Part shown: piece by piece, positions 1-64,000 of the stretch
How positions within the stretch are numbered: position 1 is the stretch's first letter
Layout: every line of letters starts with the position of its first letter
Assembly: GCA_025617745.1 (NCBI GenBank)
Contig: CM046864.1
Span: 3,246,616-3,310,615, forward strand
Reading direction: 5' to 3'
Length of the DNA stretch: 64,000 bases
From: Heliocidaris erythrogramma
Lineage: Eukaryota; Echinodermata; Echinoidea; Camarodonta; Echinometridae
Made by a program: the position numbers and the translations under genes
The notes under the pieces: generated by a model
Database searches by the model: none
Seen by the model: only the letters and a program-made list of their open reading frames with translations
Told to the model about the DNA's origin: nothing

Positions 1-390
1 GAATGTTAATAGCCCTCTTCTGAGTATATGGAGAAGTAGTGTGTAGTAGAAAGTTGTGATCCAAGATATATATAAATATCAGCTATAATTATAGCCAGAA
101 AGAAATTAGCTTGGTTCGCAAGACAGGAACGAAAAGAAATAAAATAAACACTGGACAGTAGAGTTGAAGAACCAGGGTCTGCAAAGTGCATAAAAGCACA
201 CACACACACGAAAAGGTGTTCCTGGGACCGGCATGATTTTGTTCTGCAAAACGATGAAGGATATGATGAAGAAAATGACTCGCAAAAAAAGATGAAGTTC
301 TGTAAAATCGCAAACGAAGCTTTAGGATATTCCAAATGTTCCCATGTATCAAATAAACATATCCAAAATAGGCATCAAAGATATTAATCA
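1..390. other. No gene recognised
   Basis: AT-rich sequence with a short AC run near 200-209. I see no coding signal, repeat arm or RNA gene in it. Confidence 0.5.
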
Positions 391-439
391 AGCAAAATGA
401 TGAAATTTAGAGCAGAGACGCCCAGCGGACGCAGCCGAA

Positions 440-574
440 GCTGCACCACCACTCGAAGTGGCGCGTTCATTCGAGATAACCGGGGGGGGGGGGGCTTGTC
501 TCGAAAGGGTGTGCCCGTTCCCGCTCCCATCCCGCTCCCGCAACCCACCCATTCGAGACAAGCCCATGCTGTTC
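440..574. mobile_element. Palindromic element with CTTGTCTCGAAAGGGTG ends, copy 1
   Basis: CTTGTCTCGAAAGGGTG at about 496 is answered by an inverted CATTCGAGACAAG near 560-572. A GTGGCGCGTT piece followed by TTCGAGATAA lies just left at 459-478. The same modules recur at 63447-63612. The element interrupts a LINE endonuclease reading frame directly after the CLDLIFTTIPE region, so it is an insertion. A G run sits at 481-493. Confidence 0.6.
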
Positions 575-1435
575 AGGTATAGTAGTAAAAATTAAATCAA
601 GACACTTCGAAGAGGTAGGAGTAGTTCTAGTGGGTTTGGTAACAATTTGAGTGAGTGCAAATAGGCATTCAATAACATATAATGGATTATCAATCAGATG
701 ATTGTTAACTTGATAATCATTATTGAAATCACCAAAAATGATCATTTCTTTATCCTCCGATTCCATTTTTTCAAACAAATTATACAGATCTGAATAAAAC
801 TCAACTTTAGCATCAGGAGGTCTATAAATACAACAAATAAATAAATTGGCTTTTTCTAGTGAAAGCTCAAGTAATACTGCTTCAATATGAAACTTAGTTA
901 CAATATCCGTTCTGTCTTTAATACGCAAATTATCTTTAACATAAATACAAACTCCTCCTCCACGTTTTGATATTCTATATCGTCTTAATAAGGCATAACC
1001 ATGGATAAATATTTCTTTATCAGCAACATCATCTTTTACCCACGATTCAGAAATACAAAGAATATTCAACTCTAATTTATTGACAAGATACCGTATTTCA
1101 TCTAGTTTGGGAATTAGGCTTCTGGTGTTAATGTGAGCACATTTTAAACCTTTTACTCCATTCAATTTACTGGCACACATCTCATATGCGTTTATATTCA
1201 GATTGGCAGTGGAACTAGCAGTCACCGAGTCATTCACTTGTGTAGGAACAGTCGATTCATTAACCTGTCTTTTAGGAGTTATTTCAGATGACACATCATC
1301 AGAAAAGGAGAGGTTTGTATTTTCATTGATTCTGTGTATGATTCTTATAAATTGGGCTGTATTATCTATTTGTTTAATAGTTTTCGTGCTGTTTCGAGCG
1401 AATCCATTTTTGCTTTCATGAATGAATCCATCCAA
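575..1435 (-). pseudogene. LINE-1 endonuclease domain (start of ORF2), truncated
   Basis: Apurinic-type endonuclease/exonuclease/phosphatase domain of a non-LTR retrotransposon, which nicks the target DNA. Visible motifs in order are HINTRSL (metal-binding Asn), ISESWV (catalytic Glu), RGGGVCIYV, YRPPDA and GDFN, then CLDLIFTT. The domain proper starts near MCASKLNGVKG. The residues before it overlap the end of ORF1 in another frame. The last GxSDH box and the whole reverse transcriptase are missing because the palindromic element at 440-574 breaks the frame. It belongs with the esterase ORF1 just upstream at 1366-2095. The motif set is that of the Jockey/CR1/L2 group. Confidence 0.85.
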
Positions 1436-2095
1436 TCTCGTGGGAATACGCGATCGTGAGGAGTCCTCTTTGTGTTTGCTCGCTGGTTGTATTGAAAATC
1501 CGTAGCTTGATCTTCAACTAGTGGTAGCCGTTGGAGGGTGGACGCCCGTTGTCTCAAAGAGCTAATGATATTCATGGCGAGGATTACAACACCGTGTCTA
1601 TTTAGATGGACTCCATCACCGGTGAGATGCGTAGAGGGATCAATGTTGCTATTGTCGATGAAGTAGGCGCCCCTCTCATTGGCTAGAAGTTTTAGTTGGC
1701 GGTTTGTACTCTCGACTTTTAAGTAGTCATCATGGGACTCATCAAAGCGATGAATTATGGAGGATATTGTGAGGTCCTTCACAGTTGGCGCTATTCTGGT
1801 GACTATCAATAGTGATGTTATTACTACCAATATGAATGATCACACTATCCGGCATGTTCCTTCTCAGAACTGCAATGGAACTTTCGACAACATCATCAAT
1901 TTTGGCCCCTGGTAACGTATGACAATGGACTTTGCGTGTCCGTGACAATTTGTGAGGGACAATGGATTTCAACATTGAATCACCAATGATTTGACAAATA
2001 GGTTTGTTTCTATTATTAAAGCGTTTGCTTTGTTGGCGTCTGTAATCGTCAAGCTGTGATTTAAGTGGCTCTGTAGCTTGGTCATGATGCTTCAT
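1366..2095 (-). pseudogene. LINE-1 ORF1, SGNH/GDSL-type esterase domain, frameshifted
   Basis: The first frame (2095 down to about 1810) carries IIGDSML (block I, nucleophile Ser), LPGAKIDD (block II Gly) and HIGSNN (block III Asn). The second frame (about 1815 to 1366) carries GDGVHLNRHG (block V Asp and His). Together they form one SGNH-hydrolase split by a frameshift near 1805-1815. ORF1 proteins with an esterase domain are known from CR1/L2-type LINEs. Its stop at 1366 lies inside the start of the endonuclease frame. The 5' side is cut at 2096 by the 3' tail of another LINE. A plausible N-terminal part of the same ORF1 lies at 7188-7875. Confidence 0.75.
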
Positions 2096-2421
2096 TGGTT
2101 CAGTTCAGTTCAGTTCAGTTCAATTTATTCTTTTTTCTCAATCATAAAAACCAACAATGGCAAAATCATTCAAAGTATAAAATATATATACATGTACATA
2201 TACGATTACAGAGAGAGAAAAAAAAAGGAAACTACAAAAAAAGTTTTGTAAAAAACTTGTAAGGCGTAGCTCCCTATATAAACATGACATAACATAACAA
2301 AGCGAATATATCATACAAAGAAAGCAAAACAAACGGGAAAGCAGACAAAAACATCAGCAAACACCAGCAAACATACGGGGGGGGGGGTAATGGTAAATGT
2401 ACATCATCGTTAGATTAGGGG

Positions 2422-3120
2422 TTATCCTGAATACGATCCAATATATAATTTCTTCAACTTTGCTTTAAATGAATTAATAGTAGTAGAACTTCTTACATCG
2501 TCTGGAAGATTGTTCCATAGTCGTGGACCACAGTGTCTGACAGAATTAAGTAATGACTGAGTTTGGACTTTAGAATAATGAAATTTATTACTTGAGCGAG
2601 TGTTGTGATAGTGAATGAATTTATTGGTAACGAACATTTTGGAAATGTTGCTAGGAATAATATTATGAACTGTGCGAAACATTAAAGCTGCTATTTGAAA
2701 TGTGTGTATATCATAAATATTCAAGGTTTTTAGACGAAAAAATAACGGACGCGAATGAGCTCTATATGAGGAATTTGTGCAAATTCTTAATAATTTCTTT
2801 TGTAATTTATGTAAGGGTTCCAATTTGGTTATACCTACATTCGCCCAAATAATATTACAATATTGCAGATATGGCAAGGTGAGGCAATTATACAACATAA
2901 ATAACTCCTTTTCTGGTAAAATCAAACGAAGTTTACACAGAATTCCGACAGTTTTGGAAACCTTATTTACAACGGTAGAACGATGTTGGTTAAAAGATAA
3001 CGTATCATCTAAAATTACACCAAGAAACATGACTGTCTTAGAGAAATGTAAAGATGTATTGTTAATATGTATATTCACAGCAGAAATATCACGTTTTATA
3101 TGTTCTTTACTAAAGTACAT
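2422..3120 (-). pseudogene. LINE-2 RT thumb and C-terminal region
   Basis: Open frame of 232 codons beginning with the NVMYFSKEH region, which in intact elements follows the RT palm. It continues through VMFLGVILDDTLSFNQH, LPYLQYCNIIW and the terminal RHCGPRLWNNLPDDVR and FKAKLKKLYI blocks typical of Jockey/CR1-type LINE C-termini. The catalytic palm is lacking. The upstream part of the frame joins the endonuclease at about 3150, so the deletion removed roughly the first two thirds of the RT. Confidence 0.8.
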
Positions 3121-3149
3121 GACATTTGTTTTTCCAAAGTTTATTATTT

Positions 3150-4009
3150 ATATTAGTTAGAATATTATCAATAAGAGTTGCTGAATTGGTGGTTATTCGT
3201 GTGGGTTTATCTATTAAGGGACGAAATGAATTATTATATACAATATTAACGAAATCATTTATCTGATTTAACGTGTTACAATGGAGAAAATTTATGTTAA
3301 AATCCCCCATAATATAAACATTTTTATTTTCGCATGAAACCTTCTCCAAACATTCATTTATATTAGCATTGAAATCCTGAATGGACTTATTTGGGTCCCT
3401 ATAAATAATACCAACAATTACATTCTTTTTATTTGAAAACACAATTTCTACAAACAAAAATTCACAAAGATCATTTGACAGACATATATCTGTTCTAACC
3501 ATGAAATTGAATGAATTATGAACAAGCAAGGCAACACCTCCACCTCTTCTATCCTGTCTATCTTTATGACAAAAAGAATATTCATCTATATTAAATAATA
3601 ATGGTGTTTTATCATGTATCCATGTTTCACTAAAACCATAGACAGAGAACTTAAAATCAAGTTGAGTGATAAAATAATTAATGGCATCAAAATTTTTATA
3701 CAAACTTCTAGAGTTAAAGTGGAGTAAACTAAACTTATCTTTACTACCTCTGGAAAGATTGGGATCTTTATTGAATTCCTCATGTAACCAATATCTAGTA
3801 GGATTTGCAAATGTATTATAAAAATTTTCATCTGGGTCTAAATCATCAATTTCATCACACTCATTGTCTTGAAAAGGTTCACTACAAGTAGAATGATTAA
3901 CATGACAACCATTTCTGGATGCATTATATTGCACATCAGGAAAATCTTCATTTACATTACCAAGAAGGGAATCGCAAGAATCGCAAGAATCGCAAGTTGA
4001 CATAATCAT
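3150..4009 (-). pseudogene. LINE-2 endonuclease domain
   Basis: EEP endonuclease with LHFNSRSL, GFSETWIHD, RRGGGVALLV, IYRDPN and MGDFNINF, ending at ATLIDNILTNINN. The start at 4009 is followed by three copies of an Asp-Ser-Cys unit made by a short nucleotide repeat at 3970-3998. The open frame runs to 3110, but only the part above about 3150 is endonuclease. The GISDH box that normally follows is missing because the internal deletion begins just after ILTN. ORF1 lies 345 bp upstream. Confidence 0.85.
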
Positions 4010-4354
4010 TCACAGACTGCAAACAGATAAAATTACACACAAAACACACACACACTTAAACAAAACAGCAACAAAAAAAAAAGGTATGCAAAGTATTAAA
4101 TATAAAATTTACATTGAAAAATAACGTTCCAATCAAAAAAGCAGTAAATGTTCATTGACCTGGATAACATTTGTAAATATAAGAAAAATTAAAATCATTT
4201 GTAGGTGACAGATGATTTGTCAGAAGAAAAGTACATAAATATAATGACACAAACTTGATGCAAATATGCTATGTTTGAAATATAGGAATATAAGGATACA
4301 AATCTGATACAAATATGCATTGCATATTATACATCAAGATCTCTGTGTAAGTCA
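4010..4354. other. LINE-2 inter-ORF spacer
   Basis: AT-rich non-coding sequence with an ACACAC run near 4037-4053 and an A run near 4071-4082. It separates ORF1 from the endonuclease frame. No other feature is seen. Confidence 0.5.
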
Positions 4355-5097
4355 TCAAACCGATAAGAGACCTTCCTTAGAGTGTATCTGTCTTTTCATT
4401 GGTCCTTTGTCGGTTTTGACTGATACGATTATTCTTCCGTTGATCGACCATGCCGACAGGATCTTTGCTTGAGGAAGCTTGCTGGCCTTGACTGCTTCCC
4501 ATAGAAGTGACCGATTTGCATTAGTTAGGTCTTCAAACATACTCATTTTCGTGTTTTTCAATTTCTTTCTGTTTTGTAGCAATCTTTGACGATATTGATA
4601 GGAAGTGAGTTTGATGATTATTGCTCTTGGCTTGATTTCTCCCCCTTCTTTAGGTGCTGGTTCAACGCGACGTGGTACACGATGGCTCCTGTCGATGTCC
4701 TGTAGTTGAAGGTCGACGCCGAGTCGTTTTTGCGCTATTTCGCACACTTTCTCACTTGTGTTTTCATTCAATTCTTCAGGCACTCCAAACAGACGAATAC
4801 AATTTCTCCTTGAATATTGCTCCTGATTATTTAGTTCCTTCTCCAACCATTTGTTTCTCTCCTCAAACATCTGTTGTTTCTTTTGCAAACTTTTTAGATC
4901 ACTTTCAATACTCTTTACTTGGTGATGGAGATCCAGTATTGCTCCATCTTGCTTTTCAAGCCGCTCAATAAGTTGCTGGAATTTGGAATCTAAAGCTTGG
5001 CAAATGGTTTTTTTTTGATGGTAGAAAGCACTTCTTCATCAAGTAATGCTTCCTTAACGAGGTTCTTTGTCATGTTTGTTGATCGTGTTGCAGTCAT
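4355..5097 (-). pseudogene. LINE-2 ORF1, coiled-coil nucleic-acid-binding protein
   Basis: Starts MTATRSTNMTKNLVKEALLD at 5097 (a second ATG at 5073). A run of nine A on the coding strand near 5006-5014 shifts the frame. After it come a coiled coil (FQQLIERLEKQ to KKQQMFEERNKWLEKELNNQ), then NCIRLFGVPEE and IKPRAIIIKLTSYQYRQRLL, the RRM-like and C-terminal layout of L1-type ORF1 proteins, which coat LINE RNA and act as chaperones. It ends at 4355. The main intact stretch is 4355-4888. The A-run frameshift inactivates it unless slippage restores the frame. Confidence 0.7.
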
Positions 5098-5099
5098 TG

Positions 5100-5535
5100 T
5101 AAGGGGATTAATCCAGCAAAATACAAAGTCATTCAATTGTGCCAGAGAAGAATCAGTTGGAAATCAATTACTCTTGCCCATACAAAAGTCTATCTGGATT
5201 AAAATGACGGTAAACTGAATGGTGTGCTGTATGCAAAACAACGACAAAAAAGTGATGCAGTGGGACCAGGCTGAAATTTTCTTCTATAGAACATTGAGAT
5301 CAGTCCACAGTTAATTAGTTAAAATATCATGTCTGTCACCATTTTTACTCCAGGCAATGATATAAGATGTTAAAAGACTTACATATATTGACCTGTCATC
5401 AGCAGAACTTGGTTACATATCGAAACATTTGAGAAAATAAGAAGAATAAGAAGAATAAGAAGATACTAGAACGAATTGTGTACAAACGCACATTGGTTCA
5501 TTGTTTACATGTTTCAGAAGACCCCTTTTCGGTAC
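5100..5535. other. LINE-2 5' flank, no gene
   Basis: Includes the likely 5' UTR of LINE-2 up to about 5240 and an AGAAGAATA repeat at 5440-5463. No coding signal recognised. Confidence 0.4.
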
Positions 5536-6157
5536 ATTAGTTATGTTCACACGTAGTACATAGCATCGATGCTATGTAAGTTTCAAAAATATTTCCAGTA
5601 CGTTCAGACAGGCCGTGATCGACTTGCTTCTATCACCCACTCGTGACTATTCATCGCTCACCCGCTGCCAAAACAATAATTACTGCGCCACACAGAGTGA
5701 CCCGAGTATAATTGGTATGCATGGTCAAACGCGCGGAAGTTTGTGTACAGGGGTCATTATGATGCGAAGCTTTAATTGTTTTGAATAATATTTTATTTGT
5801 CTTCATAAATCAACATAATAACACAATAACAATTCATTTGTAATATCGATAATACAATCAAGTAGCAAATACATGTGTTATAATACTTAATTTTAAATAA
5901 ACCTTGTACATGTCAAAATTGACTGAACTCCAATCTTATGCCAAAATAAAACACATGCATGCACACTATATTCTCTGGTAAGCACATGTAAATCAATATC
6001 TAAAGACCACATCATACTTTAGTCCCGACTTTAGTTAAGGTCTGATTCTGAAAGAGCAGATTCTCAGCTTTAAAATGATATATAACTCATTGGATGTTCA
6101 TAACTCAATGTACAAAGAGAAGAATGCACAGTCCCTCATAATGTTACTTCTTAATAA

Positions 6158-6626
6158 GGGTTTAAAGTTTGCAGTCTATTGAAGCACTCTGACTTGCAAA
6201 GTGTTGTGCTAAGGTGACAAATGGAGGATTAGAACTCAATGAAAATTTCTATGAAGGGATTATCAGATTGTCCTAAAACTTGGCATATCATAGACATATC
6301 CTGTTTATCATAGTGCACAAGTATCAATGCAAGAACTTACTCCGGGAGATTTATGGGAGATTAAAGACAAGTATTCAATGTCGTGAAAAAGAAAAGTAAT
6401 ACAACAAAATCCAGAGAAGACACACCTAAGTCTGATAAAAAGCTGTCAAAAATACCACTTCTAGATTGTTTCGTGCCTCCACATTTTAGATTACTTAGAA
6501 AAAAGTATACTCTTTCAGGAAATACCCAAAACTAAAATTTGATGCATGCCAACCAAAACACATTGATTGAGCTCTAACTGAAAATCACACAGTGCGACTT
6601 TTGGGTGGTTTTGTGGTGCCTGGTCA
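6158..6626. repeat. Dispersed repeat R1 (about 460 bp), copy 1
   Basis: Matches 12316-12766 in the same orientation over its full length with small indels, from GGGTTTAAAGTTTGCAGTC to GTGGTGCCTGGTCA. No open frame and no terminal inverted repeat seen. Confidence 0.8.
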
Positions 6627-6659
6627 TATATAAAAAAGAAAAAGACAAAAAGAAGGAAC

Positions 6660-6672
6660 CCCCCCCCCCCCC

Positions 6673-6702
<30 letters not shown>
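6660..6702. repeat. C homopolymer followed by long A homopolymer
   Basis: About 14 C followed by nearly 30 A. A simple-sequence tract inside the 5.5-7.2 kb element. Lengths in raw sequence are unreliable. Confidence 0.8.
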
Positions 6703-6703
<1 letters not shown>

Positions 6704-7187
6704 AACAACAACAAAACAACCCCCTTCCTTACCACACAGTATATATATTAGCCTACTTACCCATATATACATTACCCATATATACATCACATTACATTAC
6801 AGTACCAGATGAAACAGACAGAATGATAATAGAAAAAAGTAGGGAAGAGGGTACATCACATGAATACATACATTGCATTATATTATAGCACCACATGAAA
6901 CAGACAGAATTACAATAGCAGCGAGTGAAGATAGCAGCGATTGCGCTCACATTACAAATAGTCACAAGCGCGGTGGGTGGTCTACCGCAAAGCGTCGATG
7001 CTTTGTCGCTGGATCCTGAGATTTACTCCTGCTAAACTCGCTGCAAGAATATTTTGGAAACTCGCTTCTATCTCGTGACTATCTGCGTTCAGACAGCGTT
7101 TGGTCTCGACACTATCTGGTCTTCACCAAAATAGCATCGACACCTCGATAGCATCGATGCTATCGCTCTACGTGTGAACGTACCTAC

Positions 7188-7875
7188 TGTCATCAAATGA
7201 AGTGAGGCTGCCTTGCAAAGATTGCAACTGGAATCGAAGGTCATTAACACTGGATTCCAAATCACGGACTCTTTTCTCAAGTTGATAAGGGACATCATTG
7301 TCCCCGGGATCGTGGACATTGTGTTTAAGCTGGCGGTGAACATCTTTGTCAACGGGACTGCGAACTCTTTGTTCAAGTTGACGGGGTATATCATCACTGA
7401 TTGGTCGTATATTGATAGTTTCAGGTAGTAGTGACGTAACTTTACTATTCGATGGTACATCGTTTACCAAGGTTTTGTTGTCATTGAAATTAGCACTTTC
7501 GGAGTATAGGTCAAGATGGCCGTCAGCGCCATCTTGAATCGGGATGATGCAATCAGCACTATCATTCAAATGAGAGTTTTCAACTTCAGAGTAAATCTGA
7601 TCATCAGTTTGAAATTTACCACAATCCTGAATTGAAGAGATGCAATAATGACGGCATATGTTTTTACTGAGATTGGGATATATTGAGCACAACTCATTCA
7701 CAACATACTCAATACAATCGTCTTTCAAAACAGCTTGATCAAGATGGTTTTTCTGAATATGGTACAGGGCTGTGTTGATTCCAGATAAAGTAATGTTCTT
7801 CGGTAATTTGCACTTAAAATCATGAGATCCAGGAGTCCCAATTCCAGTATTTGTTTTCGGTTTGGATCTAGTCAT
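7188..7875 (-). pseudogene. Putative LINE ORF1 N-terminal part
   Basis: Open frame from MTRSKPKTN at 7875 with no domain I can name. It has several Cys/His residues (KNICRHYCISSIQDCG), an acidic middle, an imperfect internal repeat (RQLEQRV, RQLKHNV, YQLEKRV) and a terminal coiled coil (LEKRVRDLESSVNDLRFQLQ). The last residues after FDDSR come from the inserted TIR sequence. Orientation and a coiled coil followed by a missing C-terminus fit the N-terminal part of the esterase ORF1 that resumes at 2095. This link is inference. Confidence 0.45.
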
Positions 7876-7914
7876 TATCTTCAGATGTTCAGAGTTTCAT
7901 TATGAACAGTTGCC

Positions 7915-7941
7915 GTTGACCACAACGTAGTTGTGGTCAAC
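7915..7941. other. Short perfect hairpin
   Basis: GTTGACCACAAC, a 3-base loop, then GTTGTGGTCAAC. It sits where an RT fragment stops and the ORF1 5' flank begins, so it may mark a recombination or insertion junction. Confidence 0.6.
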
Positions 7942-7949
7942 TGTTACTC

Positions 7950-8960
7950 TTTGATTGTCCATGCCGATTAGAAGATCATTTTTTATTCTGATCAAGGCTG
8001 TTTCTGTGCTTTGAAACTGTCTGTATGCTGACTGCATACATGGGAACAATGAATTATGATAGAGGTGTTATTGAATTTGTTGTGTAACCGCTCCTTCAAC
8101 TAATTTTGATATGTATTGTAAATTATTGATTGGTCTAAGATTATTGAAATTCAACTCCATACCAGGTTTATTTATATACGAAGTGGCTTAAGTAAGGCTA
8201 CTTTCCAATCCGAAGGGAAAAGGCCCTTTGAGAGACACAAGTTAACAATTTTTGTAAAGACTGGGAGCAGTTAGTCAGTGAAATTCAATAAAAGCTTTGT
8301 AGGCATTTGGTCAAGAGAACATGATTTCTTACTCAAGCCTTTGACTAATTTCTCAACCTCATTCTCAGATAATGTTTTGAAAGAAGGAAAAAACTGAGAA
8401 AGTGAAATCTGAAGATCTGTACAATCAAAAAGAGTATCATCTAGAGTACAATTTCTGTCATCTACAGTTGTCTTAATGTCAGATTCTCAATATCTTATCA
8501 CAGAAAAAGTTTCCTAAATCATTTGCAAATTGTCTTCTATCAACATGAGGAGGTATCCTAGGATTAAGCCTGGTCATATTCAACAAAGACTTAGTGACAT
8601 TAAAAAGACTTATTTGATCAGAACTGTTCTCCTTTATCAATTAAGAGTAATATATACGACGGGCCCTATTCATAACAAATAATGTCTTGTTACGAGCAGC
8701 AGGGGTTGTTCTTGTTCTCAACCATCTTTACTTTGCTTTCCTTCTTTTTCTTTTTTCTGTCATAACATCATCCGTAAACCAAGGTACCTGTGGACGAGGA
8801 GTTACAGTCTTGGTTATCAAAGGTGCATGTTTGTTTAAAATTGAACTGAGAGTATCATTGTATAAAGAAACCAATTCCATAAAATCATCTGGAGTGTTTG
8901 TGCTCTGATGACTGTAAGATGTGTGTAGATGTTCAACGATGCCATAAACTACATGCACAG
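7950..8960 (-). pseudogene. Decayed LINE reverse transcriptase, N-terminal half
   Basis: Read from 8958 down: a linker with LYNDTLSSILNKHAPL and PRPQVPWFTDDVM, then broken frames with LNPRIPPHVDRRQFAN, LSENEVEKLVKGLS, KGLFPSDWKVALLKP and NNLRPINNLQYISKLVE, ending at QSAYRQFQSTETALI and LLIGMDNQRV near 7960. These are the finger and early palm motifs of Jockey/CR1-type RTs. Motif A (DLKKAFD-like), B and C are absent because the fragment ends at 7948. At least four frameshifts or stops. Confidence 0.75.
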
Positions 8961-9077
8961 TCTATTCCACTAAATCTTAAGCATTTTTTGCCATTAAAGA
9001 GAAATAATACAAAGCATATATGATTAACCTCATTAACCTGTGCTTCCAATATAACAAAAGATATGTCTGATGATTTT

Positions 9078-9659
9078 GCTATTAGAGGGAAATCCAACCC
9101 TAATGGCAAGTTGCTCTGAATGAAAGAGGAAAAATCAGAGATTCAGATTGGTGAAAGTTTGAACGAAATCGGACAAACAATAAGAAAGTTATAATCACTA
9201 TACATATGGGAATTTCAAATTGGCCGAATAGGTAACATCACTGTGATGTAGTTGCGACACAACTCCCCCATTCGCTCCAACACACAAAATGACTAAAATG
9301 TCATTTTTGTTCAAAAGGTATTACTCAGTAGGATTTTTTTTCTTTCATGAGGACCTATAACAATAATGCTATCTCCAATATATTTTGAGTACTGCCCCGA
9401 GGGCGTTTCGGAGAAAACCGAAAATTAATGTTGTTTTTGTTTACGACAAACGGGAGAGTTGTCCACAAGTATGTCACAGTCGATTCACCAAATTGCCAAT
9501 TTGAGATTCGCATAAATGTATGTAGTGATCTATTTTTTCAAACATTCATCACTTTTTTATTCCTCGTCCGATTTCTCTCAAACTTTCACGATCCTGTCTT
9601 TCTTATTTTTCTGCTTTCACACAAAGCAACTTATCACCAAGGTTTGATAGCCCTTTAAG
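9078..9659. mobile_element. Foldback (palindromic) MITE, about 580 bp
   Basis: The left arm starting GCTATTAGAGGGAAATCC is matched by an inverted right arm ending GATTTGATAG-like GGTTTGATAGCCCTTTAA at 9659. The arms share AAAGTTTG, GAAATCGGAC and AAGTTGCT blocks over roughly 220 bp each, with a central spacer near 9300-9420. No coding sequence. Confidence 0.75.
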
Positions 9660-9685
9660 GAAATTGATCACATGTGCGAAGATAT

Positions 9686-9850
9686 AAAGCCACGGGCGAT
9701 GACCAACTTTCTTGTCGTCTTAGAACTAAAAATGACGAAATGTGTGACAGCAGAATCGTTAACCGATATCATAAACAATTCTTTGACCATGGGATGTGTA
9801 CCCAAGGGCTAGAAAGCAGCTCCAGTAATTCCAATTTTTAAAGCTCGTTT
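9686..9850 (+). pseudogene. LINE RT fragment (finger region)
   Basis: KATGDDQLSCRL, then after a frameshift ESLTDIINNSLTMGCVPKG, a stop where Trp is usual, and KAAPVIPIFKA. This is the block around RT motifs 0-1 of Jockey/CR1-type LINEs, plus strand. Nothing else of the element is readable nearby. Confidence 0.65.
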
Positions 9851-10084
9851 CGAAGAATATAATTTTGGGTGAAAAGCTGAAAACGAGTTTCATTCCAGGT
9901 GCTCAATTCCTCCGGGCTGTCCCCATTACTTCCAATCCGGTTCCAATCCACCCCAGGGAATTCAGTTTTCATACATGCTGAGCGCATGCATGTGAATTAA
10001 CCCTGCTTATATGATACACACATCATAGACTTGCCATGACACACAGCGTATTTAGCTAATGGGAGCTTGCGGGAACCAGTTCCA

Positions 10085-10100
10085 TAGCGACATATATATA
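10085..10100. repeat. AT dinucleotide run
   Basis: Short ATATAT microsatellite. Confidence 0.8.
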
Positions 10101-10168
10101 TATATTGTAATCCAGTACCAAAGATCCCCTTTTCCCAAAATGTTAGTAGTTCTGAAGGGGGTCATCCA

Positions 10169-12224
10169 TATAGCTAGAAGGTCCGATAGTTAGCGGGTCC
10201 GATAGACCGACACCCAATAGATAGAAGGTTCGATAGACCGAATGTACGAGAGGGTCCAGTAGACAGAAGGTTCTATAGACCGAATCGGCGGAGGGTCCGA
10301 TAGTCCAAAGGTTCTATAGATCGAATGACCAACGGGTCCGATACTCAGAAGGCCCGATAGATAGAAAGTTCTATAGACCGAATCGGCAAAAGGGTCCGAT
10401 AATCCGAAGATTCAGTAGGGGTCCGATAGACCGACACTAAATACATAAAAAGGGTAAAATAGTGGATAAAATGATAAGTGGGTAAAAAATAAGTGGTTAA
10501 TATGAGTGGGGGCGTTCCAACCAAAGAAAAAGCAAAAAAGGAAGAGATTGAAAAGGAAAGAAGAAAAGAAAAGAAAGGAAAAGAAGAAATCAGAAAGGAA
10601 AGAGAAGAAAACAAAACTTCAAAAACTTCGCTCACTAGCATTATTAGGGTTATTTACCAATGCCCATTATATTTTCATTATTGATATATATTAGTTATTA
10701 ATATAATCGCCATATTTATGTATATAAACCAATGCCAATTATATTAATAAGTCATATTCTTATGGAAGTTATTTTGTTTGCATCTTGAATCTCTAGCTAA
10801 TGTTATGCCATTTTGCTACTCAAAGAATGTTAGCAACATAACTGAAAGGAATCGAGCGGCAAGTTGACCTAAAGGGGCTAAAGAGATGAATTTTCAGAAA
10901 TAATGGCCTGTGACCAATAGTCTCTTCCCAATATGAGAACAGAAGATGCCGATAACATGTTACACATATTATGAGAACGGAATAACAATACGCTAGAACC
11001 TATTCTCAGGATACAAAATTCTTTTTTTTTTTCTCTCTCTCTCTCTCGTTCGCTCGCTTTGCTCGCTTGTACAATCAAGAAACTAGGCCTAGATTGTTTC
11101 TTGCAGCAAGCACCTCTTACGTCCTGCGGCAACAAAAAGCCCGAATATCATAATATTCGGGCTCTGAGGTATCCGACTATCCTCGAATTCCCCCACCCCC
11201 GCCCCCCCCCCCACAAAAAAAAAAAAAAAAAACAAAATGGTATAATTTACCCGACAGAGTCCACAGACTAAAATTTGCCACAAGGTAGTAGTAGTATAAA
11301 GTATAAAAGCTGACATCATAGCTGGTAGGAAAATATCACCTGACAGCCCTCAAAAAAAAAATGGAAACGCCCCCCTCCCAAGAAGGTGGTAGGGCCTAAC
11401 TGAAATTCATTTTTATCGGTCAGAATCTTATTGTTATCTTTTGTTACTTTGAATGAAAATGCAACTATAAAGTCTGCACCCCATAAGATTTCTTTGTTTA
11501 AAATATAACACTTGTGTTAGAAGGGGACGCTCTTTCCTCAGCTTGCTCCACTAGAAAAAATGATGGGCCTCGGGGCTTTAGTGTGACTATATAATTAGAT
11601 TTCCATGTTTAAAAAAATGGTCAGCGTTCCCCATTGCCAATACATCGGTTTAGTGGCAAAATTAACCGGGGGGCTGAGCTGCATGGGTGGACCACCCCCA
11701 CCCCACGGTGATGATGATGATGCTCTGATAAAAATACTTTTAACATGTTGGAAATGTATAAAACAAAACTTAAAAATAGGTTCCCCATTTTTTTTTTGAG
11801 GGGAGGGTGGGCCTACAGACCTAGTGCATCGGTTTATTGCAATACACATAGAAGAAGATAAGGCATTACACTTTTCCTTTTATGAGATAAAACTATTAAA
11901 AACTTATTGTATCCACTTATTTTACCTTTTTTACGTTATTGTCGGTCTATCGGACCTTCTAACTATCGGACCCCTACTGAACCTTCGGACTATCGGACCC
12001 TTTTGCCGATTCGGTCTATCGAACCTTCTGTCTATCGGACCTTCTGACTATCGGACCCCGTTGAACATTCGATCTATAGAACCTTCGGACTATCGGACCC
12101 TCCGCCGATTCGGTCTATAGAACCGTCTGTCTATTGGACCCTCTCGTACATTCGGTCTATCGAACCTTCTATCTATTGGGTGTCGGTCTATCGGACCCGC
12201 AAACTATCGGACCTTCTAGCTATA
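10169..12224. mobile_element. 2-kb DNA element with long iterated inverted ends
   Basis: The left arm 10169-10437 and right arm 11941-12224 are near-identical inverted copies, both beginning TATAGCTAGAAGGTCCGATAG. Each arm is an irregular array of short units built from GGGTCCGATAGACCGA and GAAGGTTCTATAGACCGA. Similarity continues a little inwards (AAAAGGGTAAAATAGTGGAT). The 1.5-kb interior has a purine-rich stretch (10500-10640), CT and C/A tracts (11030-11235) and no transposase. It looks like a non-autonomous DNA transposon of unrecognised type. Confidence 0.8.
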
Positions 12225-12315
12225 GGGCTGTAACCGTTCCGAAGACCATACGCTAGTTCCGAAGCCCCCGTTTTTGTCTTGCCAGCGGCACATATCTACC
12301 ACTTTTGGGAAATCG

Positions 12316-12766
12316 GGGTTTAAAGTTTGCAGTCTATTGAAGCACTCTGACTTGCAAGGTGTTGTGCTAAGGTGACAAAAGGAGGATTAGAACTCAATGA
12401 AATTTATATGAAGGGATTATCAGATTGTCCTAAAACTTGGCATACTAATTAGTCATATCCTGTTCATCATAGTACACAAGTATCAATGCAAGAACTTAGA
12501 TGTCTAAAAGTTATGGGAGATCGAAATGAGACAAGTATTCAGGGTCGTAAAAAAGAAAAGTAAATACAACAAAATCCAGAGAAGACAAAAATACCAGTTT
12601 TAGATTGTTTGGTGCCTCAAAATTTTGAGATTACTTAGAAAAAAGTATACTCTTTCAGGAAATACCCAAAACTAAAATTTGACCATGCCAACCAAAAACA
12701 CATTGATTGAGCTCTAACTGAAAATCACCCAGTGCGACTCTTTGGTGATTTTGTGGTGCCTGGTCA
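12316..12766. repeat. Dispersed repeat R1, copy 2
   Basis: Second copy of the block at 6158-6626, same orientation, differing by scattered substitutions and a roughly 20-bp deletion. Confidence 0.8.
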
Positions 12767-12999
12767 CAATTTATTCCCTATACCAGAGTCAAGAGATGCA
12801 TGAACGTAGGAACGTATGTAGGGATCCGGAGTACATTTTCTTGTTCAAAGTTTTTAAAGAGTACGTAGTCACTAGTCATCTAACTGGCAATTTAGTGCAG
12901 ATGGTTTGACATATTTTTTAGGGTGAGCTTTCACAGATAGAGATAATATCAGGCGTTCTTCTAACAACAATGACAATTCATATAGTTTGTTGAGTAAAT

Positions 13000-14150
13000 T
13001 ATTACTGTTGGCATGGTTGGTATACAAGACTGTTTGATCCTAGAGCTCGTTTTTTATGACTATGCTTATCCCCAGTATTGTCTGAATCTGGTTCATTCTC
13101 TGTTTCTGTATCAGTATCCTCCCATGATGAGATTCCATTTTAAATCCTGCACTGTTGTGGGTACTCTGGTTCAGTCAAAGGCCACAGGCACCCTGTCTGC
13201 TGACAGATGCACATCGACGGACAAGGTGGCGGCTTCTTTTTCCAGGCCACTAATCAGGTTTTCTGTGAATAGTCTCACTGAATATTTCGTTCCATCTGTA
13301 TTTTCTGCAACCAAGTGCATATTTGGTTGGTTCTTTTTTCTGCAATCATTGCAATTTTTTCACCTAAATCGATTCCCTCATCTGGTTTTTCTGTTGCTTG
13401 GTTGTTAGTGTCTTCATTTGTTTCTTGCACATCTTCATTCACTTGCTGTATACACCTTCTCCTCTTTTCATATCTAGTTTTCCTCCGTGTGCACCTTCTT
13501 CTCCACCATGTGCATGTATTTCAATATTCACCAGATTAGCCATGTCCCTAATTCCTGGATTTGGTTCCTACCCCCAGTCTCATAGTCTTCTGTGAGTCTT
13601 CAACTCTACGTCTTCTATCAGTAGCTCTTCGTTGATGATGGACTGCTGTCTAACTTTGGGGACATCAATTTTGTTTTCTGGAACATTATGTATCATGAGA
13701 GTCTTGCTCCATCTTTCTCTATCAGCATTCTCTTCACTTTTTTGCGATATGCTTTGACCACTTCACAGAGGAGTATTGGCATTTCAACATTAGATGACTG
13801 TTCTGCATATAGTTTCATGGCACACTGGGCTTCGGTATTCTATCCTCGATCGAGTAACTTTCAAGTCATTTGCATTTCGTTGACCCTGGACTCCACAGAC
13901 AAAATAGCAATTTCCAGTTTCTGTGTGTCTAACTTTTCCCCTCTGTCTGTTTCGTGGTCATCTTTTTCGTTGGTGTTTTGCAGTAATGTTTCAGTCTTTA
14001 CTTATGCACTTTGCACAAATCAAATGTACTTTGTCGCAATTATTTCCTATCTCCATAAAACAGTGCCTCTGAAAAGTACGAACATTTCCTGCAGTTCCAC
14101 TTGATAAATAAATCACATCCAACAAGAGCAGATACAGGTGTTTATATGAG
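13000..14150 (-). pseudogene. Decayed coding-like region, unrecognised
   Basis: On the minus strand, stretches such as KLEIAILSVESRVNEMQM and VKAYRKKVKRMLIEKDGARLS read like a charged coiled-coil protein interrupted by many stops and frame changes. Plus-strand frames here are their complement. It could be the ORF1 of an old LINE. I do not recognise a family. Confidence 0.25.
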
Positions 14151-14284
14151 CTAAAGTTCAGATTTGAAAACATGTGACCGTGCTTTTGAGCTTTGGTTGT
14201 TTAGATATTTTCTTCTCATGTGAAGATCTATTAGATTTTAGCTTTGGTTTAACCTCTTTGCACCGACTGCTTACGGTTTGGCTC

Positions 14285-14752
14285 CCCCTGACACACTTAA
14301 ATATAACTCGATAAATTTTTTTAAAATTTCGTTTGTTAAAAACATGATGAATTCCCTTACCAACATTTTGATTTTGATATTTTTTAACATATGATCATGT
14401 TTTCGTACAAAAATCAATTTTATTGCAGCTGGTGGTAGAAAAAAGTGGCACTTTGCGTTTTATAATGCAATGCAGTGTTTACCCGTGTATATTCTTTTTC
14501 AATTCTTTTCATCTTTTGTTCATGTGCACGGCTCATAAAGTGTCATTCAAACTCATGAGACCGCATAGAAAATCAAGATTTTAAATGCAGGGGGAACCAT
14601 AATTTAATCATAAAAAATATACTGAACTGTTCACAAATAAGCAGTCAAATGTTGGTAAGGAAATTCTGCATAGGCCCTCCTTTTATTTTTTTAAATAAAC
14701 AAATTTCATGTAGTATCTATCGAGTTATATTGAAAAGTTTAAGGGGAAAATA
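14285..14752. mobile_element. Possible foldback element
   Basis: AATATAACTCGATAAAT and TTCCCTTACCAACATTT in the left arm (14300-14385) recur inverted at about 14650-14735. Arms are diverged and the interior is AT-rich. No coding sequence. Confidence 0.45.
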
Positions 14753-14944
14753 CACTCCCAATAAACATTACAGCGACTTGTGAGAAGAGACTAGTCGATG
14801 CACCCGTTTGCGCGGAAACCGAGCTACTCGGCGTTGATATAAATATGTAGGTTGCCCGTATTCCCGTATTTCGGCAAGATACTACCTACCTCATAACAAT
14901 CTTCCCAAATCATCTTGTGCCTCTTTTGACAATTCATCCCAGCT

Positions 14945-15216
14945 AAAATTAATAATATAATAATAATAATAATAACAATAGCTACATTTATATCCCAGAG
15001 GATGCTCAAGGCGCCTACAAAGGAGTATTATTATTAAGGCGATAAAAGCATTCAAGGAATAAATTCCTACCAGGTACCCATTTACTACACCTGGGTGGAG
15101 AGTGGCAAATGTAGGTTAATGTCTTGCCAAAGGACATTAGCGCCGCGGCGGGACTCGAACCACGAACCATGACATCCACAGTCCGGTGACGTATCCACTA
15201 GACCACGACCCCTTTA
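14945..15216 (-). repeat. tRNA-derived SINE, copy A1
   Basis: Head at the right: TCGTGGTCTAGTGGATACG (Pol III A box) and GGTTCGTGGTTCGAGTCCCG (B box). The body includes CACCCAGGTGTAGTAAATGG, the 3' end AGGCGCCTTGAGCATCC, and a TAA-rich tail at 14950-14975. Confidence 0.8.
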
Positions 15217-15730
15217 ATAATAAATACACAACATTGCAGAGCGGCCCTTCGATGTTAAAGAAGGCCTAAAAACGAAATTCTGAGAAAAATGGCTTTAAAG
15301 TTCAATCTTATGAGGGGTTTTAATGGAGGGAAATAATTTTAAGAATTAATGCCACATTACAAATTGATAATAAGCAATTTGTCCATATTTCGTGACCCCA
15401 CTTTAAACATATGACATTTTGTGTGTAGATAGTCTGTTTTACCCCATTAAGCTCGACACTCGCTATACTTCCCTTTTGGTGGTAAAACATCTCTGAGATA
15501 GACTCTTTTACCATCAACATGAACACCAAACGCACTCGGTTATTAAGAAGAGTGTTTAGTTTTCCTACTTTTCTATTGCTGAATAGGTTGTTTCATTTAT
15601 CCTTTTTTTATTCTTCATACTTCAGTGCATTGATATATGTTTTATGTAAATAATGAGATACACGGATACCCTAAATTTGGTGGTAAAACCGTCTAACTTT
15701 TAAAACAGACTCCTTAACCATCAAAGCAGT

Positions 15731-15960
15731 AGTAGGATAATTACCCAAGTCTTTTAAGTAAAGGGTCTACACCGCCTATGTGTAATAATACTACATAATA
15801 ATACATAACATTTATATATTGCGCTTAATACAATGTTTCTAAGCGCTGTAGTATTATTACCCTGGCTTTAGCCCAGCTGCCCAGCTGCCCTATATTTCGC
15901 TTAATACAATGTTTCTAAGCGCCGTAGTATTATTATTTTACAATCAAAGAACACTGGTAG
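15731..15960. repeat. Local duplication with SINE tail pieces
   Basis: CAGTAGTAGGATAATTACCC to ATGTGTAATAATACTACATA at 15727-15800 recurs at 15993-16073. Two copies of a SINE 3'-end piece, GCGCTTAGAAACATTGTATT on the minus strand, lie at 15820-15930. The first copy is the empty counterpart of the element inserted at 16076. Confidence 0.7.
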
Positions 15961-16477
15961 GAATGGGTTAACTATAACTGATACTGATTTACCATCAAAA
16001 CAGTAGTAGGATAATCACCTAAGTCTTTTAAGTTAAGGGTCTACACCGTCTATGTGTAATAATACTACATAATAACCCTGATAGCAGAAAGTGTTAAAAA
16101 ATGACGTGATATTTACGTCGTGGTTTTCGTCTTTTTTACGTCCTGTAATTACGTCAATGAGACGACAACTTGCACCAACGCAAGACGTCAAGAGGACGTC
16201 TTATTTTGACGTCATCTCTACGTCTTCATTCCTCTTCCCTGATAGCAGAAAGTGTTAAAAATGACGTGATATTTACGTCGTGGTTTTCGTCTTTTTTACG
16301 TCCTGTAATTACGTCAATAAGACGACAACTTGCACCAACGCAAGACGTCAAGAGGACGTCTTATTTTGACGTAATCTCTACGTCTTGTACACTGTAAAAA
16401 CTAAAGTGCTACTTTTAGGGGCATGTATAGTGACTGCACCTGAAATGCTGGTTATAGCACTTGTAGTGTGCTAATTT

Positions 16478-16552
16478 ACCAGCGTGGCGAGCCTCGAACC
16501 AGGTTCCGCTGATTGAGAGGCGCTGACGTTACCGATGGACTAACGAATGCTT
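16478..16552 (-). repeat. tRNA-like module (left arm)
   Basis: Minus strand reads CGTTAGTCCATCGGTAACG (A-box-like) then CCTGGTTCGAGGCTCGCC (B box). It does not fold cleanly as a functional tRNA by eye. Confidence 0.55.
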
Positions 16553-16649
16553 CTTGCAATCCGGTTTAGTCATGGGAGTCAAGTAGATAACATGAACTAT
16601 GTGGTGTCGTAAATTCACTATGTAACAATATGATCTGCTCTAAATCGTA

Positions 16650-16718
16650 CAATGTGAGTTAGTCTAGCGGTAATGCCAGCAATTCTCGATCAGCGGACCC
16701 TGGTTCGAAGCTCGCCCA
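16650..16718 (+). repeat. tRNA-like module (right arm)
   Basis: GAGTTAGTCTAGCGGTAATG (A-box-like) then CCCTGGTTCGAAGCTCGCC (B box). Inverted partner of 16478-16552. Confidence 0.55.
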
Positions 16719-17029
16719 AATCATTTTTTTTAATGAATGTTCAGCAGTTTATAAGGAGCCGGTCCAGCTCCCGTGAAAGTGCTGAAATAGCACGCTGTGT
16801 GCATTCAATAGCACTCTGAGTGCAGTCCCTATGCATGCCCTCAAAAAGTGCTATATACAGCACTTCAGTTTTTACAGTGTACAGATGCGGTCAAAATAAG
16901 ACGTCCTCTTGAAGTCTTGCGTTGGTGCAAGTTGTCGTCTTATTGACGTAATTACAGGACGTAAAAAAGACGAAAACCACGACGTAAATATCACGTAAAT
17001 TTTACCACTTTCTGCTATCAGGGAATACA

Positions 17030-17290
17030 TAACATTTATATATTGCGCTTAATACAATTTTTCTAAGCGCCGTAGTATTATTACCCTGGCTTTAGCCCAG
17101 CTGCCCTATAAGGCGCTGAAAGCATTCAAAGAATAAATTTCTACCAGGTACCCATTTACTACACCTGGGTGGAGAGTGGCAAATGTAGATTAATGTCTTG
17201 CCAAAGGACATTAGTGCCGGGACGGGACTCGAACCGCGAACCATGAGATCTACAGTCCGGTGACGTATCCACTGGACCACGACACCTAAG
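17030..17290 (-). repeat. tRNA-derived SINE, copy A2
   Basis: Same family as 14945-15216. A box GTGGTCCAGTGGATACG and B box CGCGGTTCGAGTCCCG on the minus strand, tail to the left with GCGCTTAGAAA and TATATAAATG. Confidence 0.8.
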
Positions 17291-17614
17291 ATAGCTTATT
17301 TTACAATCAAAGAGCACGGGTGGGAATGGGTTAAATGAGACTGATTTACCATCAAAACCAGAACAAAATTCGAAAAAGTTGACTAAGGTAGCCTACGCTA
17401 TTTCAATAATGAAGCATTGTGGGAATATATGGATAGCACCAATGGAAAGAGCGCCCTCAAATTACCCAATAAGTTATATTAAAAAGTCAAATTTTTTAGT
17501 TAGACCTGTTTACCATCTGAGGGCCGAGAGGATTATGCATTTTACCACACCTTGGAGAACTTGCAAATACATTGTAGTAGTATAACCTTTCTAAATATGA
17601 TATACAGTCTTATG

Positions 17615-17745
17615 GGGTTTTGCTAAACAGTCGGGTAACGTCGCGTCGCGTTGGTAGAAATTTTCGAACATTTTTCAGGAAGGTGTCTTCAAGGGGACAA
17701 ATTGAAAAAGAGTCCATCTCAGTATGATTTTTCCCGTTTTCAGGC
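17615..17745. mobile_element. Small MITE with GGCTTTTGCTAAAC end, copy 1
   Basis: About 130 bp almost identical, in inverted orientation, to 20196-20332, including AACGTCGCGTCGCGTTGG. Its right terminus has decayed. Confidence 0.75.
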
Positions 17746-17749
17746 TAAA

Positions 17750-18530
17750 AACGACAAACAAGGGAATAAAGAAAACAATGGAAGGATAATGCAAAGAAAA
17801 ACATGAACTATAAAGAGAGAATAGAAGGGTAGGAGGGATGGAAGAAAATATGATGAAAGGAAACAAAGAATACAACAAAAGGAAAGTTGGAAAGTAAAAA
17901 TAAGTGGATAAAAACAAAGAATAACATAAAGAAAGATAGAGACATAAATGATAGAAGGATAAAGATATTAAGAGTAACATAAGGAAAGATAGAAGAGAAG
18001 ATGATAATTTGAATAAAGGAATAACATAACGAAAGAAAAGATGAAAGGAAAACAAAATGATAGGATAAAAGCAAAGAATGTTTTAAGGGAAGTAAGTAAA
18101 GATGGGAAGCAGAAAATGATTTTAAAAAGAATAATATGAAAGACAGAGAGAGAAATGATAGAAGGATAAAGATTAACGTGAGGAAGGTGGGGGAGAAAAT
18201 GATAACAGGAAACAAAGAATATCATAACGAGAGGAAGGATGGAAAGATAATTGATAGAAGGATAAAAGCAAGAAATGACAAAGCGAGAAATGATAAAAAG
18301 ATAAATATAAACATGAAGAAAGGTGGAAGAGAAGATGATAAAAGGGAACAAAGAATAACAAAGTGAAGATGGAAAGCAATAAAAAAAGAGGATAAAAAGA
18401 ATAAATATAAACAGTAACATTATGAAAGATGGAAAACAAAATGATAAAAGCAATAAAAGAATAACGTAATGAAAGGAAAGGTGGAAAGAAAAATTAATAA
18501 AAGGATTAAAAATAACTGAATTAGTAATTA
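17750..18530. repeat. Purine-biased degenerate tandem tract
   Basis: Degenerate repetition of GGAAAGATGG, AAAATGATAAAAGG and AATAACATAA words, strongly A+G biased on the plus strand. Long minus-strand open frames here are compositional artefacts. It resumes at 19095-19330. Confidence 0.75.
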
Positions 18531-18547
18531 CGCGATGCGTAATATAT

Positions 18548-19094
18548 GTCCCCGCCAGAAGTGTAGATCTGTGGAATGGCTGTTAATTTATGTAATTTCT
18601 GATAGAACCTTGAAGCTAAATGTGAGAAATGAATTATCAAATTAATGTTTTATGATTATAAATGCATTTTCTATTGATTTTGAATAAATTACAATAAATT
18701 TGCATAATTAATGAATTTCAAAATTCTGTGTAGAGGTTTGACAGCCCCTACCCAGCCCTATCAGATAAAACAATCAGATTCAAAATAGATAATTCCTTTT
18801 ATCTGTTCAAAATAGAGGAGAAGTAGCATTTTTGGTCGATTTTGAATAAATTTGCATAAATTTGCATAATTGATGAATTTCATGACTTTGTGTAGAAGTT
18901 TGGAAGCCCCCACTCAGCCCTATCAGATAAAACAATCAGAATCAAAATCGGCCAAGAAATGACGGAGAAGTAGCATTTTCTAACTTTTTGAGCACACACG
19001 GACGGACGGACGGAGGGACGGACGGACACACACACACGCACACACGAACGGAGTTCGTTTCATAGTCCCCTCGCGAACTTCGTTCGGCGGGGAC
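18548..19094. mobile_element. Element with GTCCCCGCC/GGCGGGGAC ends
   Basis: Inserted in the purine tract. GTCCCCGCC at the left and CGTTCGGCGGGGAC at the right. It contains two diverged copies of a roughly 170-bp unit (AGCCCTATCAGATAAAACAA) and a GGAC/AC simple-repeat run at 18998-19045. A degraded relative of the unit is at 19335-19460. Confidence 0.65.
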
Positions 19095-19474
19095 AAAAAA
19101 GAATAACACTACGAAAGATAGACTAAGGAATGATAGATGGATGAATATAAAGAGTAACATAAAAGATGGAAGAACAGATAAAAGGAATCACAGAATAACA
19201 TAACGAAAGTAAAGATGGAAAGCAAAAAAAAAGTATCATTGGGAAAGAGGGAAGACAAGATGATACAAGGGATCAAATAATAACATAATGAAAGGAAAGG
19301 TGGAAAGAAAAAAATTATAGGATAAAAAAAATTGCAGAAATCATCATAATTAATGTTTGAGACAGAGTTCCAAAATCCTGTGTAGAATTTCTATGTATAT
19401 CACTTAGCTCTACTGGATAAAACAAACAAAATTTAAAGAAATGAAATGAAGGAGAAAAGGCTTTTTTTGCGGGG

Positions 19475-20190
19475 GGGGGGGGGATTTTGTACTAAAAAAT
19501 TATCATAGTTAATATAAAGCAAACAAAATCAGATGAAAAAGATGAATCAGATGACAAAGATATGATAGAAGGATAAAGATTTAGAAATAGAGCTACATCC
19601 GCACACTGATTGGACGCTCATCATTCAACAAAACAAAATACAAAACAAGAAAAAGAATACAAAGAAAGTTTTCTTTTTGTCTATAATTGTTTAACATTAT
19701 AACTCTTGTTAAATACCTCAGGATAAAATATGAAGATACATAAGCAGCTTGTGGCACACAGGCAAGAGAGACAAGTATGGCAGTAACTAGTTTTGGTAAC
19801 TTCCTAATACACATATTGTACATCGACTGGACTCGACTCGGCTACTTCATGGACTGCAGAATAAGTTCAATATTGAAGGAAATGTTGGAGTTGTCACTGC
19901 CACAAAACTTACAGGGGAAACAATTGAAGCAACTGAGTTGAAGCATGAAAATCAGAGAAGCAGAATGGTACGAGTTTAAAAACAAGTCAAACAAAAAAGA
20001 AAGTTATGAATGTCTGAAAGTTAAGATTACCAATGTAGGGAATATCCTCTTGACATCGTCACACATGGTGAATCCCACCATCTGGTGTGTATAAATGCAC
20101 ACACACACGCATACATATATATATGAATAAAATAGGCCAATACTTTCTTGACCATTGATTTACTTGATATATCTAACCAAGACAGCCTGT
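19475..20190. other. No gene recognised
   Basis: A G run at about 19470-19482 and short AC and AT runs at 20096-20122. I see no coding or RNA signal. Confidence 0.4.
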
Positions 20191-20195
20191 CATGT

Positions 20196-20332
20196 TGGGC
20201 TTTTGCTAAACGGGAAAAATCATACTGAGATGGACTCTTTTTCAATTTGTCCCCTTGAAGACACCTTCCTGAAAAATGTTCGAAAATTTCTACCAACGCG
20301 ACGCGACGTTACCCGACTGTTTAGCAAAAGCC
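20196..20332. mobile_element. Small MITE with GGCTTTTGCTAAAC ends, copy 2
   Basis: Intact copy: GGGCTTTTGCTAAACGGG at the left and CCCGACTGTTTAGCAAAAGCC-type end at the right. Inverted relative to 17615-17745. Confidence 0.8.
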
Positions 20333-20944
20333 GTCTTATGTCACAAATGTTCCAACATTGCCTAGAGAAAGATCGAGCGGCAAATTTATTCCTGATATTG
20401 ATCGTAGGCCTACTGGAAATCTCGAAATGTTTCTTGTCAAAGTCTTCTTTTGATTTTATACGTCAGATTTCTCTGTAGAAAACAACAATATGTGTCCTGA
20501 ATGAAGTAATTTCACACTTACAGAAACATGATTACACACAACGAAATTTCATTCATAGTTCAAATTGAGTTAATTTCGACCATAATTTCTACGTAATCGA
20601 GTGGTTGACACTTGGCGCTCATTTATTACAGTCGACGAAGTTTTTGATATTATCTCTTCAATTACATGTATTAATGCTGTGGCCAAGAAGAGTGTGCCGA
20701 TCCGGCTTCAGCCTCAGATCGTGTCTCCCTTGGTTCCAGTAATTATGTTTATGACTCTACAAGTGTTGAAATAATCAACACTGAATCCAATCCATCTGAA
20801 ATGGACTGTACTAATGAAAATGTTCATGTAATTTCAAATGCTAACAAAAGTCACCCAAATAGCGATAATTTCCCTCCTTAAGAGTAATGCTGTGATAACT
20901 GAACATAATATTGCACTGGTAGTCCCTCTTTATCAAACTCTATC

Positions 20945-21797
20945 TTGTCTAGGAATTCATCTATACAAGATGACTTAAAATCAATAGTTCCAACAAATTC
21001 TGAGGGAAAGATAAGTTTTTCTGACATTACCTGTAAATTTTCCAGATCTTCCGCTAAATCTGGAATAATCATTGCACACCTCAATGTTAGGACTGTATAT
21101 CCAAAACCTACATCAAGTGAAAGTCCTAATAAATGAATATAATTTCGATGTTTTGGGACTAAATGAGACTCGTTCATGTGATACGACTGATGACAAACAA
21201 ATAAGTATTAATGATTATGTGGTATACAGGAAAGATAGAAATAGACAGGGTGGAGGCGTACTTGCATATATAAATGAAAAACGCCTCAAACATGTCTTAA
21301 GACCTGATTTGATGTCAGAAGACACTGAAATGATAGCTGTTGAAGTGAGGCAACCTAACTCTGTTGCAGTAATTATACTGGCTTGGTATCGACCACCTGG
21401 CTCCAGTATGCATTTGTTTGATACTATTGAATACGTTGTATCCAAGTTGGATTATGAATCTAAGGATATCATTCTTATAGGGGACCTAAATTGTGATTTA
21501 TTGGCCTCTCCCCTCAGCTGCTACTCGAAAAGACTATTGAGCTATCAAATTGTTATTCATTAAGTAAAGTAATCGATACACTCACAAGAATTGATCATGT
21601 CACAAACTCTCACTGACGTTATTTTTACTTCCAATATTTTTAAGATAGCAGAGAGTGGCGTTATCCACACAGGGATTAGTGACCATTCGCTTGTTTTTGC
21701 CTTCTTTGGTAAAAGGCGTTCTAATAAAAGTCATCATACGTATAAAGTGTACAGAAACTAAAAGTTTTAGGGACCACGCTCTTCGTAAAGAAGTAGC
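20945..21797 (+). pseudogene. LINE endonuclease domain (plus strand)
   Basis: IIIAHLNVR, then after a frameshift near 21115 VLGLNETRSCDT, RQGGGVLAYI, LAWYRPPGS and IGDLNCDLL. A further frameshift leads to TDVIFTSNIFKIAESG and TGISDHSLVFAFFGKRR. All core EEP motifs (Asn, Glu, Asp-x-Asn, Ser-Asp-His) are visible across three frames. The frame is cut at 21798 by the foldback element. Confidence 0.8.
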
Positions 21798-21799
21798 TA

Positions 21800-22672
21800 A
21801 TGCTAGGAGTCCACTGGGCCGGCGCCAGTTGGTGCCAGTTCGCGCCAAAGATTATGTGATTGGCGCGTAGTGGCTCGCTGTGGCGCCGAATTAATGTCCG
21901 CTCGGCATGTGTCGCCAAGTGGAATAAACTGGGTGCCATATGGCGTGCGCCAAAATGTTGCGCCAGTTTGCGCCATTACACGGCCATTTGATTCCAAAAT
22001 TCACCCTGTTGGCGCCATTCGCGCCAATAGACGGCTACTTTGCGGCACTTGGTGATTAGTTTGTGCCAAAGGTCGCCAAGTTTGAACTTGCCGCCACTTG
22101 GCGCTACTTGCCGACTATATGAAAATCTTGCAAGTTGTGTGAGAAAGTCCTGCGATGCCGCCCTGCTTTTATAGGCGGCAAGTGGCGCTGAATGGCGGGC
22201 AACCAGGTGGCATTTGGCGCGAAGTAGTCACCAATCGGGTGCCGTTTGGCTCGCGCCACTGCGCATTTGGCGCGGGCTATCCGCCTCTGTTGGAATTATT
22301 TGGCGCGTAGTGGCGCAAACAAGGTGCCACTTGGCGCCATGTGGCGCGAAATCTCATTGGCACAACCATTACATTCCAGTGGATTACAATAGGCGGAATG
22401 TTTGCGCCAAAGGGCGATATGTTCGCGCCATTTGGTGCCACTTGGCGGACACTTGGCGCTGATTGCTCGATGCAAGTGGCGCGACGAAGATTTCAAACAT
22501 TTTGAAATTTTCTTGCCGCCAAATTCAAATTTGGTGCCACCACGAGCCAGTTGGGAGGCAGTTTGAGCCACTACACGCCACTAGGCACCTTATTGGCGAC
22601 ACTAGGCGCCACAGCAAATTGCATTGGCGCCAACTGGCACCAATTGGCGCCGGCCCAGTGGACTCCTAGCAT
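21800..22672. mobile_element. GGCGC-rich foldback element
   Basis: Begins ATGCTAGGAGTCCACTGGGC and ends with its inverse, flanked by TA at 21798-21799 and 22673-22674. Terminal inverted arms (CCGGCGCCAGTTGG and CCAATTGGCGCCGG) lead into an interior crowded with TGGCGC and GCGCCA words. At least six exact TTTGGCGC matches occur over both strands. Short open frames inside are artefacts. It splits a LINE frame between the endonuclease and the RT linker. Confidence 0.9.
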
Positions 22673-22673
22673 T

Positions 22674-23270
22674 ATATCAACTACAACCGTGTATACAGTT
22701 CTTCTTGTGTTGATGAGTCTGCAAACGCTTCTCTAAATTCATTTTGGTTATCATGTGATAAATTTGCTCCTCTAAGTAGAAAGAAGATAAAAAGGGACAA
22801 TCTTCCATGGATTGATGCAGATATCTTGAGATTGATTCGTAAAAGAAAAGCAGAGCATTGAAAGATAATAAGGAACAGGATTGGAAAGCATATAAGAAAA
22901 TAAGAAACTATGTAACTGCAAAACTGAAATACAAGAAAATAGTCTTTTTTCAAACGAAAATCGAAACTTCAAAAGGTAACGTAAAAGAAACATGGAAAAA
23001 TCTAAATATGCTATTGAATCGAAAAAAAAATCAAATGAAATATCGTATTTAAAATGTGATGATATTGATATCCATGATCCTACTCTGATTGCCGAAAAAT
23101 TAAATGAATATTTTGTTAATATAGGACCATCATTGGCAGATTCGATTATAGAGCCAACGGACAACTCTCATTTTACGCATTCTTTCCATAATTTCATTTC
23201 ACATTGGTTGATAAAAGTGAAATCTATAGGTATATTATGAATATGCCAAATGATAAGGCTATGGGCTGCG
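22674..23270 (+). pseudogene. LINE linker and start of RT (plus strand)
   Basis: CDKFAPLSRKKI, RDNLPWIDADILRLIRKRK, QDWKAYKKIRNYVTAKLKY, then EKLNEYFVNIGPSLADS and NMPNDKAMGCDML, in several frames. This is the conserved stretch from after the endonuclease to RT motif 0. It stops at about 23270. Confidence 0.7.
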
Positions 23271-23334
23271 ATATGTTGCGGGAGGGGGGAGAGGGCATGT
23301 GGTAAGGGGGACCTGATGTTACAGATCCTTTAAT

Positions 23335-25220
23335 GTATTAAAGACAATCTAGCTTCTTCCTAAAAACACTTAATGAGGTTTCAAATGGGATGTGAGTAAC
23401 CAAAGTATTCGGTAGCATTCCACCTTTGGTTTGACATAAATAATTCACCTGCAATACAGTCTTCAATGCCTTGTTTAGTAAAGTTTGTAATTTCCTACGA
23501 TTAGTTTTAGACGTGTTTCCCCATACTATAGAGCAGTAGTCAAAATGAGACTGAAAGACGGATTTGTAAAATACCAAAGCAGTAGATTTACTTATGACAG
23601 ATCCAGTTCTTTTTAGTAAATAATTATAAACTTTTCACAACTTTTGATTTCACCTGCTCTATCTGCTTGTTCCAATTGAGATTCTCATAAATGTAAATTT
23701 ACAAAAGGTTTACTCTGTTGATGACTACTCCATCAATTGTCATCGTAAGTGTCTTAAGTACGTTATCCCACTTATTTATTCTCTGCTTACTTCCAATTAC
23801 CATTGCTTCAGACTTGTTAATGTTAAGTGCTAATTTATTCGCTTTAACCATAGAGAGATGATATTCAAGTCTTCGTTTACCTTTTTATACATATCAAATG
23901 GGTTTGTTAACGTACAAAACAGGGAAGTATCGTGGCATAGAGGGCAACTTGACTATTTTTTTTTATTTATCAGACAGATCATTTGTATATATGGAAAATT
24001 AAATCAGACTCCTGAGACAGGAAGCTCTATCATTCACTTGATTATACTGTTGCCTATCAACACATAAATAATTCTTAAACCATTTAAGAACTGGTATGTC
24101 AAAGCCAAACAGTTTTAATTTCTTAAACAAGATAGAATGGTCTATACTATCGAATGCTTTCTTCAGATCGATAATTAAAACACCTATTATTTCTCCCTTG
24201 TCAATAGCTGAAATCCATTTGTTAGTCACATTCAAAAGAGCTTCTTGAGTGGAATACTTCGGTCTGAAGCCCGATTGACAGACAGAAAGTATTTGTATAC
24301 CTGGTCATAAACAATTTTCTCCATGACCTTGGCTAAAACAGAGAGAACTGAGATTGGTCTGTAGTTACTTAATACATTTTTATCCCCACTTTTAAAAATT
24401 GGTGTCACTCTAGGACGCTTCCACTGTGTTGGAATATTACCCATATTCAATGAAAGATTAATAATATGTGTTAATGGAGCCGCAAGTATATGAGCAACAC
24501 ATGAAATGCATTTAGCTGGTACTGTGTCAGGGCCAGTTGCTTTATCACCCGACAACGACTGCAGAATCTTTTTTACAGTTGTTTCAGTAACACTTTCAAA
24601 ACAAACTTGGATTCGATTTTGTTGAAATTAGAGAAGGTATATGAATAAACATTCGTAATTTTACTCTGAATTTTTGTACCGATGACTGAAAAAGTCATTG
24701 AAGGCATTCGCCAAGGTTTCTCCATGAAGAAATTCTTCGTCTACAGAGATTCCTGAGATCGGAAGTCAACTTTTCTTGTTAGGAGTATAAATATAAATAT
24801 TTTAAGGAGTTCCAGATTCACTTTGAATTATTTCTATCAAATTCAATATTTTTACTTATAAAATTACGTTTCGCTTGACGGATAAGTGCAGTTACATCAT
24901 TACCCACTTGTTTTTATGTATTCCAATCCGCTTCAGCGCCTGTTTTTCTAGCTTTAACCTTTAAGCGATCTCTAGCACGTCTCCGATCGAAGATTTCTTT
25001 ATTCGTCCATGGAGATTCTCTTTGTATAACTCTCCTTTTTTTCGTATGGGGGGCATGCTTATCAATGGCATTCATTAATGATGAACTAAAATTATCATAA
25101 GCTTCCTGCGGGTCTGCACTCTGATAAACAGAGTCACAGCATACCCTGCTAACATCAAGTTCAAATGCTTCCTTAGAATAGTTCTTATAATTACGATTTA
25201 CTTTGTATTTATATTTAACA
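23335..25220 (-). pseudogene. Minus-strand LINE: linker to RT C-terminus, frameshifted
   Basis: Read from right to left: DKHAPHTKKRRVIQRESPWT (about 25050), GDKATGPDTVPAKCIS and PTQWKRPRVTPIFKSGD with NYRPISVLSVLAKVMEKI (24555-24260), motif A as IDLKKAFDSIDHSIL (about 24165), a motif C site garbled by a small deletion near 23915 (LYATI in place of LYADDT), SKQRINKWDNVL, and the C-terminal YCSIVWGNTSKTNRRKLQTL and VTHIPFETSLSVFRKKL ending at 23338. It lies head-to-head inside a plus-strand LINE. Confidence 0.8.
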
Positions 25221-25224
25221 TGGA

Positions 25225-26203
25225 TTGTTAGTTGAAAAATTATGTCATTATGGTCTTGATGAAGCGTCAATACATTGGTTTAGGACTTATTTGCAAGAAA
25301 GAGGGCAGGCCGCGCGCGTTAGTGGTCATTTATCAGAAGTTCGTCCTATTCTAAGTGGTATCCCCCAAGGGACAATATTGGGCCCCTTACTTTTTATTAT
25401 ATATATTATTCGTAAACGATCTCCCATCCGTCCTGAAATATTGTCAAGTTAGCATGTACGCTGACGATACGATGATGTATTGCTCAGGCAAAAGTCCTAC
25501 TGAAATATGTTGTAAAATTGAAGAAAACCTGTTTATTGTACTCGGTACCAAATAAAGGCTTAGCAAAATTGAAAATAATGTGTTTAACATTCAAACTGAC
25601 AATACTCCATAACAAAAGTTGATGAATGTAAATATTTGGCGTTATTCTTGATTCCAATTTAACATGGCAAATCCATATTAATTATCTACAAAAAAGGTAA
25701 ATGGTGGTTTATTGATGTTAAAGTCTATTAGGAATCTTGTTGATGAACAGGATTTGATTGTTTTTTTAATTCTTTGATTAAGTCACATTTTAACTACTGC
25801 GATGTGTGGGGTAACTGCGGGATAAGTAATCAAAACGTTCTTCAAAAACTACAAAATAAGACTGCCAGAATAATAAATCGTTCCCAAGGGTATTCCTCTG
25901 CCAAAGAAAATTTAAGTAAGTTAAAGTGGGTGACATTGCAAGAAAACAGAACAAAAAATCTTGTTCAAGATAATGACCGGACAAGCACCATTATACCTAA
26001 ATGACCGATTTTCATTCTACAACCATGCATATAATACACGGTCAGGTCCCTTAAGTTTAAATATTCCACAAGCAAAAACCGAATCTGCTAAGAAATCTTT
26101 TATGGTCAGGGGGGCTTCTTGCTGGAACTCACTTCCAATTCAACAACAACAATATAATACTGTTGGCAGCTTCAAAAGGGCATTAGTAAATAACAGGAAA
26201 TGA
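25225..26203 (+). pseudogene. LINE RT motifs B-C and C-terminus (plus strand)
   Basis: LVEKLCHYGLDEASIHWFR, SGIPQGTILGPLLFIIYI (motif B region), frameshift, FVNDLPSVLKYCQVSMYADD (intact YADD motif C), then decayed thumb, SHFNYCDVWGNCG, TARIINRSQGY and the terminal GASCWNSLPIQQQQYNT block. A G run follows at 26204-26217. RT motifs 0-A are missing where the minus-strand LINE sits. Confidence 0.8.
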
Positions 26204-26474
26204 ATGGGGGGGGGGGGAGGATTCGTCTAAATTTTGCAATTTCTGATTTATTTCTTATGTTTTCTGCATTGTTACTTTACTTGATTTTACATTCTGATGT
26301 GCTTGTGTGTGGTATGTAGAGATTTGTATGTGATGATGTGGAATGGGTTGATGAATGTGAAAGTTTACTTGATGAAGATGGGTGTTCGGTCGTGTGTGTA
26401 TGTGAGTGTGTTTGTGTGTGTTTGCGTAGAGTCTGTTCAACTGATAGCATATATGAAGGGACGTGTTTAATTGT

Positions 26475-27472
26475 GTATCTGAGTATTATATATTCTGACC
26501 TTTATATGTATTACCAGTATTTGCATTATCTGTATTTATATATATATTTTAAGGTTAGGACTAGGGTTTAGGCTTAGGATTACGATTAGGTTTTAGGGTA
26601 AGGGTTTAGGATTAGGGTTAAGGGTTAGAGTAGGGTAAAGGATTATGGTTAGGGTTAGGTTAGGGTATGGTGGGCCTATATCACGAGCATGCCCAACATA
26701 CTGTAACGCAATGCCAAGACATAACATGTGGTAACGAGGAGCAACGGGTAGAGAGAGAGAGAGAGAAAGAATATGTGTTTGAAGGAAGAAAAAGAAGATA
26801 GAACCATGTATCTGAGTATTATATATTCTGGCCTTTATATGTATTACCAGTATTTGCATTATCTGTATTTATATATATATTTTAAGGTTAGGACTAGGGT
26901 TTAGGCTTAGGATTACGATTAGGTTTTAGGGTAAGGGTTTAGGATTAGGGTTAAGGGTTAGAGTAGGGTAAAGGATTATGGTTAGGGTTAGGTTAGGGTA
27001 TGGTGGGCCTATATCACGAGCATGCCCAACATACTGTAACGCAATGCCAAGACATAACATGTGGTAACGAGGAGCAACGGGTAGAGAGAGAGAGAGAGAA
27101 AGAATATGTGTTTGAAGGAAGAAAAAGAAGATAGAACCATGTATCTGAGTATTATATATTCTGGCCTTTATATGTATTACCAGTATTTGCATTATCTGTA
27201 TTTATATATATATTTTAAGGTTAGGACTAGGGTTTAGGCTTAGGATTAGGATTAGGTTTTAGGGTAAGGGTTTAGGATTAGGGTTAAGGGTTAGAGTAGG
27301 GTAAAGGATTATGGTTAGGGTTAGGTTTAGGGTATGGTGGGCCTATATCACGAGCATGCCCAACATACTGTAACGCAATGCCAAGACATAACATGTGGTA
27401 ACGAGGAGCAACGGGTAGATAGAGAGAGAGAAAGAATATGTGTTTGAAGGAAGAAAAAGAAGATAGAACCAT
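26475..27472. repeat. Three tandem 333-bp units with telomere-like sequence
   Basis: Units start at 26475, 26808 and 27141 and are almost identical. Each holds a degenerate TTAGGG-like stretch (GGTTAGGACTAGGGTTTAGG to ATTATGGTTAGGGTTAGG), a unique part with CATGCCCAACATACTG, and a GA run. The two identical open frames of 88 codons in units 1 and 2 are by-products of the repeat. Confidence 0.95.
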
Positions 27473-28618
27473 ACTACCATAACTCTATTGGTAAAACAGG
27501 ATATTCAGCTATACTTAGCTAATTTTATTCACCAGACTGAGTAAATTCTGCTAGACATATTTTGGATAAATTCTATTCTAATATATTTGGAATAGTTCTA
27601 TTATAATAATATATTTAGAAGAATTCAATTAGAGTAATATATTTAGACAGTTTACAAAACTTTCTTATCAACGTGATCAAATGAAATAAACTTTCTTGTC
27701 TAAAACAATATATTTATTTAAAATTGATTAGCTACACTTTAAAAAATCAAGTGCTATTTTTAGCACCTCAAGATTTGGAGGCAGCACCTGCAAGGGCACG
27801 CATAGGGACTGCACAAATTGTGCTAAAGTAGCACTTGTACAAGTGCTATAATTCAACACCAGTCCAAGTGCTACGTTAAACACTTTAAGTGTAAGCCTTT
27901 TTACACTTCTGGTGCTATTAGACGTATGCAGCTCGCAAAAAATAACCCATTTTAGAGCCCCCAAAATGGCACTAGGCCTACTGGTGTTAACACTTTTGCA
28001 CCCAATATAGTGCTAAAGAACACACACAAACAGTATGCACAAAATCACACCTGTAGTGCTGGAAACTCACCCTTCTGTAGTCTGTTAAACAGCCCTACAC
28101 GAAGGTCTAGTTTTTACTTTTAGATTGATATGAACTGGCTGTATACATAGATGATGTGGACTAAAACCATGGCATGTGGATTAAATCATCTGAGAATTAC
28201 TTTAGACCAAGAAGTGGCAATTTCGGAGGTTTAATTGTTCCATTTCGGCAATCCACAATCGTAACGAAAAAAACCACTCACACCGCCTTCCAAACTTCAC
28301 GGGCCCGGCCGGCGTGGTCGATCGCGCCCCATGCCTGGCTGACCCCGCATGATCAACAATTTTCATGTCAACGACAACGCGTACCGTAGACCGTTGGCCA
28401 CACCACACATGCTGAAACATGGCATTTCCACTTCATTGCATTTCATCATGTTTCATATCCACCACCACAAAAATTAATGTAAATATCATATTATTTGATA
28501 CCTTTATTCGCATAAAATTACAGAAGTTCTAAATTTAATGTCTTAAATTTTTACTTACCACGCCATGCCTGTGCAGCAGATGATGGCTCTTGCACAGTTG
28601 CGTAATAAGCGATTTCGT

Positions 28619-28856
28619 AATAGACCTGTTTACTAATTTTATGCATACTTCTTGAACAAAAGTTGCTCTTAACAACTCAAAAGCTGGCCAGAGGCTTGCC
28701 TGACATAGGAACAACTAATTTATGCAAAGTGGATTCCATCCATAGAGATGCTATTATGCATAGCAGATGCACTAAATAGTTGGTAGCTAAGGATTCTGGA
28801 GAGAAACATGCATAAATTTAAAATACACTTAGTAAACAGGCCTATTGGCCCATGAG
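28619..28856. mobile_element. AATAGACC MITE, copy A
   Basis: About 235 bp with inverted ends (AATAGACCTGTTTACTAA and TTAGTAAACAGGCCTATT). The interior GCTGGCCAGAGGCTTGCC aligns with copies B-E. Confidence 0.8.
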
Positions 28857-28954
28857 CAACTTTTCGCTAATGACCTTTCCCTTGTTTCATTAGGATAGGC
28901 ATATTTTTCAAAGAAAGATAATACGTAAGCTTGCCCGCCACAGCAACCTACAGA

Positions 28955-29188
28955 AAAGACCTGTTTACTAAGTTATTCAAATTTTATGCATACTTTTGAA
29001 ACAAAGGTTGTTCTTGACAACCTGAAAGCTTGCCAGAGGCTTGTCAGACATAGGAACAAGTAATGTATGCAAACTGGATTCCAAGTATTGTAGTTCATTC
29101 ATTAATAACAGGTTAATGGAATACCTCGTTACTAGGTCCCCAGGAAAGAAACATCCATAAATTTGAATAACTTAGTAAACAGGTCTAT
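28955..29188. mobile_element. AATAGACC MITE, copy B
   Basis: Same orientation as copy A, 100 bp away. Ends AAAGACCTGTTTACTAAG and CTTAGTAAACAGGTCTATT. The interior shares AAGGTTGTTCTTGACAACCT with copies C-E. Confidence 0.85.
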
Positions 29189-29396
29189 TCAAACTCTATG
29201 AAAGAAAGACATCGTAGACCAGGTGACTAGAATAGCACGTCAATGAACACTTGTTTGCAAGTTGGTTATCATTTGGCAGACTGTCAAATACCAACCATCA
29301 ATGAACACTTTGTTGCTTTTCGGTGGATTTAATGAAAAGTATAATTAAATGAATATATGAATAATCATTACACAGCCGATGCTCATCTCAGTGAAG

Positions 29397-29629
29397 TTTA
29401 AAGGGATACGCCACCGGGCGGCCGTGGGGAAAGTCAGGATTGCGTAAGCCCCATTCACTTGTACACAAAGTTTGTGCGTCGAACGCGTCCATTGGACTAA
29501 TGGGGATTACATTCCGACTGCACGAAGCAGACCGAATCTCGCGGGGCAACAGCATGATCCGATAACGATCACGGTGCCCTCTCGCGGCATTAAAACGTCC
29601 ACAATCTGCGGTTGAGTATCCCTTTAAAT
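29397..29629. mobile_element. MITE with TTTAAAGGGATAC ends
   Basis: TTTAAAGGGATACGCCACC at the left and GGTTGAGTATCCCTTTAAA at the right. The interior is clearly GC-richer than its surroundings. No open frame. Confidence 0.75.
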
Positions 29630-30229
29630 GAACATGCCAGTTTATGTCAAATGACCTTTATCTGCTCATGCGTAAATCCTAATTACGAAATCGCTTATTA
29701 GCACAAAATTGTGCAGGTGCTAAAATCACGGGACGTTGGTCAGCACTTGAAGTGTAGAACGAGCGTCATAACATTCAGCACTTACTTTTAGCACTCATTT
29801 TTCGGCACCTTATCATCTCCCAGACGTAAATGGCACGCGAGGTGTTAGAAATAGCATGTCAAGTGCAAAAATCCAATTAGCACTCGTTTTTCAGCACTTC
29901 ACTTTTTAGAGTGTAATTATAATCAACTAGGTAATTCTGTTATAATAACATTTGGGGTAGTCGTATTGAAATAGTATATTTAGAATAATTCTATTATACA
30001 TAATACATTCTAATATAATAATACATTCAAAGAGTTTGAAAATTTCATAGTTCCATTACCATAATCAGATTAATTACACGTTAAGGTATTGATCAATTTG
30101 CCATGCTGGCTCACATCTTCCTTGGAATATTACATATGAACTGAACAGAATGGTCTTAACTATTTCGTCCCTAAAGTCTGGATATCTAGCTGAATGATTC
30201 CTGAATTTGAGTAGTTCTTTTAGGCGACA

Positions 30230-30235
30230 TTTATT
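30230..30235 (-). promoter_or_regulatory. Candidate polyadenylation signal AATAAA
   Basis: AATAAA on the minus strand, about 140 bp beyond the stop of the glycosyltransferase gene. Placement is plausible but unproven. Confidence 0.4.
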
Positions 30236-30376
30236 TTGTGGAGTTATGAGCCCGCGTGAACCAATTTCAATGCACAGTAGATTGCTCTTCCACCCTGTTG
30301 CCGTAATGTCATGTGTGAGGCTTGCGTATCTGTCTTGTTTACGTTGATGTGCGTTGTCAATGTTTGTTTCGAAAAG

Positions 30377-31536
30377 TTAGTGGGATATCCACACAGCAAT
30401 CTCTTTAATGATTGCCCATTGTTCCTGAGACTGATACACGACTATTCGAAGACATGCCACCTCCGTGGGGAACTTTTCATGCACATCTACATCAATACAA
30501 CCATTAAAGAATCGTCCGACTTCTTCAAAACTGCTGCATTCAGGCAATACACTTGCGCTTTTAGTAGGAAGCAGCCCCAAACTCAACTCAACCGCAGCTT
30601 CTTTCAATTTGTCTGCAGGATGCTCTTGTGACCCTGTCACGATAGCAAGACGGGATATTACAGTTGGCTTATCAAATATAAGAACTACGACATCGTCTTT
30701 TTGGGGTTTTTTCGCCCAAAAGAAGTGGGATGATTTGTTGTAGCTCAGCTGAGGCAGGTGCTTGCCGTATGCCGTCATGTTGCTGTACACCTTACCTGAT
30801 GGATTATCTGCATCTGGGTACTGGGGCTGGTTAGGATCAAAGGTTTTATCCACCCATTTTGTAGCGTCCTTTCCCTTCAGCGACGACTGGAAGCCCCTGT
30901 GCTGGAAGAGCGAGGGCGCCCTCACGTAATTCTTGTGCTGGGCATTTAAATCTTTGAAATACCTAAAGAGCCAATCGACGGGTTGATCCTGGTAGAAAAT
31001 CAAGGTGAACTGCGCAAGTTTATCCAAATCGTAGGTGTGAAAGAGTTTGCCAATGAAGCCCATAGTAGAGAATTCCAGAGACGCCCATTTGACGTTACTC
31101 TTTTGCTGAATATACAGCCGAATAGCTGTTAGGTACCCCCCTGTAGTAAAAACATCATCCTCGATTTGAAGGTAGTATTCAGAAAGACTCTCGGCATAAA
31201 AGAACATGAAAGCAAAATCTGCACACTGTTTCGAACGCCATCGAACTCTGGTATTTGAATCTCCATAATTAGATTTGAGTTTTTCAAGGGGTGGGTAGAA
31301 GGAAGCCGGGGCCTGGATTACTTGGATAAATCCATTTTCTAGATAGTGTAGGTACTTGTCTTTAATCATTTCCTTTAATATGGACCGCTTTACTTCTTCA
31401 AAATCGGCTAGAAAAATGAGGAGAATGACATCTGAGCGTTCCTTTGGAGATGAATTACTTATTAGTGAATCCAGAGTTTGAGTTAAGTAGTGTTCCGTTT
31501 CCCTCTGAACTGTAGGTATACCTATCGTCAGATGAC
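30377..31536 (-). CDS. MGAT4C: MGAT4C-like exon 4 (catalytic and C-terminal domains)
   Basis: Terminal coding exon, 386 codons including TAA. The acceptor is TTTCTTATCAG directly before GTCATCTGACG. The intron is phase 1, so the first Gly codon is split with exon 3. The open frame extends upstream to an ATG at 31555, but those six codons are the polypyrimidine tract of the intron and are not coding. Exon contents start at residue 114. Confidence 0.92.
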
Positions 31537-34500
31537 CTGATAAGAAACATTGCAAGATGAAGACATTAAAAAAATCAGTACAGCAAATATGGAACAGATG
31601 TTAGTATTTATTTAATATTGTAATTTAAATATACTCTATAAGGGTGTATGCTTATGAAAATTAATATACCTTCCTCATCTTAAGGAATAATGTTTTTGCT
31701 CTCGCATGTAATAGTGTATCAGTAAGCCCCGACAATGATTGATTGAAATGGTTTTATTCATTATCAAACTTTGCAGCCAAACGGCTGAATTATGTCTGAT
31801 TTCCAATGATAAAAATACGATAACGGAAAAAATACACTACACATAGGAAACAGGTAAAGAAACAAAATTCAAAAGATAATGGACATGCACAGTATGAAAA
31901 TTACAATAAAAAGATCAATACAGGTAAATCTAGTAAGAATAGGAAAATTTGGAATGTGTGACATCAAAATAATTAATCAAAACCTGGATTGATATTCTAT
32001 TCGTGAGTGGAGTGCCCTCCGTATGTTCTATAGGAGGGCTTATGTTTAGGGTTATTACTTTTATTACTATTAGTAGTAGTAGTAGTAGTAGAATCATTAT
32101 TATTGTTATCATCATCATTATCATCATCTTTGATATTATTATTATCATTGTTTTTCATTATAGTCTTTGCTATTATTATTATTATCATTATTTTGATGAT
32201 TACTGTTATTATTATTAATATAATTATTTTGACTAATATTATCACCATCACCATCCTCATCATTATCATAATGATAATGATAATAATTTGTTATTTTCCA
32301 AGGTTAGCCATCTCATGTTTTGAATACTGTTCTTCCAGAGGGCTTTCTTTAAAAGAAAATGAATAGCTGCAACTCAATAATCAATAGCCTTAGAGGATGA
32401 GAAAATGTTACTGTATACGAACATCCTATCTATCATGTTTAATGTTAATTTATACGTACACCCTTTCTAGACTCAACACATTAAGCAAGTATAAGGTATA
32501 TAGTCATTTGGTTTCTCATACGTTGCCAAGATATGGAGTAGTTGTATATATAACTTGAAATCATATTGATCATTTTACTTTCGTCTTATTCAAGCTCTGG
32601 TAGGTTATTAACTTAATGCAGTTATCAGACACACTAAAATCGTATTCTGTTTTCGGCAAATTATAAGTTTATTTTAATCCTAAGACATATTCAATCTTCA
32701 CTTATCTGATAAGTTTCGATTTGATCCTAAGACATCTAGACCACTCTTCACTTACCTGATAAGTTTCGATTTGATCCTAAGACATCTAGACCACTCTTCA
32801 CTTATCTGATAAGTTTCGTTTTGATCCTAAGACATCTAGACCACTCTTCACTTATCTGATAAGTTTCGTTTTGATCCTAAGACATCTAGACCACTCTTCA
32901 CTTACCTGATAAGTTTCGTTTTGATCCTAAGACATCTAGACCACTCTTCACTTATCTGATAAGTTTCGTTTTGATCCTAAGACATCTAGACCACTCTTCA
33001 CTTACCTGATAAGTTTCGATTTGATCCTAAGACATCTAGACCACTCTTCACTTATCTGATAAGTTTCGTTTTGATCCTAAGACATCTAGACCACTCTTCA
33101 CTTATCTGATAAGTTTCGATTTGATCCTAAGACATCTAGACCACTCTTCACTTATCTGATAAGTTTCGTTTTGATCCTAAGACATCTAGACCACTCTTCA
33201 CTTACCTGATAAGTTTCGTTTTGATCCTTAGACATCTAGACCACTCTTCACTTACCTGATAAGTTTCGTTTTGATCCTTAGACATCTAGACCACTTTTCA
33301 CTTATGATAATTTTTGTTTTGATCCAAAGACATCTAGACCACTCTTCACTTATCTGATAAGTTTCGTTTTGATCCAAAGACATCTAGACCACTCTTCACT
33401 TACCTGATAAGTTTCGTTTTAATCCTAAGACAAGAGCTTTATCCAACTCTTCCTTACTCGGTTTGGTCCAAAGTTGGGTTGTTTCATGTGGTGAATTCTG
33501 CATCTACGGATACAAAGGGTTGGACGAAAGTCAAAAGTCCATGAATCTATCAAATCCATAACTTTAGGCTGTGTCTATCTCCTCTGCTATTCAGAAAAAA
33601 GTGGCACTTCTGGAATAACTTAATGTTTTAAAAGGAACCTGTGCAATCAATCAACGTGATAATTACTGCCTTTACAATAAGCATATCACAAGACCGCTGT
33701 CCGGAGACAGAAAACGATCTCATTAAGATACTACATAACCATGAATGGATATATATGAATATATACATTAAAAGGATTATCCTGAACTATCACTACAAAA
33801 TAATTTGAGAAGTATCCTGCCTTTCTGCACTGCTTAAATGTTCCGAGCATATTTTGCAATAATATAGTTATCCACATTATTATAAAGAACATCTTATGAG
33901 TATCATTTAACAAAACAGGGTAATGAATAGAATGTATGGCAGAAGGCTATATCACCCGGTATTTCAGAGCTGTTTTCTTTTACCCATCTATTTATATATT
34001 GCATCATCCCTTCTCTTCCGTGAATATAACTCTCATAACTCTTCAGAGTTTGTTGTAATATTTTCTTGCTAGATTCAATTTACTTCCTTAATTGAAACTT
34101 GAAATTCTGATACAAATTAACGCATAATTCGCCTCTTCATACTCAGATCCGAATGCCACGATGCCAATTGTAAGCCTCAGATAGGCGCGTAGTCAGGGGC
34201 GGTGGGGCGGTAGCCTCCAGCCCCTCCCCCCCCCCCCCCCCTTTCCAAGCGCCAACTAAAAATTAAAAAAAAAGCGAGAGCGAAAAAGCGGGTGGAAGTG
34301 ACAGGGGGGAGACTAAAAATGCGCTACAAGCCGTTATCTTTCTCTAAAATTTGGCTATAACGTCAAAGTTTTCGCCCCTCCCTGTACCCATTAGTAAATG
34401 TTTCAATAACTTTATTTTATCAAACGAAACCACAAATCCAAATTTACAATTTAGAAAAAATGTAAGCGAGCAAAAAACCCTTTTTAATGGCAAGGTATAA

Positions 34501-37500
34501 TTTCGTCATAACAATATACAATAAACACCTCAATATATTTCTGCAATTCAAGTTTTAGTTTTGATATCTCTCTCGTCACTATACACACCGATTCAGAGAG
34601 CTAAACATGGAAGTGTTCAGCTAATAGATAAATAATATTTCGGGTTAAGTTCAGGGACGGCCTGTCTGATTAGATAAGACAATGAGTAATTATGCTCTTT
34701 GATGGCCTCCAACAGGTGGCCCGCTATTGTTTTTGTGCATTTTGGAGCAAACCTTGGAGCTAGACACTTTTGTTTGGTGTTAAAAACCTACTATGAACAG
34801 TAAAATGAAATATGGTATGGTTAAGACCCACCAAAGACCCACCAAATTTATTTTGTTCCAAAAGGGCCCAAAAGACCAGCTACTCACTAGAGTCGAAAAC
34901 GGTGCTTTAAATGATTTTTCTCGAGGTAATAAATGTTCAGTAAATGGCTATTTTGATGGGCCGAATCTAACAAGTGATTATAGAGCATTAAACTATAGTG
35001 GCATGACATATTTTCTTTTTAAAGATATTTGAAACTGTGTTCTACCTACATGTATTCATCTAATCAATAAAGATTACATCATTTTGGGGCACCTGAAAGA
35101 ACATGGGATGCCTGAATCTATTCATTACGGCCCTTAAAAAAATTTCAGGCCCATTTTTCATGAATTAATGCAGTGATCTTAAAAAATATTGTGCTTTAAA
35201 CTGGTCTTAGTACAAAGAAGTATGTACAAACTACAATCGTTCGAAATTTCAGCATTTCATGAGAAGTTTTGAGTGCTAAAATAAAAGTTGAAAACATGTT
35301 TTGGCGAATATGACAGGATTTGTAAAACAGTCCCATACGTAGCTTTTTGTGTACTACCACTCCCATAAAGCCTTAAAGATGAGAAAGGGCAATGAATTAT
35401 GTTCATTGGAAGTTGTTTATAGCTTTCCGTTTTAACCCTCGTACACATGGTTTTATTTTGGGAGGGGCGGTCGGATTGACAAGCAGAAGGTGCACCCTTT
35501 GGGTGGGGGGGGGGGGGGTTGGGGGAGGGGTTGGGAGGGGCACCCTTGGGGGTGCGGGAGGGGTTTGGCATCTGTTCAAAATCGAGACAGGGAGACAACC
35601 GATCTATTCTATTCCGTAAAATACTGATGACTTCGTTCTTGGTTAATCCTCTGATGTTGGGCAGAGTTTCTCTCCTCTTTTTCATTATCACTACTGGATT
35701 CACTGGATTCATATTTTAATTAAGGAATAATTTGAACGCTAACATAATGGAATAACAGGGTCGCTATTCATAATCAAAGTAGAGGTTCGCTATTCATAAT
35801 GGAAGAAGAGGGTCGTTATTCATAATGGAAGAAGAGGGTCGCTATTCATAATGGAAGAAGAGGGTCGCTATTCATAATGGAAGAAGAGGGTCGCTATTCA
35901 TAATGGAAGAAGAGGGTCGCTATTCATAATGGAAGAAGAGGGTCGCTATTCATAATGGAAGAAGAGGGTCGCTATTCATAATGGAAGAAGAGGGTCGCTA
36001 TTCATAATGGAAGAAGAGGGTCGCTATTCATAATGGAAGAAGAGGGTCGCTATTCATAATGGAAGAAGAGGTTCGCTATTCATAATGGAAGAAGAGGGTC
36101 GCTATTCATAATGGAAGAAGAGGGTCGCTATTCATAATGGAAGATTCATAATGGAAGAAGAGGGTCGCTATTCATAATGGAAGATTCATAATGGAAGAAG
36201 AGGGTCGCTATTCATAATGGAAGATTCATAATGGAAGAAGAGGGTCGCTATTCATAATGGAAGATTCATAATGGAAGAAGAGGGTCGCTATTCATAATGG
36301 AAGATTCATAATCGGAGGAGAGTGCCGCCTCTGCATGGTAAAAAGGACATGTTTGTATCAGTGCATATTGTTAGGCTGCTCTATGTTTCATCATTTCCTA
36401 CCCGTGGGTTGTCGGTCTACTGAGATTATCCCAGCATATTGTTCTATAATAGGTAATGAGCAGTGACAAAATGTAATAAATGAAAGTGAACTATATTTGA
36501 GAAGTCGCAATGCTTTTGGGGTACAATTCAATTAGACGAGAACTTCTTCAAACTTAGTTACTTTTTATATGTAATTAATGCGATATGTATCTTATGTGAA
36601 TTGTTTTATGACTTTTTCATACATTTCTGTGTTGATACAGTTATGGCAACTGCCGTTTGAATTAACAAGGAACAAGGTCGGTTAAAAAAGTACAATGAAC
36701 TCATGCTTGCGTGGGAGAGGAATATCGAAAGACATATTCCAGTTCCTGGTTCGTTTTTTTTCTACATTGAAATGTTGGATTTTACATTGTTGATATGTGA
36801 CCTCCAAATTCACAATGTAGTTCAGGTATATATCAATAGATGATTCTACAAAGAGAATGTATATTCACTCATAATCACGGTACTGAAGAATTTCCTTTAG
36901 TTAACGACCTTAAACGGGCAATAGAAGATTAATGAAGATATATACTTGGGATTGAGAAGTCGCAATCGTCTCAGTGTCATATGAACCTGCTTTTATAATA
37001 CTTAAGAGACTAAGACTTACTTATGTTAACTGCTGTTTGAGGTAACAAATAAAAACGATGTTTAAAATGTACACCCAAGATATATATGTGTGGGAGGAGT
37101 ACTTTGAAAAAGAAATGTCTGGTTCGCTTGCTTTCAACAATGAAATGTTGAATAGAATAATTTTTTTTATTTCTAATATTAAAAAAATACAATGAAGCCA
37201 TAATCTGTGTGGGAGGGGGAACAAACAAATTCCAGTTTCTGGTACTTTTGTTTTTTTTTAAACATTGAAATGTTGGATTTTGCACTGTTGGTGTAAGATC
37301 TCGAAATTCACGGTATGTCAGGTATATGACTCATAATCAGACGATCCTGGTATTGAATAATGTTCTATTGTTAATGAATGGATTTAATGAAACGTGCAGT
37401 CTATAAATATTCAATAAAGCCTCCATTGACATTGAACATCATCTTTCGCATCGTTCTTGTTTGTTGTAAAATGATACCAGACACGTACTCAGCATGACCT

Positions 37501-40500
37501 TGACAAACCCGAACTGCTTTCCACAACGGCTCTGATACCATTTACTTTGTAAATGACGATATTTTTAAAGATTGGCATGTAGATAAAGGAATAAAATCCC
37601 TTGTAGAAATTACTAACAAAAAAATATATCAATTTACGTATATACAAAATCCATATTTGAAGACGAATGAAAATAATCAAATTGAAGAAAAGTGTAAGGT
37701 TTGGAAAAACACACACACAAAAAAAGATTTAAAGCTGACATTAAAATAAATGATTTTGAAACACTTTAGAAAATAACATAATTTCCAGGATTAATCATAT
37801 CTAAACATTTTGTTGATGACATGTAGATCAACTATTAATTTTGGTTATTCAGTGACAACCTAAAAGCATTCAACGGCCGTCTATTTCTTTGATTCACACT
37901 AAGGCTGTTCCATCGTGTATTCAAAAGTAATGAGGATAAGAAGTTAAAATCATACAGAAAGAAGGATCATCTAAAGAAAGAGAAGAAAGCTTGAGAGTGA
38001 AGTGAATTACTTTGTAAAAAAGTGCTCCTTCCCCTTTTGATATTTGATAAGCTCCCTGTTCAATTTGTTACGTGTCCCTTTTCAGTCGACAATTTCCCAA
38101 TTTCCTTTGAAATAAGTGTCCATTTTCCATTCTCATAAGTGCCTATTATAATCTCTTGTAAGTGCCCTGTTTTCTTGGCGCCCCTCCCCCACTTTGGAAG
38201 TCACCTGGTTGCCTCTGAAGACAAGACTAGACTACAAGCATACCACCTCAGCCCCTCCCCCAGAAAAGAAATATATATAAATGGCTGACATGTTAATGCC
38301 AGAGTCGTCACTCAATATTAGTAGGCGAGGGAGGGGGGGGGGGGGGCAATTCACATTTAATGATGTATTTATCCAGTAATATCTATATTGTTTCATGATA
38401 ATTCACGTCAGGATTACTCCACGTTTGTTCCGTCCCCTTCATGGTAATTTTCAGTCGGCCAAGTTTTAATTTATTATGTATCATTCGTGTGTGAACCTGT
38501 ATACATGTATCGGGCCAGGGGGTTGACCTTTCTCAGTAAAGCGAAGAATGAGGCTAGGGTCTGAAAGGGGTATATTTTTAAACGTAAAAACCACTCAAGT
38601 TTTCAACCTTTAATAGTTTGGTTTGGCATGTGTATCAGCCATTGAGAAAAATAGAGTAATAATATTGATGTATGAAGTAGGCATGTTCCTACATAACAGC
38701 TTTGAGGCGTGCACAGTGCAGTGTCTTAAAATGTCAAAATGATGTGAAATCAACTTTAGAATCAATTATAGACCATATAAAAGCATTTTTACATGTTTGC
38801 GCGTATGCACGTACATGTGCATATTGTTGCACGCGCGCATACTAGTATACTATTAATACATGGTTGGGAGTGCGTTGCCAGATCACACTAATGCACGAAC
38901 TCACATCCATGTATTAATAGTTTTATAAAAATGGGTCGGCAATATGATTATGAAGTCTATAAAAATGGTTACGAACCCCATATAATCCCCAAGAGTCGCA
39001 CAGTAATGGAGGCTGCCATTTGCTTTCCTGGATGACATCACAGAAGTTAAGCGCATGCAGCCAACAAAAGTCATGCGCATTTCATTGCGCGCATGTAATC
39101 CCTGCGCTAAAATGACAATTAAACTAGGCGATTTCATTGCGGTTTAAGTTTGCACGCACCAGAGGTACGCGTACGCGCAGCTCAGCCGTGGTTTAGAGCC
39201 TTTTTGTCGTATGTTATCACTTTTTTTTGCACGGTCACGTGGTGTTATTTGACCAATCAGGATGGCAACATTCTTGAACCTGTTTTATAAACGGTTATAA
39301 TGCACGCACCAATTGCAAATATTCAACGATGAACTATATATAACACATGCAAACTGTATTCCAGTCATTCTAAGGCAATTTTACCGCTTGTGCGCGTATG
39401 CGTGCGTTTGAGACAATATTCTAGAAATCATGTAAACCAATTAAAATGCTAAAACAATCCAAGATAAGGTATTTTCATGAAGTATACGGAACTTAAAGTC
39501 ATGTTTTAATGTTTGAAATAGCCCAAAACATGCCCCAAATTGATTCTAGACCATTTTGAAAATTTTCAGGTTTTCGCGTGCGGAACTTCACCGACACACC
39601 TTATGTTCAATTAATTGCACTTTTAATTAACTTGCATCATGCCAAATATGGTTATGACTGTCCATTGCCGAGAAATAGTATTATTATGTTGGATTTTACA
39701 AAATGGCGCCTAGATGACGTCACGGTGCATTGACTATTTGAAAAAAACTTCTGTGCTGAAACTTTGACCATATCTACCATTGTACCAAATTTAAATACAT
39801 TTGACAAGTCTATTAATAAAGAAAAAATGTATCTCGATGGTGCACGACAACCCCATTTCCGACTAGACTATATCTTTATCTCCTTCTTCTCTACCGCCAA
39901 TTGATTGTGGACAGTCCTGGCCATTCCTGGCCCCCGGCGAGACGCGAATGTTTAAACCATAGACACGTATGCGCTGAATACTTTCTTTCTATCGTGAATT
40001 GAAAAATGAAATTATTGTATGGAAATAAATTTGTAAACAACATGCCTGGTTGACAATTAAAGCATATTAGAGCTTCAATAAAACCAGTCTGACAATAGAG
40101 CGAACCCTGTTAAATGCTGTCCCAAAATAGTCACACCATCTGAGATTTGACCCCATGAAATCCATGTTATTCACAAAAGCTTGTCAGCCTGAACGAGATG
40201 CCGAGTTTGTTTCCTTTCAACATGGGAATTTCAGTTGTACAGTGTTGGTGTTTGACCTCGAAAATAACGGTAGGTAAACTATAATAACCTAGCAAAAATT
40301 ACCCGTAGTACCATTGGGGGGGGGGGGGGGTCTTCTCCTCTCATGGACCTACTCGAGACCAAGTACCCATTCACACTGAAAGGTAATTAGTTTATTGATG
40401 AAACATATTTGATCCATTGATTCATAGCAGACTTCTCTTTAAATATACACTATGAACACGATGACAAAAGAGAGCGGACAAAATATACAGCTCCTCATTG

Positions 40501-43500
40501 TACCATCCACAATTGTTCTGGTAGACAAAAGAACATCCCTTCATTGCTATTATGTAAAATAATTAGAACAGGTGAATATGCATGTGACACCTGTTCTACA
40601 TATTTTTATATATTAGCAACGAAGGGATGTTCTTTTGTCTACCAGAACCAGTGTGGAAGGTACAATGAGGGGCTGTATATTTTGTCCGCTTCTTTGTTTG
40701 CCATGTTCATAGTGATAGATAGGAGGTTTAATTTAATTAGCATATTAGAGGTTAAACTGGGGGAAGAACTTGAATATCATTCCAGAGTGAAATAAAAATC
40801 TAACTATAGAATGGAAAAAATGTATTGTACCACTGTGTATTTAGTAAGCAGTTAAGAGGCAATTATAAAACTGTTATCATTACATGTATTAAGTCGAAAA
40901 TAAATGTGTAGGTATATGTAACCTACAATGTACAACGGATTTTGTTGTAGTTCTCCAATTAAAGGTTGCTCAAACATATATAGTGGAATGTTTAAAGAAG
41001 CGAGAGAGAGAGAGAGAGTGTGTGTGTGTTTACCCGGTGTGATAAAAATTGATAAGATTTATAGGGCTTCCACTGGCATGTTTAGGTTTCTGATATTTTT
41101 TCCCCTTGTAGGTTAAGTAGTTATGCATTGAGGGAATAGAACCTTAGATATTACGATTATACGATATACGTTATATGGGCATCTGCACTTATTAGAATAC
41201 AATATTCAGTTTCCATTCAAATAAATAACAGTATTGACAGGTGTATTCAGATTCAGATTTTATTGACTGTTTTCAATCATATTAACATAATTTACATAAT
41301 ACTGTAGTGCATAACATAAATTGAATACAATAATAACTAAATATAACAATATTTTTCCATAGATATGGCACAATATAAAATTTCAATAAGTTAAAAAATA
41401 TGCACAAATATTGACTTATTTAGGGATGTTGAAAACAGTTGGACATGTTTAAAAGCAAAGCTTGTATATTACATGTCCAGAAACTTATATAACTTAATCA
41501 CGAATGGGTCGTTCAATAATATTAAATTCATAAAGCATCATTACGAGAAGCGAATTATTGATAAGAGAGAATTGATAAGTGAGTTGAGTTAGAAGTACTA
41601 TTGCCTCAACCCACAAGAAAAACTAAGTGTGAAAGTAAAGTGGAAGACGATGTGGAAACAAAAGAGAATGAAAAGAAGGAGGGTGGAGGAAGGAGGAAAA
41701 TGAAAGATAATGAGTGTGTCTGTGTGTGAGAAGAAGGAAGAGAGAAGGCAGGAAAGAGAACGGGTGAAAAGGGAATAAAACAGAGAAGAGAGAGGGAGAT
41801 GGAGAGAGAGAGAGTGAGAGAGAGAGAGAGAGAGGTGGGTCCTGCTCGCTCAGTTTGAATTCATTGCGTATAGTTGAAGAAGATGTTTCTTCAACATGCT
41901 TTTGAAACAGTTTAGACTTTGGGAGTTGACTATATCGCTGCTAAGTGAGTTCCAGTATTTCGGGCAGTAGAAAGAGACGGTTTTGTGTGCAAAGAGAGTG
42001 CGGGTGAGGGGAAGGTGGAAATGGTTGGATTGTCTTCTTGGGTATGTATGTATGTAATTGTTTCGTGTGAAGATGTTAGATCAGTGGCGGATTTAGGGGG
42101 GCACATCCGGCCGTGCCCCCCCCCCCCCTCATGTTTAGAACGAAAACTTTTTCTTTTTTTTTTTCCCTTTTTCTTTGCTTACCCCCCACCCCACCCCACT
42201 CGACATCGAAGCCGAAATAGAGCCGTTCCCGATGTCCGATGTGACTGAAATTCAGGAGCTAGTTTTCAGATAAGATCTAACCATGATCATGTACATGCAC
42301 TGGACGTGGACGGAAACACACTGACTGAAGGCCGAGTGTGTACATGTAGATCTATATACACGCGGTACAACGGTTCATTCATCAGCATATAGCCTTATAA
42401 TGTGTATTAGGCATGCAGCTTCAAATAAACGGTGCACGCTGGAAGCGTACAGTACGTGAAACTTATGTAATTTCGCTGACCCGATAAAGGTCGAAAGGAC
42501 TGGGAACTTCGAAGCTTGACTCGGGGCCTGCCAAAGAAATTTACGAATTGTAAAAAAAAACACCTTTAAATAATACGACCAAAATACCAGGAACAACCCC
42601 CCTCATGACAATCTGGGAACAATTTTACCAAGTTAAAAAAAAATCCAGCTCGATTGAGTGGAAAATCACGGAGAAAAGCGCTTACGGACAGGCAGACACA
42701 CACACATTAGCCGAATTTTATAGTAAGGATACATTTTTTGCAGGCCAATTGACCGCTTCTGTAATGTTTATGCACATATATTCTCTGAGCACCTAGTGAC
42801 GAACTATTCCATGAACCTGCTTTTTATAAATGAGCCTCAATGCTTGGAATCCAGTTTGCATACATTATTTGTTGCTATGTCCAGCAAGCTTTCAGGTTGT
42901 CAAGAACAACCTTTGTTTGAAAGGTATGTATAAAATTTGCATACATTACCGAAGTGGTCTATTGATTGTGGACAGCGACCCGTTTTGGCCCCCAGCGAGA
43001 AGCCAGTGTTAGGCTACTTTAAACCACAGACATACATGCATGGGTTAAATGCTTTCTTTTGATTGGTGACTGGGCGTTTTGGAGTGCGCCTGTAATCCAG
43101 CTAACAGTGGAAGTTATAAACTGATTCAGCGGACCCAGGTTCGAGACTGAGTCACGTCTTTCGGATGGTGACGTTAAAGGTCGGTCCCCAGACGGAAATA
43201 ATCATATCTGATAAATAAATAAATAATAACGTTTTATTTTACCCAGGGTAGCCACTTCAATTATCAAACTGTTCTTCCAGCGGGCCTGCATAACATAATA
43301 TGTTATTATTACCTTTCTCCATTCTAATATGCCGAGCGTCTGGCTAGAAAGCAGAAGGTCCCATTTTTTAAGTCTTTGGTATGACTCGGCCGGGGCTTGA
43401 AACCCACGACCTCCCGTTCATGATGCGGGCGCTCTAATCAACTGAGCCAACATGCCCGGTCCCCATAATCTGATACACGTCTGTAAAAACCCAATTACAC

Positions 43501-46500
43501 ACACACACATTTTGATTTGTGAATTCACCATGAATTTAATGTATAGAAATACATTTGTAAAAAAAAACATTGTTGACAAAGCGTATTAGAGGTCCAATAA
43601 AATCAACTTTTGTAATGTATACAAATTTATGCACATATATTCTCTGAGCACCTAGTGACTAGCTATTCCATGAACCTGCGTTTTATAAACGAGCCTCAAT
43701 GCTTGGAATCCAGTTTGCATACATTATTTGTTGATATGTCCGGCCTCCGGCAAGCTTTCAGGTTGTCAAGAACAACCTTTGTTTGAAAGGTATGTATAAA
43801 ATTTGCATAGATTACCGGAGCGGTCTATTTTTTAGTATGCAGCATTTGATGAAATCAGGGCCCCTCTATTTTCTACGGTTCGTCTCAATAGACCGCTTGC
43901 ATTTGACAAAATGGCGCCTAGATGACGTCACGGTTCATTGACTATGTTGAAAAAATTTCTGTGATGAGACAATAACAATATCTACCACTGTATCAAATTT
44001 GAATACATTTGAATAGGCCACTTTCGAGCTATTGTGCGTACAAAAAGTGGGTAGAAATAAAAATAAACTAGAGTTGAACAAATACAACTATACAGGTGGG
44101 CTGGGAGAGAGTCTTGAAATGCGATAGTTTTCAACCTTTAATTAGTTTGGTTTGGCATGTGTATCAGTCATTAAGAAAAATAGAGTAATAATATTGATGT
44201 ATGAAGTAGGCATGTTCCTACATAACAGCTTTGACGCGTGCACAGTGCAGTGTCTTAAAATGTCAAAATGATGTGAAATCAACTTTAGAATCAATTATAG
44301 ACCATATAAAAGCATTTTTACATGGGCGTAATGCGCGTACTAGTATACAAATAACACACGACTGTGAGTGCATTGGTTAAAATTAGCGCACGCGATAAAC
44401 TTTAGAATTGTATGAAGCCACGACGCATAGCGGAGTAATTTGGGACAATTCTGAAGTTATCAAGTGAGCTAATTTAACCAATGAACGAACGAGAGCCGGG
44501 TGTTATTTGTTTTATAAAATGAAATGTATGGATCCTTGTCGTTTGATAAATTACTAGAATCTAGATCTATACTCAGTTAGATCTAACGAAACTAACGTTA
44601 GGTAACTAACTTAGTCTTACTCTTAGTTTTACTCTTAGACTCAGTCTTACCTTTTTTAGATCTAACTCCCGAATCTAACTTAGATCTAACATCAGAACAT
44701 CACATAAGCGCAGCCAACAAAATTCATGCGCGTTTCAGTGCGCGCATGTAATCCCTGAGCTAACATGACAATTAAACTACGCGATTTCATTGCGTTTTAA
44801 GTTTGCACGCACCAGAGGTACGCGTACGCGCAGCTCAGCCGTGTGTTAGTACCTTTTTGCCGTGCGTTATTACTTTTTTGCACGGTCACATGGTGTAATT
44901 TGACCAATCAGGATGGCTACATTCTTGAACCCGTTTTATAATGAACTATAACACATGTAAAGTCTCTTCCAATCTAAGGCATTTTTACCATTTGCGCGAG
45001 TATGAGCGTACATGTGCGTGCGCGTGCGATTGAGAAAATAATTTAGAAATCATGTAAGATCAATTAAAATGCTAAAACAGTCCAAGCTAAGTCATTGTCA
45101 TGCTGAATAAGGAACCAGCGCGCGGAAAATTTTGGAATGTATAAAATGGCCTTAAACATGCCCAAAGTTGATTATAGACCATTTTGAGCATTTCCAGATT
45201 TTGCGCGCGCGCAACTTCACCTACGCTCACATACGTGCACACACATTATGTTCAATTAATTTCTTTTTTAATTAACTTTTGCTCTTACTAGTGAAAGAAG
45301 TTAGAAAAATGGTTCGAGAGGCGAAGAAAGGCAAACGAAGTGAGTACCCCATATTTTGAAGGCAATGTAGATAATCCATTGTATGATTTAGTCATTGGAA
45401 ATATTGCAGGTGTCAGGAAAACTGGAGAAGTGGATCCGAAGTGGACGATCACGAGAGTCGAGGACGACATGTTACCGGTCAAGGACGATGGTTCATCATT
45501 TTGGAATGGCGGTCCGAATGACAGAAGAGTGGAGGCTTCTGAGGAGCGGCAGCAAGCACCCTCTGCATCGGTAGGCACAGAACAAGGTCCAACATCGGAT
45601 ATCTCCGAGGCATTGGATCACGAGACGGTACCTGACGTAGACCAGCAAGACAACCAGGATGACAACGTCAATCAAAGTGAATGGAGTGGTTCGACAGGCG
45701 AGTCACCTACAGCTAGATAGGTGGAACAAGGCGCAGACCTTGAGACCCGTGGAACTAAGAGACGCAAGGTTCGACCTCTGATGCGATTGGGTTCTTCCGA
45801 GCAACCAGAGAAAAACGCCTACTCCCCAAGAAGTCATTGAAACCCAACAGGCAGATGGAACTTTGTAGAAGCTTAGAGGGTTTGCAGACAAGGGTGAGTC
45901 TAAAATAGTAGGGAAGAATAGTGAAGTACGATTTTATCTTCGTAATGGTCTTCTCTTTCGTGAGTACAGGTCATCGAGTATTTTGCAGGGTAAAACCTAC
46001 AATCAGCTGGTGGTACCCAAGCCATTTCGACTCCCAAGTTCTCCGACTGGCTTACGACTATGCCTTGTCTGGACATCTGAAGACTAATAAGACTACTGAC
46101 AGGATTCTCACCCAGTTCTTCTGGTCTGGATTACAGCTTGATGTCAAGCGATACTGTGCATCCTGTGACGCTTGTCAGTGCACGACTCCGAAAGGGAAAG
46201 TTGCTAAGGTACCACTTGTCGTGCCCCCTTTGATAGATACTTCTTTTAAGAGAGTAGCGGTAGATTTGATAGCGCCTATAGATCCCATTTCAGACCGAGG
46301 AAACCGGTATATCTTGACTATAGTCAGTGGCGTAGATACGAACACAGTTTCTATTGTTAGTGGGGGGATGATGAATAGATCCCCCCCCCCCCCCACTAAC
46401 AATGGATAATTATGCATGCCTACGCCCATGACTATAGTTGATCTAGCTACTCGTTACCCGTAAGCAGTATCTTTGCCTCGTGTAGCTGAGGCCATGGTGG

Positions 46501-49500
46501 AAATATTTTTACGCTTAGGTGTACCTAATGAGATCCTGTCTGATAATGGCACCCAGTTTGTTTCGGGAGTTATGAAAGAGGCTGCCCGATTGTTAGGGGT
46601 GAATCAGTTTCATACCAGACCATACCATCCTATGGCTAACGGGGCATGTGAACGGTTCCACGGTACCCTTAAGTAGATGTTGCGTAGGATGTGCCAAGAG
46701 TGTCCTTAGACTACTATTTGCTTATCGTGAGGTTCCTCATGAGAGTTTAGGGTATTCCCCTTTTGAATTAATGTATGGTAGGACTGTTACAATGCGACTG
46801 CATTCCCTTTCCTCCTAAACCCTCATAACCTTGTTTAGTTACATAGACAAAGAATGTAGTAGGCTTGTTAAATTGAATGGGATGTGTAGCCAAGCAATGT
46901 AGGCATTATTAGTCTTAGGTCAGCAAACTTTGGTGTTGCAATTGGGCAGGTGTTTGTGTGTGTGGTTGTGTATGTGGAGAGAGAGAGGACATTTTTATAT
47001 AGAAGGGGAGTAGAAGGAATTTTGATGGGGCAATTTTGTATAGGGGGTTCAGTATTAGGGGAGTAAGACGAATTTTGGGTGGAGCAGGAGTTGAGTATTG
47101 AGTATTGTGGGTTAGAGTTTTTTGAGTTTTGATTAAATTGCTTTGGAGATCTCAAGAGAGTCAGACATTGTTTGATGTTGCCCGAGTGATGAGCGAGTGT
47201 AGGCCGCCAAGAAGGTGATTGCTGCAGGCTATGCATTCTGCTGGCGTAGCAGACTTTTCCCTACTGGCAGGTTCCAGGCAGTAGAGGCCGTGGTAGAGAG
47301 CCTCATCAGCCCTCACATCTTCTTGCATTATTGTTTTCATCAGAACTGTAAGTTATGGTAGTATTTTTGTTCTAAGTAGTTGTCTTATTTGTTATTTAAT
47401 GTATTAAGAATATATGTAGAAAATTGGAGAAGTCCGCAAAGTCTTATTTTTATTGTCAAATTCTAACTATGGGTAAAGGGAAGAAAGTCCCAAAAAGGAA
47501 TGTTAAATTTTGTCTTATTTCATTGAATTAATTTATGTGAAATTTAACAGAAGAAAAACTGTATCATTGATTCATCACTAGGTAGAATTTTTTTTCAATA
47601 CACGATATTCACTTTGAAGATAAGAAACCTAGTCATGAAATGCAGTTTATTTTACATTTGTTATTACCTGAAAAGATGGTTATATTTTGTACATTGCATG
47701 CATGAACGGAAAGCTTTTTTCTATATGCTACACATGCCTGTGAGGTCGAATGATTGTTTTATCTTATTGAATGAGGAAGAGTTAACTTTGACAAGTTCAT
47801 TCTGCTTTAGATATCCTGAAATTATATTATAGAAGTGATGTATCTAAAGGCAGCTATTTCATTTTAGAATTTACAGATGAAAGATACCGTACATAGTCGC
47901 TTTAATAGAAATTTTGCTTATTTAAATCGTAGTCCTGATTCATCGATGGAATGGTGCTCATAGTCGCTATACCCAGACATCGTAGCTAACTGATAGTCTT
48001 CAACTCAAGTTCATAAAGTTGTGGGTCAGGGAAACACCGGTCAGACTTCGCATGCCACTTCACACATCGGGTTACTTCATATTGGTCACTGCATGCATCT
48101 CGTCAGAGGACTCAAAGAGAAGGTTGTCCTCATGAACTCTTCACATGGATTCTTAATACTGGATGCCTCATAGTCAAGATCATGTTAATTATTTTATATA
48201 AATTGACTGAGCTTATCGTGTTTCTTAAGGGTTTGCATTGCTTAACAAAATTTCGCTTCAATATTATTTTCAATTTACTTACCCTGTCTCATACTTTGTG
48301 CAAGGTTATGTTTACCTCCAATTTGGTTACTTAGTTAATGTATCAATATACTGCCAATAATCTCTTTCAGTAGCGGTCAAGTTTTACTTCATAACTCAGC
48401 TTATCTCTTGCCCTTCCTCTTGATGTTTTTCTCGGTTTGATCCTTATCCAATATGAAGATTGATTGGTCTTCCTTATTTCGTTTCCATTAAAAACATTTA
48501 TATTTGTTACAGTCTTCGTTGATGATTTGGTTTAAAACAACATTCTATTCTGCTGATATTTTATGCCATTTTATAATGTTACTCCTTCTTTTCTACATGT
48601 TATTCTATTTGATACTGTTTTATTTGTATTTATTGATCCCCCAGGAGTACTGCAAGTCGGAATGGGGGACCCTCAGGGTTTCGGTGATTCAGTTTGCCTG
48701 CCCCATTCCTGGCAACTTGTCAGTACAATTGGGGGATCGATTACATTAATTTCAACCTTCCTGTATTGTGTTTTGTTCTTCTTTGTAATTATACATGTAT
48801 GTATTTTGATTTGCCGAATAAAATAATAATAATAGAGAGGGTTTTTTTTTCTTTTTAGTGTGTGTACACACCAATGACCGGTCCAGTGTAGGTAGTTCAT
48901 TTATTTCATAATTTAAGTAATAATACTCCGAAGGATGAAATAGTCATTGCTGGCAATATATTTTCTTTGTAATAATATTGAAACTGGGAATTATTTGATT
49001 ACATGTAATTACATTGATAATATTGAAATTTGAAATCATTGAATTACCTTTAATTGCATTGATAATACTGGATATTGGAAATTATTTAATCACATTATAT
49101 TCTCTATTACATGTTGAATACAAATTGTTTTGCTTTGTCAATTATTCGCGTTAATACATTATTGAACCGATGGCTCTGAATTAAATTTTTATATATACTA
49201 TGTCTTAGTGAAATCGCCTGTTCATTTTGCTGTACCTGTGATACATGTACCTTTCAATACAGGATTTAACTTATCGTAAGAATAGTTATTTACAGGACGA
49301 ATATCTGACATGGACAATTAGAGGGCCTATGACCATCCTTAAGGAATTGTGGACAACAGAAGTCCCAGAAGAAGAAGTCAAATCAACTTACCATTATGTC
49401 ATTGATTTGCAGGAACGGCTAGAATCTACTTGTGAGTTGCCAAGAAGGAACTGACGAAGGCCTCAATGAAGTACAAGAAACACTTCGACGTCAAAGCTAA

Positions 49501-52500
49501 GGAGAGAAGATTCGAGTGCGGTGATCGTGTTCTCATGCTCTTACCAACGAACAACAACAAACTACTCATGCAGTGGAAAGGTCCATATAAGATCGTGAAG
49601 TTGATGGTGAACGGAAAGGAGAAGACTTATCACGCTAATCTTCTGAAGAGGTACGTAGAGAGGAGAAGTTTCAACTCAGACACAGGCTAGTGCAGTCCAC
49701 ATCGTGGATGAGGATAATAGAATGGATGGTTCTGCGAGGATGTTATTCCCATCTGTTGAGCCGACAGAGGACATCAATGACATAAGGTTTGGCGACGACG
49801 TCCATGTCGACAAGCAGATTGAGATGCGGAATCTTTTGGGGAAATTTGAAGATGTCCTCACCGATGTCCCATGGAAGACGGACATCATTACCCATTCAGT
49901 AAAGCTTTCTTCAAACTAGCATATTCGATCTCGTCCCTACCCTGTACCCCAAGCTTTGAGAGAGACAATTAAAGAGGAGGTGGATACCATATGCTAATGA
50001 TGGGCATTTTAAAGAAATCAACCTCGCCCTATGCATCACCAGTTGTCATAGTAAAGAAGAAGGACGGCAAGAATAGATTTTGTGTAGACTACAAAAGAAT
50101 CAATGCCATCACCGTGCATGATTGACAACGAACCATTTCCGAATATCGATGAGATCATTTCTGAGGTTGGAGAAGTAAAGTTCTTCACGAAGATAGATCT
50201 TTCGAAGGGATATTGGCAGATTCCTGTAGCCGAAGAAGATCGGGAGAAGACGGCATTCGTGACCTGTGATGGCCAATACCAGTGTAGGGTACTAGGGTCC
50301 TTCCTTTGGTCAATGCCCCTGCTGTGTTTACCCGTATGATGAAGAGCTTACTTCAAGGTCTCCCTCACGTCCTTCATTTATTTACAAAGATGATATTTTG
50401 ATCTACAGTTCATCGTGGGACGAACATCTGGACGATGTCCGTCGAGTTTTGACACGATTGAGGGAAGCTCATCTAATTGCTCGACCGAGCAAGTGTCATG
50501 CTGCATGCATTTCTGTGGAGTTTCTAGGGCACATTGTTAGACAAGTACAGCCTAGTTACACATACAGTTTAAATCGCTATTTTGTCCTTGGAAATCAACT
50601 TTTTTGTTAATTCATCCTAGAGGCTTGACCTCTAAAATAAATATCAGAGCTATCAGGACACCCATGATAATTAGAAATACAAGCAGAAGTTTGATATCAC
50701 CTTCAAAACCCCATGTCGCCAGGAAAGGAAGTGCTCATATAACAAGTTCTTACTCGTTAACATAACATTCAAATTTAATCTTTTGTACGTCATTCCATTG
50801 ACCCTTAAGCGCCTTAATGACAAATGATATTACATAACAATTATGATGTTTTGATATTTCTCTTGGGGCTCATTTAGACTATGTCGCCAAATCGCAGTCA
50901 GATACGTTACCCTTTTTTGTGACTCCTCATAGAAGGTCAAAGTAATGCCGCATAGCAGTGTAATAGACCACTTCTGCATAATGTATACAAATTTATGCAC
51001 ATAATATTCTCTGAGCACCTAGTGACGAGCTATTCCATGAACGTGTTTTTTATAAATGAGCCTCAATGCTTGGAATTAGTTTGCATACTTTTGTTGATAT
51101 GCCCGGTAAGCTTTCAGGTTGTCAAGAACAACCTTTGTTTGAAAGGTATGCATAAAATTTGCATACATTACCGAAGTGGTCTTATTGAACGAGTTTAACA
51201 GAGTCAACCTCAAGCGCCTTATTTTCAAGATGGATTTGGCGCTCTATAAGTCACATTTATTATTATTATTATAAATGGCACCATGATACATTAATTGAAT
51301 CTCTTGTTACAAAACTATATACAGACTAGCAGAAGCAGCCCGTGAACATTCACACGCGCTAGCTAGTGTTTATGATTAATCACCGTACCGTATATTTGTC
51401 ACTGTCACATGGATAACATAAAACAAAATAGACACATGCCATTTACCATTCCACTTCATGAATTTATTACAGTCACCTTCAATAAGTGGATAATGTCTTC
51501 GTTTACAAAACTCAAGTAATCTTTGACAATTTCAGTTATTAAATTAAATCCAGATGACTAACAAATGGGAATCAATAGTGTTTCTATTAACTAATCTACC
51601 CTTGTGAAGGCCCTGGAGTAACCTACCCACAAGGGAACTTTTGCACTGAATCGTGAACCAACTTTGAATCCTACTCCTTCACTCACTCTGAATATAAGAC
51701 CCTGTGCTGATCTTAACTCAGTACCCTATTAATACTCAACTCTTGCTTGCTCTACATTAAGATCCTGTATTGATCTTAATTCATATCTCATCCAAACTAT
51801 CACATTTAATGCCTTCCCTAGCATACCTTGCATTCACAAAACAATCTCAAAATATCTTATTTTCACTAAACCAAATATCATTTGGAGACCACACGCACAA
51901 AGTGCAAACCAGGCCGGCTATAATGCAATACATGTAAAGTTACGTGAATTATTCAATGTTCAACATTGTAAAGCTCCACAAATTGTTCATCGTTCAACAT
52001 TCTCAAAAGTGTGATGTAATCGCGCAAATATATCACCGCGTATTGTTCATCTCCTGCCTCACTGAGCTGATGATCCGTTGACTTCGTCGTATCCAACCGG
52101 CTTCGCCGATGTTGCTAGATGCATTGGCGGATCCGGGGGGGGGGGGGGCACAGCCGGCCCGTGCCCCCCCCCCCCCTTTGGAGGAGAAGTATGAATTTTT
52201 ACCATAGACGATCCGCCATTTTATCGATTGTGCCCCCCCTTTTAGAGTGAAGACCTTTTTTTTTTTTTTTTTTTTTGCTTGTCAGGGAATTATGGAGGGA
52301 CACTGAACCCCAGAACCGCTTACTAAGGGATTTTTTAAGGTTTGACGAAAAATTGTTTTTGTGCCTAAAAATAAGGAACTGGAAGTGGTTCACTTTCTGA
52401 AATTATTTAACTTTACGAAATGATTACATTTCACAACATATTTCATGAAATCTCATTAACAATTATCCAACATATCTTAATTACGCACTTTAACTCAAAT

Positions 52501-55500
52501 ATTGATAGCGTAGACTTATTCAAAGTACCAATACATTTGTCTCTTATTACTTTTGATGATTTAAAAGGGACAAATCTAACTCACCAGTGGTGCTTTAAAA
52601 AGTACAAAAAAATAACTCACCGGTGGTGCTTGATTTAATGAACCAACATTTTCTGCTCATGCGAAATGGCGGTCAACACCCCTTCAGAAAATAACCAGTC
52701 AAGTCTACAATACTTCTGACAAACGGCAATTACTTTACTGCCAGTGTTCCATTCAAAGTACATACAAAACTGCTGGAGAAGCCCTGCAAAGGCAGGTCTT
52801 CCTTCTGTACCTGGTTGGGTGTGTCTGCCCCAATACTCTCTGCCACTTGCTTGCTACAACCAAAGAGCGTAGGCAAGCTTAATTTGCATATTTTTACACC
52901 TGCAATTCTAAATCTGAGTATATACAAAAGAACCCTCCTGACCGAAAGGAATAAACAATACACTCACATAAAGCCTATCCTGGGCTGAATAAAATGAGGA
53001 ATGTACAAAATGCACCTTATCACAAACAATAGCCCTTCCACTTGCACTACATACTCCACCAATGGCACAAAAGACTCTTCATTCCACTCTCAATCTATCC
53101 ATCTATATATATGTATAGATAAAACAGGAGAAAGGAGGAGGAAAGAGGAAAGAGGATAGTAAATACAATCCCATTTCACATGTGACAGTCACAATAATCA
53201 AGTGAATAAAAAAAAAGTGTTATTTTTTTTTACCAAGAAGTATTTACGACATATGAGTATGTGTTATTTATCCGAATCTTCCATGAGTTCTGAAGAAAGT
53301 ACATTTTCATCTTGATGAAGACTAAATGACGATTGTTTTACTATATGAATGACTTAATAATGATTTTATTTATGTTACGTCGGCCCTGTGGCCTGTGGAT
53401 GACACACGATCTCATTTACACCCGGGCGGGATTCTCGCACATAGAGCATGGATATGATTATGTTCGAGTAGTATATCCATGCATAGAGCTAGAGGGAGCG
53501 ATTTGATATTGCCATGTTTATTTTGCAGTTGAAGCATACAGCCATTGTGGCCTAAAGATATGCCGATTTGCTGGCAAACTGTTTGTTGGAGAACAGTTGA
53601 AGGATACGAAGTATACAGCCATTGTGGCTTAAAGAATACCGATTGTGAGGCCATACTGTTCATTTGAATGCAATTGAAGTATACAGCCATTGTGGCCTAA
53701 AGATATGCAGATTTGCTGGTAAACGGTTGGTTTGAGAGCAGTTGAAGTATACAACCATGGCATTGCGGCAAAAAAAAGCTGATTTCCGGGCACACCGTTG
53801 AATTGAGTGCAGTTGTTACATCCAATGTGATGTCATACCGATTTTCTAGTACATATACTTATCCAAAACCGTCGAACTTTCTTTGTCGTTTCTCGAGAGC
53901 GAGTACCACTTGCTCCGAGCTGCAACTTGTTCACCAATTCGTGTTTTCACTATGCTTTCTTTATGTCGGTATAATGTAGATATAGAAAATATATTGGCTT
54001 TCTAGCGGAACGTAGAAGAGATAGAAAGTGAAATTTATTTTCATTATCGGACGCATACCGTAACGAACAAATGTATTACGTCTTTCGCGCCAACTGCGTT
54101 TTCCTTAATTCTCGGTAAAGCATTTGGGCCATAATTTCCCTACCCACTTACCCCCGACAATTTTTTTGTTTCTCCTCCACCCTTTTTAATAACGACGAGG
54201 ACACTGTGCGAAGATCATTCTTTGCATTTCTATTTATCTATTTATTCATGCATGTTCATAATGTCATAATACTGATACAGCAGATAGAGTACACAGAGGC
54301 ATAGCGTACATAATGAACACACAAAGGTGCTGCAACATAAGCTTATAAAGCTTGAGTATAGTCGTAACACACAGGTATGGGCCTATATTATATCTACTTT
54401 TGCTATGCTTATAGATTCCTTTGAAATGTTGACAACACGACGTCTTCGCGCGTCACTGTGAAAATCAAATTTGCTGTTTTCCCCAATGTTCAAGGGTGTA
54501 GTATGGAGAGGTAGATTGTGAAATTATAACTTGCTACTTTATCACATATTCAGTTTCACATACTTAATGGTATCGGGTTTTGTCTCTCGTTTTTTTTTAA
54601 CCTGTTAAATTAGTTTCGTATATCATTTTTTATCAAAATAATTTTTTTGCGCTATAGTAGCCACCGTGCAAACCATATTTTCATTTAGAACCACCCAAAA
54701 GCGTGATTGATAGTGGAATGCCCTTTTTAAACAAGTTTTACTCTGTATCTTATTCATTATTTATAAATTAACTTTATTTACTTTACAAGTTATATGCATG
54801 TGATACATGTAAAATAATGTATATTTATCTTAATTACTGTAAATGACGTAATCTAAAACATTGTCCTCATTAACTAAAATCACTTCAAAGGTCGTACTAT
54901 GCAACTACATCTAAGTCTAGCTAATTACTACAATTTAGTATTACTTATTTCACCTGTTATGTCCAAAGTTTTTATCATGTTTACACCGATAATACATATT
55001 CTTCTATGACCTTCGTCATAAATAACATTGTAAGCAGCAAAAATAATAAAGTGCGAGCGAGAGAGCGAGTACCACATGCTCCGAGCTGCAACTTGTTCAC
55101 CAATTCGTGTTTTCACTATTGCTTTCTTTATGTTCGTGTAAGGTAGATATAGAAAATAAATTAGCTTTCTAGCGGAACGTAGAAGAGATAGAAAGGCTAT
55201 GAGTGAGATAAGGTACTTTTTACGTTGTTTCTTCTCCTTTCATCTTTACTTGGCCAAGTTCTTTTATTTCACGATATTTTTGCATTTAGAAGGGAAACGT
55301 TATGTCTTAATACTAGTACTTTCCTAGCTGCCATGCATATCGATATTTAAAAGAACGTCGATAATTTTGCTTTTTATGGCATTGGTAAGTCTGTATGCCA
55401 TTTTCTTCATCTGTTGATAATTTTTTTCTTATGTACATGTATTATGACTAATGTACATGTATTATAAGCACAAAACTTGCTAAGTGAAACTCTATAAAAT

Positions 55501-57759
55501 GTGATGTTTGTTTTGTAAATTCTCCATGAAATTTCAGTCCATTTTCTCCACATTAGTCATTATTTGAGTGGTCGAATTCTTTCTCATTGAGTTTTATGTC
55601 CTTAGCTTTAAAATTGCTCTGGGCCTGTGACAGTGTGAAAGTGTGTTTTTTGCGTGTTTATGTCTGTGCCTGCGTGTCTGTGTGTTTATGTCTGTGTGTG
55701 CCTTTTCATGTGTCTGAATGTATTTCATCACCTTCAGGTAGGGTTGGCCAATTTGAAATGAATTCATTTACATTATTGATTTAAATAGCGATTTAAATCA
55801 ACTTTAAAAAAATCAAGTTTTCGAATAGAAAATAAAGAATAACGTTAAAATTTCAAAACAAAGAAAATGTAAGAATTTATTTATATTGTTTGACTTGCTT
55901 TTTTGTCATTTTTTTATCAGAATTGATATTTTTTTAATTAAAAAATCGCCGACCATGCCTTCAGAACAACGCACACACACGCACACACACACACTCATAT
56001 AGACACACATTTACACGGGTTCGGGCTGACAACAAAAGTCATACCTCTACTAATGTTTGAATTTTTTTCAATTTTGTTTGTCATTAAAAATTAGTTTGTC
56101 CTGGGTTTATGTTCATGTACTTGATCATGTGGCAAAGAATGTCACGAATAATATTATATAACATAAAACAATTCCACTAGTCAACCTTTCATTTTTAAGA
56201 CGGACATATTAAGACTTTAAATTACAAGGGGTATGAATGATTATGCTATTAACTGTATACACGTAGCCTATATAGACCTTTCTTTGTATGAAAATATTCA
56301 TATACATATCGAACATTAAACTCTCTTATGCATTTATTTGTGTATTATGTTTATGATCCCTTCTATGATCTGAAATCAATCCACAATGTCTCAAGTAAGT
56401 CCTTTCGACGCCCCCAATAAATTCAGAATGATTGGCATGATATTTTCATCAAAGTCGCGAAAGGCCGTTCGCGAGTATCTATAAGGAATGCTAGATCACT
56501 GCCATACGCTAGGCCCTTTCCACCCCGACGGGACGGCTCCCGGCACAACAATCTTGGGGTTTCCCATAGAGATATCATGTGCGTCACTGTGTGCAGTATA
56601 TTCATTGGTTTTTCAGTGTTTTCGGTTTTACAGTGTATAGTGCATGCTGCCGTTCTTCTAGCCCCAAGATGTGATCTGAAATGCATGATAACAATGGCGG
56701 GCCACTGAAACATAAAATTTAGGCACTTTGGGCACACGTTATCAAAATCAGTCGGTGCCATCGTTTTTAGCAATAAATTTAACATATGAATCAATGCTGA
56801 AATAAAGTGATCCATTTCCCATGAGGATCCGTCTTTCTGTGTACCTAACTAATGAGAGGGTAGGGACCAAGCATTGCTACAGGAGGGTTATAAAGAGGGT
56901 ATCCACATGCTTAGGAGATACTGGACTCTGTAGTATTGAAAATAGCTTGTTCTAAACACATAAGCAAGTGAGAGCAAACACAGAACATTTTTGATAGGAC
57001 AGAGTTTCTACAGAAACATTTAACATTAAATCAAGCGGCCCATTGGGAAAATTCAGTCTCCAAACTCCCCTGGTTTTCTATGCGCTTTACATAACTTACA
57101 CATTAGCTGATCCTATAACTTGTCACGTATTCTTTGCTTACATTTTATATAGATAATACTACAGATATGCAGTAAATATAAGTCAGCAGCGACGAGTGTT
57201 CAATGATTAAAAGGACTTTATGCTTTCCAGTATTTAGCATGTTCTTACCTTATCAGTTGGGTTTTTCTCAGAAAGGCTTTTATTTTGATCATGGTCGCCA
57301 GATAGATCATTTCGTAGGCGATGGGTCATGTTAATGTTGTTGTCTCTTTTACCTTCGAGTCTGACCTGGTTAACACACTCCTTGTTCTTCGTCTTGTAAT
57401 CTAATCAGGAAAATGGACAAAAATATCAATGATTGTTTTGTTGTTATCATTCGTGAAGTTTTACACATAGACGGGAAAAGTTTTATAAAATTATATATCA
57501 AGATATATGAATATAGTGAATTTAACAATAGCTTACGAAAGGTTCATAGAAATACACTCTGTAGCAACGAAAAGCATTAACAAGAATCTATAAAAAGAAT
57601 TGTCCTAATAGCTTACAAAAATAACACATGTTATTTTCCTTGTTGCCTGCTAATTATAATATTCCACTTACCTGGTAATTGGAAATTTAAAGCAAGTTTC
57701 CAGCCGATTACACCCATGATGAAAAACATGAGTTGATAGATTGGCTTAATACGTCTCAT
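30377..57759 (-). CDS. MGAT4C: MGAT4C-like glycosyltransferase (GnT-IV family, GT54), four coding exons
   Basis: Predicted Golgi type II membrane enzyme that adds beta-1,4-linked GlcNAc to the alpha-1,3-mannose arm of N-glycans (family knowledge; activity of C-type members is less certain). Coding exons join 57759-57672, 57400-57249, 33503-33404 and 31536-30377. They sum to 1,500 nt, 499 aa plus stop, in frame at every junction; family members are usually about 480-535 aa. Layout: basic cytosolic tail 1-6, membrane anchor about 8-24, stem about 25-113 with an N-glycosylation site at Asn53, GT54 catalytic domain from LTIGIPTVQR (116-125) with LQIEDDV (acidic metal-binding motif, 236-242), SLEFSTMGFIGKLF (266-279) and PSLFQHRGFQSSLKGK (321-336), then the C-terminal domain about 385-499. 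Introns are 271 bp, 23,745 bp and 1,867 bp. The exon 3 donor region is amplified into a minisatellite. No disabling change seen. Confidence 0.88.
31560..31745. other. Intron 3, plain sequence
   Basis: AT-rich intron sequence next to exon 4 with no repeat recognised. Confidence 0.5.
31750..32345 (-). repeat. Intronic repeat with ATT/ATC microsatellite and SINE 3' end
   Basis: 32286-32345 matches the 3' part of the SINE at 43217-43462 (TAGCCATCTCA and ACTGTTCTTCCAGAGGGC against TAGCCACTTCA and ACTGTTCTTCCAGCGGGC). 32050-32285 is an imperfect TTA/TCA trinucleotide tract giving spurious low-complexity frames. 31750-32000 resembles a LINE or SINE 3' UTR but I cannot place it. Confidence 0.55.
32665..33447. 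repeat. 50-bp minisatellite built on the exon 3 / intron 3 junction
   Basis: Fifteen donor-bearing units at 50-bp spacing (starts 32701, 32751 and so on to 33251, 33301, 33349, 33399) plus a diverged half unit at 32665. On the gene's strand each unit equals the last 28 nt of exon 3 followed by the first 22 nt of intron 3. The unit at 33398-33431 is the true junction. CAG|GTAAG is intact at 32751, 32901, 33001, 33201, 33251 and 33399. Eight other units read CAG|ATAAG, and the 33301 unit has lost two bases at the site. Confidence 0.95.
33404..33503 (-). CDS. MGAT4C: MGAT4C-like exon 3 (stem)
   Basis: 100 nt, phase 0 in and phase 1 out, as needed between exons 2 and 4. The acceptor follows a strong polypyrimidine tract (CCCTTTGTATCCGTAG) and the donor is CAG|GTAAGT at 33403. 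It encodes residues 81-113, from MQNSPHETTQLWTKPS to LGLKRNLS, and the first base of Gly114. The basic KRNLSG leads into the catalytic domain. Its 3' end is the seed of the adjacent minisatellite. Confidence 0.82.
33510..34190. other. Intron 2 near exon 3, no feature recognised
   Basis: AT-rich intron sequence without a recognisable repeat or exon. Confidence 0.45.
34195..34320. repeat. C-rich dispersed element fragment
   Basis: GGCGCGTAGTCAGGGGCGG followed by a C run of about 18 at 34216-34241. Similar in style to the CAGTGGCG elements at 42081 and 52122; the family is uncertain. Confidence 0.35.
35498..35567 (+). other. G-rich tract with quadruplex potential
   Basis: About sixteen G, then TT-separated runs GGGGGAGGGG, GGGAGGGG and later GGGGG and GGGAGGGG. 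Four or more G runs lie close together on the strand opposite to the gene's sense strand. Confidence 0.6.
35757..36312. repeat. Minisatellite changing from 26-bp to 40-bp units
   Basis: About fourteen units of AGGGTCGCTATTCATAATGG plus AAGAAG (26 bp), then five units of 40 bp (starts 36121, 36161, 36201, 36241, 36281) in which ATTCATAATGGAAG is repeated inside the unit. It lies in intron 2. Confidence 0.95.
36620..37395. repeat. Diverged tandem duplication
   Basis: ACATTGAAATGTTGGATTTT, GTGGGAG and CTCATAATCA blocks recur in similar order at about 36620-36900 and 37040-37370. A faint relative is near 40218-40270. Non-coding. Confidence 0.45.
37400..38600. other. Intron 2, no gene
   Basis: Contains an AC run near 37711, C-rich bits at 38178-38200 and a G run at 38330-38346. 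Nothing else recognised. Confidence 0.4.
38607..40095. repeat. Dispersed repeat D, copy 1
   Basis: Blocks at 38607-38800, 39045-39330, 39340-39620, 39695-39800 and 39900-40095 each have a counterpart at 42955-45255. Includes AATGGCGCCTAGATGACGTC with a CRE-like TGACGTCA, and CACGCACCAGAGGTACGCGT. Confidence 0.75.
40449..40732. mobile_element. Foldback element F, complementary arms
   Basis: The left arm 40449-40545 and right arm 40620-40732 are nearly perfect inverted copies (ACTATGAACA at the left, TGTTCATAGT at the right; GGTAGACAAAAGAACATCCC against its complement). A short inner inverted pair AGAACAGGTG/CACCTGTTCT lies in the centre. A third, T-to-C-shifted copy is at 59853-60085. Confidence 0.9.
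41247..42015 (-). pseudogene. LINE 3' end: RT C-terminus, 3' UTR and tail
   Basis: KTVSFYCPKYWNSLSSDIVN and FKSMLKKHLLQ at 42010-41860 are the terminal block of Jockey/CR1-type RTs. The 3' UTR follows to the left and ends in an AATAAAATCTGAATCTGAAT tail at 41250-41270. GA-rich simple sequence lies at 41750-41835. The copy is strongly 5'-truncated. Confidence 0.7.
42078..42235. mobile_element. CAGTGGCGGAT element, copy 1
   Basis: CAGTGGCGGATTTAGGGGGG, CCGGCCGTGCC, a C run, then T-rich and C-rich parts. Shares its start with 52122-52250. Confidence 0.55.
42747..42963. mobile_element. AATAGACC MITE, copy C
   Basis: Inverted ends (AATTGACCGCTTCTGTAATG and CATTACCGAAGTGGTC). The interior CTTTCAGGTTGTCAAGAACA is shared with copies D and E. 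Contains ATTTGCAT. Confidence 0.8.
43085..43215 (+). repeat. SINE-like fragment
   Basis: GATTCAGCGGACCCAGGTTCGAGACTGAG has a Pol III B-box-like GGTTCGAGACT, followed by GTGACGTTAAAGGTCGGTCC. The A box is not clear. Confidence 0.4.
43217..43462 (-). repeat. tRNA-derived SINE, family B
   Basis: Head at the right: GGGCATGTTGGCTCAGTTGA (A box) and GGTCGTGGGTTTCAAGCCC (B box). Body with CTTCTGCTTTCTAGCCAGAC, 3' part with GGAAGAACAGTTTGATAATT and GGGTAAAATAAAAC, TTATT tail. Confidence 0.85.
43598..43829. mobile_element. AATAGACC MITE, copy D
   Basis: Near-identical interior to copy C (GGAATCCAGTTTGCATACAT). Right end CCGGAGCGGTCTATT; the left end is altered. Confidence 0.75.
45298..45718 (+). pseudogene. 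Gypsy protease tail and linker
   Basis: STPYFEGNVDNPLYDLVIGN and IAGVR resemble the C-terminal part of Gypsy-type retropepsins. The rest (SEERQQAPSASVGTEQ, DVDQQDNQDDNVNQSEW) is acidic, low-complexity linker. The catalytic Asp part of the protease is not present upstream. Confidence 0.55.
46020..46790 (+). pseudogene. Gypsy integrase: zinc-binding region and catalytic core
   Basis: LAYDYALSGHLKTNKTTDRI with YCASCDACQ is the HHCC region, but the first His appears as Tyr. The core has VAVDLIAP (first Asp), ILSDNGTQF (second Asp) and GACERFHG (Glu) with D-35-E spacing. The core is interrupted by a 106-bp insertion at 46325-46430. A stop follows HGTLK at 46674. Past it, frames with LLFAYREVPHESLGYSPFEL and MYGRT run to 46787, where a 2.5-kb insertion begins. 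Confidence 0.85.
46325..46430. mobile_element. 106-bp hAT-like MITE with 8-bp target duplication
   Basis: Starts CAGTGGCGTAG and ends CTACGCCCATG, flanked on both sides by ACTATAGT (46317-46324 and 46431-46438). Inside, ATTGTTAGTGGGGGG and a C run with ACTAACAAT form a second inverted repeat. It interrupts the integrase core exactly after the codons for ILTIV. Confidence 0.9.
46788..49318. mobile_element. Insertion of unrecognised type inside the Gypsy integrase
   Basis: The integrase frame stops at MYGRTV near 46787 and resumes at RGPMTILKEL near 49320. The 2.5 kb between is AT-rich with a GT/GA run at 46950-46990 and no recognisable gene. A hairpin-forming 107-bp piece lies at 48636-48742. 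No clear terminal repeats or target duplication. Confidence 0.55.
48636..48742. repeat. Stem-loop / mini foldback
   Basis: GATCCCCCAGGAGTACTG and GGAATGGGG are answered by CCCCATTCC and CAGTACAATTGGGGGATC. About 40-bp imperfect arms. Confidence 0.65.
49319..49690 (+). pseudogene. Gypsy integrase C-terminal domain
   Basis: RGPMTILKELWTTEVPEEEV, YVIDLQERLESTCELPRRN, a frameshift at about 49453, then MKYKKHFDVKAKERRFECGD and RVLMLLPTNNNKLLMQWKGP with YHANLLKRYVERR. The GDRVLxLLP to WKGPYKIV stretch is the SH3-like C-terminal domain of Gypsy integrases. Confidence 0.85.
49704..50545 (+). pseudogene. Gypsy reverse transcriptase
   Basis: DEDNRMDGSARMLFP region, then FEDVLTDVPWKTDIITHSVK, a stop, HIRSRPYPVPQALRETIKEE, GILKKSTSPYASPVVIVKKK, NRFCVDYKRINAIT, FFTKIDLSKGYWQIPVAEED (motif A Asp), a frame break at QYQ, DDILIYSSSWDEHLDDVRRV (motif C; the usual Tyr-Ile-Asp-Asp context is disturbed) and SVEFLGHIVR. 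Several frameshifts and stops. Confidence 0.9.
50962..51186. mobile_element. AATAGACC MITE, copy E
   Basis: Most complete copy: AATAGACCACTTCTGCATAA at the left and CATTACCGAAGTGGTCTTATT-type end at the right, with AAATTTGCATACATTACC just inside. Confidence 0.85.
51190..51275 (+). repeat. SINE 3' end
   Basis: AAGCGCCTTATTTTCAAGAT, GGCGCTCTATAAGTCAC and an ATT tail. Resembles the 3' end of SINE family A. Confidence 0.6.
51290..52118. other. Intron 2, no gene
   Basis: No recognisable feature beyond short imperfect repeats of GATCCTGT-type words near 51700-51770. Confidence 0.4.
52122..52275. mobile_element. CAGTGGCGGAT-type element, copy 2
   Basis: ATTGGCGGATCCGGGGGG, CAGCCGGCCCGTGCCCC, then GTGCCCCCCCTTTTAGA and a T run. 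Related to 42078-42235. Confidence 0.55.
53529..53850. repeat. Degenerate tandem repeat, about 70-bp units
   Basis: Four to five units, each with GTTGAAGTATACAGCCATTG and a GATTTGCTGG or similar part, starting near 53529, 53595, 53673, 53740 and 53812. Confidence 0.75.
53893..54032. repeat. Direct repeat G, copy 1
   Basis: GAGCGAGTACCACTTGCTCC to AGAAGAGATAGAAAG. The second copy is at 55062-55196, same orientation, about 90 percent alike by eye. Confidence 0.8.
55062..55196. repeat. Direct repeat G, copy 2
   Basis: Second copy of 53893-54032. The roughly 1 kb between the copies is AT-rich and featureless to me. Confidence 0.8.
56423..56815 (-). other. Open frame of unknown standing
   Basis: 130 codons with an NVCPKC and HFRSHL pair that only loosely resembles a C2H2 finger. 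No family recognised, no obvious splice context, and it lies in intron 2 on the gene's strand. Probably chance. Confidence 0.12.
57249..57400 (-). CDS. MGAT4C: MGAT4C-like exon 2 (stem)
   Basis: 152 nt, phase 1 in and phase 0 out. Acceptor TTTTCCTGATTAG before ATTACAAG, donor AAG|GTAAGA. Residues 30-80: lysine-rich start (YKTKNKECVNQ), an N-glycosylation sequon NMT at 53-55, and hydrophilic SEKNPTDK at the end. Low conservation is usual for stems, so support comes from open frame, splice sites and matching phases. Confidence 0.8.
57672..57759 (-). CDS. MGAT4C: MGAT4C-like exon 1 (signal anchor)
   Basis: 88 nt from ATG at 57759 to donor CCAG|GTAAGT. Encodes MRRIKPIYQLMFFIMGVIGW and KLALNFQLP: a short basic tail and a hydrophobic segment, the standard Golgi type II anchor. 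Intron 1 is only 271 bp. No in-frame upstream ATG is needed. Confidence 0.82.
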
Positions 57760-58020
57760 CGTAGCATCACTCCCATACGAATACAACCATACGGAACGGG
57801 GTGATAAATATAATCTGTCGAATTTATCAAGGCAACGGGTTTTATTGGTTTCTCATGCCTGGAGATCGCCGGAGCTGAGGCGACAGTAGCTACGTACATT
57901 CACACGTGATATGTTTCTCGAGTAAAGCACGCCCCCAATAAATAAATCCATAAATATTCTCGTTTACCACATGAGTTAATACAGAAACTTTCATTGGTTG
58001 GGGTGATCATAACAATGTTG
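57760..58020 (-). promoter_or_regulatory. Possible promoter region of the MGAT4C-like gene
   Basis: The minus strand has CCAAT in AACCAATGAAAG (about 57990) and in AAACCAATAAAA (about 57848), near the first coding exon. No clear TATA box. The transcription start is not determinable from sequence alone. Confidence 0.3.
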
Positions 58021-58388
58021 TTTATGCCTCTACTAGGTGTAAAAAAAAATGAGATTTGATCGTTATTAACTCAAAATTCAAACTCGTATCAGACTGAGGT
58101 TTTTCGCATTGTAAAGTTGAAGGATGTCAAACTTATTTAACGTAAGTTTTATGAATTTTTCTTTAATAATTTTCTCAAAATAATGTTCTGAATATCGAAT
58201 TAGATTTTCACTTTTTGAAAAATCAAGCCCACAAAATCTGTGTATATGTGATTAATTCAGAACACAATTATAGTGCATCGCATCTGTCATTTCTGCTAAA
58301 CTTTTGCTATCCACTGTCATTTTTTTTACCATCCGATAGGCCATTTTAATTCAGATCAATCTTTGAACAACATAATTTAATACATATA

Positions 58389-59759
58389 CTAGGTGTTACA
58401 AAAAACATTTCCCACTTTTGATTCTTAATAGTTCGAAAACTATATGTCAGATAACACTGTCATTGATATGAGTAATAGCTGAATAGTGTACAATTTAGTT
58501 GGAGGTGATTTGAATATGAAAGCATAAATAACTTTCATTAAATCCATGATTAATTTTAAAGTTAGGTTCCAGATTTTGGTCAAATTTTAACCCTCTGTAC
58601 AAAACTTAAACTTTACACAGGAACCAATGATGTGTATGTGAGTGTGTGCTTACAATGACCCTGAACAGTGGACATGAATACCACCTTTTCAGAGCTCTGC
58701 TGACCAGGCTTCTGGTCTCTTGCTCCAAGGCACATGAATGCTTTATTAATAATTCATGATGGATTGCCCTGGGCACTGCTTGTCTGAATTCATGGTAAAG
58801 GGTAAAATGCATGCACATGAAAAAAGTAAGCACTTGTTTCCATGTGCTTGCAACATCATCATCATCACCATCAATATCATCATCGTCGTCGTTATCATTT
58901 TTATCATCATCATCACTGTCACTGTCATGATCATCATTATTAGCAGCAGCAGCATTATCATCACCATCATAATCATCATCATTGTCATCATTATCATCAT
59001 AATCGTTATCATCATAATCGTTATCATCATCATAATCATCACTATCATTGTCATCATAATCGTTATCATCATCATAATCATCACTATCATTGTCATCATT
59101 ATCACTATCATTGTCATCATCATTATCATCATCACTATAATCTTCGTCATCATCATCATCATCATCATCATCATCAAGGACAACATCAATATTCCTATCC
59201 TTTGAATGACTTAAATCACTTCGCATTATTTTGATTGCTTCAAAATCCATTAAAATGAAATCTCAGTGAAATGACTTTACACAGTTAATGCCAGAGGATG
59301 AATAAAGGCTAGCTGTGATAGTGGAATTCCTCGTGAATAAATAATAAAGCATTTAAACCCAATCACAGCTAGCCTTTATTCATCCTCTGGCATTAACTGT
59401 GTAAAGTCATTTCACTGAGATTTCATTTTAATGGATTTTGAAGCAATCAAAATAATGCGAAGTCCCTGGCCATTGACCTGGACCATTGTCTTGGTGTTGA
59501 CCACACACGCCATTCACACCAATTGACCCCTGTGCAAAGTTAAAGTTTTGTACAGAGGGTTGAAAAAAGAGCAAAATCTGAACCGTAACTTAAAAATTAA
59601 TTTTGAATTTAATGAAACTGATTTATGCTTTCATTTTTAAATTACCTCCAACAAAATTGTACACTATTCGGCTATTGCTCATATCAATGTCAGTGTTATC
59701 TGATATAGTTTTTTGAACTATTAAGGATCAAAAGTGGGAAATGTTTTTGTAACACCTAG
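58389..59759. mobile_element. Doubly palindromic DNA element
   Basis: Outer inverted arms of about 240 bp begin CTAGGTGTTACAAAAA and are flanked by TA (58387-58388, 59760-59761). They differ at a fair number of sites. An inner pair of arms, 59218-59319 and 59362-59463, is a perfect 102-bp inverted repeat around a 42-bp spacer. An ATC/GTC tract (58853-59176) encodes a spurious Asp run. A possible degraded end (TACTAGGTGTAAAAA) lies at 58030. Confidence 0.85.
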
Positions 59760-59852
59760 TACAAAAGAATAATGTACATTACAGCACAATAAGTTATACA
59801 TAATGAATATCAACAGTTATAAGCGTTTTGTAAACAGCATAGTTGGACGTAA

Positions 59853-60085
59853 TCACTATAAACACTACGACAAAGAGAGCGGACAAAATATACAGCCCCC
59901 ACTGCACCACCCCCCACAACCGCTCCGGCAGACAAATGAACATCCCTCCTCCACCACCACCACCATGCAAAACACAACAGGTGCATATACACTCCTCTGT
60001 ATAATGAAGGGACGCTCCCCCGCCCGCCCAACCAGAGCAACCGCCGAAGGCACAGCAATGAGGAGCTCCCGCCCCCCACTCGGAG
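59853..60085. mobile_element. Foldback element F, T-to-C-shifted copy
   Basis: Aligns with both arms of 40449-40732 (AGCGGACAAAATATACAGC; GAAGGGACGCTCCCCCGCCC against GAAGGGATGTTCTTTTGTCT). Differences are overwhelmingly T in the other copy against C here, on the same strand, in both arms. Open frames on either strand are by-products. Confidence 0.75.
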
Positions 60086-60597
60086 GTCGAAGGGACCGCA
60101 TACGTGTTCCCAAAATCTCCGGTAAAGGGGTACTTTTTGGGCGACACAATCCGGCCCGTGAATTGTAATAAAAGGGTTTTTTTTTTTTTATCTTTCACCC
60201 GGAGATTTCATTTAAAAAGGGGGTGTTTTTCTTTCTCTCTCTCTCTCTCTCTCTCTTCGACACCTGAGAAATTAAAAAAGAGGGGTTATGAAATATCTTG
60301 AAAAATTGATCAAATCCCAGGATCAAATTCCTGCTAGTTTTGATAGCTCATTCAGCCAGGAGTATTTCATTTTGAAAAGTAGAAACACTGGCCCCCAGTC
60401 CCACCCAGTCCTCCCTCGACTCGATATAGTACGGACTTTCCAAAATCTGTGACTAAGCAGGATAAGTAGTAACTTTAGACGTACCGTAGAGAGACACCTT
60501 TTTTGCATCTCTGCGAGCTGCATCCTGGTATATAACGGTACGTCTTCATCGGCGCCGGGGCGGCCGGGCCGGCCCGGTACGGTATCAGCTTAGCAAG

Positions 60598-60669
60598 ATG
60601 GGGTTCGACAAGCGTGGTGTGCGTCGTGGAACATGCGAAAAATGTCAAAATTACTTTGGTTACAAGTGA
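60598..60669 (+). other. Short Cys-containing open frame after CpG-rich sequence
   Basis: MGFDKRGVRRGTCEKCQNYF plus GYK, then stop. It follows a CpG-rich stretch (60550-60582) and has AAG before the ATG. The CEKC pair could open a zinc-binding module if this is a first exon, but no convincing donor was found. Unproven. Confidence 0.2.
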
Positions 60670-60819
60670 TCATGGAAAGTAACATAAGTTGAAACTGCTA
60701 TTAACAGGACTTACCATTGAAAAAAACCTTTATGTCATGAGATTTTCATTTTTGTTTGGTTTCTTATGACTGCATTGATTTCTGAGATACCATTTTGAAC
60801 ATAAAAAACATCTCTTCCA

Positions 60820-61095
60820 AGGTATTGTAATGACAGCTTACTGGGAATTGGGAGGGGGTTGGTGTCTGTCCTGAGATATGGGGTTGGAATGAGAGCTCAC
60901 CTGAGATAGGGGGGTACATTGAGCAGTGTTCTGAATTTAGGGGGGTCTCCAAGGCAGGAAAAGCCCGCGCAAAGCCCGCGATAGGGGGGTTCGGAAATTT
61001 TGGCAGCCCTGAGATAGGGGGTGCTTTCAAAGGGAGGGAACAAGCATACGCGTACCCTAAATAATACTGAGTGGGGGGGGGGGGGGGCGGGGAGG
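60820..61095. repeat. Irregular CTGAGATAGGGGG-type repeats and G run
   Basis: CTGAGATA followed by G-rich bits recurs at about 60870, 60900 and 61009, with related GGGGGGT pieces between. A G run lies at 61072-61088. Confidence 0.5.
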
Positions 61096-61289
61096 AGCTG
61101 CACACCTCGCCCGCCTTCCCGTTCGCCATGATCACAGTGAGTGAAATTTACAGCAAGGTTATGCTTAAACACAGAGCATGCATGTACATAATACAATACC
61201 AAATAGCAACATTATGAATGAGAATGGTTTAATAATTGCAATAGAAATTATACTAAACAATCAAAACTCTCTCAGAATTTATCCATTTT

Positions 61290-62931
61290 TTATCTCATTT
61301 CTTTTTTTTTTTGTATACGAGCAAAATATACTTGTTGTTTGGTCAGAATTATTACACAGTTCAAAGCAGCATTTCGTTTGTCTATGAAACCTAACAGAAC
61401 ATGTATCAATGATAAATCTATTCTACACCGTGTTATATGTTGTAACCAGTCGGTCATACGACTCCAAATCATTTTGGTCACGTTACAAGAGTTTAAAAAA
61501 ATGTACCATATCTTCTTCTTGTCTTCCACAAAAAGAACAGTTCTTATCTAAACTTATTTTCAATTTTACAAGATCCTTATTCAAACACAATATCCTATTT
61601 AAAAGTCTGTACTGAAAGTACCTTACTGTTCTATGCATCGTACACTGAAACATCGCCCTCAAATATTGCATATATATATCATAATATACCATCTGTTACA
61701 GAATATTTTCAAATAATCATCCCTTTCTTTTAACCTGATATGATATAAATGTCTACATCATTTTGTTCAACAAGTTTGAACATGTGCAGGGCATATTACA
61801 ACATTCTAAGATTTATATTTTCATTTTATGGTTTGACAAAGTGCGTAATAATGAAGAAATTAAATTTTGATTGAAACCTTTTTTCACATTCTTCTCTTAC
61901 TGAAATATTTCCTTGACCATCTGATAAATCGTTTATAAAACGGATACCTTTATCCCACCATTCTTTGAAAAATATACCTTTTCCTCGAATTTTCACAGAA
62001 TTACACCATATAGGTATAGCTTGCCAAAAGAGAGAAGTACGCTCAACATGGCGAAGAAAATAAGCAAGTATTTGGAACTTCTTCAAAAAATGATTAACTT
62101 CTTCACATGAATTCAGCAATATTCTTCTTATCCAAGTCAGTTTCAAAGCTCTAGAAAAATGTACAACATCAACCTTTTTCAGTCCACCATTTTCGTAAGT
62201 ACAAACAACTTGTTTCCCTTTCCATATGAATTTAAAGAAAGACATTTATTGCTTTCAAAAGGTGTTCGGAATGGACATAAGCAAATGGTTGAATTGCAAG
62301 ATAAGTAATGATTTCACTAGAACCACGCGACCAAAAACCAGTAATGTTGCGTTTTGATCAAGATATCATTTGTTTTTTAGTTTATCATATACCTATTCTA
62401 TCATAGTTGAAATCCGGAAGCTTTTCCAGATCAATACAAAAATCTATTCCCAAGTACCTTATGAATTTCCCGCTTAACCAACGATATGTCAGTCCCATGT
62501 ATATGATGCAAATCATTCTTTACAGCTTTTTTCAAGGATCCAATACACAGTACCTGTGCATTGTCTTCGTAATATTAACATCTAAACCTGAATACTTAGA
62601 AAAGAAATCCAATAGCTGTAGGCGTTATGTAAACTTTCTGTAATATTGAGGCACAACAATGTATCATTTGCATATTGCAATATTTTATATTTTTTGTTTT
62701 CTATATCGATAGCTTTGATCTTGTGAGATTTTCTGACTAACATACTAAAATCTCTGCACACAATAAAAATAAATATGGATAGAGCGGATCTCCTTGTCTT
62801 AGTCTGACGCTTAAAACGGCTGTGCACACGTTTAAGACCAATGCAAAACTTTCGTTTGGCAAGCTCAGATAGATGAGAACATTGTTCAAATAAAAGTTAA
62901 AAAACAAAACAAGAGCTGTATATTTGGGCAA
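61290..62931 (-). pseudogene. L1/Tx1-like LINE RT, C-terminal two thirds
   Basis: Read from right to left: RLRQGDPLYPYLFLLCAEIL (motif B), KKYKILQYANDTLLCLN (motif C with YAND in place of YADD), decayed thumb (62580-62250), FFKFIWKGKQVV and YENGGLKKVDVVHFSRALKL (62245-61826), FQYRLLNRILCLNKDL and CSFCGRQEEDMVHFF (Cys-rich tail), ending near 61290. Family is distinct from the Jockey/CR1 LINEs elsewhere in the window. Broken by frameshifts; the active-site Asp is lost. Confidence 0.8.
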
Positions 62932-63425
62932 AAGTGTTTGCTGATCTTGTAGAAAATATATTGATAATGATTATTCACTCCGAATACTATATTGATTAAT
63001 TTCCTTTTTTCATAAATTGTCCGTTGAACAGAGGGGTCAAATACCGTATTGTGTGTACAGTGTTATATGCTGCAGCCAAGAGATCTTGTGCCTCTTACTC
63101 TTAATACGTCACTTGGAGGTGTGACCTCAATTAGCCAATCAGCTCACGAGTTTTAAGGAACGGTTCCAAAACCTCTACTTTTCCCCCTTTTTCGCCAAAA
63201 CGAGACATAATTTGGACAATCGATTGCCAGATTCATGATTAGAAGGCAAAAATACATGGAAACAGCACCCATTTTCATTCTAATTTAGTCAACCTTTAAA
63301 TGCCCTATCCAAATCCAATACAATTATACATCAATGGAAAGCTGAGGAGACGTAGAATTTGAATTATTCATAGATGAAATTATTTTCCCTTTCAGTATTG
63401 CACAAAAGCAGATCGAAACTTCACT
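62932..63425. other. No gene recognised
   Basis: Contains AGCCAATCAGC at about 63135, a CCAAT-like word, but no associated gene. Confidence 0.4.
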
Positions 63426-63446
63426 GAGCCGCCCCTCCCAAAGGCT

Positions 63447-63612
63447 TATCTCGAAAGGGTGCGGAGCGGCGCGGTGGGGAGCGTTCAACGCACCCTTTCG
63501 AGAAAAGCCCCCCCCCCCTCCGCTTGTCTCGAAAGGGTGCGTTGAGAACGGAGTGGCGCGTTAACGCACCCTTTCGAGACAAGCGGGGGGAGCTTTCTCG
63601 AAAGGGTGCGTT
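63447..63612. mobile_element. Palindromic element with CTTGTCTCGAAAGGGTG ends, copies 2-3
   Basis: Three TCTCGAAAGGGTGCG words and two inverted CGCACCCTTTCGAGA words form two adjacent palindromes (63447-63508 and 63523-63586) and a half unit (63595-63612). Same family as 440-574. Confidence 0.8.
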
Positions 63613-63839
63613 AACTAGTCTTCCACATAAGTCGTTTATAATAAAATTAAAATATCATCTGTTTTCTAACTGAACGTGGAATTTAGCTTGCATGTGTTTA
63701 AAAAGAGGTAATATCGTGATACAGGCCCCGCAGCTTACCCGTCTTGCAATCGATCTTCTTAGACGTCTAACTTCAGCCAACTCACTAGTTATACTCGTGT
63801 TACAAGCCCCGGGCAACCACGTTGAACAACTTACAAAAC

Positions 63840-63962
63840 GGAAATGGGGGGGGGGGGGGTTGAAATGTACATGTATTCATATATTCTTGATTTATTTATT
63901 CGTGGGCGTACCGGACAGGGGCTGTCAACCACTCCCCCCCCCCCCCCAACCAAAAAAAAAAA
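63840..63962. repeat. G run and C/A run
   Basis: About 15 G at 63846-63860, and about 15 C then 11 A at 63935-63963. Confidence 0.7.
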
Positions 63963-64000
63963 ATCCCAATTTTTCTTTCTTAAATCATTGTATTTTTTCA

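What the first reader, a model, noticed from the sequence alone, without database searches (positions are those of the whole stretch)
32665..33503. A splice junction of a host gene turned into a 50-bp minisatellite
The 50-bp unit is the last 28 nt of exon 3 plus the first 22 nt of intron 3 of the MGAT4C-like gene. Fifteen donor sites lie in phase with the repeat. Six keep CAG|GTAAG (including the true one at 33403), eight carry a G-to-A change at the first donor base, and one has lost two bases. Use of any downstream copy would add 50n nt, and the in-frame reading GGT AAG TGA stops at once. So the array is a bank of decoy donors that could lower or tune expression, and the G-to-A variant may have spread because it silences decoys. 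Sequence facts are direct; the regulatory role is inference.
Basis: partly seen in the sequence, partly recalled or inferred. Interest (0 to 1): 0.88.

Follow-up and report, generated by a model that had tools for sequence, protein, structure and literature searches.

The report
Splice-donor minisatellite in a sea-urchin gene
In a sea-urchin sugar-transferase gene the stretch that marks the end of one exon has been copied head to tail many times into the next intron; it is a real and tidy example of a kind of repeat already known from human genes, most likely harmless because cells normally use the first copy.

Summary
Window 32663-33432 is a 50-bp tandem array (15 junction copies plus a decayed edge copy) whose first copy is the real exon 3 / intron 3 boundary of an intact four-exon MGAT4C-like gene on the minus strand, in what protein similarity says is a sea urchin. 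Six copies keep CAG|GTAAGT, eight read CAG|ATAAGT, one lost two bases. A second, equally open gene copy about 46.5 kb away carries the same array with 9 junction copies. A 65%-identical paralogue has the same intron without an array. So the array is not a one-off assembly error, most simply arose after that paralogue split off, and changes copy number.

The regulatory reading is not supported. The decoys match the true donor, but exon 3 lies between long introns; in published minigenes with two identical CAG/guaagu donors 52 nt apart in that architecture only the upstream one was used. Of 22 intronic copies in the two genes 9 still keep GT; the G-to-A change fits ordinary homogenisation. No RNA was available.

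Human IFI6, CBS and ABCA7 have minisatellites spanning a splice donor, so this is a new member of a known kind, most likely a tolerated passenger with at most low leak into truncated transcripts.

The parts
57672..57759 (-). Coding exon 1 of the MGAT4C-like gene (start codon, hydrophobic anchor); donor CAG|GTAAGTGG
   Evidence: Weak match to the L. pictus N-terminus (E 0.17), in-phase junction, open frame; copy in gene B
57249..57400 (-). Coding exon 2; donor AAG|GTAAGAAC
   Evidence: Phases fit exons 1 and 3; weak match to P0004 (E 0.91); copy in gene B
33404..33503 (-). Coding exon 3 (100 nt; start uncertain by 6 nt); its last 29 nt are the first part of the repeat unit
   Evidence: Homologues align through it into exon 4
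32663..33432 (-). 50-bp minisatellite: 15 copies of the exon 3/intron 3 junction plus a decayed 16th copy at the far end
   Evidence: TRF, unit alignment
33398..33406 (-). True donor CAG|GTAAGT (first intronic base 33403)
33250..33258 (-). Intact decoy donor, +148 nt
33200..33208 (-). Intact decoy donor, +198 nt
33000..33008 (-). Intact decoy donor, +398 nt
32900..32908 (-). Intact decoy donor, +498 nt
32750..32758 (-). Intact decoy donor, +648 nt
30377..31536 (-). Coding exon 4 with the MGAT4 conserved region and the MGAT4 C-terminal domain; stop codon ends at 30377
   Evidence: Pfam PF04666 6.2e-73 and PF23524 1.8e-23

Best explanation
An exon 3/intron 3 boundary of a sea-urchin MGAT4C-like gene was caught in a tandem duplication and grew into a 50-bp minisatellite by the usual unequal exchange and copying within the array. 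The first unit is still the working splice site. The extra units are latent donors lying inside intron 3. The cell defines exon 3 from its own acceptor to the nearest strong donor, because the flanking introns are long (23,745 and 1,867 nt), so the first unit wins by position although its sequence is no better. The copies are therefore tolerated, and changes such as G-to-A at the first donor base drift and spread with the units. At most a few per cent of transcripts would end exon 3 at a later unit; these stop after S-G-K, lose everything encoded by exon 4, and would be expected to be destroyed by nonsense-mediated decay. Shown: array, origin, donor strength, truncating frame, open reading frame of the gene, second array, array-free paralogue. 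Inferred: donor choice, leak level, decay, neutrality, order of events.
For: Both gene copies are open (499 codons, 8 residue differences, dN 0.007, dS 0.016) in spite of 5 and 4 GT decoys, so the array does not wreck the gene. Interior units differ between the two arrays while the first two and the edge units correspond: normal minisatellite turnover. Paralogue C shares the intron position and phase but TRF finds no array at its donor. Identical CAG/guaagu donors 52 nt apart under exon definition (365-nt introns): upstream site used exclusively (PMC9225289, abstract and passages). ABCA7: retention of one unit was 2 +/- 1% of transcripts and was not affected by array length (PMC5954066 section 21).
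Against: No RNA from this species was available, so donor choice is unproven here, and the minigene evidence is from human cells. The decoys share nearly the whole local context of the true donor and are, with it and the exon 1 donor, the best-scoring GT sites of the gene. In IFI6 downstream units are used (PMC4526556 passage). The CBS 31-bp VNTR is associated with reduced activity (title of Lievers 2001 as cited). In ABCA7 longer arrays did raise skipping of the next exon, 3.2-fold between the largest and smallest, so array length can affect splicing in other ways. Before matching for strength, downstream 5' sites were preferred in about 60% of human events.
Confidence: 0.77

Rival explanations
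1. Decoy-donor bank: the later units compete for U1 and the splicing machinery, divert part of the transcripts to truncated, decaying forms, and so set the gene's output; copy number and the G-to-A variant tune the strength.
For: GT decoys here are identical in strength to the true donor (-13.0 kcal/mol with the U1 5' end; AT units -6.3) and every one truncates. The CBS VNTR is associated with reduced activity by the title of Lievers 2001 as cited. The unit nearest the exon is an AT unit in both gene copies.
Against: The exon-definition minigene test gave exclusive use of the upstream donor; the ABCA7 one-unit form was about 2% and independent of array length. 9 of 22 intronic units still carry GT, so there has been no clear purge. 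The nearest-unit pattern is one inherited event shared by both arrays.
Confidence: 0.1
2. Helpful U1 platform: the row of U1-binding units next to exon 3 strengthens recognition of the exon, or shields intron 3 from premature polyadenylation.
For: 14 of the 15 junction units are perfect (6) or one-mismatch (8) U1 9-mers; AATAAA occurs at 32673, in the decayed edge copy, and three more times in intron 3. That U1 bound in introns can help exons or suppress early polyadenylation is recalled, not from a call.
Against: The true donor is already a perfect consensus; more than half of the units have lost strong U1 pairing; paralogue C has no array.
Confidence: 0.06
3. Assembly artefact: the array, or the second gene copy, is a product of collapsed or duplicated contigs.
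For: The two gene copies lie in adjacent collinear blocks at roughly 91-99% identity, which could be two uncollapsed haplotypes rather than true tandem paralogues.
Against: Two arrays with different copy number and different interior units, same edges and nearly the same exon, on one 51-Mb contig; either reading still gives two separately assembled arrays.
Confidence: 0.03
4. The array is a piece of a dispersed satellite or transposon that happens to lie at the boundary, not a copy of the boundary.
For: Other tandem arrays in this genome contain the same 9-mers: CAGATAAGT arrays on C2, C3 and C21 and paired CAGGTAAGT sites on C4 and C8.
Against: A search of the 1.06-Gb genome with the exon plus unit sequence found only the two gene copies, their units and one distant exon 3-like sequence (23 matches; the tool skips very common words, so this is not proof of rarity); the unit includes coding sequence that homologues share.
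Confidence: 0.01

Closest known systems
ABCA7 intron 18 VNTR (human, 25-bp unit)
   Same: Array begins at and includes the exon's own donor; retention of one unit through the next donor gives a frameshift and an NMD-sensitive transcript (PMC5954066, passages and section 21).
   Different: 25-bp unit in a C-rich region, the GT being its first two bases; use of the next donor (about 2%) and exon 19 skipping that grows with array length were measured there. Here nothing is measured, the unit is 50 bp with 29 exonic nt, and over half the intronic units are donor-dead.
IFI6 (6-16/G1P3) minisatellite, Turri et al. 1995
   Same: [quoted passage not shown] PMC4526556 says two downstream repeat units serve as donors.
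   Different: Three mRNA species that encode isoforms are reported there; here every extension truncates. The original paper is not held, so unit details were not seen.
CBS 31-bp VNTR (c.1444_1467+7, exon 13/intron 13)
   Same: Repeat unit joins the end of an exon (24 nt) to the first 7 nt of the intron, 16-21 copies (PMC2630376 passages; place also in PMC1395315 table): the same anatomy as here.
   Different: Population copy-number data exist, and an association with reduced enzyme activity by the title of Lievers 2001 as cited (paper not seen).
Tandem-repeat-driven gene changes in human segmental duplications (PMC2812944)
   Same: Minisatellites at exon-intron boundaries change gene structure among recent paralogues (passages).
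   Different: There the emphasis is on new introns and exon growth; here the exon boundary is unchanged.

Membership tests
Minisatellites spanning a splice donor (IFI6, CBS, ABCA7 kind) | Tandem array of minisatellite-sized units | tested here: met
   50-bp unit, 15.5 copies, 94% matches
Minisatellites spanning a splice donor (IFI6, CBS, ABCA7 kind) | The array includes the real donor of an exon | tested here: met
   First unit is the exon 3 donor by homology and phase; no RNA
Minisatellites spanning a splice donor (IFI6, CBS, ABCA7 kind) | Further units carry donor-grade sequence | tested here: met
   5 of 14 intronic junction units in this gene and 4 of 8 in gene B keep GT, one of the latter as GTAAGC; the five here score the maximum
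Minisatellites spanning a splice donor (IFI6, CBS, ABCA7 kind) | Copy number varies | tested here: inconclusive
   15 versus 9 junction copies between two gene copies that may be paralogues or haplotypes; no population data
Minisatellites spanning a splice donor (IFI6, CBS, ABCA7 kind) | Downstream units are used in mRNA | not testable with these tools
   No transcript data for this species
MGAT4 family of N-acetylglucosaminyltransferases, C-like | MGAT4 conserved region and MGAT4 C-terminal domain | tested here: met
   PF04666 and PF23524 above their cut-offs; the five best homologues are sea-urchin proteins at 57-69%, named MGAT4C(-like), the top one as an alpha-1,6-mannosyl 4-beta-GlcNAc-transferase-like protein
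MGAT4 family of N-acetylglucosaminyltransferases, C-like | N-terminal membrane anchor | tested here: inconclusive
   Exon 1 reads MRRIKPIYQLMFFIMGVIGWKLALNFQLP, hydrophobic and alignable to the L. pictus N-terminus at 41% over 22 residues, E 0.17
Intron gained by tandem duplication of AGGT | Young intron with repeated boundary sequence | tested here: not met
   Donor and acceptor share CTTATCAGGT, but the intron is at the same place and phase in paralogue C, and CTATCAGGT acceptors occur in the fragments read

The most novel reading that the evidence does not exclude
Each intact unit could be spliced as an in-frame 21-nt micro-exon (such as GATCAAAACGAAACTTATCAG) between an AG and GTAAGT, adding seven residues (such as GSKRNLS, with another N-L-S glycosylation sequon) to the stem of the enzyme without a stop codon. 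The array would then be a bank of optional stem-length cassettes rather than of decoys. Five units here have the needed layout (two of them with TCTAAG as the acceptor), but their acceptors are weaker than the three real ones (at best rank 170 against 20, 50 and 91 of 1428 AG sites with a recalled matrix).
Probability: 0.03. Interest if true: 0.7.

Novelty: new member of a known kind. Interest (0 to 1): 0.36.

Why it matters
Two near-identical gene copies carry 15 and 9 copies of one splice junction, with 5 and 4 extra GT donors, and an array-free paralogue is the outgroup. That is a natural test of how the splicing machinery chooses among identical donors by position alone, outside vertebrates. 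It also suggests that genomes tolerate perfect decoy donors when exons are defined between long introns. The effect on the gene itself is probably small.

Tried and rejected
Intron gain by duplication: rejected, because the intron is shared with paralogue C and the acceptor motif CTATCAGGT with the degraded fragments read.

Dispersed repeat: rejected, because the search with exon plus unit found only the two gene copies, their units and one distant exon 3-like sequence (with the tool's caveat on common words).

Donor arrays being unusually common in this genome: not shown. Paired CAGGTAAGT at 30-60 nt gap gave 20 places against 17 for the reversed-pattern control. Triplets of CAGRTAAGT gave 74 places (control 11): 14 are the two arrays; of the other 60, the 51 whose letters were printed show CAGATAAGT only, in strings cut before the third copy; 9 had no letters. 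Whether the C8 and C4 clusters lie at exon ends could not be read.

Ancestral state of the Ser/Leu codon: the interior units read Ser (TCA) as do several homologues (others have Tyr), both exon copies have Leu (TTA), but the decayed edge units also have T at that base, so the order of events stays open.

Paralogue or haplotype: the two gene copies cannot be told apart from uncollapsed haplotypes without read depth. Rfam gave no match at the gathering threshold. Literature on precedents: (listings), passages as cited. Sea urchin + minisatellite + intron listed 11 papers, none of whose titles concerns this gene (listing only); one search found none; one search is a listing from which one paper was opened.

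Full report
What is there. TRF finds a 50-bp array at window 32663-33432 (15.5 copies, 94% matches). Read on the minus strand and cut at a fixed anchor, it gives 15 junction copies in phase and a decayed 16th. Six units have CAG|GTAAGT (first intronic bases 33403, 33255, 33205, 33005, 32905, 32755), eight CAG|ATAAGT, and one has lost two bases. The window holds 7 CAGGTAAGT in all against 0.30 expected; the seventh is the exon 1 donor of the same gene.

The host gene. Exon 4 carries the MGAT4 conserved region (6.2e-73) and the MGAT4 C-terminal domain (1.8e-23). The best homologues are sea-urchin proteins: 69% to Lytechinus pictus, 62% to a Strongylocentrotus, 57% to Diadema setosum. Of the 12 homologues aligned, those that share the upstream sequence run through exon 3 into exon 4 without a gap (LVLGLKRNLSG-HLTIGIPTV); P0011 has two extra residues and other upstream sequence, P0009 begins at the junction. 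Exons 1 and 2 were found upstream by weak matches and by phase. The four exons (57759-57672, 57400-57249, 33503-33404, 31536-30377) give one open frame of 499 aa. The acceptor of exon 3 could also be 6 nt further in (33497), in frame, as its place in paralogue C suggests. From these coordinates introns 2 and 3 are 23,745 and 1,867 nt.

The donors. Pairing with the U1 5' end (recalled) is -13.0 kcal/mol for the true donor and the intact decoys, -6.3 for the AT units and -3.3 for the unit with the 2-nt loss. With a recalled matrix, 7 of 1468 GT sites in the gene have the maximum score: the exon 1 donor, the true exon 3 donor and the five decoys; the next best of 111 in intron 3 is far lower (6.18 against 12.81). 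The decoys differ from the true junction by a few bases at most over the 50-nt unit, so little but position sets them apart. Use of any decoy adds 148, 198, 398, 498 or 648 nt and stops after 115 residues, 140-640 nt before the next junction.

The genome. The window is C12:3246616-3310615 of a 1.06-Gb, 26-contig assembly. A search with exon plus unit found this array, a second one about 46.5 kb away, and one distant exon 3-like sequence (23 matches in all; the tool skips very common words). Gene B has all four exons, an open 499-aa frame, 8 residue differences, dN 0.007 and dS 0.016; its array has 9 junction copies plus the same decayed edge, with 4 GT decoys, one of them GTAAGC. Units 1 and 2 and the edge correspond between the arrays, the interior does not. 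The gene copies lie in adjacent collinear blocks of roughly 91-99% identity with large indels, so they are tandem paralogues or uncollapsed haplotypes; I cannot tell which. A protein search gave 34 matches: the two genes, one more copy with an open exon 4 (paralogue C, 65%), fragments at C12:30-32 Mb, many with stops, and one weak match on C15. Paralogue C, whose exon 4 is closest to the Strongylocentrotus MGAT4C among the proteins fetched (78%), has exon 3 and intron 3 at the same place and phase and no array at its donor. The simplest order is that the array arose after the split from C; loss in C is not excluded.

Does G-to-A silence decoys by selection? Over the 22 intronic junction units of both genes, 12 are AT, 9 GT and 1 lost the site. 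It is the most frequent variant of the 50 columns, which for the two donor bases is about a 2-in-50 event judged after the fact. AT and GT both occur with and without the A-to-T variant of column 16, so units have recombined or changed repeatedly. The first downstream unit is AT in both genes, but this is one inherited unit. Neutral homogenisation explains this; weak selection is not excluded.

How it most likely works. Flanking introns are long, so exon definition is expected. In minigenes with two CAG/guaagu donors of equal strength 52 nt apart and 365-nt flanking introns the upstream donor was chosen exclusively; among human events of near-equal strength the upstream donor was preferred under exon definition, while before that matching the downstream one was preferred in about 60% (PMC9225289, abstract and passages). 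In ABCA7, whose VNTR includes the exon 18 donor, retention of one unit made up 2 +/- 1% of transcripts and was not affected by array length, PTC transcripts rose when decay was blocked, but skipping of the next exon rose 3.2-fold from the smallest to the largest arrays (PMC5954066 section 21). I therefore expect near-exclusive use of 33403 with a small leak. No RNA was available, so this is inference.

Compared with the known. IFI6 (title of Turri 1995 in reference lists and a passage of PMC4526556), CBS (31-bp unit c.1444_1467+7, 16-21 copies; PMC2630376 passages) and ABCA7 are minisatellites that span a splice donor. The sea-urchin array meets the anatomical features; use and effect could not be tested. 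It is a new member of that kind. That it is the first in an echinoderm is not claimed: only one search touched that question.

Noticed in passing
35743-36312: A second minisatellite in intron 2 of the same gene, 2.2 kb before exon 3: 26-bp unit x15.5, then a 40-bp (26+14) unit x5.2 with 100% matches; a shorter version is in gene B (L010 3072-3424).
   Followed up: partly
L010 1-400: Intron 3 of gene B holds a 37-bp tandem array (10.8 copies); TRF reports no such array in intron 3 of this window.
   Followed up: no
30790-30798: CAGGTAAGG inside coding exon 4 scores higher (11.65) than the real intron 2 donor (11.13): a strong cryptic donor in coding sequence (recalled matrix).
   Followed up: no
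26474-27472: 333-bp unit repeated 3 times at 99% matches, rich in TTAGGG-like motifs.
   Followed up: no
16076-16386: 160-bp near-perfect tandem pair with ACGTC-rich sequence; a similar pair lies at L010 6792-7102.
   Followed up: no
467-5035 and 21069-25279: Open frames that look like fragments of LINE-type retroelements (endonuclease- and reverse-transcriptase-like; judged by eye).
   Followed up: no
G000 C8:5633528-5634673 and C4:37781374-37783310: Other clusters of paired perfect CAGGTAAGT sites in this genome; whether they lie at exon ends could not be read.
   Followed up: partly
G000 C12:30.0-32.2 Mb: A cluster of MGAT4C-like fragments, many with stops, several with identical scores as if recently duplicated.
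   Followed up: partly
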